Positions 1-64,000 of a DNA stretch of 64,000 nt are shown here, one piece after another. Made by a program: the position numbers and the translations under genes. Where the stretch lies: the NCBI GenBank assembly GCA_015680905.1, contig CM027377.1, forward strand, positions 13,230,501 through 13,294,500, written 5' to 3'. Within the stretch, counting starts at the first letter, position 1, and every line of letters starts with the position of its first letter. The DNA comes from Coptis chinensis. Its lineage: Eukaryota > Streptophyta > Magnoliopsida > Ranunculales > Ranunculaceae. The notes beneath the pieces are model-generated. The model made no database searches and was not told the DNA's origin. It worked only from the letters and a program-made list of their open reading frames with translations.

Positions 1-977
1 CCGGGGGAATACACCCCTGATGAAATCCTCCCCGAAATCCACAGGATGGTGGTCTCAAACGGAACCCTCCTCGAGGTACATCATAAGGCCTAAACCTATT
101 CGGGTCACCTTTCTTTCCTCAAAAGCCTAGGACCAACAACCGGTATCTCACCAAACTTCCTTTTCCCCTCGACTCTCTTGGGGGGCTGCATTCTCGCTCC
201 TCATATCTCAAGGCCAAGTCCAACACACGATCAAAAGTGTCCCCATCAAAAGGAATCAACTTGTCCGGACAAGTGACTCTCTAACCCACGTATGAACTTT
301 TGGTTTTTCTTTCTTGTCGGTATCCACAAGATAGGGAGCAAACCTCGATAACTCATTAAACTTGGTCACATACCCCGTCCGCGGACTTCCCCGTCTTGAG
401 TCAACTCGAGAACTGCTGAGCCAACCGCTTTTTTCTTGCCTCGGGAATGAACTTACTCTCAAATCTAATCTTGAAGTCTTCCCAAGTCAAAGTTCTAGTG
501 TCCGGACTAGGGGGTGAGAGCTCATACCAAAACCTAGCGGCGTCATCAAGTTGGTGAGTCAGCTAACTCCTCGCTTCACCTCGATAAAGTCGCATACGCC
601 AAAAACATTTTCACAACTTTGAATCCAAGACTCTCACTGCAATCGTGATTCCCAACCCCATAGAATTCGCTTCCCACAAGAGTACCAAACTCCTTATTAT
701 CAAGGCTTTAGCAAAGGATCTCCCCCGAACTGGATGGTTATTCTCGCATAGCCTGCAACAAACCGATTCAATCAGATTCTCGACATCCTCAGATTGGAGT
801 GTTCACTGCAGTCCAAGTAGTATTACCATTTCGTGTCTCAACCATGATCTACAGTTCAAACAAAACTCCCATTAATATTCACATATATCCAAAACTCTCA
901 ACACTATAACCCATATTCCACATCCGGGATCACTTAGACTTTCCAACACTAAGCTAACCTAGGCTCGATATTGAAAA
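1..977 (-). mobile_element. Ty3/gypsy fossil: primer site and gag region (partial)
   Basis: On the minus strand this holds the start of a Ty3/gypsy LTR retrotransposon interior, cut by the window edge. Just inside the LTR (about 950-977) is a degraded match to the initiator-methionine primer binding site, followed by the typical GAGCCTAGGTT. Around 256-480 the minus strand reads like gag, including a segment with FNELSRFAPYLV, which resembles the conserved core of plant gypsy gag. The element is broken (several breaks) and looks old. Family placement rests on gag motifs and the primer site; the polymerase region is outside the window. Confidence 0.65.
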
Positions 978-2856
978 TGTCACGGCCTAATTTCTAAACA
1001 ATAACAAAGTAAATATTTGAAATATAAATATCTCAAACATCACTAGGTTCACTTGTTTAAAAACCCAGACTATGACGGAGGATACTACACATACAAACCC
1101 TAATAGCCATGTCCTAAAAGAAACAACTTAAAATAACATAATCCCGATAATTATCCATGAACTTCTTTATTAAGATAACATCCTTCCAAATAAAATATCA
1201 AACAAACTCTCAGAATAAAATTTCTCACTACCATGTTCTCATGCCATGAAAAAGATAAACTACGTTATTACATTCTTCCAATAAATAATCAGACCTAAAC
1301 GAAAACTAATAGACGCTCCGCCTGTGCACGAATCCCAATCACACGCAAGGGTTCCATCGCCTTCCACCTATGTTCCTAAGAACACACCCACGCTGCCAAA
1401 AACAAAGCAAACATGGGTTGAAGAAATTGAATTTGCTGTATGAGTAGACTAAACACATATAAACATTTAAAATTTTTACTTATCCCACTAACACTTTAAA
1501 TCTATCATAACCTAATCATTCTCGAATTTGGAAAACAAGTAGTTCCGGCCATCTCAAACGGCATAGTTTCTTTCCAAGCAAAACTTTCATTTTATTAAAT
1601 TCCATCTTATTAACTCATTCTAATAACTCGTTTTAATATCTAAATAATTGAATTACAACTTACCGATATCCACACAGTATAAGGGTAGGACCGGCCCTGC
1701 AAAAATATTATTAAGTCCTACCCTCCCTCAAAAAAGAAAGTTAGAACTTGTATATAATGATGTAGATATCCTCTATGTATTCAAAAGTAAACCCAAACAC
1801 GCCAGATAAACAAATAAATTTCTCTTATCACTTAATCAATTACTTTTCTTATACACCCACCCTTTAGTACCTACTCCACGATTTGCACTCCACACATTTG
1901 CCAAATCACACATTTCGTGTGCCTCTCTCCCACCGATATACCACAATATCATAGCCATCTCACGGGCTTTCATACACATATTTCACCTCTTTTTGGCACA
2001 AAACTCAGTCATTCATGGCACATTCAATGAATACCTTAGGTCATTCCCGCCACATTCAAGGAATACCTATCATATCACTAATCTGCCATTCATGGGCATT
2101 TCAATGAATGCCCCGGTCATTCCCGCCACATTCAAGGAATACTCAATCCTACATTCCCGTGACATATTCAAGGAATACAACTAACCCGGGCAAGGCTAAA
2201 TACCTTAGTTCCTCTTTAGGGCAAATAACTACAATTTGGTCATTCATGACACATTCAATGAATACTCGGTCATTCATGGCACATTCAATGAATACCCTTA
2301 TATAACACTAACGGGCCATTTATGGCACATTCAATAAATGCCCACCTACATATGACTTCATCACCATAAACTCAATTCTAAAACTTGAAGTGGAGAGTTC
2401 TAAAAGGGTGCGTAAGTTTTGTTTTACGATTATTGTATTTTATTGTATATATTATTTCGAGAACGTAGGAATATCTTGATTCAATTAATTTTGGTTTACG
2501 CGTTATTAATTTCATAAATGTATAAGTGTCATAACGTTGTGTATCGCAAAAGACTGAAAAATCACAAAGCAGTAAATACACGTACACAAGTATATTTATA
2601 AAGGTCCTAGCCTAAGTCAAACATGCTAGTAGTCCTAGACTTATCCTAATAGACCTAATCATAATTTTAGGAAAAAGTCAAATTTTCGGGATTATGTTAT
2701 TTTAAGTTGTTTCTTTTAGGACATGGCTATTAGGGTTTGTATGTGTAGTATCCTCCGTCATAGTCTGGGTTTTTAAACAAGTGAACCTAGTGATGTTTGA
2801 GATATTTATATTTCAAATATTCACTTTGTTATTGTTTAGAAATTCGGGCTGTGACA
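978..2856 (-). mobile_element. LTR of the Ty3/gypsy fossil
   Basis: Read on the minus strand the segment starts TGTCACAGCC at 2856 and ends GGCCGTGACA at 978, so it has TG...CA ends and abuts the primer-site remnant at 977. Its length (1.88 kb) suits long-LTR gypsy lineages. Unusually, the outer 170 or so bases at each end (978-1148 and 2687-2856) are near-perfect inverted copies of each other, so the LTR could fold back. It interrupts a LINE fragment on its right side. An alternative reading is a foldback or Mutator-like element that happens to sit beside gag; the primer site favours the LTR. Confidence 0.55.
2008..2340. repeat. Short tandem repeat inside the LTR
   Basis: Degenerate tandem copies built on CATTCATGGCACATTCAATG followed by AATAC; some copies read CATTCCCGCCACATTCAAGG. 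The short open frames seen here are products of the periodicity, not genes. Confidence 0.8.
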
Positions 2857-3130
2857 GTCGGCTCGGCTGATTTTCACTCCATGTATTTTCTTTTCTTTCT
2901 CGGCTTTGGTGAGAAGCCTTGATAGAACTTCCATGCAGATGATGAAAAGGAAAGGTGAAAGCGGATCTCCTTGTCGGATGCCTCTCTCTGGCTTGAGAAA
3001 GCCTGTAGGTACCCATTGAGCTTGAAGGAGAGAGAAGTAGTAGAGATGCATTGGTTTACCCAATTTCTCCACTTTTTGCATAAACCAAGAGCTTCCGTGG
3101 TATCCAAGAGAAAATCCCATGCAGATAGTA
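2857..3130 (-). mobile_element. L1-type LINE reverse transcriptase fragment
   Basis: The minus strand encodes the RT fingers/palm segment of a plant L1-like non-LTR retrotransposon: WVNQCISTTSLSFKLNG in one frame, then ERGIRQGDPLSPFLFI in another, followed by KAEKEKKIHGVKISR. GxRQGDPLSPxLF is the classic RT block just before the catalytic FADD. The fragment changes frame between these blocks and is cut at 2857 by the LTR. The catalytic FADD lies on the missing side. Confidence 0.85.
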
Positions 3131-4229
3131 GGTGTTAATTGCCTTCGGTGTTGTTCTAGTGTCTTTCTTAATTGATAAGCAGAAAATAAAGGGGCAACCA
3201 ACTTAATAGAAACTAGACTTTTTACCAACAACAACAACAGCAACAAAAAGTTCCAATAGAGTTAAAAAAAAATGGTGCCCAAGAAAGAGACTCGAAGACA
3301 TGATACAAGAATAGCTCCATTGATTAGACTTTGGAAAACTAGCAATTAATGGAAATCCATAAAAAAAGGCTCTTTCCTTTAAATCCATCTTTCTCTTCTT
3401 CTATTCCACCTTCTAGTGTCTGGGCACCATCATCTTTACTATATTATATTACAAATTTACAAGTGACAAAACAGAAGTCTCATTGGGGATTATCCCCACT
3501 CTAGCTGACTAGTTGCGTCTCGAGTTATGTCCAGATGAAGTGAACATTACTTTCAAGTTTAAACTGACTTTTCAAGTTTCAACTGACTTCGGCACGTTGG
3601 AGGGTAGAATTTTCTATCACATTAAATTATCAAAATCATAACGAAACAGTTAAATGCAGTTAAGACTTAAGAGAAGCTTACAAAGGTGCCAAATTTTATG
3701 TACCGCTGCTGTACTCTGTACTCTGTACGACTACCAAAGTATGAGGATTGACTCCTCTTGTAAAATATTTGTCATCTAATTCGTTCGTCAGTCCGTGCTT
3801 AAAAATTTATTTGCAAGAGAATATCACATTTGTATTTTGTAATGACAAGATTAAGTCGATTAAAAAAGGGCTAATCTATTGTAGGTCACAAAATTGGTTT
3901 GATAGTTGGTCAAACATCTGATACCAAATTGAGAACCCTCGAGGGCTGATAAAATAGGAAGAAGAATAACATCACTTTCCTACGCCCTCCCTAATCCCTG
4001 TCCAATAAGACAATAAGCCCACGTGACATGTGATTCTCATTCTCATACAATCCCACCCCGCGTAATTCTAACGCAACTAAACAGCTCCTGAAAATCCAAC
4101 CATCCAATCCCCCAACAAATTAACGGCCCAAATAAAAAACGGACGCCACCCGATTTATAGAAACCAAAATATTAAATCAATCATATCCTAAAAAGAATTA
4201 AAAGCAATATTTTATTTATTCGAAAAAAA
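3131..4229. other. Intergenic, upstream of eIF5A
   Basis: AT-rich DNA without a convincing coding stretch. A CT-rich segment near 3385-3420 and a run of tract-like A residues are visible. It holds the eIF5A promoter at its right end. Confidence 0.5.
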
Positions 4230-4237
4230 TATAAAAA
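4230..4237 (+). promoter_or_regulatory. Probable TATA box of eIF5A
   Basis: TATAAAAA lies 116 bases before the eIF5A start codon and is followed by a pyrimidine-rich leader (4238-4290). This is the arrangement expected for a highly expressed plant translation gene. The transcription start is inferred at about 4260. Confidence 0.5.
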
Positions 4238-4352
4238 CCTTCCAAACCTCCTTCACTCACTCCCTTCGCCGCTCTCTCATTTGCAAAAAAAAAACCACTT
4301 TAATTAAATTTGTGTTTGATTAGCGCCTCGAGATACGCAAAAAAAAAAGAAT

Positions 4353-6572
4353 ATGTCGGACGAAGAGCACCAGTTCGAATCAAAAGCTGATGCTGGTGCA
4401 TCAAAAACTTACCCACAACAAGCTGGTACTATTCGTAAGAATGGTTACATTGTTATCAAAGCTAGAGCTTGCAAGGTATAATTGTTTGTTTTTTTTTAGA
4501 TCTGTTTTGTAGGGTTTAGTGATGTTATATGATTGTTGTAGATCTTTATTATTTTGATGTGATTTCGTTTTGAATGTTGTAGATCGGAGACCATTACTGT
4601 ATGTTTATGTTGATTATGGTTTCATGACTTTGATTCATAATGCTTTTGTATCATCTGATAAAAATGGGTTAAGAGTTATTCATTTTTTCTGATGAGAATA
4701 ACTGGGCAATTAGAGCAGCACGAATTTCCTTGTTCAGTGTATATTGGCGTGTCCTGTTTGATTTGGTGAAATGTTTATCGGTTTTGCGTGTTTTTTTGAA
4801 GTCTCTGATTTTGTGTCTAATTCAATAGGGAGGAATCTCTTTTTTGTTCTTTGTATGACCTTTTTGTGTGGTTTATGCTCTAGGTTGTTGAGGTTTCAAC
4901 TTCCAAGACTGGGAAGCATGGACATGCAAAATGTCACTTTGTTGCGATTGACATCTTCAATGGGAAGAAGCTCGAGGATATCGTCCCCTCCTCCCATAAT
5001 TGTGATGTAAGCCTTTTTCACTTTGTTTATTTGTTATATTACCTTTGAACTGATAGCAGGTATGTATGTAACTTTGAGATTTGAAATTGATGTGTATACT
5101 TGTGTTGCAGGTGCCACATGTGAACCGTACTGATTACCAGCTTATTGACATTTCTGAGGATGGATTTGTATGTTCCTTTCCACTGCCTAGTTCCTTAACT
5201 AGTCCATATTACGGTCTAACTCAGTTAATTTCTATTCTGTGCTTTAGGTGAGTCTGCTCACTGAGAATGGTAGCACTAAGGATGATCTGAGGCTCCCAAC
5301 TGAGGAGGCTCTACTTAGCCAGGTTTGTGGACTGCTTGCCTTAGTACTTAGTTCTAGTTGTCATTGTTGCTTTTCATATAATATGGTTAGAATTTGTGTA
5401 AGATGGCTTGTGTAATAAACTTTCATAGATCCTTAATTTTCATTCATGGAATTAAAAAAGCAGGTAATCTCAAATTTACAGTGGTAACTGTAGAGATAGA
5501 CTTACAAATTCTTTCTTTGCTCATAACTTATAAATTTGATCTGTGCTAATTGGGTGGTTCAGTGGCTGTTTAGATCTTCAGATTATGTTTTTTGTGTTGT
5601 AGTGATGTTTAATTTGCTATGTATCTTAGGTTGATATGGTTTGTTTCTGATATAAATAGAATACTGTGTAGTTTTCAATAATTTTATTACACAATTTTAA
5701 TTGTGTATCAAGGACTAGAAGTTCTCTTTGGTTGTTGTCAATTGCTTGCTTTAATGAATCTGAATTTCTGAATTGTAGTAGAACTAATGGCCCTGCTGTA
5801 ACTTGTTGCATCGATTTTCAGAAGTGTGGCTTATCTTGGCATATACATTTTTGGAGCTATATAATGTATATGTAGAAGTTATGGTGAATTTGATAACTCT
5901 GGAAATTAGTTATTTTTGTCCTCTATGCCAATATCTTACTATATAGAAAAATCTGGGGGTTGAGCAATAGTGATGGTCCGTCTGTCACGGTGGCAGAATT
6001 GTAATTTTGCAGTTTTTTTTTTTTTTTTTTGGCAAAAATGTAATTTCGCATTTTTAGAGTTTGATTGTTTTGTCAAACGTGATGCGTCAGTGGCTCCTTT
6101 GTCGGGAATGAGACTTACAATCGGTGGCATTTTAGTTAATATCATCAATTGCAGGGGCAAAGTTTTAAGTCCTTTTTTTGAAAAAAAAAAAGAATAGAAA
6201 AAAACGTGGTTTGCCAAGTGCACAAAGCTAGTTTACTTTAGTTTGGTCATACTCGGAGTATCAGAAGGTCGCAATTATGATTATCAGTATCTGCATCTCT
6301 CAACTTATACGTAATCTCTTTTGGGGAATAATTTATAAAGATCATAACTTCTTATTTTTATTAAGTTGTCTTTTTATTGTTTATTGATGTACACTGCTGT
6401 TCACATATGCTATCCCCATATTTTGCTCAGGATATTGTGTCCCTACTAATACTTTGCTTATGAAATATAGATCAAAGATGGTTTTGCTGATGGGAAGGAT
6501 CTCGTGGTCACTGTGATGTCTGCAATGGGTGAAGAACAGATTTGTGCATTGAAGGACATTGGTCCCAAGTAG
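4353..6572 (+). CDS. eIF5A: Eukaryotic translation initiation factor 5A
   Basis: Five coding exons, all with GT-AG introns and consistent phase: 4353-4475, 4884-5006, 5111-5167, 5248-5322 and 6471-6572. They encode a 159-residue protein, the normal length for plant eIF5A. It begins [20 protein letters not shown] and ends CALKDIGPK. eIF5A binds the ribosome E site and promotes peptide-bond formation and termination on difficult stretches, such as polyproline. It needs hypusine on one lysine, here K52 in the invariant loop [12 protein letters not shown]. The N-terminal SH3-like and C-terminal OB-fold domains are complete. The first intron carries T-rich sequence near the leader, as in other strongly expressed plant genes. 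The last intron (1148 bp) is enlarged by a Helitron-like insert. I see no damage; this is the best-supported functional gene in the window. Confidence 0.97.
5934..6231 (+). mobile_element. Small non-autonomous Helitron candidate in eIF5A intron 4
   Basis: Starts TCTTACTATATAG just after an A and ends CACAAAGCTAG just before a T, matching the Helitron rule (5' TC, 3' CTAG/CTRR, insertion between A and T). It has no inverted ends or target duplication. The usual GC-rich hairpin before CTAG is weak (around GCCAAGTGCAC), which lowers confidence. There is no Rep/helicase coding; it would be mobilised in trans. Confidence 0.5.
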
Positions 6573-8448
6573 TGGGTGCCAATCTGCTGAAGCTTTTTTT
6601 TGTAATGGCTTGCCATTTCAGACTAAAAATATAACTAGTCCAGTAGGCATTGGGGTGTGCTTTTGGGGCTTGACCAACAAGGAGCTCCTACTCATGATAT
6701 AAATGCTTCATTAGACCTCCACCCATTTTAAATTATGTTTGCTTTTATATTTATCTGAGTGAATCTTTATCTTTGGAATCTTTAAAACAATTTCTTATAT
6801 CTTGGAGATTACCATAGCTATCTTACTCTTCGATATGGAGGGGTGAGATTCTTCTGTATATACACCTCTGGTACTCCTATTAAATTTGGTGTTTAAAATG
6901 AAACTTGGTGGGTGGTTCTGGTTTTGAGTTATCTGTTCTTTTTAGAGCTATTGGGATAATCAGTTTGGCACACATTAAATACTAAGTTTTGCTCTAGGTA
7001 GGAGTTATATGGGCTTATTCTGTTATAAATGATCTGCACTATCAGGTTATTTGTGAGTTGCAATAATTTATTTCGATCACTTCTGAGATAAATGCTGCTC
7101 AATCACGGAGATCTTTTGTGGAGTTGGCCTATTTTGTGGTTTCTGTCATTTACTGTAAAAGAATAGGTGAGTTCTTTTTTATTTTATTTTTTTTATTGAA
7201 ATGATTGAAATCGATTTATTTTGAGTTGCATTTTTTTAGTTTGGGGTATTTTCCCTGTTTTGAATCGTGGACCAAAGTGTTTTTTCAACCTAATGTAGTT
7301 CAAGTTGTTTTAGGGATGCTGCAGAAACAGTTTTTCCTCTTATCTTTCAGTTCAGAAATCTTTTTATCTTTCAATTTGATCCAATGACCGGTTTTACCAA
7401 CAAAAGTGATCAGAAGTTCCTGTGGTAGTTATGCTTCTATCAGTTCTATGTAGGATGATTTGAACCAAGATCCCTTTATTGAGCATGAGCATGACAAAGA
7501 AATGCCCAGAATATCAGCTTCACTGCTAAGAAACAACGTGTCAAACTCTGTTAGGTTCTATCCTGACAGAAAATTTTAATTGTCTCGGTAGCTTTCTGAC
7601 TGACAATTGGGAATTCAAATACAAATGGTTTGATAATTTTTCTGGGATTTTTTTTACGAAAATGTTAATTTTTCTGGGTTGTTTGGTACTTTGATATGCA
7701 TGTTGATTTTTGCGTTCAACTCTTGTTTTAATCTCTGATAGCTTAAATATTCACACAAATCCTCAAACCTATTCGATTGGTCATGAAAAATTCACTAAGC
7801 TCCTTGGTTTAGTTAGATTCCATTGAACTCACTAGTCACTACAACTCCTAAGTTCGAATATGCAACAGTAGTAGTGGCTTTGGTTTCGAAGTTCAAAACT
7901 TCAAATCCCATGACTTTTGATAAGTAAATTTTTGCCAAAACCAATATTTTTGACATTTTGATGAACACCAAGATCCTCAAAAGATATTTTGCTCTCATCC
8001 ACCAAGGCACCAAGTGAGCCGAAATCTGTGAACTGCAGAGCATGGCCTTGAAGGCACAGTCACTATTCTAGTCTCCAGTGTAAGAGTTGATGCTGAATAG
8101 TGTGACTACTCTTTTCCGTTTAAACCTTTCCTAGCCGCTCATCTAAAGTCTTTTTTTTTTTTTGGATAGTAAACTGCTCATCTAACGTCTAATCAGTAAT
8201 CACATAGGACTTCGGGTTCCGATCGTACTCACTGCTTACGTATAGGTATTTGACCTATTTCTTTGCTTAAACCATACTCAGGTTCTTCTGACAGATTCTT
8301 TTGGCTCCGAAAATAGTCCCGGCCTCAAACTTTGTGTATTTGTGTGGATCATCTCTCATTTTCACTACGAAACCTAAAAATCTATGTTGCTATCTGATAA
8401 TCCCATTTAAGCTTCCATTCTTCTCCGTCCTTAACTTGCAGATCTGCG
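6573..8448. other. eIF5A 3' region and intergenic DNA
   Basis: The first 200-300 bases are probably eIF5A 3' UTR. The rest is AT-rich with no coding stretch I can recognise. A T homopolymer lies near 8151-8164. Confidence 0.45.
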
Positions 8449-9135
8449 TTGTTAACTCAGATCTATAACTACAAACACCTCCTTTTGAGTCAACACCTCC
8501 ATTCTTCTGCGGTCAAAGTTTCAGACTTTCCCTCCAAGTCTTGCACTAAAATGGAAACAAAACCTGAAACTACTAATTTACCCTTCCTCAGCGCACACAA
8601 ATGTCTTCTTTATTGCAACAAATGTTTGCTTTTTGGTCATGAGCAACATGAATGCAAGACTCAAATGAACTATCTATCATTTTATTCGTCACCCGACCCA
8701 AGAATGGTACATAGCCGTGACCCAAAAGGCAAAAAGAGATCTTTACTACTTGATCCATTTTTCAGCCATGGTGAAGAAGATTTCCACAAGGGTAGTGTTG
8801 TTGCTGGACCTCCACCTCCACCAACAACACTCCAAGTACTTGAATATTTGCTGACTCCTAGTGGTCAATGTCTTCTTCGACATCTTGGTCTGGTGCTTTA
8901 TCCTTGTAGGGAAGCTCAACCGTGTTCTCAAGTAATGCCTGCTATAATTCGAAAGCCGTACCCGAAAAATAGGCGAAGTACTACTCGGAAGTTTGCTCCC
9001 ATTCATGAACAAATTGTAGACATGAATATCAAACAGGAAGAGGTAACAACTGACTGGGTGGAACAAGTGAAATGGGAAAATGAGGAAGGAATGCAGACCC
9101 CCTACATACCAATTTGGAGTCCAAGAGAGGTTTAG
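8449..9135 (+). CDS. Uncharacterised ORF with a CCHC-like zinc knuckle
   Basis: An uninterrupted 228-residue frame. Residues about 56-70 contain CNKCLLFGHEQHEC, spaced C-x2-C-x4-H-x4-C like a zinc knuckle. That motif binds RNA or single-stranded DNA and is common in plant LINE ORF1 and DUF4283-type proteins. A short proline run (GPPPPPTT) and a basic stretch (RKPYPKNRRSTTRKF) follow; the end is acidic. I do not recognise the family. Methionine at 8551 (METKPETTNL) is an alternative start, since the frame upstream looks like leader. Part of the locus, including downstream non-coding sequence to about 9620, recurs in decayed form at 27.9-28.4 kb. It could be a small gene, a domesticated transposon protein, or the last exon of a larger decayed gene. 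Confidence 0.45.
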   Translation: MLTQIYNYKHLLLSQHLHSSAVKVSDFPSKSCTKMETKPETTNLPFLSAHKCLLYCNKCLLFGHEQHECKTQMNYLSFYSSPDPRMVHSRDPKGKKRSLLLDPFFSHGEEDFHKGSVVAGPPPPPTTLQVLEYLLTPSGQCLLRHLGLVLYPCREAQPCSQVMPAIIRKPYPKNRRSTTRKFAPIHEQIVDMNIKQEEVTTDWVEQVKWENEEGMQTPYIPIWSPREV

Positions 9136-9737
9136 TATGTAAACTCACTAGTGAGTTTTCAGGTACCTATGGGATATACACTAAAAGTTCAATTGATGCA
9201 CTTATTTCAATTTTTAGTTCTGTTCCATTTAATTAGAAATAGTTTATTTTGATATTGGTTATGTTTTGTCAATCAAATTTGGACCATTTCTATCACCAGG
9301 TTACAGGCAGATGATGAAAGTACTCAAAGAAGTAGATTGCACAATGATTTTCACAGAGTTTTTGGTGGCGTTATTAACAACTCCTACATTTTGTAAAGGT
9401 TTGAAGTGGTTTTTTTGACTTTGAGAAGGCTGGGGGTTTTTGGATGTTCATGACATTTTGCATAAGTGCTCTGTTTTGTTTAGAAGTTTTTGTGCCTATA
9501 TTCATTTATCCATTCCTACGTTTTGTGTAATATGGTAGCCAAATAGCCGTAAGCAAGAACAACCTCAAGTCCTCAACAACCTCAATTTGGTGCGAATGAT
9601 ATAACAGTATGCCTCCAGTGATAATGGAAGCTTTTCACTTTCACCTAAAGGATGCACTGGGATCCTGTCAAACTTTCGTGCTTTTTTGAGCAATTGAAAT
9701 CTCAAGTAAACATGAGTTTAACTTCAACTTATAAATC
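9136..9737 (+). other. 3' flank of the zinc-knuckle ORF, duplicated at 28.2 kb
   Basis: No long frame. About 9480-9610 matches 28250-28370, for example TTTTGTGCCTATATTCATTT against TTTTGGTGCCTATGTTCATT, then a shared AACAGTATGCCT, so it was copied together with part of the upstream ORF. Confidence 0.5.
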
Positions 9738-9745
9738 ACTCTAAG

Positions 9746-11159
9746 CAGTGGCGGAGCTAGGAATTTGAATGAGGGTGAGCCACCCAAATAACCAAGTATA
9801 CAACAAAAAAAAAAAAAAAAAAAAATGGCCGGCCTGGGTGATAAACATATGTGATTAAGTGATAATTGATAACTATATTTTTTAGTTGTATGACATTTTC
9901 AGTAAACTTAGCTATAGCTGGGCCTGTTGTTTATCTTTGGATTCTGGAATAGGGATGGTGCTGAGTAGTTTGTACTTTGTAGGTATTTCCACTTCCATAA
10001 TCTCTCTCATAAGAGGCAAATAGGAACAAAATTTTCACACTTCTAGAATGGCAGCAAAAATTTCACTGAATTTGCATCCGTTAGTGGTGGAAACATCCAT
10101 CAATAACTTAAACACAATTTTTTTAGAATTCCTAATCTCCAAATTCCAACTAGATCAACTTAATATTTTGCAATATATCATGACACTGTAGACTGTATGA
10201 ATACAACCTCTTCTCCTGAGCAATTTCACACCTCCAACTCTCCAAGCCCATTGCAATCTTTGGTGATAATAATACATAAATAAATTCTCAAATCATCTGC
10301 TCACTCTTTTGAAGTTTTTGCATTACTTCATTTTCAATAAACAAGAAAACGAGAGAAATTCGTTTTCTATAATTTTTTCCTAATTAACCAGTTTTATTTT
10401 TTTGAATGGGAGGATTGAGTATTAAGCCAAATGCTGACCCCCTCTTTCTCAAACTTGATGAACACAGCTAAGACTACACCCACGAAATACAGGTGAATAA
10501 AAACGTACTATTGATGGGGAGTGATGATACTTATTGATCACGCTCTTCCTAGATGCTAGTTCCACCAGAGGCAGCGTAGCTAACCCGAGACCAGCTAGCC
10601 AACCATTGAGCCAGTTTAGTGTACGTACCTACTGAACCACAACTCAACCTAGACTCCACTCGAAACTGGTTCCTTCAATGGCACAGGTGGAAGAAACAAT
10701 GCCTTCCCATTTGCGCCATTGCCTAATGACCATTTCTTCGGCTTCATTCCTTTTATTGCCTCTGCTTTCTTTCATGTCCCACTTTTGTACCTTAGTCGAA
10801 TTTGGGTGAGCCAGTTTTCGAAACTTTCAATGTCTTCGGAGTCTTGAGGTGTTTCGGTTTTAGTTGTTTTGGCTTCTGTTTCGGGAGTCTGTGCATCTTG
10901 TTGTGAAGGAAAGAGAAGGCTTATTATATCATTATGGTTTTATTGATGAAGAAAAAAAATATAAAAAATGAAATAGGGTAGAAGATGAACGGAAGAAGAG
11001 GATGCAATCATGATTGCCATTTCAGTTCTTGTTTGCAATTCTTTCTAGTTCTACCATACATACACTCTTATACATGATTAAGTGATAACTATATTTTTTT
11101 TTGGAGAAAGTTGAGGGTACGCCAGGGTGTACCCTGGGACCCCCCTAGCTCCGCCACTG
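9746..11159. mobile_element. Non-autonomous hAT element with intact ends
   Basis: The terminal inverted repeats are exact over 16 bases: CAGTGGCGGAGCTAGG at the left and CCTAGCTCCGCCACTG at the right. An 8-bp target duplication ACTCTAAG lies at 9738-9745 and 11160-11167, identical on both sides. The termini and 8-bp duplication define the hAT superfamily (Tip100-like CAGNGGCGGAGC ends). The interior has no open transposase frame and contains an A-run near 9806-9825. The identical duplication suggests fairly recent insertion. Confidence 0.93.
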
Positions 11160-11167
11160 ACTCTAAG

Positions 11168-11836
11168 TATCAGTAGTAGCTAAAATTTTCACAACCAGGC
11201 AGCTAAATCAAATCTACCTGAGTCGCTGCAAAATGCAGTGGCCATGAATTCATCTACATGTTATCCCTCATTCCCTTGTACATGAAAATGATCTGCAACT
11301 TTACTTGTTGAATGTTGATGAAATACTTCAAATTGGACCAAACACGTACCAAATTCCTATAACATAAATGTTAACTTTTGCGAGAAAAGTGTGTTTGAAC
11401 TTTGAAGGCGTGCAATTACGTCTTAAGTGTTATAGCCACGTAAATGTCACGGCCAGTCTTAGGTGATTTGACTGATTTCCAGACAAATGGTTTGCAAAAG
11501 TTGATGCAAATTTTGTTGGGGGCCTGGGGCATGTTAGCCACTTAGCCTTACCTTGTTAGCCGTGACATCACCTAAGTCCTAAACACATGCTGGCTACAGA
11601 GCTATTAGCTATACGCCTATAAGTAAGAGTGAGCGAAGTATAGGATACTTAGTTTTCTAGCACAAAGACAGTTCCTTGAGTGTTCACCCGTCAAAGGTCA
11701 GAGATTACCCCTACACGTACCTTTTCCTCCAAGTTTTATCCTTGAATTTACTAGATTACCCTTGAGCTCATCACATTTACATGTTTGTTTCTAGCTAATC
11801 AAGAACACTATCTCTAAAATTTCATCAAACTACTCT
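11168..11836. other. Intergenic; source-like copy of a segment seen at 27.9 kb
   Basis: No gene recognised. The stretch 11785-11838, ending AAACTACTCTTTA, is nearly identical to 27897-27950. A short inverted motif TGTCACGGC / GCCGTGACA occurs at about 11446 and 11562 but shows no other element features. Confidence 0.5.
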
Positions 11837-11845
11837 TTAGTATTA

Positions 11846-13102
11846 GACATAATGACCGGAACTTTGGTGTTTTTTATATTAAATACAATGTATTTTTTTT
11901 CTTGTCTAAAAATACATGGTATTTTCAACCTTTTACAATAGATACAATCTGTTAAATCCGATTGGACGGCATGTAAATTAGGGCTGTTAAAAAAGGGTAA
12001 CATGAGTTGCATACTCTTCTTATTTTCCTTAGATGACCAAAATACCCTTGAAAACAAATCAAATTGCCCAATGGCGTACTCTTCGAAAGATCTGTGCCGC
12101 TCAAATTTTCACTACTCAAAGACTCAATGACAATGAAAGAATTCGACTCACTAAGGTGAAAGATCTCATTGATCACATTAGAGACGAGTCCAAATCCAAG
12201 CACACAATTAATATCGGCCAAACTGTTTTCTTTACCATTCTTAACATGATATCAAACACTCTGTTCTCTATTGACTTGCTCCTTATGAATCAAAGTCAGG
12301 AGGAGAATTCAAGGAAATTGTATGGGGAGTTTTAGAAGAGATCGGAAGACCAAATTTTGCTGATTACTTCCCATTGCTAAGGCCCTTTGATCCCCAAGGC
12401 ATAAAGCGGCGTATGTCAGTATATTTTCGAAAATTAGAAAACTTTTTTATGCAATTATTGATCAGAGATTACAGTCCAAGAAGCAGGATGCCTCACGTGA
12501 CTTATTAGATATACTTCTCCACCATACAGAAGAAAATGGCTTCAAACTTGTTCCTCTTGATATCTGAGCCTTACTTAAGGTTTGAACATTTGATCTTTTA
12601 CTATCTACTAGTGTATATATGCTTAATTTATTCATCATTAATAGAAAAAAAATAAATAATGAAGGAGATATTTGGAAAGGCATTTTTTGATCAAGCAACT
12701 TTTCGAGTTCGACTCATCACATTCCCTTCGAAAGGCATTGCCGATCAAGATATTTAGTTTTTGCCTTCGACTGAAAAAGACTTTGTCATGCACCATTTTG
12801 TATAAATCACCGCACTGTTTCTCTGAGTAAGACTTAATTTTGCTAGAAATAATAAATATAATTTATTTTGTATAATAAATTTGATTTGCTTTCAAGGGTA
12901 TTTTGGTCATCCAAAGAAAATAAGAACTCACTTGACCCTTTTTTAACAGCTAATTTAGATGCCGTACAATCGGATTTAACAGATTGTATTATTGTAAAAA
13001 GTTGAAACTTGAAAGTATGATGTATTTTTAGGCAAGAAAAAAAATACATTATATTTAATGTAAAAAACACCAAAGTCCGTTGTATTTTTAGGTCATTATG
13101 TG
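11846..13102. mobile_element. Pack-MULE (Mutator-like) with captured P450 fragment
   Basis: Long inverted ends of about 200 bp (11846-12056 and 12890-13102), starting GACATAATGACC and ending GGTCATTATGTG. A perfect 9-bp target duplication TTAGTATTA lies at 11837-11845 and 13103-13111. Long inverted ends plus a 9-bp duplication are the Mutator signature. Between the ends there is no transposase; instead there is a piece of a cytochrome P450 gene, which makes this a Pack-MULE. The inner edges of the repeats share a motif around ACCAAAATACCCTTGAAA. Total length is 1257 bp. Confidence 0.92.
12055..12585 (+). pseudogene. Captured cytochrome P450 fragment, CYP76-like
   Basis: The plus strand reads QWRTLRKICAAQIFTTQRL, then INIGQTVFFTILNMISNTLF, then in another frame FKEIVWGVLEEIGRPNFADY and FPLLRPFDPQGIKRRM. 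These match the C-helix (W-R-x-L-R-K) through the F-G region of CYP76-type monooxygenases, which oxidise terpenoids and other small molecules at the ER. The piece lacks the N-terminal anchor, the oxygen-binding I-helix, the ExxR motif and the heme cysteine. It changes frame once near 12300 and has a stop where the family has lysine (LDI-stop-ALL). It cannot be a working enzyme. It may be transcribed from a promoter in the MULE end and could act on the parent P450 as RNA; this is inference. Confidence 0.85.
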
Positions 13103-13111
13103 TTAGTATTA

Positions 13112-13639
13112 CAACTCTGAAGTGAGGCTTACAGCTTACTACCGTTCGTCAATAAGATCATGTAAAATACATAGTCCATCACAACAGCAGTATCTAATAT
13201 ATGCATAATAAATCTGATCAAAGAAAAATTATGAAGAATCAGAATGCGAAATTGGTTTAGAACATTACCATCTCAATAAAAGACAACAGACTTTTTCTAT
13301 ATCTGATACATGATTAAATTGATTCCAAAAGTCAGCTCTGTCGGCCAAAGGGTCATCTGTTATCAAATTGCACTAACACGGGGTTGGATGCAAAGCTATG
13401 TCGTGGCCAACAATATTGTAGCACATTCCACTAGGCTGGTGAGTAATCAGTGAAGCAGTAAAGAATGTGGACAAAGACGTGGCGAAAGGGTTCACCAGAT
13501 AGTGAAAAACACAAGTAATCTGAATCGCTTGGATGAAGAATTGTGACAATGCCCATTGTTCCATCTCTCTAAAATTTTAGGAAAAGTGAAGAGGATATCT
13601 TGTTAAAATGCTGATACAGTTGAGGTAACAAACTAGCTG
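13112..13639. other. 3' flank of the GCR1 pseudogene
   Basis: No coding stretch recognised. It probably includes the old 3' UTR of the minus-strand GCR1 pseudogene that ends at 13640. Confidence 0.4.
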
Positions 13640-15466
13640 CTAGTGCTCATCTTGGACTAATTCACTTTCTTGCGGTTGGCCTCTAAGCTTTAGAGAAGCT
13701 GATAACCATCTACGTAGTCTTTCTGGACACCACCTGCTCAGAATACAGCAAACTAAATACTTCCGTAACACAGTAGGAGATAATAACAATGATGTGCACT
13801 ACAAGAAATTGGTTTTAAAGTGATAAGGAGCAGAGGCAGCCTATGGCAGTGAACAGGACTAAAAGAAAAAGACATGTATGAGCAGCATAGTAAAAAGGCT
13901 GAGTGAACCAATAGCCTACACTGCCTTTTCAGGATGTTCTACATCATAGAAGACCCAAATCTGATGATTACATCACCTCAAAACATATTTTAAAAAGTAA
14001 AGGAAAACAGAAGTTTGTTATCATAAAACAGATGTCAGATGGTATACTTGGGAAAACAGGATTACATATTGCCATCTGAGGTCTCAAAGGTGGTCTCTTC
14101 AGTGGTGAGAATGTATAGAGATGCCTACGACTATGAGAATAAGAAAAACTAATTACAAGTTTTTTGTTAACTTACAGATCCAGTTTTTCATGTATTGCCT
14201 GTCGCACTGAAGAGTTGAGACCATATGCAATTGAGTTGAAAAGACCCTGAATCAACATCAATGGCTCAGTATCTCTGACAAAACTTAGATAATTATAGCA
14301 CATGAAAATTGAAACAATTAGTCGATTAGTTCTTACACATTTCAACTCTTAATAAATTTTGGTATATCTGGAAAAGTCTGATACAATAGAGGCTTTGACA
14401 AAGCCTTTAACAAAGACTCGAACCAATGAAGAATTAAGAATAGGTGCAAAAGTTGAGCAAATGTCAAGCTGTTGTTTGAAAAACTAGAATACAGTCATTT
14501 TTTAACGTCTAGAGTACATAAGAAAGGCGGATAAGATAGGTTTTAGGCTTTTAGCCGAGTCCTGGGGAAGATTCTGAGATATCACTCTCTGGATACGCAG
14601 GTGGCACTGTGGCACTCTACAATACGTCACATATTACATGCTGAAGTATATAGCAAGGATATTATGTGGAAAGGTGAGAGAATGAAAAACACTGTCAATG
14701 TAGGGGAAATACTATGTTAGTAATATAATTACTGAAAATATATTCATGTTCCGATGATTTAAAGGACCTATAAAAAGGAAACTAACGGGGAAGGGGCTGT
14801 TTTCTAGTTCCTTGCTTACATATAAATTGATTTACAGAATCATATCTGATGAATCAATATCACAGTAAATGTCAGGTTCCCAATCTTCAAGAAGTTGAAC
14901 TTGAGAATCTTAAAAATAATTGAGGTTTTCATGCATACCATAAGTGCAGCCATTCAAACATCCAGAAATGAGAACCAAAAATTTTGTGGCCTGGTTCAAT
15001 GAAATCATGTATTCGATTGATTGTGCCAAATGCCCACGACCCTATAAGGATCAAAGGATAGTAACCCCATCTGGTTAAAGCCTATGAAAAAGAAGCCAAA
15101 ATCAGCATGAACCACAATCGAACATGCAAATCCATCACAGAAGATAATGAAAACTAGCATGAACACAAGTGTATATGGAATGATTATACCAAAGAACTCT
15201 ATTTAACGTGAATTGGTTATAACTGGAAAGGAAAAGCACTGTCACATCGAAGTTAGATGCAATTCTAGGCACATCCAAAACTATGTAACAATTGCATTGA
15301 GCAACAGTCTGAGGACAAGAATAACTTCCTTTACAGGAGGACAAGGATTTTGCTCTCTGGAAAACTTGCAAATTGTAAAATAGAGTGATAACAATAAGCC
15401 AACATAGCATACCTTCGTGTCTGCCCTTGTATCAGACGGATGCGACCGGTCTGACATGCCCAGTGC

Positions 15467-15725
15467 CATCTAAAGTAAACAAACATTGTGTCAGAGTATA
15501 TCTAGGATCAGCTTAAATACACATCAACAATTTATTATTTATTATTTTTACGCTTTCACGTTTTCATATTATAGTCAAGAATCAAACAAGAGTATATGAA
15601 TAGGCATATCCACGGTAACTAAGACATCTCAACTAGGCTTATCCAACTCATCCTTCGCCATCTAAAGTAAACAAACATTGTGTTGGAGTGTATCTAGAAT
15701 CAATTTAAATACACATCAACAATTA
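15467..15725 (-). repeat. Direct repeat duplicating a GCR1 splice acceptor
   Basis: About 67 bp at 15467-15533 (CATCTAAAGTAAACAAACAT and following) recurs at 15659-15725 with a few changes. It includes the exon 6 acceptor and the first codons (TTTAG then ATGGC on the minus strand), giving a decoy acceptor inside intron 5. Confidence 0.8.
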
Positions 15726-16651
15726 TCCAACTCATCCTTCGCAATCTTACCACTTTGCTCCCTTACAATGGCAAACATTAAATCATGTCCATTTATATTT
15801 TTTCTTAAACCAACTGGAACACATATACTTCCTATAGTAATTCTGGTGTAACCATAAACATACACAGGTTGCATTATTGATCATGCGTATCACTTGGAAA
15901 TATGTCAATCCGTTGAAAAGAATAGCACCCCACAGTGGAGCATAAAATGCTATGAAGTGAACAGCCTGCACACAACAAATATAGACTCGTGAGAACAAGA
16001 AGTACGCTACCCATGCCTGCTCAAATATACTACTAGAAAATGACCTCCCAGAAAAAGAAAAGTGTTCTTGATAAAGGTGGAAAAAAAAATTGTCTTAAAA
16101 CAGCATTCAAACAGATCATGGAAAGACAAACTTCCTACTTAATTAGTGTTTCCTATTTAATTCACAGCCACCAAATTGGAGTGTGATTCTGGATATGGAA
16201 TTTCTGATTTGTCGCCAAGATGTTGTACTATTTCAAAGTAAGTGTAGACAGGGTGTAAGGGATGTAAGCAGTAAGCAATTACAGACAACTCCATACATAC
16301 TTTTCCTGTGCGTCCTGTTTCTGACCAGCACCACACACCTACACGTCCAGGATCATTACCTATTGAACGCATGACAGTCACAAGTAAAGTTCCTGTTAAA
16401 ATTAACAGAGATGTTATGTAAGGGAGGTACTGCAAATGAGAGTTGTGCAAGTATAAAGAATAGTTTCACAATAAAGGGAAACTTCGGAGAATGAGAGAGA
16501 TCTATTCAGAGGGTAATGGAAAAACAGACTCAATATTAGCAACTGACACAAAATCTATGTTACATGGACACACCATATTTCAAAAATAATCCGTGTCGGA
16601 TACGTATCCCCGTGTCCGTGTCGGACACACATGGATACATATTGTATGTGA

Positions 16652-16938
16652 CTAGTATTTGCCCGTGCCGTATGGCACAGATACACGCGCCTTCAGCGCG
16701 AAGGCGAGGAGTGATGACGGCGGTAGGGATGAGGTAAGAGAGTGATGGAGCATCTCATTAGTTTGTTTGGAGAAGAAAACAAAAGAGGGGATCCTATGGG
16801 CCTGTTTGAGATTACTAAAACAGCATACCACCAGATAACCCCACATTCGTCCACGTCATAAGCCCAGAAAGTAGGGTTACATGCTTGCCGTAGGATGGAT
16901 GCCCTGCGGCCCCACACTTCCCTTTTTTGTTATATAGA
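16652..16938 (-). mobile_element. Small non-autonomous Helitron in a GCR1 intron
   Basis: On the minus strand it starts TCTATATAAC after an A and ends GGGCAAATACTAG before a T. Just before the end is a perfect hairpin GTGCC-ATAC-GGCAC. 5' TC, 3' CTAG, a terminal GC-rich hairpin and A/T insertion are the Helitron hallmarks. At 287 bp it has no coding capacity. It sits inside a GTGTCCGTGTCGGACACAC-type repeat that is common in plants. Confidence 0.75.
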
Positions 16939-17937
16939 TATACCTCAATTTTTTATATTTCGCCGTGTCAAACACTTTACATGGTCATACGAACACCCGC
17001 GTCCGTGTCAATGTAACTTAGCATAAAACAGATAAAGCAAATCTGACTCACCTCTAATCAAGAATTAATCAGAAAAAAAAAGTATATATAGCAAAAGCAA
17101 GTGTAGTTGGTGATGATAATAGATTAACGATAAGAAATACATATACCCCAAACATACAAGTGAAACAGTGGCTCCATATCTTCAACATCAGTTTTACGTC
17201 TAACGACAGTACGATGAAGAGTGAATGCAATTGTTGTAGTCCAAAGCAAAGAAGCCACACAAAAGAAATGTGCGCTATATCCCTAAGCATAGCAGAAGAT
17301 TCCCTGTGATGGATCCCTGCAACAGCAAAGAAAACGAGTACATGTCAAATGTATCAGAATGCAGCAATAAATAGGACGTTTACAAGAGCACCAACTAATC
17401 AAAACAACGCGATTGAACTACATTGACATTAAGACAGAAGGCTAAGATTAGGCACGAAGAAGCATACCCAATTATGTTGAAGAAACTACAAGGCATATCC
17501 TGCACGGAAAATAAATTTTATCACCAGAAAAGATAGATCACCAGTAAACAAGATAAGAGTATCAGAAACTTCATACATAAGCATTTAATATATAAATTTA
17601 ACTAAATATGAATTTATTTCATATTTCAAAATTAAAGCTAGGGTTAGAGAATAGTGAACTGCTAGTTCGTTCTCATTTCAAAATCTATACATAATTTATC
17701 ACACACATACTACAATAAACGTTTCACTTTTATTGGCAAAATTGAAAAGTGGAGAAACTTACAGAGAGAGCGAGAAAGAAAATGAGCTTGAATGAGAACT
17801 TTCTTGAGTTCTTTAAACAAAACATAGAACAAAACTATGAACGTTGAGCCAGCGAAGCTTAGTGTTGAAGCTCCTGTGTTCAGTGATGTTTAAATGTGGC
17901 GATCATTTGCCGTCAGATTTCCAATCATCCGCGACAT

Positions 17938-19455
17938 TTGCAGTAGCAGAAAATAAAGTGGAGCGGGGTTTGTTGTTCAAGTGCTTTCTTCATTGTTCAA
18001 GATAATAAATAGTGACCTACAAATCAAGTTTTGCTGTCATGAGATTGGATTAGAAAGTGAGCAAAAGAATACATAAACTGAAATAGTTATCTAAGTGAAT
18101 TTCAAAGTGTTTGCGATTATGGTACATACCTTTTATAATTTGTTTCGGTTTGGTAGTCATAGTGAGCATTGGGTAATTTGGGATGTGGGTAGCTCAATCC
18201 AAACTCTTGAAAGACAACCTCATTAGTAGACCCACACACAACATCTTTGTTTACCAACTATCCATAAGTCCAACAGTGCTCGAATATGATCCTTCGCAAA
18301 CAACAAATTCCTCAAAATGAACCTAAAACACCCAAACAGCTTATGAATGAGAAAACTGATAAACTGAATACCACAGCAAAGTAAAAGAGGAGACAAAGGT
18401 TACAAAATTGCTTAACGTCAAACTTAAGATACATCATCACATCAGAATATATGATATTAGACTAAGACATGTTATGACAACCCATTCAACTTTCAATATG
18501 TAATATAGATTAGCCATAGTGCCATGCATAGCAGCACCATTTCCGTAACCAAAATTTCTAAATGCTGGAAATTTGGTTATGATTAAGTAGCAAAGATTTG
18601 ATATCCACTAAATAGAAGAGAGATGTGAAGATCACAACTACAAAAGAGATTAAATGCATCAACTCCCCTTAAGGGAAAATTGTAGAGTATATAAATTTGA
18701 AATTTCTTATTTCCATACCTAATTAAGAATCCATACAACTTCATATTTTTTTGGTCAAGTTCATAGCTACTTATTATAGTGTGACAGTTTGAGATTTTGT
18801 TGGTAGACAATTGCATAGCAGGTATGACCATGAATGGACTGATGTATCCAAATCCACACCTTACTTTTTCACACAATCAATGGAGGCATGGTGTTAAATA
18901 AATCAACTCGATTAGTATAAGAGGGATCAATAGAAAAACATTGTTGGCAACCCCTTTGAATGGTGGCTGTTATATCCCCTATAAATTCTATGATCGCCTC
19001 TATGTTTAGATCAGAACATTCTAATTAGATTAAACAGAGTCATTCTATATATTGCTTACCAATTAATCATTATAGTGAAAAGGAGAACTTAGGAAAAGGC
19101 GCAAAACTGTCTACTTGTACACTGACTCAAAACTTGCAATCTTTCTTAAACTTGGCCTTGCGATTTAGTTATGTTTTGATTATAAGACCTCGCATTCTCT
19201 TGCTAGGAAACATAACGTCACTACTATCCAATCAAATTGTAAACCAATCACACATCTCATCAGAACGCCTAGTGTTCAAAAATAATGTACATTGTTGAAC
19301 TATTCTATGTCACAAATTTTTGTATGGGAGGTAGAATTTCAGGCATTTTGGATAAGCGGGAATTCTAGTAATCTTCTCTTATGCTAAAATGGTTTTACAA
19401 AATAAATTTCGATAAAACTAATGGTTTTGCAAGTTTGATAAAATAATATTCATAC
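17938..19455. other. Intergenic between GCR1 pseudogene and MIP1-like exon
   Basis: AT-rich; I find no coding stretch, repeat family or RNA gene that I can support. Confidence 0.4.
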
Positions 19456-19579
19456 CTGCAGGAAATAGAAGGGGGAAGACAAGGAAGAAAACCCAAGGGT
19501 GCCAGGTAAAATTGCTCTTTCAAAAGCTCTCTGAACACGTACTCTCTTTATGGTTAAGCTTTTTCTTTAGCTTATCAAC
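19456..19579 (-). pseudogene. Single exon of a MIP1-zipper / DUF547-like gene
   Basis: A 124-bp block with AG before it and GT after it on the minus strand. It reads VDKLKKKLNHKE in one frame and RVQRAFERAILPGTLGF in the next. This resembles the leucine-zipper segment of plant ternary-complex-factor MIP1/DUF547 proteins (L.KKL..E..VHRALERAF...LG.LP.LPPYLP). The frame change between the two halves, and the lack of any further exon nearby, mark it as a relic. Assignment is from memory of the family pattern. Confidence 0.5.
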
Positions 19580-19824
19580 CTGCAAAAAACCAGATTAATC
19601 AGTCAAAAAAAAAACATTTGGTTCAGTGGAAAAAATAAAACATTCGGTTGAGTACCTTCTTTATGGATCCAAGGTAATACATCTTCTAGCAAAACAATTT
19701 TCTTCTCTGTGCCTGAGCACCTTCTACATATATTTGGTTTCTCAGAATCCAGATATCTTCCCCCCGATTTCTTTATTCTACACTTTCTTCACTCAGTAAA
19801 ACAAATTCTGGGAATCGAGAAAAA

Positions 19825-19981
19825 TGATGAAAACAGTGATAGGTGAACTCGGAAGTTCAAATCTTCAACTTTGTTCCTCATCATCGCCCATTTCCCTTTC
19901 TTTTGCTGCTGCAGCAGCCATCAATTGACCAGTCTCGTGACTCGAAAGCAAAATCCGGCTGTCAAGAGGAACAACAAAGTT
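19825..19981 (+). other. Possible decayed first exon with transit-peptide-like sequence
   Basis: From ATG at 19825 the plus strand reads a Ser/Ala-rich N-terminus (GSSNLQLCSSSSPISLSFA, then five alanines). It ends at a possible donor (GTTTTG then GTGAGT at 19982), with a frame break in between. The composition recalls a plastid transit peptide, but I do not recognise the protein, and no later exon follows before the NLR/Cpn20 mosaic. Confidence 0.22.
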
Positions 19982-20052
19982 TTGGTGAGTCACACACTGC
20001 TTGTATATTACAACATGGGAGTTTGAAAATCTTAAAATCAATTACCTGTTGA

Positions 20053-20158
20053 AGTTGGTTGATGCATGACTGTTCTTTGCTTACTGGTCAACCGTTTATT
20101 CAGGGATGAAGTCTTCAAAATTAAGTTCGATCTTTGGAATGTGGGAATTGGTGGTCCA
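20053..20158 (-). pseudogene. Copy of the NLR gene 3' terminus
   Basis: The end of this segment is nearly identical to 24345-24398 (AGTTCGATCTTTGGAATGTG and following), which is the last codons and the stop region of the intact NLR gene. The copy is broken off where Cpn20 sequence begins at about 20159. Confidence 0.85.
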
Positions 20159-20566
20159 GCATATGTCAAAGACCACTTACAGTTCCAATGGAAGGCTTAT
20201 CCTTGCTAGCCTCAGTTAAGATCAAGCCACCAGCAGTTTTATTTGACTTAATCAGTCTCAAGTCATCTTCCTTCAATAAAATATGAGTTGATCGATAAAA
20301 CTCGAGTTCTGTCCCAGCATATTTGGAGTACACAATTTGCACTCCAGTCTAGACAACAAGGGAAAAAACAATATTAACAACAATACACAAACAAACGGTT
20401 CAGAGCATTGGAAAGGGCTATGAAATCACCTTTGACAGTAATTTCCAGCTTGTTCTTCCGGGGGAGTCTTACCCTCCCCAACAGCAACGAGCTCACCTCC
20501 TTGTGGTGAAGCAAAGTACCTCCTACAGTTTTCTCCTCGGCAGACTTGATCTTAACAAGGACTCCT
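20159..20566 (-). pseudogene. Cpn20 co-chaperonin pseudogene, copy 1
   Basis: Two exons and one intron of chloroplast co-chaperonin 20 remain. The first reads VLVKIKSAEEKTVGG, then a deleted and frame-shifted stretch, then KNKLEITVKG. The second reads TGVQIVYSKYAGTELEFY, HILLKEDD, then NKTAGGLILTEASKDKPSIG, ending at a GT donor. Cpn20 is a tandem double GroES-like subunit that caps the plastid Cpn60 barrel. The transit peptide, the link between the two GroES domains and the end of the second domain are missing. Introns are kept, so this is a genomic duplication and not a retrocopy. It is paralogous to 23425-23905. Confidence 0.85.
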
Positions 20567-20832
20567 ACAATAATTATTCGTTTAATTCGGCAAGAAATCA
20601 TTAATTCTCGAATTATTCGTGAATTATTTGTATTTTCACTATAAGTCTGCTGAGTATGCCGTCAAAATTTTCAGTATTTTTTTATTTTATTTTTAGCTTC
20701 GTATTATACTCGAATTACTTACGAACCCGAACTTTTGCCGTTTCCGTTTTTTTTAATCCCAATTGAAAAAACGAATTCTTATCAAAGCTCGAATTTTATT
20801 CGAATATTTTCCGTATCGAATTGCTAACTATG
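20567..20832. mobile_element. AT-rich MITE-like insert
   Basis: About 266 bp absent from the paralogous positions at 23.85 kb and 24.45 kb. It is rich in ATTCG/CGAAT motifs and ends TATCGAATTGCTAACTA, which recalls hAT-type MITEs that begin TAGTTAGCAATTCG. Its left end is not clear, and I could not confirm a target duplication. Confidence 0.4.
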
Positions 20833-20935
20833 GTTGAAGCATGGGGAGATGCTTCAAATCCTCTGGTGTGAAGTCAAGGAATTCACAATTATAAAATCCC
20901 AATGTTTGAATTGCTCTAAATCTCTAATAATCTAT
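20833..20935 (-). pseudogene. Second copy piece of the NLR 3' LRR region
   Basis: Nearly matches 24455-24545 of the intact NLR gene (GTTGAAGCATGGGGAGATGC and following), which encodes the last leucine-rich repeats. Together with 20053-20158 it is one duplicated NLR tail that has been split by the Cpn20 copy and the AT-rich insert. Confidence 0.85.
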
Positions 20936-22075
20936 AAGTCTAAACCGACCTGAAATTGCAGAAATTAAATTATAAATCAGTGATTAAAGGAACTCAAAAA
21001 ATCCAGGACAAATTTTCATTAAAATGGATTTTAATCAAGAATTGGGTATCAAACTGAATTGGATTGGTGAACCAGTCTGTGTGAACTCAATTGATTATTA
21101 AGATACACATCTATCCATACTTGAGGTAGATTTTCATGCTGATTGGGTCCTTCTCCTTTTCCAGGAATTTAATATGTATTTCCTAATATTCTTCCAACTT
21201 CTCCATCATCCCTTTTAGTAAAGACATATTCAAGCCAATTCTAAAAACAACTTTATCTCAAATAATCTGCTAGATAGCATAAAGTTTTCAATCCTTCCTG
21301 ACAAAGGTAGACAAAGAAAGAAAACAACTTCTCAAGGGAGTAAGAGATAGATAAAGTCATTATCTGCATCAAATATCTAATATCCCTGAGGTGTATAAAG
21401 CCAATTTCACTTTCAATTTTGGACATAGTAGTCTGTTTTGAAATATTTGCTTGTTTTCTATCTTTTCACTTCACAATCCACTATTCTTTGAAAAAACCAA
21501 ATCAAATCAGCAAGAACTTTAAACATCAAATCTAGTGTAAGTTTTATGGTGGTTACTACATGCATAAAAATCTCCACTTTAAGAGCTAATCAAACAGTTC
21601 ACATAAAATCAATCATCTAAATATCAACATGCAATAAGAATTCATGTTAAAACAAACATCAAAATATCCGAAAACAAACCGTTAAAAGAAACGTAACCGA
21701 GATTGACAACAAGAGATCTTGAACGAAAGAGAAGGTTGGGGAATTATTCTTCTCAACTCTTAGTCCTTGGGAGTAAACTTTAATTACAAACAAAACCAAC
21801 ATTTTGCTCTAAATCCGTAACCGGTGCCCAGTTGTTTGTTTTTGGTATAGTGCGGGTTAGGATGGTCCTACCCCCTAAAATGGGTAGGACGCTATCTCTA
21901 TTTTTCTGTCTAGCATTTCTCAAAAAAATGGGAAAATAATAAAAACATGTGAGGCTTGAGCCTCAAGGCGCTAAATAAAAGGCTTAAGCCTCAATGCGTT
22001 TTATTAAACCTTTTATACAGCAATGCCGTAGATATGAAGAAACTGTGCATCATTTAGTAGTAGACTAGTTAGAAC
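20936..22075. other. Intergenic
   Basis: No gene seen. Near 21850-21900 there is a pair of inverted GTAGGA/TCCTAC motifs (GGTCCTACCCCCTAAAATGG and GGGTAGGAC), without clear element borders. Confidence 0.4.
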
Positions 22076-23356
22076 TAGGGGTGGGCAATGGGCCGGGTCG
22101 GGCTAGCCCGGCCCTAAATATTTAAAGCCCTTAAGATATTAGGGCCGGGTCGGCCCGGCCCTAAAGTCGACATAGGGCCGAAGTCGGGCCGGTCACAAGT
22201 CGAAACCTCAAGCCCTCGACTCGACCTCTAGCCCTCTTTAAAGGCTTTAGGGTCGGGGCTTTAGGGCCGGGCTTTTAGGGCGGCCTATATATTTTTTTTT
22301 TACTACATCAGTTTTTAAAACTCATTTATATTACAAAAATATACAATAATCTACAAACTCAAAGTCCAACCAATCTAGTAATAATCCCCATAATAAGTCC
22401 AAAATTTAAAATGCACATCCACAATCTAATGAATCAAGTACATCGAGTTCGAATTTGTTCTTCCTTGTACTCAAACCTCACTAAAATTACATTTAACATT
22501 GAAATACATAGACAAATAATTATATTATCATTTTAAAGAAAGAAGTAATATATATAAAGAAAAAACATAATAGTTTTGGTTAAGGGTCATGGAAGTTATT
22601 AAACTATTTGTAATATCATAAATTATTTCTATAATAGATTCAAACAAATATAATATTACCTTTCTTCTAATTTAAAAGTGATTCAAGCTTTGTATATGGA
22701 AATGAAAATATTGGCTTTTGAACAAGTGATGGAGAAAGGTTTGAGATTACAAATGTCATTTTTCTGACAAAGGTTGTTTTTGGTTTCTATGTTACAAATG
22801 TCCGCTCTGTATTTTTGTTTTAATGGTGTGGAAGGAAATCTTTAGTTTTAGACTTGGCTTGGATGTGAATAAAAATATAATTTATAAGAAATAAGTGAGA
22901 AAAGAAATTGAGAATAATAAGTTATGGACTTTGACTTGATGATCAAAGGAATAAAGTCTTATTTTTATTAGGCTAGTGCTCATTGTTCTTCATGACCGCT
23001 AAGTTGACAAGTTTTGTTATATAAAACAAGTTATTGGAAGTACCCTTGGGTGTAAGTGATAAATTACAAAGGACAATGTTATTTTAATTGAAAATATTTA
23101 ACAAAGAGTTGGACAATTATGGTATGTGTATTTATAGTGAAAGTATGAAAAGCGAGGGGCGGTTAGGGCTTGGTTAGGGCTTGGTTAGGGTCGGCCTATG
23201 TTTTAGAATCTTAGCCCTAGCCCCGCCTCTAGAAGGCATTAGGGCGGGCCCGGCCCCTAAACTCTGTGAGGGCTTTAGTTGTGAGGGCTTTATAGGGCTT
23301 AGGGTCGGGTCGGTCAGGGCCGGGTTAGGGTCGTTAGGGCCAAATTCCCACCCCTA
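22076..23356. mobile_element. hAT element of the Ac/nDart-like type
   Basis: Starts TAGGGGTGGGCAATGGGCCG and ends AAATTCCCACCCCTA, so the inverted ends match over about 11 bases. Flanks GTTAGAAC and AGTAGAAC agree at 6 of 8 positions, consistent with an aged 8-bp target duplication. Both subterminal regions are packed with GGGCC/GGCCC motifs, as in Ac/Ds- and nDart-like elements where transposase binds such repeats. The 700-bp core is AT-rich with no open transposase frame, so it is non-autonomous. Confidence 0.85.
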
Positions 23357-23424
23357 AGTAGAACCTCATAACCTCAGGATGTACATTATTAAGAACCAAA
23401 TTTGGACAACTACGTACAAAAGGT

Positions 23425-23905
23425 ACGTCAAAGACCACTTACAGTTCCAATGGAAGGCTTATCCTTGCTAGCCTCAGTTAAGAACAAGCCACCAGCAGTT
23501 TTATTTGACTTCATCAGTCTCAAGAATACCCACAATGTCATCTTCCTTCAATAAAAGATGAGTTGATCCATAAAACTTGAGTTCTGTCCCAGTACACAAT
23601 TTGCGCTCCAGTCTAGACAACAAGGGAAAAAACAATATTAACAACAATACACAAACAAACAAACAGTTGAGAGCATTGGTAAGGGCTATGAAATCACCTT
23701 GACAGTAATTTCCAGCATGTTCTTCCCGAGAGTCTTACCCTCCCCAACAGCAACGACCTCACCTCCTTGTGGTTTTGATCGGGCTGTGAAAGGAAGCAAA
23801 ATACCTCCTACAGTTTTCTCCTCTACAGACTTGATCTTAACAAGGACTCTGTCTTGAGTGTACTGCACAGTTGAAAAAGCAACAAGGATGAGCAATGTAA
23901 CCTAA
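23425..23905 (-). pseudogene. Cpn20 co-chaperonin pseudogene, copy 2
   Basis: Exon A (about 23697-23865) reads [37 protein letters not shown] and [13 protein letters not shown], an uninterrupted first GroES domain including the mobile loop. Exon B (about 23440-23615) holds LLKEDDIVGILETDEVK and a segment up to KPSIG but is disrupted by deletions and frame changes. The intron between them matches copy 1. It lies directly downstream of the NLR gene, whereas copy 1 is embedded in a copied NLR tail. Not functional. Confidence 0.88.
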
Positions 23906-24338
23906 TGAGAAAGAACTTAAACTCACAGGTTTGCACATTTTCCTGAGGAAGCAGCTACAGATAAAATGCAAAGCTTTATTGACACAAATTCCAAAAACAA
24001 ATCCTCAACAAATCATTTCTTTCTCTTAATCTTATTTTCCAAAAACCAAACGGCCACGAATAAACAGAAATGTAGATAAAATACTGAACAAATCTTACTT
24101 CTCTTAATCTTATTTTCCAAAAAACAACCCATTCATATCTTATCTAAAACAAACATTTGTGCACAAATCTCATGCCATTAAATTTTTTTGAAGTAGTGAG
24201 AGATTTGAGGATTGGGTTGGTTGGTGTTTGGAGAAATGAGGGATTTTGAAAATCATAAAATCAATTACCTGTTGGGGTTGGGCTGATGCATGATTCTATT
24301 TTGCAGGTGAACAAGTCACTGGATTACTGATCAATCGG

Positions 24339-27300
24339 TTATTCTAGGATGAAGTCGCCGTAATTAAGTTCGATCTTTGGAATGTGGGAATTGGTGGTCC
24401 AGCTTTCTCTTTTTCTGCAGCGTTCTTCCAGAATTGGACAACTACGAATTTCCAGTCGTTGAAGCATGGGGAGATGCTTCAAATCCTCTGGCGTGAAGTC
24501 AAGGAAGTTACAATACTGAAATTCCAATGATTGAATTGCAGTGAGTTGGTTGAAGCCTTGGGGAAGTGACGACTCTTCAGACGAAATGATGGAGAAAGAG
24601 TGAAGATTTGGGTAGTCATTTTCATTGTGATCGGGGGAACCAATTCCACTGATTGACTTTGAAAGAATACCTGTATCGCCATATAATTCCAATTTTTCAA
24701 GGAGGGGAGGAAGGCAAGGTTGCCTCCCCGTCAGTTGTGGGCAATCATTTATCATTAGACTTCTGAGTGCGGGAGAAAACAAGTAGTGCGGCACCACCTT
24801 CAACTTAGGGCAAGAATTGATCTGCAGTTCGCGAAGACAGGGCATGATGAAACCTTCTTCTTCTTGAGCACTAATAAGAGTAACATTATCATCGTCAGTG
24901 TTCCTGCTAATAAGTCCGAAAAGTACAAGGCCCACTCTTCGTAGAATAAGTTCTTCTAGATATTTTAGCTTTCCGAGACCTGGTGGTAACATTTGCAGCT
25001 TCATCAAATTAATAACAATCAATTTGCGAAGCTTTGGAAAAACCTCCACGCCTCTTCCGAACGGCATATGTGACTCCTCGCACTCTTCCATATTATAAAT
25101 CTTAAGCGTATGTAACTTCGGGAACACGACTACTGAATCTTCACCACCAGTAGAAGTACCATCAGTACTTCCCAGTCCATAAAACTCGCATCCGATGCGT
25201 TTCACTGAGCCCAGTCCCCATAATTCAAGGTGTTCAAGGTTTTGAAGTCTCCCCAAAGCAGGCAATTCCGAGCATCGATTGCAATCACGCAGTTCCAGTT
25301 TCACCAGATTGGGTAAATCTGTATTAATGCTTGACAACCACAATGGAAAACTATTCCCTCCGTAAGCTTGTATCTTCAACTCTGCCAAGTTTGTATGCGG
25401 CTGGAGACCATCCAAAACACTCTCTATTCTTTTTCTCTTTTCTTCTCCTGCAGCAGCATCCTGTCTTTCTTCAGAAAACACCAAAGCTAATGACCGGAGC
25501 TTTTCTTTTTTCTTTAGTACTGCCTCTATTGAGTCCGCCACTTGTCCCAATCCCTCTATTCTTAGTTCTCCTTGGATATGGTCTAGAAGTTTTAACTCTC
25601 CAATCTGGCATCCTTTTCCACCATCACAATCCAATACCACTGTACTTAATGTTCTAAGGAAGCTCAATCGCTCCAAACCCCGCGGGAAAGAATTCAATTG
25701 ATAAGTTCCTTCAAGTTCGAGATGCCTGAGATTACGTAATTTCCCAATTCCTTCAGGTAGTTTTATGAGATATTCACACCCATTTAGTTTCAACGTCTGT
25801 AAATTAAATAGATTACATACTGTTTCAGGTAATTTCTTCATCTCAATGTTAAAAGACAAGTTGAGGAGTCTCAAATGCAACAATCTCTCCACCTCATCTG
25901 GAAGTTCTTCTCTAAAAAAAATGCCACTCAAGTCCAATACCCGAAGGCATGTCATCTGACATATAATTAATTTAAGATGCGCACTAGTACACTCCCAAAT
26001 TGCTGCACCAAAATGACGTAACCTGATGTTACAAACTTCTCTATCATTCTTCATAAAAATAGAGGAATCACTCTTTGTGAGATACCGGGCAAAATCATGC
26101 ACAAGATCATGCATCTTGCAACCAATGACGTTGCCTTCACTGTCTTTTCTAAAGTCTTGGAACAAAGAGCGCATCGCGAGATCATTGAAATAGTTTGTAC
26201 CAGTTTTCTCTAGATCTTTTGAGCTATCATAGCCCAAAAAACCTTGCGCCATCCAAAGCTTGACCAATTCATCTTTATCTATTTCCGCATCTTCACGAAA
26301 GATAGCACAATAAGAAAAACATCGCTTCAAACGCGAAGGCAATGCATAATAACTTAATAAAAGAGAAGGTAAAAACTCACGCTCATCTTTCGACATTTCT
26401 TCCCATATGTTACTTGCTAGTACATCTTCCCATTCTACTACAGATCTTTTGCGGCGCATAAGACTCGCGATAATCTTTACCGCTAGAGGGACACCCTTAC
26501 ACTTCCAGGCAATTTTTTTTCCAATTTCTTCAAACTTTTCGCGATCGTCTTCTATTTCCCTGAGAGCTATATGTTTAAAGAATGACCAACAATCTTCATG
26601 AGACAATTGCCCCAATCTATGTATACAAGTGGAGGCCATCTTCTCTGCAATGTTCTCATCTCGTGTGGTGATTATTATTCTGCTTCCCAGTACACCACCA
26701 TCCAGGGAGACCTTCAACTTTCTCCAAATCTCTGAATCATAAGTCCATACATCATCTAGCACAAGAAGAAATTTCTTTCCTCGTACGGATTCAGACAAAC
26801 TTTTATGCAGAGCTTGCCACGCTACAGTATTTGGGACATTACCAGTAGCTTCTTCAATAATAGATTTGGCCACCCTTTCAAGATTAAAAGGCTGCGAGAC
26901 ACAAACCCACATCATCTTTTCAAAGTTGTTTGTCACTAGCACATCTTTGAGGATTAGTTGCGCAAGTGTCGTCTTGCCGAAACCCGCTGTACCAACTATG
27001 GAGATGAGCGGGACATGTGAATCTTGATGACTAGTCTCACTTAGTAACATGCTTACTATACTATATATATCATCAACACGACCATAGATCTCAGATGCAT
27101 CAACAAAAGAGCTCGTTACTGGTCGAGGTTCTTCACGACTTTGCCTTTCATTCAGATCAAGCAAAGCTTTATCTTTAACAATCCGATCTAGTCTTTCGTT
27201 TATGTCAATCATCTTACTGCCATCATCGTCATGGCGTACAACAACACTTTTTAAACAAGAAAATAGAGAAAACAAGCAGGACCAAAGCTTCTCACTGACA

Positions 27301-27593
27301 GGAGCATTGTGGTCATCAAGTAGTTGGATCTGTGAGCTGAGAATTTCGGTTTTCCAGTCGTCCAATACATCGTCAGCATCATAGGAGATGCGTGTGAGTT
27401 GTTCTAACCAAGCCTTCACTGCTCCGTTCTTGACTTCCTTTTCCTCTGCATCCTCAAGCACTCCTTGGATAAGAAGGAGTGTATCATTGAGTTTTTCGCT
27501 TTCTTTACGTACACCCGCCAATAGATTCACCTGACCTGTTTGGAGGATCGAACGCAATTGCTCCAACACACCGGAGATCACCGCATGAGCCAT
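24339..27593 (-). CDS. CC-NBS-LRR disease-resistance protein (RGA-like CNL)
   Basis: An intact single exon of 1084 residues from ATG at 27593 (MAHAVISGVLEQL). The frame is open for 53 more codons upstream, to 27752, but that part does not resemble a coiled-coil start, so I chose the internal ATG. Domains: Rx-type coiled coil about 1-150 with YDADDVLDDW (EDVID-like, 71-80); NB-ARC with P-loop GTAGFGKTT (201-209), kinase-2 LLVLDDVW (276-283, final W typical of CNLs), RNBS-B SRIIITTR (304-311), GVPLA (367-371), RNBS-D LKRCFSYCAIF, and MHD (494-496). Leucine-rich repeats run from about 540 to the end. Such proteins detect pathogen effectors and trigger hypersensitive defence, usually by forming a membrane-associated resistosome. 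All key residues are present. The link between MHD and the LRRs is shorter than in most RGA-type proteins. A copy of its tail lies at 20.0-20.9 kb, evidence of local duplication. Confidence 0.95.
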   Translation of the reverse strand: MAHAVISGVLEQLRSILQTGQVNLLAGVRKESEKLNDTLLLIQGVLEDAEEKEVKNGAVKAWLEQLTRISYDADDVLDDWKTEILSSQIQLLDDHNAPVSEKLWSCLFSLFSCLKSVVVRHDDDGSKMIDINERLDRIVKDKALLDLNERQSREEPRPVTSSFVDASEIYGRVDDIYSIVSMLLSETSHQDSHVPLISIVGTAGFGKTTLAQLILKDVLVTNNFEKMMWVCVSQPFNLERVAKSIIEEATGNVPNTVAWQALHKSLSESVRGKKFLLVLDDVWTYDSEIWRKLKVSLDGGVLGSRIIITTRDENIAEKMASTCIHRLGQLSHEDCWSFFKHIALREIEDDREKFEEIGKKIAWKCKGVPLAVKIIASLMRRKRSVVEWEDVLASNIWEEMSKDEREFLPSLLLSYYALPSRLKRCFSYCAIFREDAEIDKDELVKLWMAQGFLGYDSSKDLEKTGTNYFNDLAMRSLFQDFRKDSEGNVIGCKMHDLVHDFARYLTKSDSSIFMKNDREVCNIRLRHFGAAIWECTSAHLKLIICQMTCLRVLDLSGIFFREELPDEVERLLHLRLLNLSFNIEMKKLPETVCNLFNLQTLKLNGCEYLIKLPEGIGKLRNLRHLELEGTYQLNSFPRGLERLSFLRTLSTVVLDCDGGKGCQIGELKLLDHIQGELRIEGLGQVADSIEAVLKKKEKLRSLALVFSEERQDAAAGEEKRKRIESVLDGLQPHTNLAELKIQAYGGNSFPLWLSSINTDLPNLVKLELRDCNRCSELPALGRLQNLEHLELWGLGSVKRIGCEFYGLGSTDGTSTGGEDSVVVFPKLHTLKIYNMEECEESHMPFGRGVEVFPKLRKLIVINLMKLQMLPPGLGKLKYLEELILRRVGLVLFGLISRNTDDDNVTLISAQEEEGFIMPCLRELQINSCPKLKVVPHYLFSPALRSLMINDCPQLTGRQPCLPPLLEKLELYGDTGILSKSISGIGSPDHNENDYPNLHSFSIISSEESSLPQGFNQLTAIQSLEFQYCNFLDFTPEDLKHLPMLQRLEIRSCPILEERCRKRESWTTNSHIPKIELNYGDFILE

Positions 27594-27895
27594 AGTGATA
27601 AGAAACACAAGAAGAAGAGAAGACGCTCGATTTCCAAATGGGCAAGGGCAAGGCTGCTCAGGTTCGTTGTAGTCACACGAGCCACCTAACCTTAATAATA
27701 ATTCACATACTCGAAAATGACTTTGTTCACACACGCAAAAAGCAAAGAGCATTATTTATTTATTACAATGACTTAGGAATAATCTCCAGTGACATGTAAC
27801 GATGTAACGAATCGAGAAAAAGCTTGGATTGGATGTAGAAAATGAATGTAGAGATGCGGGTTAATGGGTTCTCTGGAAATTGGAAGGCCATGTTC
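27594..27895 (-). promoter_or_regulatory. 5' region of the NLR gene
   Basis: Leader and presumed promoter of the NLR gene. It contains the in-frame upstream extension to 27752 and AT-rich sequence (ATTATTTATTTATT near 27750) beyond it. No element was identified with certainty. Confidence 0.35.
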
Positions 27896-28380
27896 GTTTC
27901 TAGCTAATCAAGAACACTATCTCTGAAATTTCATCAAACTACTCTTTACACAATACCCATGCATTGCCTCGACTTATTATGGCTCTTTTTATTCAGGAAT
28001 GATACATAGCCATAATCCAAATGGAAAAAAGAGGTCTTCAGTGAGAATTCTGGTGTTGCTAATAGCACGTATCAGTCTGTTTTATCCAATCAACAACAAC
28101 CCATCTCTGTAGTGAACATGATAGAGGAATATGTTCACTAAATTTCTTTTTTGGTAGCAATATCGGCAACATTTTGGGTAGCTCATCTTAGACATGGATG
28201 TAAAGCTTGGAGTGGATTTATTGACTTTAAATGGGCTGGTTTGCGGAAGTATCTTTTGGTGCCTATGTTCATTTGTTATACTCCTAGATTTGTGTAATAT
28301 GATAGACACATAGCAGTAGGCAGGAAGAACCTCAATTAGGTGTGAATTGATTTAACAGTATGCCTGCATAGTGAATGCTG
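27896..28380 (+). repeat. Chimeric duplicate of 11.8-kb and 8.7-9.6-kb sequence
   Basis: 27897-27950 matches 11785-11838 almost base for base. From about 27955 it switches to a degraded copy of the zinc-knuckle ORF (GGAATGATACATAGCCATAA against AGAATGGTACATAGCCGTGA at 8702), and 28250-28370 matches 9480-9610. The switch point coincides with the place where the Pack-MULE sits in the 11.8-kb copy. No frame is open in the copy. Confidence 0.8.
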
Positions 28381-28592
28381 ACATATAAAGTGTAAAACTT
28401 CCCTTTTGCTTGACATATTATATGTTAATGAATGTCAAAGAGTTATTATCATCACAGAATTTTTAATTTCTTTGACTGACAAGTTCAGTAATTGACAATC
28501 AAACATGTTCAATTCTCTCTTTTAATTCTACTTGGAGGATCAGTGGTTAGCTAGGATTTCCTCACAGAACACATAGAAGTATAGAACTAGTT

Positions 28593-31500
28593 TTATCTTG
28601 AAGAGCGGATAACAGTCCCAAGCCAATCGTCGGGAATATCATCTTTCAAGTCTCCCTTTAGGGCTCGTAAAGAGTGGCTTGTTGCAGCCTGTACAAACAA
28701 AAAAGTGAACACCAAATTATTTGATTGTGGAAGTTGGAATGAGAAATAGTTGCAGAAAATCACCTTCACAATGTAGACATCGATGCCAAGTTTTGCAATC
28801 ATTGCAGCTTCTGATATCTTGGTAACCATTCCCCCAGTTGTATCATGGGGCGCTACTGAAAATTCAACTGTTCATGAAAAAACAAAAAAATCAACTCTTT
28901 GCATTCAGAGATCTAAACTCAAAAATGGTTTTCGACGATGAAAATAAGCTGTGGGTGAAATTGCTAGAGGAGAATCCGTATATAACTAAAGCATATTTGA
29001 CTTCACCAAACCTAACAGAGCATTGTTTACCATTTATAAGCAAAAAGAACCTCAAACATATAGCTCAAATACATCCTCTCACACGCCACAGCAAGGCATG
29101 AATACATAATACCCAAAAGAAAAATCAGGTTAAATCAAATCAAATTTGGAAGTTAATAGTAATCCTAACAGACCTTTGTTCATGTCTTGTAGTGCTGGTT
29201 TAACAATAGACCAGTTGCCATCCGTGTCCACAGCTGTTACGGTTGAAAAATCAGTTTTCCTGACACCCATTTGTGTGCAGAAGCATAACATCACAAAAGT
29301 GCGAAGTATACAAGTTTGCATATTGATAGAAGACCTGTTACAAACATCTTGGTTGATTTAAATGCTCACCAATCTCTTTCAGTAGTACAGCATCTGGATC
29401 TGTAGGTGGACGGTCATACACTCAAAACATCTGTCTTCAGTCCACAGTATATAGGAAAACAAGCTGAATAAATTTATTCATAAACCAGAGCCATCCAACA
29501 CCACCACTCAATATAGAAATCAACATAAAGACATCACAAATTACACAAAGGATACGAGGAAAACAACATATTCAGGCTTTAAGAACTCCGCAAGATGGCG
29601 TATAATAACATCACCACTCAAAATGGTGCAGCCCTGATCCATGAAAGTCATTAGAAGATAAGTAACATGATTATTTGATTGCCAATAAACCAAGAATTTA
29701 CCAACTGTTCTCAAAAACTCGAACCTGGAAGTCATCCAACACCGCGTCTCCATGCAAAACCTAGAAAAGCAAAATCTATCATCTGCTATGATTCTCAAAT
29801 TCTATGCCACTTTTCCAGTCAGAACAAGTAATGAATGGCAAAGAAAAAGGAAAGATACAATCCACATCCCTACAAATCCACTTTATTCCCAGACGATAAT
29901 TCCAGACTTCAAATGCTTTGCTTATTATCTACTTGTTCAATAATCATCCATATGAATACTCAATTTTACAGATTTACAGCAAACTCTCAACACCACCATC
30001 TGTGTTCTTTATGCATGCTACTCTATTCCAGACATTGAGTACTCTACTACTCTTTACGTTGGCTTGAAATTCTTAATATCCCGATGTCATAATAGTTCCA
30101 GAAATACCATGGAAAATACCATTTCAAAACTTAGCACAAAGAATCAAATTCCATAACAACATCTAAGTACGGTGAGATTTTATGAACCACCAACCACCAA
30201 TATCTTTCAAAGCCAATATAAAACATTTAAGTATAGAACCAGTGATGTGTATTTATGAGCTCTTAAGAATTTTACTGAGTGGAAATATCCATACTTACAG
30301 GGACAAAACCAGAGTCAATAGCCTTAGCTACTTGAGATATGTCAGCTGAGGATATCTGCAAAACATACAACTTTATCATTTAAGTTTAAGTTTTCTTTCC
30401 ACTGGAAAGAATGATAATAAGAGGAAAAAGGATGAACATAGAAATCCTGATCAATGCAAACAATGCAGTAATCTCTGAAATTCCTGGATGACTTTACATT
30501 TCTTTCATGGGTAGACCATCCAGACGCAAAAAGGTGACATTCCAACTGATGGGATCCCTCTGCAATAAAATGGTCAAATCATATTATACTTGACCTGCAG
30601 TATAATTTGGCAAATATGGCTGGGTAAGCAATTATTTCAAGAGTAATTTGTAGTTTGTACCTCTTGCAAGCGCTCTCACAATTTCAAGATTAAGTGATGT
30701 GACCTAACGCAGTATTTACATACACAATCTCATTAACTTGCACATTATTCATCCAAAGAAGGAAGTGATATCAGTATATCTTACAGAGATTCGTGTAGCC
30801 ACAAAACCAGCCTTCACAAGAGGTAGTTGCAATCCGCCTTTGTGAACCCCAGACTTACTTGCTTGAAAGTGCCCATATGAACCTAGCACCCATAATGAAA
30901 AATGTAAAGAAGGCCAAATTACATTCGGATAAACTAGAAAGAGAAGATGCTGAAAAGTAGACTTAATTTCTAACCTGCTCCATGAACAACAATAAAGTTG
31001 CTAAAGTCCAATACGGATTGATCATTAAATTCATTAGAGATATAGAAATTTCTGAAACTCCAGGCCTTTGACTCCAATCCATTCCAGCAACCTTTCCAGA
31101 AGAACTTGAAACCCTCATTACTTCCCTCAAATGCGAAGAAACAATTCCGATTTTTCTTCATTTATTTTCTCTAATTTATTCTTGCAAGTAATTGCAGCAC
31201 CACCTATACCATATAGGCATATACCAAGTCACCAAAAACTTTCAACACACATCAAATCTACACCATTTCTTAAACATAAATTCACAAAACAAAATCACAC
31301 GTCGATGAACATATTCCTTGCAACAATTCTTTGCTGATAAACGTGTTTGGTGAAGGTGGTACACATCAGATACAAATATACAATCACATGTTCATAACTA
31401 AATATTTTTGACTGGTTCAGAACTTGAGAGACTTAAAGCCTTAATCCAGTTGATATCAAAGTTTTGTATGACCTTTTAATAAATCTCATAATAAAGTAAA

Positions 31501-31766
31501 GATTCTGAGTGAAGTGTTGTTCTTAAGTTGTTATATAGTTCAATATAACAAACAGTTGTCATTAGCAAAGTTGTTTAGAAACTTGATGCAGTGCAAACCA
31601 ACGTATAGAAAAGAGTACAAACTACAGTCAGTTAGATAAGTAAGATTTGGAACATGGAATAGAGAGAGAGAGACCAACCGAGTTTGACAATGCAACGGAG
31701 AGAGTTGTTGTTCAAGGTAACAAGACCATGTCCGTTTGGATGCTGGATTTGCTTCGGGTGATCCAT
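28593..31766 (-). pseudogene. IPK: Isopentenyl phosphate kinase pseudogene
   Basis: Twelve exons align to plant IPK: 31679-31766, 30975-31203, 30785-30882, 30661-30703, 30498-30559, 30299-30355, 29725-29760, 29556-29633, 29370-29434, 29174-29233, 28764-28867 and 28593-28687. Diagnostic pieces are LRCIVKLG, FIVVHGAG, GCTILSGDVIIRHLA, HDTTGGMVTKISEAAMIAKL and DWLGTVIRSSR. IPK phosphorylates isopentenyl phosphate to IPP, feeding isoprenoid synthesis. Exon 2 loses a base between INEEK and IVSSHLREVM. Exon 5 shows two compensating frame changes over about 12 residues between EG and GWSTHERN. Exon 9 lacks two bases after TDVL. Introns and splice sites survive, so this is an in-place or segmental relic. 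Sequencing error is an alternative, but three separate sites make it less likely. Confidence 0.9.
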
Positions 31767-31904
31767 AGATTTTTGGGTGTCTCTGTTTTCGACTTTCGTT
31801 AAGATTAAGATCCTTTTGTAAGTGGATTTAAAGTCAGTTGCCTTATTTTAAGGTTGAAAGAGTTAGGGACGTAGGGAATCCTCAACCCTGTGCTTCATTC
31901 ATTT

Positions 31905-31933
31905 CACGTGTCCCCACATGTTGTTGTCACGTG
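31905..31933. promoter_or_regulatory. Two G-boxes upstream of IPK
   Basis: CACGTG occurs at 31905-31910 and 31928-31933, about 140-165 bp before the IPK start codon. G-boxes bind bZIP/bHLH factors in light and stress responses. They probably belonged to the IPK promoter. Confidence 0.45.
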
Positions 31934-32224
31934 TCCCACTCATACTCCTAATTGTCAATGGTCATTCGAGTTAGGAACTTTGAAACTTTTGAAAATCCAA
32001 TAGCCATTCAGTTTGCTTGAATATAAGAGGGAATATTCAACTTGCAGTCCTTTTTCGCACAAGAAACACAATGTCCTGCTGTCCTGCATGTGGCTGCAGT
32101 GCCAAATATCCTTACCCGAAAACATGAAATTCAACAGTCATGATGTGACGGTGAATTGCCCTGAGATCCAAATTTTATTGCCAAAGCAAGGGAGCCAAGG
32201 GAGCCATCGTAACAAAATTACCGT

Positions 32225-32294
32225 GCAGGGCCGGCTCAATCTCATAGCAAAAATAGAGAGTTGTTTAGGGCCCTACAGCCCAAACCCCAACTTA
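32225..32294 (+). mobile_element. Terminal remnant of a hAT element
   Basis: Begins CAGGGCCGGCTCAATCTC and contains TTTAGGGCCCTA, typical of one common plant hAT end. No matching opposite end was found. The Helitron array starts immediately after it. Confidence 0.4.
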
Positions 32295-33239
32295 TCCTTA
32301 GATATATATTATAATTATACTCTATTGGCTCTATTTTTCAAAGTTTTACAGAGTTTCCAATTTTTTGTAAACTCTAATACTAATTACGAAAAAAAAAAAA
32401 ATCAAAATCCTTAGATATATATTATAGTTATACTCCTCACCAATCTATTTTTTGGAACACTCACAGAGACTCCAGTTTTTTCCAAACTCTATTACTATTT
32501 ACTAATTACGAAAAAGTAGGATAGAAATAAAGAACCAATCCGATATAAATAAAAAACCAATCACATCTAGAGTTTCACAAAGTCTCCAAACCAAAAATGA
32601 TTTTCCTAAAACCCTTACACGACAAAGAATAGTTTCCACAATAATCTCAGATGAAGTTCAACATAACAAAGTTTCTTTATAGAAAATGACAATTAAACTA
32701 TGAAAAAACAAAGGAAAAAATAAATTGAGTTGCTTGAACATTTACTTTACGTTTGTTAACCACACATGCCGAGAGAAAAAAATATAAACTAATCATAAAA
32801 TAAGTAATAAGATGATGTACACCCAAAACAAATAAAATTGTATTGTGTGCACTACATATATGGGCCTAACAAATAAAGTTGGATCAATTTGATGTGTGAT
32901 ACACTGTGGGATTTAGACATTTAGTCATAATTAAGGATTTCAAAAACTACAATTTCGACCACAATAATTACGATATATTTCAATTAAATTTATGAATTTT
33001 ATAATTTCTAATTTTAGCGAAATAACGAGATTCAATTAAAACAGTTGTTGACTTAAATAAATTATATAACTATTTATTTAGTTAAAGTGAACGTTGGGCT
33101 TAAATAAATTATATACCAAACCAAAACAACTTACATGTGAAAAATTAAATTATACAAAAAATAACATCACAAAATATAAAATAGAAAATGAAAAAAAAAA
33201 TAACGGCAAACCAATAATGACAAATATTATAAAATATAT

Positions 33240-35690
33240 ATAATACTGCATGAAACGAACATCAAAGAACAATTAACGGGAAACATAAAACTAGATGCAA
33301 ATGCAAATGCATCGAACTAATCTCAACTAATATTTAATAGAAAATCGAAAATTGGATGCACATGCAAGCATTAAACTAATCTTAAAAATTAATTAATGAA
33401 CAATCGGAATATGGATACAACTGCATTAAATTAACCTCAAAGAATAATTAACGGAAAATCAAAACTTGGATGCAAATACATCAAACTAACATAAAAAAAA
33501 AATAATTGTCGGGAAATCGGAAACTGGATACAAATGCATTGAACTAACCCTCAGAGATTAAATTAAAAGGAAATCGGAAACTTGATGCAACTGTATTGAA
33601 CTAACCTAAAAAAAATTAACTATAAATGGGAAACAGGATGCAAATGCGTGAAACTAATCTTAAAAAATAATTAACATAAAATTAGAAACTGGATGCAACT
33701 ACACTGAACTAATTCCAACAAATAAATTGGATGCAAAACATTGAACTAACCTCAATAAATAATTAACGGAAAATCGAAAACTGGATGAAATTCATTGAAC
33801 TAACCTTAAACAATAATTAATGGGAAATCAGAAACTAGATGCAAATACAACCTCATCGAATAATAATGAGAAATCGGAAACTAGATGCAAATGTATTAAA
33901 CTAATCTTAAAAAATGATTAACGGGAAATCAGAAACTGGATACAAATGCATTGAACTGATCTTGAAGAACAATTAACAGGAAATTGGAAATTGGATGCAA
34001 ATGCATTGAACTAATTGCAAAGAATAATAAACAAGAAATTGGAAATTGGAAACTGGATGCAACTGTATTGAACTAACCTCAAAAAATAAATAACAGAAAA
34101 TCAAAAACTTGATGCAAATGCATTGAACTAATCTCAAAATATAGTTGTGTTATATGTTGTGGGAATGTCTCGATAAGTATAGTTTTGTATTTAAAACGGT
34201 GTTTATCTTATCTTTTTTCTTATGATTGGGAACACCTTGCTATTTAAGTAGCTTCAATATGAACTTCCTCTTATTATACAATCTCACATAACTTCAATCA
34301 AACTTCTATTATTAAATAACAAAATGAAGTTGAAGAGTTTTATCAATGGTGAGTTATTTTTTATTAATAGAGAGTACGTGGGGTTTTCATGTTATAAGAA
34401 ATTTGGATGAGTGATCAATACAGTATTTGTATATAATAGTTCTGCATATATAGTTGCATATATTTTTCAGAATAATTAATATGATAGGACCCGTTCATAG
34501 ATAATCTTTGAAGATCCCACATAGTGAGTCAGGTATAATTTAAAGAGTAATTAACAGAAAATCAGGAACTGGATAATCTTTGATGATCCCATATAGTAAA
34601 TCAAGCATAATTTATTTTTATGTCATGTTTGCAATTAAGGACACTACATATGGATTAGTAGAAAGTTGGTATTACAAACCATATTGGATAATTAAAAGGA
34701 AATCAAAACTGGATTCAAATACATTTAACCGGAGCTAAAAAGAGTAATTAACAAATCGGAAACTTTATGCATATACGATAAACTAAACTCAAAAAGTAAT
34801 TAACTAGAAATCGGAAACTACTGCAACTGTATTAAACTAACGTCAGATAATAACTAATAGGAAATTAGAAATTGGATGCAAATCATTGAAAAATATTTAA
34901 CGGGAAATCGGAAACGGTATGCAAAAATGCATCAAACAAACCTCAAATAATAATAAACGGAGAATTTGAAACTGGATGCAAATGCATTGAACTAACCTCA
35001 AAAAATAATTAACAGGAAATCAAAAACCGAATGCAACTTTATTGAACTAATCTCATAAAATAATTAGCGGAAAATCAAAAACTAGGTACAAATGCATTGA
35101 AATAACCTCAAAGAATAATTAACAAGAAATCAGAAATCGGATAAAATTGCATTGAACTAACCTCAAAGCATAAATAATCAGAAATCATAAACTAGATGTA
35201 GATATATTGAACTAACCTCAAAGAGTTATTAATAAGAAATTAGAATCTGGATGCAAATGTAATAAACTAATCTAAAGACTAATTAACAAAACATCGAAAA
35301 ATGGATGCAACTGCATTGAACTAACCTCAATGAATAATTAATGAGAAATCATAAATTTAATACAACTGCATTGAACAAACCTTAAAAAATAATTAACGAA
35401 AAATTGAAACTTACTGCAAATGCATTGAACTAACCTCAAAGAACAATTAACGGAAAATCAGAAATTAGATGCAACTACATTGAACTAACCTCAAGCAATA
35501 ATTAATGGAAAATCAGAAACTGGATGCAATTGCATTGAAATAAAAAATTGGATGCAATATCCTTGATGAATATTTAATAGAAAATCGGAAACTAGATTTA
35601 AATGCATTGAAATAACCTTAAAGAATAGTTAACTAGAAATCGGAAACCAGATATAACTGTATCGAACTATCCTCAAAGCATACGATAAAA
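33240..35690 (+). repeat. 55-bp tandem repeat, first block
   Basis: Degenerate copies of a 55-bp unit: GGATGCAAATGCATTGAACT, then AACCTCAAAGAATAATTAAC, then GGGAAATCGGAAACT. Spacing measured between successive ATTGAACT motifs at 34986, 35041 and 35096 is 55 bp. The block is interrupted at 34141-34530 by a non-repetitive stretch that also occurs in the second Helitron copy. Confidence 0.95.
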
Positions 35691-35887
35691 AAAATTCCAA
35701 ATCCTTAGATATATATTATAGTTATACTCTCACCAATCTATTTTTTGGGGCACTCACATAGACTCAATTTTTTTTTTTCTAAACTCTATTACTAATTACG
35801 AACAAGTAGGATATAAATAAAGAACCAATCCTATCTAAAGTTTCAAAGAGTCTCTAATTTTTCCTAAACAATATAGCTAATTAAAAT

Positions 35888-35888
<1 letters not shown>

Positions 35889-35965
<77 letters not shown>
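35889..35965. repeat. (AT)n microsatellite
   Basis: About 38 uninterrupted AT units inside the second long Helitron copy, absent from the equivalent place in the first copy. Confidence 0.97.
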
Positions 35966-35970
<5 letters not shown>

Positions 35971-36679
35971 AAAACTAAATTGCTAAAAAACAATAGTTTT
36001 AGCCAAAAACGATTTTCTTAAAACTCTTAAGCCACAAAGAATAGTTTTCACACTAATCTCATGTGAAGTTTAACATAATAAAATTCCTTTTTAGAAAATG
36101 ACAATGAAACTATGAAAGAACAAAGGAAAAAATAAATGGAGTTGCTTGAACATTTACTTTATGCATTTGTTAACCACACGTGAATGAGAAAAAAGGAAAA
36201 AAAAAATTAAACTAATCATAAAATAAGTAACAGTACGGGTGTACACCCAAAACAAATAAAATTGTATTATATGCAATATATATATAGGCCTAACAAATAA
36301 AGTTAGATCAATTTGATGTATCATCCACGGTGGGATTTAGACATTTAGTCATAGTTAAGAATTTCAAAAACTACAATTCCATCAACAATAATTACGACAT
36401 ATTCCAATTAAATTTTTGAATTTTATAATTTTCAATTTTAGCGTAATAATGAGATTCAATTAAAGTGGACGTTGACTTAAATAAATTATATAACTATTGA
36501 TTTAGTTAAAGTGGATGTTGGGCTTAAATAAATTATATACCAAACCAAACTAAAACAAATTACATGTGGAAAACTAAATTATACAAAAAATAACATCACA
36601 AAATATATAATAGAAAATGAAAAAAAATAACGGAAAACCAATAATGACAAATATTTTAAAATATATATAATACTGCATG

Positions 36680-39640
36680 AAACTAACGTCAAAGAACAAT
36701 TAACGGAAAATATAAAACTAGATATAAACGGACTAACCTCAAATAATATTTAACGGAAAATCAAAAATTGGATGCACATACAAGTATTAAACTAATCTTA
36801 AAAAGTAATTAATGGACAATCGAAATATGGATACAACTGCATTAAACTAATCTCAAAGAATAATTAACGGGAAATTAAAACTTGGATATAAATACATCGA
36901 ACTAACATCAAAAAATAATTGTCAGGAAATCGGAAACTGGATACAAATGCATTGAACTAACTCTCAGAGATTAAATTAATGGGAAATCGGAAAATGGATG
37001 CAACTGTATTGAACTAACGTAAAAAAAAAATTAACTATAAATTGGAAACAGGATGCAAATGCCTGAAACTAATCTTAAAAAATAATTAACGGGAAATCGG
37101 AAACCGGATGCAACTACACTGAACTAATTTTAAAAAATAAATTGAATGCAAATGCATTGAACTAACCTCAAGAAATAATTAACGACAAATCAAAAACTAG
37201 ATATGATGCAAATTCATTGAACTAACCTCAAACAATAATTAACCGAAAATCATAAAGTAGATGCAAATGCAACCTCATCAAATAATAAATGAGAAATCGG
37301 AAACTGGATGCAAATGTATTAAACTAATCTCAAAGAATGATTAACGGGAAATCGAAAACTGGTTGCAAATGCATTGAACTGGCCTCAAATAACAATTAAC
37401 AGGAAATTGGAAATTGGATGTAAATGCATTGAACTAACTGCAAAGAATAATTAACAAGAAATCGGAAACTGGATGCAAATGCATTGAACTAGCTAACCTC
37501 AAAAAATAAATAACATAAAATCAGAAACTGGATGCAAATACATTGAACTAACCTCAAAATATAGTTGTGTTATATGTTGTGGGAATGTCTCGATAAGTAT
37601 ATACAGTTTTGCATTTAAAACGGTGTTTATCTTATCTTTTTTCTTATGATTGGGAACACCTTGCTATTCGAGTAACTTCAATATGAACTTCGTCTTATTA
37701 GACAATCTCACAAACCTTCAATCAAACTTCTATTATTAAATAACAAAATGAAGTTGAAAGATTTTATCAATGGCGAGTTATTTTTTTTTTACTAGATATT
37801 ACGTGGGGGTTTCATGTTATAAGAAATTTGGATAAGTGATCAATACAATATTTATATATAATAGTTCTGCATATATAGTTGCATGCATTTTTCAGAATAA
37901 TTAATGTGACAGGACCCGTTCGTAGATAATCTTTGAAGATCCCACATAGTGAGTCAGGTGTAATTAAAAAAATAATTAACAGAAAATCGAGAAATGGATA
38001 ATCTTTGATGATCCCATATAGTAAATCAAGCATAATTTATTTTTATGTCATGTTTGCAAAGACACTACAGATGGATCAGTAGAAAGTTGATATTATACAC
38101 CACATTGGATAGTTAAAAGAAAATTGAAAAATTGGATTCAAATACATTGAACTGAGCTCAAAGAGTAATTAACGGAAAATCAGAAACTTTATGCAAATAC
38201 AATAAACGAAACTTAAAAAGTAATTAATTAGAAATCAGAAACTGACTGCAACTGCATTAAACTAACGTCAAAGAATAACTAATGGAAAATTAGAAATTGG
38301 ATGCAAATTCTTGAAAAATATTTAACGAGAAATCAGAAACAGTATGCAAAAATGCATCAAACAAATCTCAAATAATAATTAACAGGGAATCGGAAACTGG
38401 ATGCAAATTCATTGAATTAACCTAAAAAAATAATTAACAGGAAATCAAAAACTGAATGCAACTGCATTGAACTAACCTCATAGAATAATTGGCGGGAAAT
38501 CAAAAACTAGATACAAATGCATTGAAATAACCTCAAAGAATAGTTAACGGGAAATCAGAAACCGGGATGAAATTACATCGAACTAACCTCAAAGGATAAA
38601 TAATAAGAAATTATAAACTAGATGCAGATTTATTGAACTAACCTCAAAGAGTTATTAATGAGAAATTGGAAACTAGATGCAAATGTAATAAACTAATCTA
38701 AAGACTAATTAACGAAATATCGAAAAATGGATGCAACTACACTGAACTAACCTCAATGAATAATTAACGGGAAATCATAAATTTGATACAACTGCATTGA
38801 ACAAATAAACCTCAAAAAACTAATTAACAGGAGATCAAAAACTTGCCGTAAATGCATTGAACTAACCTCAAAGAACAATTAACGGGAAATCGAAAATTGG
38901 ATGCAACTGCATTGAACTAACCTCAAAGAATAATTAACGGAAAATCGGAAATTGAATGCAACTGCATTAAACTAAAATCATAGATTAACTAATAAGCCGA
39001 GAAATCAGAAATTGGATACAATATCTTTGATGAATATTTAACGAAAAATCGGGAACTAGATGCAAATGTATTGAAATAACCTCAAAGAATAGTTAATTGG
39101 AAATCGGAAACCGGATGTAACTACATCGAACTACCCTCAAAGCATAAATAACCAAAAATTGGAAGCTAGATGTGAACTAACCTCGAGAAATAATTAATGG
39201 GAAATCGAAACCTGTTTGCAGATGTATTGAACTAACCTCAAAAAGTAATTAACGGGAAATTGAAACATGGATGCAAATGCAATGAACTAATCTCAAAGAG
39301 TAATTAACGAAACATTGAAAACTAGATGCAACTGCACTGAATTAACCTTAATGAATAATTAACGAGAAATCAGAAACTTGATACAACTACATTGAATTAA
39401 CCTCAAAGAGTGATTAATGAAACAATGAAAACTAGATGCAATCAGATCTTGAATTAACCTTAATTAATAATTAACGGGAAATAAAAAATTGATACAATTA
39501 CATTGAATTAACCTCAAAGAATAATTAATGGGAAATCAAAAACTAGATGCAACTACATTGAACTAGCATCAAAGAATAATTAACATAAAATCGAAAACTT
39601 GATGCAAATGCATTGAACTAACCCCGAAACATAGTTGTAT
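36680..39640 (+). repeat. 55-bp tandem repeat, second block
   Basis: Same 55-bp unit as the first block, longer by about 15 units, interrupted at 37561-37970. It ends just before the third copy of the conserved 3' segment (39640-40002). Confidence 0.95.
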
Positions 39641-40002
39641 TATATGTAGGGAGAATATAATGTCTCAATAAGTATAGTTTTGCATTTTAAGTAGTGTTTA
39701 TTACAATTCTTTTATTATGATTGGAAATGTTTTGCTATTCAAGTAGCTTCAATATCATCTTCGCCACATTGGGCATTCTCACAAAATTTCAATAAAACTT
39801 CTATTATTAAATAACCTAATAACAAAAATATATCGATGGCTTTTATCAAGATTTGGTACTTTCTTTTTATAGAGAGTGACGCAAGAAAATTGAATGAGTG
39901 ATTAATATAATTTCCATATCTCATAGCTGTGCATAGTTGCTAATATTATTTAGAATAATTTAATATAACGACAGCCGTTCGCAGGACGGGTTCGAAAGCT
40001 AG

Positions 40003-40509
40003 TCTATATTAATATCGGTTTCTCCCTGTATGCTCACACAGAGCCACACCACATCAACAATATTTTTAAAAAATTCCCTACTTTTAAAATAATTAATTGT
40101 TTGATTACTAAATTAATCTTATTATTAGTATATTTTGTAATTTATTAAAAACCGTTTTGGTATTTTCACACATTTAAAAAACCAAATACACGCCAATTTG
40201 ACCAAATTCAAATTCTTCGGGAGTGAATAATTCAGTAATTAAAAACCCAAAAATACAAAACAAAGTCCCAACCCCGTGAAACACTTTCTCTAAAAAAACA
40301 AACTAAATCTAAAACTCTTTCTCAAACTCCAAAGAAAATATATTGCCTTCAAGTTTGAATCTTCATAAAAAAAAAAAAATGTAATACTTCAAATAGTACA
40401 ATTTCAAATTGAGACCTTTCAGCAACATTTATATTGTCTCTCTTTTCAGCAACATAAACATCTCTTAACAATTTCGTCTTTTAAGAAGATGCCATGATTG
40501 TTTTCTTTT
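40003..40509. other. Intergenic
   Basis: AT-rich DNA with A-runs (40367-40379). No coding sequence recognised. Confidence 0.4.
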
Positions 40510-40885
40510 TTGCAACTTGTACAAGACTAGTTGCTACTAGCCAATCTCCAGAAGTGGTCCAAGTACCAATAACTCAAATCACAAAGCCTGCAGTAGTTCT
40601 ACAAGCCACACCTTAGAGGCAAGCTGCTTCTAACCAGAGGAAAACTGCTTCAGCTACACCTGATAAATTTGACAGAGTGTAATATATAATCTTAGTAGAT
40701 GATAAGTTACCTAACCCCCTATTTTGCCTATTCCAAAATAAACAATCATCTGCAGTTCATATTTTTAATCATCTGTGCCAAGTGTCCCTCCTGATTGCTT
40801 CAGATTTGCTGTTGATAGAATGATAGAGCTTGATCAGAGAGGTTCCTTAAATCAGCTCAACCGCCTAGCTGCTATTTGTCCAGGT
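40510..40885 (+). pseudogene. Coding-like fragments of an unidentified gene
   Basis: Two conserved-looking pieces: 40524-40680 (ATSQSPEVVQVPITQITKPA, then after a stop RQAASNQRKTASATPDKF) and 40797-40883 (FAVDRMIELDQRGSLNQL followed by NRLAAICPG, then a possible GT donor). They look like neighbouring exons of a nuclear protein, but I do not recognise the family. The in-frame TAG after QATP suggests decay. Confidence 0.35.
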
Positions 40886-41999
40886 TTATCGTACCTTAGC
40901 TTTTTATGGAATTGCATTTTTTTTAAGTCAATCTAATTTGTTATACAGAAACGAGTTTTATCACAAAATTAAGAGCTTTATTATATGCAATCCCAATATT
41001 TACATGACCTTAGGATCAACAACAACAGAACACTCTTACATAGTTGTATAGGTTTCTAAGATTGTATAATTTAGTAGAGAATAACCTACACCACCCAGTC
41101 AACCAATCTAATCCCCTATTTAGCCTCTTCCAAAAGAAGCAATCAGTCAACCAATCTAATTCCCTATTTAGCCTCTTCCAAAAGAAGCAATCATCTCCGG
41201 TTAAGGTTCATTAAATAAATTCTAGGTCCATCAGTAAGACACTAAATGGAAAAAATAAATAAAAATTCCCCTTATGCCTAAGTACAACCCACAAAAAGAA
41301 GACAACCAAAGCAAAAAGTCCTTTACTCCGAAGGAGAGAGCTAGAGACCCTTCAGTCTCACAAGATAAGCAGTTATACAGTCGTCCCTGGCCTGGCCTCC
41401 TCATTCCCACCCTTATCTGTGTAACTATAGCCAATTAGCTCTTCGTCTTTTCATTCCCACCCTCATACTAAAGCCTAGAGAGACGTCAATTCCTTCTAAT
41501 TCCCTAAGACCTACAATCAGTGGGGAAATCCGGGGCTGATTTTCTCGGCAGTGTAGCACTTTTTAGAGTAATAAAAAATCACTTTAAAAATACTATCTAA
41601 AAATGCAATCATGTGTGTATGGTTCAGCAAGGATTAAAAATTCATACCATATGGTAGATGAGTCAGGAGTAATACCAAAAAAAAACCTCCTGGTCTCAAC
41701 ATAGCCGACACATTATTCAGAAAACTCCTTGCTCTCTCTTCGGTCCCAAAACACAACTGCAAACATACAACAATTCACTTCTATACTGTACACACACAAT
41801 ATCAACAAAAAATACAAAAAAAAACCCACAAAAATATCAATACTTGAACCTGTAAGTGTTGCAAACAACAAACAATATAAGCTGGAACACCTTTATCCTC
41901 CAACAAAGATTTTAAATTTTCCTAAAAAAACACATCAAACTAAACAAAGGGTGTCTCTCAAATTTAAAAACTAATCAAATAGTTAAAATTTTACCATAC
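40886..41999. other. Intergenic
   Basis: A local direct repeat, AGTCAACCAATCTAATCCCC near 41098 and a copy near 41149. Otherwise nothing identified. Confidence 0.4.
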
Positions 42000-42376
42000 C
42001 ATGCATGGATCAACTTCACAAAAATAGGATGTTCATGATTTTCTCTGACTTTCATCCCACTTCTCTCTAGCTTCAACAATCCCAGAAGTAGAAACATCTA
42101 CATAAACTCAAACAATGAAAGAAAAAGGTCATTACTGAGTTAATATGAAGAGCATTTGAATGAGTGAGTTAGTAATAGTATATAGTGTACCTATGCCAAT
42201 GTAATGACCAATTTGAGCTTCGTCATACTTATCTATGTCAACTCCAGTTCCACAATACAAGTCACAATTCAAACTGTTGCGTATGGGGAAGTGAAGATTT
42301 TGATGAGAGCTATTTTTGCAAAGTCGTATAGCCGTTGGTGTGTTGGTGTTGTTGTTGAAGAAGAAGAAGAACACAT
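42000..42376 (-). pseudogene. mRNA cap guanine-N7 methyltransferase 2-like, first two exons
   Basis: Exon 1 (42191-42376) starts MCSSSSSTTTPTHQRLYDFA and continues KIALIKIFTSPYATV. After a 5-bp insertion it continues in another frame as CDLYCGTGVDIDKYDEAQIG, then HYIGIG and a GT donor. Exon 2 (42000-42097) reads DVSTSGIVEAREKWDESQRK, then a stop, then YFCEVDPCM and a donor. This matches the start of the plant cap methyltransferase 2-like family, in which the CDLYCG loop is the SAM-binding motif. The enzyme would methylate the mRNA cap in the nucleus. No further exons are seen, so this is a truncated pseudogene. Confidence 0.7.
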
Positions 42377-43377
42377 GTCTTATCTATACATAGTAATATT
42401 AGTTCCATATTGGCATGTGGCCATGTGGGTGCATGGATCCGTCTTACTTATACATTATCTTCTGGACTTTGGTCTTAAGTTGGAGATTGAATGTTAGCCG
42501 AGTATTTTTGAGGAAGTTGGCGAGTGTTTAATGCGTTCTATAATTCTATTGAAGAATATTAATAACAAGGTTTTAAATTCAACAAAACAGGCAAAAGTGC
42601 AAAACGCACCAGTTAGTGATTAGCATATATCGAATGGGGTTTGAAGGATGAAAAATGAAGAGCCAACTCCCTAATTTTGCCTCTTAGTTTTCTTAACAAA
42701 CTAAATTATTTTGCCTAACAACGAGCATATTGAAGCATAATAATTAGAAGGTATCCTGCATAAGAACATATTCCCACTCTAAAAGTGTCTGCATAAGCTT
42801 ACCATTACAATTAAAAGGTAGAGTGTTAGTTTCATTCAATCTGTACCAGTTCACACAAAACTCATATTCATCAATTCTATAGGACTGTAATGCAGCAACA
42901 AGCTACTCAGTCTAAGGCCCCCAATAATTTAGTTGGCACAACTGCACAAGTACACAATGGCACAATGCTACCGTTTAAATGAAATTTCCACAGATTGTAT
43001 TGAATAATAATATGTTTCTGACTTTCTAATGACACATTTAAATAGTAGGGTTAGTTAGTGTTACCCTACTAGATGGGCAATTAGGGTCTCCCCCACTAGA
43101 TAGGCAATTAGAGTTTTCTCCCCAAAATATACACAAAAAATATATTTTACCATCTAAAATGACACCTCTAGAAGAAATTGAAGATTGTATGCACTGAAAT
43201 TACATATTGTATACACTGAAATATCTTAACGTATACAAGAATTTACCGCTAACTTGCTAAAATCTTTTCAAAGCAATTTAACTTTATTGATAGCTGCTTC
43301 CACATATTTATCCTCTTATTATACTTAAAACTTTAGTCCTAATCCCTTATATTCCATTTTCCCTGGTGAAGGTGGGA
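42377..43377. other. Intergenic
   Basis: No gene recognised. A short tandem pair, ACTAGATGGGCAATTAGGGT and ACTAGATAGGCAATTAGAGT, lies at 43069-43116. Confidence 0.4.
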
Positions 43378-43438
43378 ACCAAACCCAATAACTTGGCCCC
43401 AGCCTCCCAAGTCTTGACCAGTAGATCACTGGACACCT
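43378..43438 (-). mobile_element. Possible tRNA-derived SINE head
   Basis: On the minus strand, TGATCTACTGGTCAAGACTT and, 30 bp later, GGTTTGGTTCCCACC resemble pol III A and B boxes. No poly-A tail or target duplication was confirmed. Tentative. Confidence 0.25.
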
Positions 43439-43740
43439 TCATTAATCGTATTAACAATCTCAAAAGCAAAGATTATGAATGTGTCTCTCTCAGCAGTGGG
43501 TTGTCAAGTATATATAGGATAAAGGTTAATCTTTATTAAGTCCCAAACGAGAATCTCCTCAAACTTGAAGGAAAACAGGAAGTAATGGCTGAAGACATTT
43601 AAGACATTTAGGAAGGCATAATCCAAGTATAAGTAATGGTCCTCCCTGCAATGGAACAAAAATGGAACAAAAGAAGAAAACAAGTTAATTGAAAGCCAAG
43701 TTAAACTTTGACAAAAAAAAAGTTATACCTGACAGTTAAA

Positions 43741-43968
43741 CTAGAGGGTAAAGTTATACCTAACCTTTTTTTCCCTCCGCTCCTTATCTCTAGACGTAGA
43801 TATAGCATCACGGACTAATTTAATGTATGATGGAAAAGAACTTCCTTTGGAACTGAGCCAAGAACCGGTACCTTGACAAAACTTCCCAAGCAACCAGCTA
43901 ATAACCGGGACAGATTGAAGATGCAGTACAAAAACCAACTCCAAACAGAAGCTGCTATTACATTTCAT
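43741..43968 (-). pseudogene. Unidentified exon-like fragment
   Basis: A 76-codon open stretch containing LLGKFCQGTGSWLSSKGSSF and IKLVRDAISTSRDKERREKK, then a GT at the expected place (AAAAAG|GTTAGG). The composition looks like a real exon rather than chance, but I do not recognise the protein and see no partners. Confidence 0.3.
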
Positions 43969-44105
43969 GAGAGTAACATTTACATAAACTTAACGCAACA
44001 ATATCTGGGTCAGAATCACTTAATAATAAACAGATAAAAAATGGGGGATAAGATAATGGAAGGTATTTTACTCAAAACACACAACAACAAAAAAGGTTTT
44101 TATAT

Positions 44106-44460
44106 CACTATTAAAAACAGTTCTTTTGTTACTGTTTTTTTTTTTTTTTTTTTTCCAAAACCGTGATGGAATGGGAGTCATTTATTTTTGCCCCAAAACT
44201 GTAACAAATATTTGTTCCAGACTAGTCTCTTTCTACTATACAAAACGGTAACAACTGCTCAAAAATCGTCACAACAAATCATATCATTTGTGACGGTTTT
44301 AAATAAACGGTTATGCAATCATCCTTTTTAACATTCATAAAACCATAAAAAAAAAAGTAACAAGCTGCTCAAAAACCGTGCAAACAAATTATATCATTTG
44401 TGATGGTTTTAAATAAACTGTTTATGCATTCATCTTTTTGAGCAGTCATAAACTCATAAA
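44106..44460. mobile_element. CACTA-like terminal fragment
   Basis: CACTATTAAAAAC at about 44106, a T-run, then repeated AAACCGT / TTTGTGACGGTTTTAAATAA motifs in both orientations. Such subterminal repeats are typical of plant EnSpm/CACTA ends. No opposite end was found. Confidence 0.35.
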
Positions 44461-44503
44461 AAAAGTATCAATTAGTCATGATTTCGGTTTGGGTAAAAGC
44501 GTA

Positions 44504-44504
<1 letters not shown>

Positions 44505-44584
<80 letters not shown>
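44505..44584. repeat. (TA)n microsatellite, left side of Pack-element
   Basis: Forty TA units directly abutting the left end of the element at 44585. Confidence 0.97.
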
Positions 44585-44587
<3 letters not shown>

Positions 44588-45189
44588 ACAAAGCTAGGTA
44601 GGCAGCCAGAATTCAAAAACAACATCCAAACAAAGAATTCAAGCCGTTAGATCATAGGCGTCGGATCAAGATGAAAATGCGATATTTCCGAATCTGGTTT
44701 TACGTTCTTCTTTTTTACGAAGGGTTTGGGTTTGAAATTTCTAAACACCAAACAACAAACTACGATCATCAACAAACAAAAATTCAAAATCAAAACCACG
44801 AAATCATCAACAACAAAATCAAACCACCGAAAAACCCAAAATCAAACCCAAAATCATCAACAAAATCAAAACCACCCAAAACCCAAAATTCAAACCCAAA
44901 ACAAATCATCTGGGTGCTTGATTCTTAATTTATCTGGTAACAATTTATCGTTTTTAGTTCGATCTTGTGACACACTATTTCTGCTTCTTGTTATTTGTTT
45001 TTTTTTCAAGTGTATTTATTATATGCATTTGATGTAGATCTACATGATATTCGGATGGTTTAGCTAGTTTAAAATCGATGTAGATCTGGCTTGCCAAATA
45101 ATTTCAAGGTAATTTGTTTTTCCCAGAGTTAGTTTAACCCGGTTATAATTTGTTGGCGGGTTCTTGTACTTGAGAAGCATCATACATCA

Positions 45190-45580
45190 AAAATATCAGA
45201 TTTTCCTGATCTCCAGTCTTTGGTGACGTTTGAATTTCGAGGGGAGGCATTAAGTTCCCTGTGTGCACTTGGGAATATCCGAAAGGAGTATGCAAAGCTA
45301 ATTTCTTTATTGAATGTGAGTGCTTAGCTAATTTCTTTACTCATCTTGAAACTGTGGGATTGTAGTTTGGTTTTGACAGCCTTGTTATATTTCAGGCGTA
45401 TGCCCACATTGCCAAAGGAGTTCGATTAGTTTGTAACAACAATAACCGGAAAGAACGCAAAAAACTGTGGGTACTTCCGAACACAAGGAAGCGGCTCCAT
45501 TAAAGACAACATCATAACTGTATTTGGCATGAATACATTCTCGTGCTTAGAGACCTTGAGTGTTTGCATATCGAGAAAGT
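45190..45580 (+). pseudogene. Captured PMS1 (MutL homologue) fragment
   Basis: Exon A (about 45192-45315) reads [20 protein letters not shown], then LSSLCALGN, then directly [17 protein letters not shown] intron 45316-45395 follows. Exon B starts AYAHIAKGVRLVCNN and continues in another frame as GSGSIKDNIITVFGMNTFS. This matches the GHKL ATPase domain of PMS1, including the FRGEAL motif. The segment between LCALG and NIRKEY in the family (some 50 residues) is missing. PMS1 pairs with MLH1 in mismatch repair. The fragment lacks the ATP-binding N-terminus and the endonuclease domain and cannot work. Confidence 0.85.
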
Positions 45581-47526
45581 CGTATGGGAGCTGTATGGTT
45601 GTACTTTTGCATATCGAAAATCTATGTCTCGTTTGGTAGAAGCGGGACACCTCAAGGAAGACTGCCCCAAAGAAGAAAGACGAGTAAAGGTATCTCAATC
45701 GAGAAAACGAAGGCAGTGGTGAAGGCGGTAGTGCACCTGCTATAGAAGGAGCCGGGATCAATAGCGGATGAAGGAGCCGGTCGGGCGTGGCATAGATGTA
45801 GCAGCAGCATGGGTAACAGATGGTAGTCTGGTTTGGTGCCAAATCACTTTTCTAGTGGGTAATCTATTAATCAAGTAAACAGCGTACCCTTGAGTATTCT
45901 CTTTGGTGCTTAGAGCCATCACAGATTCATTAGTTGCTTGTGCCCATGTTGTTCTTTGTTGTCTTTGGATTGGCGAATTTTTCTTTGTGTCTCTCATTAA
46001 GCTACCAATTAGTATAATCAGATGGTTCATTGATCAGATTCCTTGTTGATCTTGAAGATGATTGTCAAATAATTCTTTGTTGTTTCACTCATTTTTTTGT
46101 TGTTTCACTCATTTTTTTGCATTGGTGAATTTTGGAGTGTGGGATTTCTTGCATTGGTGAATTTTGGAGTATCGTTCTTGTAAACTTTCAGCAGATTGGT
46201 TGTTAATGTTGAGGATTTTTTTTTCTGACATTTCTGTTTCTTTTCTTGCTTTAGTGTACCATTTTCTTTTGTTCAAATCGTGGATTGCCAATCTGTTAAT
46301 GTGTATTCCCAGTTTGAATTGCTTTGATGGTGGATTGATATGTGTCAAGCTGCAGCTAAATCTTGGATTACTAGATTTGAGACAAATTTAAACCCAATAA
46401 TGTAAGGCGTGAGAAATAGGCGCTTAGAGCCATCACAGATTCATTGAAGTTCGAAATAAACTCTGACAGAAATAACCAAAATTCGATATACAACAAAAAC
46501 CAATATGGGCAGTTCGAAATTTTCTCTCACAGAACTTGTTATGATCAGTTTCTAGTACCAATATGCAAAAACCAATAGCTTCTCATATGCAGTTCGAAAC
46601 CAATATGCTATGTTACGACGAGAACTTGTTCGTCGAGGTTCTAGTCTCTATATTCTCGTGAACTCCATTTGATCGGTTTTAGCTTATTGAAATTTGAAAT
46701 GGGCTTGGACCTATATCTCAAGACTAAAAATAATGATCTATGCAGATACAAAACTTGCACCAAAACTTGCAAAGATACAAACACATCATACAAAACTCAG
46801 ACGGCCCCACTTTGAACTGGGCCTTTAACAATTACATCGAGTTTGAAAAGGCATAAGGATTTAAGCTAGCCTTTAAAGAGCAGGACAATTCCTTTTTTGG
46901 CCTAGCCAAGAAGACCCAAGTCCATCAAAGTTGAAGCAACCAAAAACTAAGCTAGGGCCTAACATATAAGAAAATTGAAAAATGAGAAAATTGAAGATAT
47001 CAAAAGACCATCCATCTTTAGTACAACCAATCACAATTTTGTACGGACCATCCATCTATGAAGCAACCACCGGTTTTGTACACGGACCATCCATCTTTCT
47101 AACATATAAGAAAATTGAAAAATCTAAACTTCATCCACAAACCAATCACAGCGGTAATAACTAATTGAACTAAACAAAAAGCGGACTTCTTAGTACAACA
47201 TCTCTAAAGGAGTAGTCTTGAGCTGCCATTTAGTACTGACCAATCACTAACTTTGCTTTTAGCCTTTCCATGCCAAGCACCTTTATCCAACCACTAAAAA
47301 CAATACAGTTACCCCAACAAAACTAAGCACCTTTATCCCCAATTCATCATCATTCCTAACTACAACAACACGAGAAAATAGCAATAAGAATAATAACAAT
47401 ACCAATAATAACAAAAATAATAATAACGATAATGAAAACGATATAGCGATAACAAAATCCATGTATAATATCATCATAAACACACTAAAAGCTACATTAA
47501 GTATGGACGGGGTGGATTTGTAACTT
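45581..47526. other. Unassigned interior of the Pack-element
   Basis: A 25-bp direct repeat, GCTTAGAGCCATCACAGATT and following, occurs at 45909 and 46420. Several CCATCCATCT motifs lie at 47008-47096. Other captured fragments may exist here, but I could not identify any. Confidence 0.4.
45840..45905 (-). mobile_element. Possible Ty1/copia integrase fossil
   Basis: A short minus-strand stretch reading YAVYLINRLPTRKV resembles the copia integrase segment. Too short to be sure; a broken fossil if real, nested inside the Pack-element. Confidence 0.3.
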
Positions 47527-48199
47527 ACACTTCCTCAAGCCGCTTTAAGCTTGGATATCGAAAAGGAATATCTCCATAGAGCAAATTCCCGGATAAATCC
47601 TGATTAACCCCACATATAGGGATCCCAAGTAATAGAAGGCGTTAGGCAAATGTAATGAATACAAAATTCTAATTTTCCTTTTTATTGCGAATTTAAAATT
47701 TTCAAACCACCCGAGGTGTTGAGGGATTCTGAGTTCTTAGATCACCACGGTTGCCTATTTCATCGGAATTTGCCCGATCAAGTGATTCCCCTTCAAATCA
47801 CTGCACACCAAAAACAACAATAATCAAACTTCACACTTTGCTACAACTTTAAAATGATACAAGGTTAGGGGTTACATACATGGAATGTAAGTTCCTCGGA
47901 TCACCAATGGAAGGAGAAATTTAGCCACCCAAATTCAAATTTGACATGATTCCTACATCGGAGAAAAAATAACCAACATTCTTCTTACACCAAGGGGCAA
48001 AAAAGACCTAGAGCGAGAAACAAGTACGAGAAGTTAATAAGAATGGATAAAACAAATCTTACGATGAAACAACAGAGAAGATGTGGGTATCACAAGAAAC
48101 ACCACGCCATGAGCGGTGATATCCATTGTGCACATCATCCCATCCGTGGGGCGTTTACTACATTACTAAATGAAGCTTTTATAGACATCAGAGACTTCC
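47527..48199 (-). pseudogene. Captured ERECTA-family receptor kinase fragment
   Basis: Four successive N-terminal exons with introns on the minus strand. Exon 1 (48063-48199) reads LMSIKASFSNVVNA and, in another frame, DVHNGYHRSWRGVSCD. Exon 2 (47880-47952) reads SNLNLGG, stop, ISPSIGDPRNLHS. Exon 3 (about 47735-47798) reads DLKGNHLIGQIP then DEIGNRGDL in another frame. Exon 4 (about 47527-47604) reads DLSGNLLYGDIPF then LKRLEE. These line up in order with the ERECTA ectodomain (GEISPAIGDLRNLQ, GQIPDEIGN, LLYGDIPF), the peptide-sensing part of a plasma-membrane kinase that controls stomata and organ shape. The kinase domain and most LRRs are absent. Stops and frame changes exclude function. 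Confidence 0.87.
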
Positions 48200-48647
48200 C
48201 TGCACCAACAACAAAACTTGATCAAACACCAACATAGAAAGTGAACTACCACAAAAAAACCATTCATGGGTAGAAAAAAACAAAAAATTGCCATATTTAG
48301 AAAAGGGTTGTAGTCTTCAACACAGTGTGTTTATGATGATGAATTGGATCGCCCATGAAATTTGGGTTTTTGGGTTTTTGGGTTTTGAATTTTGGGTTTG
48401 ATTTTGGTGGTTTTGATTTTGTTGATGATTTGTTGTTTTTATGAATTTTCAAAACCCTCGTGATCGTAGTTTGTTGTTTGATGGGAGGAAATTTGGAAAC
48501 CCTCGTATTTTGTGAGGTAAAATATCGTATTTTGTGAAACAAATTCGAAATATCACATTTTCATCTTGATCGATCGGTTATGATCCAACGGGCTTGAATT
48601 CTTTGTTTGGATCTTTGTTTTGAATTCTCATGTCTACCTAGCCTGCC

Positions 48648-48649
<2 letters not shown>

Positions 48650-48742
<93 letters not shown>
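48650..48742. repeat. (TA)n microsatellite shared by two elements
   Basis: About 46 TA/AT units between the right end of the Pack-element and another terminal-like sequence starting at 48743. Confidence 0.97.
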
Positions 48743-48746
<4 letters not shown>

Positions 48747-49621
48747 TTGTCTAGGGTGCCACTCTTAGAGTGCCACCCTTATCTCACTCTTCATTAGAGC
48801 CGTCCGATCGAGCCCTCTAGATCTCAAGATCTAATTCACCAAATTTACCGATATTTACCGATATTTCGATATTTCATCCTCTTCTCTAAAAAAAAAAAAA
48901 AAAAAAACCGATCTTTACCAAAGAGTTCAAACCGATCTAACCAAAAATTAAGACCAAGAGACCGATCTAACCAAAAAAAGAGAGGGATCGACTAATCTGA
49001 GCGATCTACAAAAACAACCATATATTGCTTTGTCAGATTTGATTTCCATCTCTTCTTTTGCTGCGGTATGTGAACTTACTGGTCTAATTCACCACATCTA
49101 ATTTAGATCTGTTTTCCGTTTATGTTGTTAGGTTCTAAAAAGGTTATTTTTTGTTGCAGCGGTATATTTGGTGGCTCAGTACGCTCGCGTTGAAATCAAA
49201 AGGTTAGAAGCGGCATGATACTTCCTTTTTCTGATAGCATTTCATATATCTTTAACTTATATTAAACTGAACCTTATTCGTAATAAAATTAAACCAGTAA
49301 TATTCTTTTTTGTTTTAAGAATGTAAATTTACTTATGAAGTGGATGTGATTTAACTTGCATCTATGTCACATGACTAGAAGCAACAACTAATAACTGATA
49401 GAAATATTGGATTCGAGCATTTTGCTTACTGTATTATTTGGAAGATCCAAATGCAATATGACTAGAAGCAACAACTAACCTATCCAATATCCTTGAATAC
49501 TCGACACCACCCCTATTTGTATTAGCTTTAGAGTCGCTTTTAAGCTGGCTAATTGTCGCAGCTACTCTCATGCTTAGCGCTTCAAGGAGCTAAATGTGTT
49601 TAATTAGGTGTTAGCATATTT
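48743..49621 (+). mobile_element. Terminal-like sequence of another (TA)n-inserted element
   Basis: Starts GGGTTTGTCTAGGGTGCCAC exactly at the edge of the (TA)n tract and has an internal inverted motif (GTGCCACTCTTAGAGTGCCA). This is the form of some plant MULE ends that sit in (TA)n. Its partner end is not in the window, so it may be the outer left end of the large composite that follows. An A-run lies at 48889-48906. Confidence 0.4.
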
Positions 49622-50500
49622 GATGAACTCGGCCGAAGTTCGGTGAATGTCGAGTTCTAAATTACGTGGAGTTCGTGAATTCTGTCGAGTTTTTGAATTC
49701 TGTCGAGTTTTTGAACTCTCTCGGAGAGTTCTAAATGTTCGGGAAGTCGGCTTCGGGAGTTTTGAACTCTGTCGAGTTCTAACTCTGTCGAGTTCTAAAT
49801 TCTCGAGTCGAGTTTTGAACTCTGTCGAGTTTTGAACTCTGTCGAGTTCTAAATTTGAATTCCGAGTTTTGAACTCTGCCGAGTTTTGAATTCTCGAGTT
49901 TTGAACTGTCGAGTTTTTGAATTCTGTCGAGTTCTAAATTCTGTCGAGTTCAAAACACTGTCATGAGTTTTGAACTCGTCCGTCGAGTTCGGTGAATTCA
50001 ATGAGTTCTAAATTACGTCGAGTTCGTGAATTCTCGTCGAGTTTTGAATTAAATCGAGTTTTGAACTCTGTCCGAGTTCTAAATTAAATCGAGTTCGGTG
50101 AACTTCTGTCGAGTTTTGAACTCGTCGAGTTTTGAACTCGTCGAGTTCTAAGTTCTAAATTTGATTGAGTTCAGTGAATTTTGAACTTTTTGAACTCGGA
50201 GTTCGATGAATTGTCGAGTTCTAAATTCTGTCGAGTTCGTTGAATTAATGTCTGTCGAGTTTTGAATTATGTCAGAGTTTTGAACTCTATCAGAGTTCTG
50301 AATTCTGTCAGAGTTTTGAATTCTGTCAGAGTTTTGAACTCTGACAGAGTTCGGTGAAGTAGCATATTTGGTTAACTCTGTCAGAGTTTCGATGTTTAAG
50401 TTATTTACACTGTTTATGTACATTGGGATTTTTGACTGTTTAAGTTATTTATATTTTTAATTTTTTCGATTTATAGAAATGGAGACATAGACATCAATGT
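49622..50500 (+). repeat. Left arm: 18-bp minisatellite plus inverted-repeat core
   Basis: Degenerate copies of an 18-bp unit (TCTGTCAGAGTTTTGAAC and variants with TTCTAAAT or TTCGGTGAA). The last 150 bases (50340-50500) are inverted at 62140-62290: both share GTTTATGTACATTGGGATTT, ATATTTTTAATTTTTTCGA and an ATGGAG start with ACATCAAT. Much of the left part has lost bases in the CTGTCAGA core. Confidence 0.9.
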
Positions 50501-51406
50501 TATGTTTATCCAAGTTCAAAATAAATAAATCATTAAATCAAACAATGAAGTTATGAACTTATTGTCTCTCCTGTTGATATCACTAGATTTTTATTTGAGG
50601 CCATATCGACCGAGATCTTTTGCTTATTGATTCAAAATAAATATATAGCTCTGTTTCAGGTAACTGTTCTATCTTTCTATCTTTTTTTTTATATATATAT
50701 AATGTTATGTTTGATTCAATTCTTTTGAATTCTAGACACCCATTTTGTACTTTCCCTGTTGATGAATTACATGACAAGATACAAAAAGAGTAAACACAGT
50801 TTAGCTAAAAATAGATGTTGAGTTAAGTTACTATTAGAGAGAATAAATCATGGTTATTTTCATTATTGATTTTGAATTAATAATTTAGCGTAACGAAGAA
50901 GAAGTTATCGCGAGAGGATTTTGCATTGTAAACTCCTCTACTACTAAGACAAATTTTAAAATGAAAGTATATTATGAATGCTAACCAATTTGCTGCATTT
51001 TATTTTCTTCCTTTGCTTTTGGATTTTTTGTTTTGTTAGGTGAAAGAGAAAGAAAAATGTTAAGGTTTGTAACGCTTCATCACTTTCGTCACTAATGCTA
51101 TACTCATCTTCACATTATCTATTATAAATTGATAATTATGGCTAAGCCTTAACTCTGCCATCCAACGACATTTCGTTTCAATATTAAGAATACATCCTCC
51201 AATCGAATTCCATACATAGGACCCAGTTAGTAGTTGGTACTACTCAACAAACTACACAATCCTACCGTGGAAGGAGTCGTGAGAAACAATGATTAGTTAA
51301 AATCAAGGTATTAAGATGATTGATATTTTTTTGGTAAAGAAGTAGATGGATAAGTTTAACTGCATGTTTAAGCCCATACAATTAATAATAATACAATTCT
51401 TAGGAC
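50501..51406. other. AT-rich interior
   Basis: No gene recognised. It contains a short (TA) tract at 50690-50700 and lies between two 18-bp arrays. Confidence 0.4.
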
Positions 51407-51510
51407 TTTGTTGAGGTTTCTGTCAGAGTTCGGTGAACTCTGTCAGAGTTTTGAACTCTGTCAGAGTTTTAAATTCTGTCAGAGTTCTAAATTCTGTCAG
51501 AGTTCCAATG
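51407..51510 (+). repeat. Small well-preserved 18-bp array
   Basis: Five nearly perfect units of TCTGTCAGAGTT plus TCGGTGAAC, TTGAAC, TTAAAT or CTAAAT. It shows the intact core that is eroded in the larger arms. Confidence 0.95.
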
Positions 51511-53704
51511 CCTTTCCTTTAGCGTCCGCGGTTCGCTGTTGGACAGAAGAGTATAATTCATTCTTTAATCTTTTCTATGATTCATTCATTATATTACTGA
51601 TCATGTAAACGGAGACCTTTCTAAGGTTCCCTAGATCTTATCCCACCAAGGTAAAGGTGTTCAGATCAATGCCATCGCCGGGTTCGATCAGTGGTAGCTG
51701 GGGTCATTTATCCTATATATGCAAATGGAGGGAGGATCTTTACCCTTCCCCTTCGGCAGCCCATTCCTTCCTAAAGTCAGGAATAGCGGGATGAGGAAAT
51801 AGTATGTAAATATAGCAACAGGAAGACTAAGGGTGGTAGAACCTACTCCTTTCTTTCTTCTCTTATGATATAATGATCTTGCACGTATCTCACCGGCGGG
51901 TTTAAAAAAACACGCGAATTGACTCAAGTAAAAATAGCAATCGCTATACAAGAATCTGTTTCTACTTTAGGAGTCTTTGTGGCATAAAAAAAGAAGCTTG
52001 GGAAGAGAGGGAAGGGACTCGATGCGAGGCAATAGGCAAAGAAGGCATAAGAGGGAGCAAACGGAGGCTTTGAAGCCGGCCCTACACCTAGAAAACTACG
52101 GATGGGATCTCAACCATATGCAAACCAACCTAATATAGATTCCGAGAAGAAACTACACTAGCCCAAGCAAACGAGGCTTAGAAAACAATAGGGGCGAGTA
52201 AAGGGGGCCATTACAAGCAAACGGAGTCGAGTCGGTGTGGAACCTATTAAGAAGCTAATGGCGTCTTGAGTTTACTAGGTTGGGAGATAAATAAGTAGGC
52301 TTCAAAGCCATAGTTGGTTAAGAGCCAACCCGACAAACCGGCTAGAGGGGCTTAAAGGAAGTTTGCTTTTCAGTCTCTTGACCAGATCCAATTCGTATGG
52401 GGAATGAACCTTTAGGGGGTCGGGGGTAGGAAGGATATCGTGTTTTTGATGCGGATGATTTTCTAGTTGAATATGCATTTCATTCCGTAGAGGACTAGAC
52501 TATCGATTCCGTTGAGCCAGCCTTAGAGAGAAGGGGCCTAGTGGTGTGAGCTTGGGCTGTGGAGCTTGAAGTAGGCGGGGGTCCGCCTTCCATTGCTTCT
52601 TCAGAGTGCACTTTCTCATTTCGAAGGCTTGAAGTGGCCTACGCTAGTCTGGAGGAGGAAACTACGGATCTTTGCGGAATCGGAATGATAACGGTGGTCC
52701 GAGAAAGAAGCATGAGCCCGCAGAGCTATCGGCTTAGGCTTGCTCACAATCCGTTAGTTTTGAGGAGTAGTTTTACTTCTAGTTTTGAGATACCTTGGCA
52801 CCGAAGCATAGGACTTGTGAAGCTCATGGTCTGGCTTCCTGCATCCGACTATACTCACTTTCGAGTCTTCCGCCATGTAGTAATACCGATCCTGGACCGG
52901 ACTTCATTTCCTTGGGCGGTCTAGTTCCCAACCCGAATCTGAAAGTGCCAAATTAGACTCCCTCATCTGCAAGTCAAAGTGTCTCCAATTCAATTGCAAA
53001 CTGGAGTACTAAAAGGAAGGACCTACCTACCGGCTGCTATAGGATAGGTCGCTAGCTCAAAAAAAGCAAAGTGACCTTAAGCTTAGCGGATAGGCAAAAG
53101 GACTTACTATGTGTGAGGCTACTTTGAGATCTTAAGCGAGGAGCTAGTTCAATAGTTTGAATAGCTTCTAATCACGCTGAGAAGTAGTGGAGTGGCAAGC
53201 AACAGCGAGAATGAGGGCGTGTGGTGGGGGTCGGTTAAAGTAAGCAACAAGGCATGATGAGATCTGAACCCCTACCTTGGCGTCACGAGAATGGGCTTTT
53301 GCATTTTGTCTTCGGTTGAGGCCTATCCATCCTATGCCCGTATGTTTTATCAATCGAACTTCAAACTCAACCTCGGTCGAGGGCCTTCTTCGCCCGAAAT
53401 TTGTTTGATTCATTCCGCTTTGCTATTCATTCTAAACCCAACCCGGCTACAATCGTAAAAACCACGGCATAGCAAAGCAACTGCTAGCTACTCCTTCGAT
53501 TAGGAGAGAGCTCGACATTACCTCCCACCCGGGCGTGAGGGGACCAAACAGCGATAAGACCCGATAAGCTCATTCGAAGCAAGCCCTAATTAATTGAATT
53601 ATTTGATTAATTCAATCAATCGATCTCACCTTTGTTGATATCGTCTTTCTTAGGGATACCCGAAGCAAGCAAGGCAAGGACTCTACTAAGCACTTTATGC
53701 AAGT
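51511..53704. other. Mitochondrion-like DNA, part 1
   Basis: The character changes sharply: near-even base composition, no AT-rich runs, many AAGCAAGC/GAAGG/CTTAGGC phrases and no coding. This is the texture of plant mitochondrial intergenic DNA (for example GAGCTCGACATTACCTCCCA near 53509). I recognise no mitochondrial gene with certainty. A NUMT caught in the element is the best guess. Confidence 0.4.
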
Positions 53705-54080
53705 AGATCACGAGTTCGTGAATGCATCCGGAGTTTTGAATTACCGAGTTCTAAATTACATCGGCCGAAGTTAGGTGAACTTCGTCCGGTTTTAAATTGT
53801 CGAGTTTTGAACTTTGTCGAAGTTCTAAATTCATCGAGTTTAATTACAATCGAGTTTTGAATCTGTCGAGTTTTGAACTCTGTCGAGTTTTGAACTCTGT
53901 CGAAGTTCTAAATTCTTAGAAGTTGGTGAATTACGTAGAAGTTTTGAACTTCTGTCGAGTTTTAAATTCCGTCGAGTTCGGTGAATTAATCCGAGTTTTT
54001 GAACTCATGTCGGGTTCGTGAATTAACATATTGGTGAACTTCTGTCGAGTTTTGAACTCTATTAGAGTTTTGAGCTAAAG
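53705..54080 (+). repeat. Third 18-bp array
   Basis: Degenerate copies of the same unit in plus orientation, splitting the mitochondrion-like DNA in two. Confidence 0.9.
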
Positions 54081-56034
54081 TGGATTGATCCGTTCGGCGT
54101 GGCTAAGCTAAAAAGAAAAAAGTCCTATATATTCTATCTTTGTATTGATGGCTCATTTTGGCTCACTTCCTCGATATGGGATCCGAAAATGTTAAATTAC
54201 TCAATTTCTTTGAGAGGTAGCGGGGTTAGTTTGTATAAGCAATTCGACCTCTTATAGGGGATGGGGTTTAAAAGCGACTTCTCTAGAGGGCAGCCCGAAG
54301 CAAGATTCTAGGGGGCTTAAGTGGGGATTTTGGTCTAGCAATTAGAGATAGAGAAAAGTTGAGCCAACCAAGGCTTTGGTAAGAAACCGATGTATGCTTA
54401 ACACACCCAAGTCAAGGGGGCTACGAGTGGGGATTTCTAGGAGATTCAAGCTGTGGTGACTGGCTTTAGTCGGCATAAGAACAAACAACTAAATGGGTAT
54501 CCTTAGCCTTTTGTTGTTAGCCGGTGGCACAGAGTCTTCTCACGGGGCATCTCTTCTTTATAGCTTTATAGATTATGAATTGATTCAGAACACACAAGAA
54601 AAGCGTTGATGGAACCATGCAAACGGTGCTCATTAACTCACTAAGCGTCCCAATCAAATCATTCCAAAGTACTTCCCTTATGCCAGAGTGTCCGAACAAG
54701 CTCTTGGTGAAAAAGGCTGGCGTGTAGTCCGAACGAAGATTATCCGTCGTAGTTATTTCCTTTTCTTGAGAAAGCTCTGCAGAGTAAGGGAATGCTTTCG
54801 TGTAGTGGAGCACTTGCACTAAGCTTTTGAGAATATCTTCCGATAAACCGGCGAATGGAGTCCGGCGTCTTGAGTGATAAGCACCGCTAAACCTCGGTTT
54901 AGTGCCTAATTTCTTCCATAGCACCCTTTATTAGAATTAGAGCCTTGGTGGTGTATTGATGGGACATAATGCTCCCCTTTTCGTCATAAAGCGTGGTTTC
55001 TCCATAATAATGATGATCAAATCCGCGATCATGGGATAGCCGGTTCTAATTCTATGTCGCGGATTAAATTGAAATTAAGACCGAAGCTTATTTAGTTCCG
55101 GATGATGTAGAGCCAATTCGAATTTATTTCCTTAGGTTCCTAGCTCCTCTCTCGGGTGGGTTGGAAAACTTTCATATCAAAGGGGTTAGCTCTGATCGAG
55201 CGAAGGTTAGGTTTTTCAAAGTGGTAGGCTTAGAGCCACAATAAAGCTAGAAAAGTCTACCATGAAAAGTAGTCTTTGCCAAAGCAAAAAAGGTAAATGC
55301 TTATTTCATCTTTCTTGAGATGAAATGCAAAATGGTAGTCTTTGGGGTCCAACTTCTTTCTTTTTTTGTCCGTATTGGACTTGCCGACATATCCAAAGCG
55401 TAGAAGTGAGTCGGAATCAAGCTCTTGTCGTTACGTCCATTCGAAGCGATGCTATAATCTTAAGAGAGAGGGCCCCCCTCTTATAATAATAGTAGATCAT
55501 TTTTTCGCATGCTATCCATTTGAATTGTTTTCTCCTCCCTTTCCAGTGATCATTTTGATCATTTTGCATTATAGTCCTCCTCAACTAAACAAAAAACACC
55601 TAAGATTAACGAAGGAAGAAGGTCTATCCCTTCAATCCATTTTGAAAAGCCAAGCAAGCTCGGGTAAATGGCCTAGAAATACATGCACACCTTAGATATA
55701 GATTGGCATGCACACACGCTATTTCGTTATTTGTTTTTCACGTTGGTATTGCAACAATTTGAATTAGTTGAATGTCTTATTTTTAACTCCTATTTATTTT
55801 GTAGCAATGCCTCGAACAAAGAATCTGAATGTGAAGAATGCAAAAAAAAGTGTTTTCCACGGGTGCTAAGAAGTTGTTAGGTGGGGGAGTAGTAGTTGGG
55901 GAGGGAGAGAGAAAAAGAGAAAGAACAACAACTACCTCGGCATCAGTCCGAGGGGGATCGGAAAGCGGATGATCCCCAGAATGTAGTAAAGTGGTGTAGA
56001 GTTAGGAAATCAAAAGAGAAGAAAGCAAACAATT
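54081..56034. other. Mitochondrion-like DNA, part 2
   Basis: Same texture as part 1. It has a 135-codon open stretch on the minus strand (54517-54924, containing GAYHSRRRTPFAGLSEDILK) and a 117-codon one on the plus strand (55342-55695), neither recognised. Such orphan ORFs are frequent in plant mitochondrial DNA. The last 150 bases may be leader of the PMD gene. Confidence 0.4.
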
Positions 56035-58260
56035 ATGAGTGATGTAGATTTAGATGTAGATGTAGATGTAGATTTAGATTTAGATTTAGATGAAGATGAA
56101 GATGTAGATGTAGATGATGTAAATATGGATCGTGGGAAGAGTGTAGCTGTAGGTGATGATGAAGAAGATGACGAAGGTGTTGATGACGAGGAGGATGAGG
56201 AGGGGCGGAGGATGAGGAGGAGGAGGAGGATGATGGCGAGGAAGTCCCCAGAAGTCCACAGCCACTGTACCTCCGGTGAATATTGTGAGAAAGTCCAACA
56301 ATGACTTGGAGTTCGGAGAGAGGTGTTTATGGAGGTGGCCTCGTGTGTCACATCTATTGTATGACTATCTGCAGTGCCGTGAGCTTCCTTGTTGATGTTT
56401 GGGAGGGGCAGGTAATATTATCATATAGTGTCTATTAGTATTTAAATTTTGTATTCTGAAACTTGTGCATACATTAATACTAAGTTTTTTGTTGTTTTAG
56501 GCGGGCCCGAGGGGTGTTGAAGTGCCATGGGCACCTCAACAAGTTGGTACAATGGGATATCGAGGAGAGAGTGTTGAATCGCTTCTACTTTTCGCGTGGA
56601 GCTTCAAAGGACCGGGCTTATGTGCTCACGGTCTTAGGTGTATCTGAGCATCGGGGATCACCGTTGGTCTCTGGCGTTTGTGGAGAGGTGGCATCGAGAG
56701 ACCAACACGTTTTCATATGCCGTGGGGGCGAGATGACAATCCGTTGGGCGATGTTTCCCAACTCTTAGGAGTTCGATCGAGGCAAAGCGTTGGCAGGGGA
56801 CGATTTGACCTTGGAAACGAACAAAAAGACTTCTCCACAAAATCTTGGCATACCCATGGATAAGATAGATCTTGGAGATGAAATCCAATAAGTTCACTTC
56901 CAAAGTTAGGATGGATTTCTTGATGAAGCGATTTCTTTGGGAAGGTAAGAGATGAAGATTTTACGTGATGAAAATGGGGTTGTTGTGAAGAAGCGTCAAC
57001 CCAAAAGAGGCGGTTCTTTGTGAGAGCTTATCATTTATTTTTCTTTGGATGTACGCCTTTACCGAAACCGCACTGAACGGCTAGTTCCGTTTGTTATCCG
57101 AGGCTTTCGAAATTTGCGAGATCGAGACTACTGGCGTGGGGTGCGACCTTCTTGGCTTACTTATGCGGGGGTCTTGGGACTGCCACAAGTGCCAAGGTGA
57201 AGGGGTGTTTTTGAGGGCTATTTCACTCTCCCTATTGGTATTAGTTTTTTGTTTTCTTTTCAATGTCAATTTTATCTATCTATTACAATATTAACTTCGG
57301 TGTCTATATTAATGTAGGCATGGATTTATGAGTACTTCCCGTGTTAGGGCCATACCCAAATGAGGACTATCATTTGAGCATGTCCTGCTAATAGGTACTC
57401 GATTACTCAATCTTTTTATGCTAGCACAACACCGGCATTGAAGTATACCGAGCCACCATTGATAATATGACTTGTACCGATGTAAAGTATTTTTGTATGT
57501 AAATAGTTTTATTTATTAATTAATATTATTAGTATGTGATTAATGATTAATTTCCTCGATCATATGCTATTTGAGGGTTGAATGGTATCCCTATGTTGAA
57601 GTCCGAGCTACTACGGCGGTGGATGAAATAGCATTTTCGAGGGATTTATATGCTTTCTTGATAATGTCGAAAGCGATTACAATGTTCTGCGAGGGTTGTC
57701 GTCGGTTAGGTCATATGCGGTTTGTACCCTCGGATCCCCAAAACCAAAGAGCTCGACGAACTACTTCGGGCCTTGGGTATGATGTAAAATTTAATATTGC
57801 GTCTTCCCTTTGGAGTAATTGGCGAGAATCACTTGATTCAACTTCTGAACAACGGACCCATTCCGTCTTATCCATGGGAGTGTGTTAGTAGAACATTCCG
57901 TGAGTTGGGGATTGTTAGTAGAAACAATAGTCATAAACAATAGTCGTAGAATGATAAACCACGATCATCTTAGTCACTACTCCCCTACTGAGTCTTCCAT
58001 ATCATAATCCGGTGAGTTAATATCTTACAGCGTTAATTTTTGTTTTGTTTTGTTTTGTTTTGGTATTTTATAAATGTAAATGTATATACTAATGTAGTTT
58101 TGTGTTTTAATTTTGACAGCACCCGTCGTCGATGAAATTTCGCTTTGCTCAATCAAGGCCCGCAATTGGGTGGGGCTGCGATTCGGAGGATGCACAAAAC
58201 GAGTTCATGGAGGCATACAATTTGACCAGTGCAAGTTCATTGGCGGACGATATAAATTGA
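56035..58260 (+). pseudogene. Plant mobile domain (PMD/MAIN-like) gene, decayed
   Basis: Exon 1 (56035-56411) starts MSDVDLDVDVDVDLDLD and encodes an acidic tail built from GATGTA/GATTTA repeats. Intron 56412-56500 is GT-AG. Exon 2 reads LKCHGHLNKLVQWDIEERVL, VERWHRETNTF-like text across a frame change, then HMPWG, LGDVSQLLGV and GNEQKDF. Later pieces are EYFPC, VEWYPYVEVRATTAVDEIAF and CEGCRRLGHMRFVPSD. The order fits the plant mobile domain shared by MAIN/MAIL proteins and by plant transposons, where it sits beside a transposase. The role of transposon PMDs is unknown; host MAIN/MAIL1 act in silencing and genome stability. At least two frame changes occur near 56650-56720, and others follow. 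Confidence 0.8.
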
Positions 58261-60129
58261 AGGAGCATAGGATTTAGGTATGTTGAGTTTGGTTAGTTTA
58301 GGGTTTAGGGTTTAGTGGCCATATATCTTGTTTTTTGGTGTGTTGAGCATAGGATTGCAGCTTGTGGCCATATATCTTGTTTTTTGTGTGTCCACCACCA
58401 CTTTTGAGTTTGAAATAGACACCGGCTGTTCAATGGCATCAACAATAGTGTTTTATGCTTAAAAGGAGGAACTTAGCACCTTTAAGCACATTAGTTGGAT
58501 CTTTTCTTAGTAGACATATAACGACAAAGTTTGAGGACTTGCTAGGGTCTTAGAAAACATAGCTAGTTTGGCAAATTGTCATTGCAGTCACTTAAATATG
58601 ATAGTGTTAAGTCTTGATTAGGTCATGTAAATGGTGTTTCTCATGATGCGACAATTACTTAATGTATTTGGGGTCTAGAGTGTAGTTAGTCTACTCTCAA
58701 TGTGAAACCGCCACTTCTCATGAGCGGTAATTTCCCAAACTATGAGTTTGATATTTTGGACAATGGCATATATATGAAAATCTTAGAAATCATGATTTTG
58801 CATTTGAAATTTGAATTTTATGTTATCTTTGTTTGTAGCTCGAAATGGAGGGCGGTGATGAAATTGATCGCGATGTTGCACAGGCTGGGGTGCTCGCGAC
58901 GTGTATAATAGCATGATGAAAGTTGTAAGGTGGTAGGGAAAAGGTTGTGTGATAGAGGTCTTTGTCGAAGTCATTATTTTCGTTTTTGTCAAAGATTATC
59001 TTTTCGTAAATTACCAAAGAAAAGGGGTTAAGACATTTGTAACCCGATACCTCCATATGGTTTTATGTTCTTGATCAATATGTAAAATATGATAATCCGA
59101 CTTTTACTTCAGTTTTGTGGACTCATGTTTTACTTTGAAATAATGGAAGTACAATTCTTCCTTACATTTTGTAATCCCGTCGATTCGATGGTCTTATAAC
59201 TGAATTATTTCTCACGTGGATGTATGTTTCCATATATGCTTTCTGCCCACAATCTGCGGGTGATTAAAGCGTGAGTGGCAGTGATGTATAGGGATTACGG
59301 GGCATTATCAACCTTGTTCATGTGATGAATTCATTAATAAAAGATTGGCATCAAGATCGATTGATGCAAAGTCGAGGGGGTGGAAACGAATCATGAGGAG
59401 AAGGCAAGATTTTTACCTAAAGCAAAGCTTTGCCTCCGTGATTCTCCATTTCTCCTTGAGCCATACTTCTTTTTCTACAATATCAATGAGATTAGAACTC
59501 AGTCTAATTAAACTCCCCAAATGTAACCTAAACCAAAGAATATTAAAATTTGAAAATAAAAAGGAGAAAGAAGTTATCAAAAAAAAACCGGGCTCATATC
59601 ATTATGATGTTTCATATCTAGAGCCTAACAGACAACATTAGATACTATCCAATGGACATAATGATGCAATAGAACACAACCCTCGACCTGAGTTCAACTT
59701 AACAACACTTGATAAAACTCTAACAAGGTGCCATATCTAAACCACTATTAACAAGTCCGGACATCAATGAAGTCCATGACGCCACAGATAAAAATATCAT
59801 TAGAACTAGTGAACATTTAGAATCAAAGAGTTTTGAATAAATCTATACTTACAATCCATGTTACACGATATTTTTTTCCTGACAATTTCTCGAAGTCATG
59901 GTTAGCAATCATCCACATCCGTGACACTTTCTTCCCGAATTGTTTAGGGCTATCTCTTTGGGGGATTTATCTATCCGCTTTCTTCTTCCCCTCCCTTTTG
60001 TTTGAGAAATGTTGATTCAAAATCAATAGCTGAAATAAAGACCGAATTAAAATAAATATTTATATCAAATTAAACAATCGAATTAAACACTAAATTTATA
60101 TCAAATTAAACATTCAAATAAAAAACTCG
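58261..60129. other. Spacer between PMD gene and transposase
   Basis: AT-rich. No gene recognised; the two genes converge here. GGTTTAGGGTTTAGGGTTTA-like bases near 58303 are too short to be a telomeric relic. Confidence 0.45.
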
Positions 60130-62160
60130 TGATGTATTAACCGGAAGGTATCGGGCTCTCGAATCGAGGCTCAAGAATCGAGGCTTTGGTAACCGGAGGC
60201 TCAGAATCGAGGCTCGCAACTTCTTCAAGGTCTCCTTTGTAGGAAGTCTCATTAAACTTTGAAATTTCAATAGCCATTTCACCAATCTTTTCAATAAAAT
60301 ATGAATAACCCTCAAAAGTATGCGACGATCGTAGTTTCACTCGAGAAGCAACCTTGATAGAATGAGCCACTCTCAAAGGTTCATTTGAGACATTCCCCAC
60401 CACAAATCCAAAATCAAACTCCGCCTATAAGTGTTAGACTTTTGCATCCACCGCCAATCTAAAATGGTTTGAATCTCTTCAATCTCAGATCGCATAAAAC
60501 CTTTTAAGATATGACCACAAAGCAAACCCATAAACCGAAAGTACTTGCATTCGCAGCCTCTAAGGTTCCTCTATCTAAACTCACTCCAAATCAATTCTTC
60601 AAATGGGTCTCCATTTCACCATGTAGCTTCGGTTCCATACCACAATTTGTTCCCATCAATTTTGTACTCCATCTTTGCCTTTTCTAGTTGCTCTTTAAAT
60701 TTATTGAATATTGAGATCGTTATAGACTCCTTCATGCGCATGCATAATGAAAGCATCGTTAGGCATAACCGTGAACTATGCTTTCGTAATCGATCTTTCT
60801 TTCCTAGCAAGCAAAGTCAAAGACTTCATTACCATGTACAAACCGCATAAGCGAGTCGCCGAATTGACAAACCGGTCATAATGAGCATTCATCGATTCAC
60901 TTCCCGGTCGTGTGCATACCAAAGAAAAAAGGTGCCACCGAGATAACAAGGAACCCATTTCTCCCGCATTGATATATCTCTCACAACCAAGGATTTTCAG
61001 ACAACTCATACTTCTCAATGATTGTACACCATCTTCTCAAAATCAACAATCCTATACTAAAAAGAAATAGTGTTCTTCAACTCGCCACCAATGTCTCAAA
61101 TTTGGTAAATGACATCTTCTCTTGAATTTCTGCATAATATGCCAAAGACAAGAATTGATGACGAGTATTAGGAAACACTTTGGCAATGGCTGCCATCATC
61201 GCCTATCCCGGTCGATGATTGCGGTTAGGCGACGACATCACCCATGGCGGTCGCAAGCCGCTTTAAATAGCCATATGAATGTATCTTCGTCTCATCATAA
61301 CAATCTTGAACAAACCGAATCGACCGATAATGATGGTTGACTCGATAAAAGGGCAAAAGGCATGGAATATGCATTGGTACGATATGTGGTATCAAAAGAC
61401 ACAACATCTCCTAAATATTCATACCGCATCGAGACCTCCCATGAACCCGTAAAAAGTTCACCGCAAGTCCCATTTTCATCTAAATCAATAGCGTAATAGA
61501 ACCGGGATCCTCAAAGACTCTTCTCGATAAAATATTGCAAAGACGGCAGTTGATCACCTTCTTTAGGCATCTTTTCCGTCAAACCATAATAATGGTTCCA
61601 ACAATCTTTTCGTGTAAAACCCAACTTCCTCTCCATGGAAAATGGATGCCACTTTCCCCAACAAGATAAAATCATATCACTAAATATCTCGGTTAAGCAC
61701 TTCACGCCGGGCATATGTTTGTTAGTTTTCATGCAAATTCTTCTTCGATGGGGTCACACTCGCGGGACCGCGGACTATGGTCATTATGAGCAACGTACCG
61801 ACCTCATATATCTCTTCATGCATTCTTTTTTAATACTGTAATTCTAGCTTGGCAACCACACCGATAGTTGATGTATTTTTGATCTGACTTCATCTCTCTT
61901 AGAGTCTTAACCCTTCACGCGAGCAAACCAAGAACAACCACTAACCAAATCCACCGATTTTGTTGCTTAGAAGTCGTCCTTAACACGAGTCTCAAATCCC
62001 TCTTGTTGACCATACTTTTGTAATAAGTCTTTGCCTCGCCAATACTTGTAAAAGTCATTCCTATATAAGGGAGCTAATGTTTGCGTGCCTTGAACGGGGG
62101 CTTTAGTAGGCGAAGACCCAACTACGCCTTCTTCGATATTGATTGATGTCTCTGCTCCAT
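60130..62160 (-). pseudogene. FAR1-type Mutator transposase, decayed
   Basis: Starts MEQRHQSISKKA at 62160. In order on the minus strand: FAR1 DNA-binding segment (SIGEAKTYYKSMVNKRDLRL); GFTRKDCWNHYYGL; MULE core EYLGDVVSFDTTYRTNAYSM with the first catalytic aspartate; VQDCYDETKIHSYGYLKRLA; IIDRDR then AKVFPNTRHQFLSLAYYAEI; SESMNAHYDRFVNSATRL; and a SWIM zinc finger CECKYFRFMGLLCGHILKGF at about 60500-60560. All expected domains are present in correct order, but spread over several frames with stops, so it is inactive. It would bind the element ends and cut DNA with an RNase H-like DDE fold. FAR1/FHY3 host regulators derive from this family. Confidence 0.9.
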
Positions 62161-63905
62161 TTCTATAAATCGAAAAATTAAAAATATAAATAACTTAAAC
62201 GGTAAAAATCCCAATGTACATAAACATTAAATAACTTAAAACATCTAAACTCGGCAACCGTTAACCAAATATGTTATTAATCGAACTCATCAAGTTCAAA
62301 ACTCCGGACGAGTTCACCGAATATGCTAGTTCACCGAACTCGACAGAGTTCAAAACTCGACAAAGTTCACCAATATGTTAGTTCACCCAACTCGGCCATC
62401 AATATCACATGAAGAATATGACAGTTCAAAACTCGGCGGCAGCCGTCAAAGTTCACCGAATATGATACTTCACCAACTCGACGAGTTCAAAAACTCTGAC
62501 GAGAATCGGGCATGAAGAATCAGAAGTTCACCGAACTCGAAGAGTTTTGAACTCGACTGCATCACGACGAGTTCAAAACCTCGGCGAGTTCACCGAATAT
62601 GCTACTTCAACGAACTTCGAGAGTTCAAAACTCGATAGAGTTCACGGAACTCGACGAGTTCAAAACTCCCGACGAGAATCGACATGAAGAATAATGACAG
62701 AGTTCACGAACAACTCCGATGTCGAATCTGACAGTTCAAAACTTTGATAGAGTTCACCGAACTCCCGGAAGTTCAAAACTCGATAGAATCACGGCATGAA
62801 GAATAATCACGAAAGAGTTCACGAACTCGAAAGAGTTTTGAACTCGGACGAATCATTTTATTATTCAAAACTCAAAGGCAGTTCACCGAATATGCTACTT
62901 CAACGAACTCCCGTGAGTTCAAAACTCGAAAGAGTTCAAAACTCGATAGAGTTCACGAACTCCCACGAGTTCAAAACTCGATAGAATCTGGGCATGAAGA
63001 ATAATGGCAGAGTTCACCGAACTCGAAAAGAGTTTTGAACTCGACTATGAGAATCGGCGAGTTCAAAACTCACGGCAAGTTCAATAATATGCTATTTCAA
63101 CGAACTCGACAGAGTTCAAAACTCAAAGAGTTCAAAACTTTGATAGAGTTCAAAACTCGCGAGTTCAAAACTCGATAGAATACGGCATGAAGAATACGAC
63201 AGAGTTCACCGAACTCGAAAGAGTTTTGAACTCGACGTATCACGACAGAGTTCAAAAAAACTCGGCGAGTTCACCGAATATGTTACTTCAACTAACTTCG
63301 ACAGAGTTCAAAACTCTGAAAGAGTTCAAAACTTTGATAGAGTTCACCGAACTCTGACAGAGTTCAAAACTTCGGCGCATCACGGCATGAAGAATACGGC
63401 GAGTTCACCAACTCCGAAAGAGTTTTGAACTCTGACAGAATACGACAGAGTTCAAAACCCTGACAGAGTTCACCGAATATGCTACTTCAACGAACTCTGA
63501 CAGAGTTCAAAACTCTGAAAGAGTTCAAAACTCTGATAGAGTTCACCGAACTCCTCGACGAGTTCAAAACTCACGACGAATCAATTTACATGAAGAATAC
63601 GACAGTTCACCACAACTTCTACGTAATACGGCATGAAGAATACTTTACGAGTTCACCGAACTCCCACGAGTTTCATCGGCGACGTAATCTGACGAGTTCA
63701 AAACTCGACAGAGAGTTCACCGAACTCCCGACAGAGTTCACCGAACTCCGACGAGTTTCATCCTACGTATCACGACAGAGTTCAAAACTCCCGGCAGAGT
63801 TCACCGAACTCCTCGGGCAGTTTCATCCGACGAATCTGACCGAGTTCAAAACTCGACGAGAATCTGGCCGAGTTCAAAACTCAAAAAATCACGACGAGTC
63901 CACGA
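62140..63905 (-). repeat. Right arm: inverted-repeat core plus 18-bp minisatellite
   Basis: Complement of the left arm. 62140-62290 matches 50340-50500; beyond it lie about 80 degenerate copies of GTTCAAAACTCTGACAGA and relatives, interspersed with a longer unit containing CACCGAATATGCTACTTCAA and CATGAAGAATA. The best-preserved copies are near 63300-63550. Confidence 0.92.
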
Positions 63906-64000
63906 AATTGTCGCCAGCCTTTTAAACGAGGGTATTAATCATAACTATAATCATAGCAACCTAAATTAAATCAAAATTCAAGGTTTTATGGTATAATGAC

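Follow-up and report, generated by a model that had tools for sequence, protein, structure and literature searches.

Background and related elements

Pack-MULEs have been described in rice, maize, Arabidopsis and tomato (PMC3310237, PMC13317346). How these elements gather pieces of several genes has so far been argued mostly from end products. The element described here, about 4 kb long, occupies positions 44585-48649 of a 64,000-nucleotide stretch of Coptis chinensis DNA (the window) and resembles the Pack-MULEs of those accounts in its long inverted ends, its intron-keeping host fragments with donors elsewhere, and its several copies. It differs from them in that it unites fragments of at least three genes, apparently by the joining of two elements of its family, and in that it sits in TA microsatellites. 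Fusion elements of the type "AB" are known among Pack-TYPE elements, for example Os-Pack-Mariner cluster 217, and the route proposed for them is that neighbouring insertions are re-mobilised together while the inner ends are lost by deletion or mutation (PMC8903248). As in that case, two elements of one family are found here both alone and joined; whereas the fusions described there hold both elements whole and end to end, plus extra DNA, the window element combines the left half of one with the right half of the other at a single interior joint, and belongs to the MULE superfamily.

Sitting in TA microsatellites also relates the element to a second group. SaTar elements of guayule and rice are non-autonomous MULEs flanked by (TA)n and arranged end to end without nesting (PMC5907723); similarly, the next element in the window starts right after a TA run, at 48743. 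SaTars measure only 0.4-1.7 kb, however, and neither "gene fragment" nor "gene capture" is a term used in the available text of PMC5907723. In the case of MuTAnT of Medicago truncatula, a TA-targeting MULE with a Jittery-like transposase (PMC4486113), the end mask GGGGTTTGCTAGAACA resembles by eye the window's GGGGCAGGCTAGGTAGACA, but the elements are mostly 200-300 bp long and are described, in the available text, without captured host genes. TAFT and Micron are considered as presented in the SaTar and MuTAnT papers (PMC5907723, PMC4486113). Within the open-access literature searched, titles and the beginnings of abstracts gave no Pack-MULE capture of ERECTA, and no Mutator-like capture of a PMS1 gene fragment was found. 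The element is of a known kind and well resolved, and its value lies in detail and in surviving intermediates: because the donors, a transposase-bearing lineage, an ERL-only lineage, a deletion intermediate and the joined product are all present in one genome, the succession of steps can be followed, and the record of assembly is unusually complete.

Structure and termini of the element

Positions 44593-44892 and the reverse complement of 48356-48642 share 233 of 263 aligned bases, in addition to gaps, and blastn aligns the inverted ends at 72.8% identity over 309 columns, gaps included (E 1e-36). A chance inverted repeat is excluded by the alignment score of 223, compared with a maximum of 38 in 200 shuffles. 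The sequence-only reading of this DNA had set the borders at 44585 and 48649 and the inverted ends at about 300 bp; the borders are exact, (TA)n runs abutting both, and the shuffle test and blastn bear out the ends. A target site duplication (8-11 bp in Pack-MULEs, 9-10 bp in MULEs of TA microsatellites) is indiscernible because all five full-length copies of the joined type (lineage C, below) abut TA runs. The element lacks a transposase, and its homology to a transposase-bearing copy, L021, is confined to 44593-46815 and the ends. Ten short pieces of the element gave no match to Pfam (0/10), and Rfam gave none over the window at gathering score.

Table 1. Features of the element in window coordinates, with its full-length copies elsewhere in the genome.
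Feature	Position	Strand	Remarks
Left (TA)n microsatellite	44505..44584	.	80 bp
Left terminal inverted repeat	44585..44892	+	starts GGGACAAAGCTAGGTAGG
PMS1 fragment: exon end, intron (part deleted in window copy), exon with 171-bp deletion, intron, next exon	45093..45601	+	borders by eye, from alignment to donor L042
AAT at joint of 171-bp deletion	45274..45276	+	AAT at both borders in donor
Kept PMS1 intron	45316..45395	+	GT...AG
Zinc-knuckle (CCHC) coding stretch after PMS1	45602..45700	+	LCLGCGRAGHLKEDCPQEERR in other copies; bounds approximate; zf-CCHC E 0.0012, below Pfam cut-off
27-bp direct repeat, copy 1	45905..45931	+	left border of third fragment
Third host fragment, presumed TAXIMIN-like peptide gene	45929..46385	+	matched 45929-46281 and 46298-46385; donor-like gene in L052
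27-bp direct repeat, copy 2	46419..46445	+	96%; right of third fragment
Joint, lineage-A part left, lineage-B part right	46811..46815	.	little or no homology (GA, perhaps TTTGA)
ERL1-like fragment, from intron upstream of first captured exon to intron after fourth	47467..48329	-	borders approximate; donor L040
ERL exon 4 of four captured	47529..47599	-	
ERL exon 3 of four captured	47729..47800	-	lower bound approximate
ERL exon 2 of four captured	47880..47952	-	
ERL exon 1 of four captured	48063..48199	-	
Right terminal inverted repeat	48356..48649	-	outer end GGGGCAGGCTAGGTAGACA
Right (TA)n microsatellite	48650..48742	.	93 bp, common to next element
Full-length lineage-C copies besides window	L009 C1:30.5M; L010 C2:9.9M; L011 C9:72.8M; L012 C3:72.6M		

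Captured host gene fragments and their donors

Compared with human PMS2 by phmmer (8e-11), the conceptual PMS1 fragment aligns as two collinear pieces separated by a jump. Its donor is an intact gene of the same genome, L042 (C2:63615500-63624500), of which the N-terminal 344 residues match PMS2 at 9.9e-99 and to which the window aligns in two pieces at 91.3% and 93.0%. The jump had been described earlier as a junction skipping about 50 residues; it is real, but its size is 57 codons (171 bp), and since the donor has these codons inside one exon, it is a deletion within that exon and not exon skipping. The joined fragment had no match in Pfam, and a 45-residue piece of its second exon had no PMS match in the PDB. 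A second, partial PMS1-like locus, L043 (C2:63734500-63743500), lies about 119 kb from the intact donor.

The best matches of the four joined ERL exons, in which stops and frame breaks were written as X, are ERL1 (1e-60) and ERL2 (7.5e-54), ahead of the next family, GSO1 (4e-40). A plain likeness to LRR kinases is rejected by the lead of ERL1 and ERL2, which exceeds 40 bits; against Pfam, the same exons gave only two LRR matches, both sub-threshold. The donor, L040 (C3:124418000-124426000), contains leucine-rich-repeat exons and a kinase, and the window is 92% identical to it. Alignments to both donors continue through the introns, so that the fragments derive from genomic DNA, and a processed (mRNA) origin is dismissed. 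Where searches with unjoined or short pieces returned no match, this is expected, as the fragments have decayed. The sequence-only reading, a Pack-MULE-like element carrying genomic PMS1 and ERECTA-family pieces in opposite orientations, is supported in these respects: PMS1 lies on the plus strand, four ERECTA-like exons lie on the minus strand, introns are kept in both pieces, and the search it had proposed for the parent loci finds intact donors for both in this genome, the fragments belonging to PMS1 and ERL and not to non-homologous proteins.

That reading had recognized two host fragments only, and had missed a third as well as the zinc-knuckle stretch. The third fragment is 84% identical over 388 columns and 98% over 88 to L052 (C9:52214500-52218000), with similar further matches at C6:75.85M, C9:52.34M and C6:71.77M. 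L052 encodes a small cysteine-rich protein, without a Pfam model, which we take to be TAXIMIN-like. Conserved cysteines and prolines are described in PMC4526920 and are only loosely comparable with the L052 protein. In all, the window element holds remnants of three or more host genes, all of them broken.

Related copies and the interior joint

The window's own genome (935.6 Mb, 116 contigs; the window is C1:13230501-13294500) was searched with parts of the element, and 20 + 15 stretches around matches were taken for comparison. The left end has at least 45 matches (40 of 101 candidates scored), many of them in opposite pairs about 4 kb apart. The whole element recurs at four further loci (Table 1) with 89-92% identity over about 4.17 kb, while a fifth, L037 (C2:40.8M), is truncated on the left and keeps 46594-48649. 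Among the matches listed (40 of 122 candidates scored), the right end occurs at 92% identity or above only in the window and these five loci, which together form lineage C. Several copies with the same ends thus exist, and the case in which no other copy would share them does not hold. A further family member of about 4.2 kb, L015 (C8:73385500-73391300), has flanks that are inverted copies of each other over at least the 60 bp shown per side.

Two other lineages each contain one side of the element. In lineage A (L021; L017 with L044; in part L013 and L041), homology to the window element begins at the left end and reaches 46815 at most, so that the PMS1 and presumed TAXIMIN-like pieces are present without ERL. 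In lineage B (L014, L018, L038, L039 and L047), homology sets in at 46811 and continues to the right, and PMS1 is missing. With 46530-47460 as the query, at least six loci match across 46811-46815, at least two A loci stop at 46815 and at least five B loci start at 46811, these counts being lower bounds (40 of 69 candidates scored). The joint sequences, CCACTTTGACAGCC in A, GAGTTTCGAACTGGGCC in B and CCCACTTTGAACTGGGCC in C, have only GA in common, or TTTGA with one change, and the same C joint is found at six loci, which lie on several chromosomes and have differing flanks. The 171-bp PMS1 deletion is also present in the lineage-A copy on C6 (L044, continuing L017), whereas L021 and L041 have the donor sequence at that site. 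The earlier proposal of at least two acquisition events is right in that there was more than one; the pieces were not, however, picked up successively by the window element, since either fragment is found without the other in a related lineage, the window element combining the two.

Lineage C forms one clade in the PMS1 tree (99/98, 5 rows), in which the bootstrap had not settled and most inner branches are weak, and also in the ERL tree (100/99, 6 rows). The tree of ends is less simple. The outer right ends of C make up a separate long-branch clade (length 0.18, support 100/100), from which both sampled B right ends, L014 and L018, are excluded, so that the B parent, or at least its end, is an unsampled member; the C left ends do not group firmly with lineage A (61/46 and 54/0). 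Lineage B does have the inner part of the C right end, but simple A + B parentage is not borne out for the outer end, the next-best matches of which, among those listed, reach 74-80%. Several of these adjoin transposase matches, for example C3:110182037 beside C3:110182482-110184468. Other loci, including such transposase-adjoining ones, hold 46453-46806 and 46863-47453 in inverted order, so that the family has exchanged modules more than once and other routes are possible.

Transposase and TA microsatellites

The fullest of the lineage-A copies compared, L021, shares the left half and the ends with the window element and carries a transposase of the Mutator-like superfamily: two of five pieces matched Pfam, FAR1 at 3e-9 (above cut-off) and MULE at 4.6e-5 (below cut-off). 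This transposase is broken over three frames, and its DNA has at least 40 relatives at 85% identity or above, itself included (40 of 40 scored, from 867 candidates). Lineage A can therefore be regarded as a transposase-type element with host pieces, of which C has lost the transposase half.

A TA run of at least 8 lies within 40 bp at 16 of 18 ends with an exact CTAGGTA, compared with 2.06% of random 40-mers; of all 35 fuzzy end matches, many of them spurious, 19 have one. The ends of L016 and L017 are without a TA run. Insertion in (TA)n is the trait of SaTar, MuTAnT, TAFT and Micron, and the element, when compared with these named families by their descriptions, belongs with the MULEs that sit in TA microsatellites, a placement absent from the earlier reading. 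L009 and L010 lie on different chromosomes, yet their right flanks show 80% identity over 649 columns, as though both copies sat in one and the same TA run next to a repeat.

Proposed history of the element

We conclude, with a probability of roughly 0.8, that the element belongs to a FAR1-type Mutator-like family, sits in TA microsatellites as a non-autonomous Pack-MULE, and was made stepwise by the joining of A and B-like elements. A transposase-type element (lineage A) would have acquired genomic PMS1 and presumed TAXIMIN-like pieces, after which one A sublineage would have lost 171 bp of the PMS1 exon; lineage B, another element, would have acquired a genomic ERL1-like piece. At 46811-46815, an A element would then have contributed its left half and a B-like element its right half to one joined element, the joint being formed either by a deletion fusing two elements in one TA run or by template switching during repair; joining of the left half only would explain why the transposase half of A is absent from C. 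The joined element would have spread to at least six loci, probably mobilised in trans by related FAR1/MULE transposases. Its present state is most likely that of a silenced gene relic without an intact frame.

One tentative extension of this stepwise history, which we consider possible but doubtful, is that TA microsatellites served as assembly sites: MULEs, whether related or not, would be drawn end to end into one TA run, A and B may in this way have become neighbours, a deletion between their interiors may have taken away the inner ends and the transposase half, and the multi-gene product may then have moved as a single unit by its outer ends. If true, targeting of microsatellites would account for the accumulation of exons from unrelated genes in Pack-MULEs.

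A single ancestor that captured PMS1, TAXIMIN-like and ERL pieces in turn, with A and B each losing one side later, would fit the facts that the end sequences of A, B and C are all of one family and that modules recur in several arrangements. It is nevertheless improbable: A copies keep 57 codons that are absent from every C copy, so that C cannot be the ancestor of A, and had the two sides been lost independently, there would be no reason to expect A loci to end, and B loci to begin, at one shared point, 46811-46815, as they do.

We give equally little credence to a regulatory or domesticated element, in which convergent transcripts from both ends would yield dsRNA and siRNA against the PMS1, ERL1-like and TAXIMIN-like genes. 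The host pieces do point towards the interior of the element, PMS1 and the TAXIMIN-like one from the left end and ERL from the right, and the window shares perfect 24-base positions with the donors (139 for PMS1, 118 for ERL, 179 for the TAXIMIN-like gene); recent origin alone accounts for these, however, while the frames are broken and the copies diverge. Captured sequences in maize are treated as siRNA reservoirs in a 2026 review (PMC13317346), and cross-acting siRNA from the element is possible in terms of its sequence. The antisense or chimeric transcripts proposed in the sequence-only reading, with effects on mismatch repair or stomatal patterning genes, would likewise be no more than conceivable.

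Copy differences and assembly quality

Differences private to one of the five full-length C copies concentrate in particular contexts: they affect 30% of CAG/CTG (111/370) and 34% of CCG/CGG (61/180), compared with 3.2% of TAG/CTA (17/530), 6.5% of CAA/TTG and 11.7% of GTC/GAC. Transitions are more frequent at CG (6.8%) and CHG (6.1%) than at CHH (1.1%), an excess of the kind left by deamination. Deamination does not account, however, for the many changes of A to G in CAG and of T to C in CTG, and within CAG the A-to-G products (CGG 17 and CGA 9 of 230) outnumber those of deamination (TAG 6, CAA 6). In the ERL fragment, CG/CHG differences out of 71 number 0 in the donor, 14-19 in the five full C copies, 8-12 in B copies and 1 in L037; the contrast is weak in the PMS1 fragment (1-11 of 59) and modest over the whole element (2.4-9.6% vs 1.2-4.3%). 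Because the differences concentrate at CG/CHG and are partly unlike deamination, some frameshifts may be assembly errors, and we infer base-calling error at methylated CHG as their cause. Nanopore consensus is reported to suffer from unfamiliar modifications (PMC10687267). Frame breaks in the repeats of this assembly may thus be technical, a caution for whoever would argue from them that a sequence has decayed or can still code, and errors of this sort might serve as a mark of methylated repeats. An artefact is a credible source of many of the small indels, but that the joint or the frame breaks as such arose in assembly is extremely improbable, and for the structure not credible, given the same joint at six differently located loci.

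Neighbouring DNA

A second, different MULE-like element extends from 48743 to 64000, where it runs off the window, and starts with GGGTTTGTCTAGGGTGCC directly after the TA run. It contains FAR1/MULE-like transposase remnants at 59869-62074, with 74.9% DNA identity to L021, and, near 56.7 kb, a plant-mobile-domain match that is weak and below cut-off (0.0016). A GAGTT(C/T)(A/T)AAACTCTGTCAGAG-like unit forms long arrays, inverted in orientation, at 49624-50392 and 62142-63860; small variants are numerous there at CTGTCAG/CTGACAG and possibly reflect the same base-calling pattern. Between about 51500 and 55500, inside this second element, the DNA resembles by eye that of a plant organelle (mitochondrial). 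To the left of the Pack-MULE, 32591-39640 contains a 3.1-kb direct duplication of diverged tandem units at 87% identity (32591-35696 and 36003-39160).
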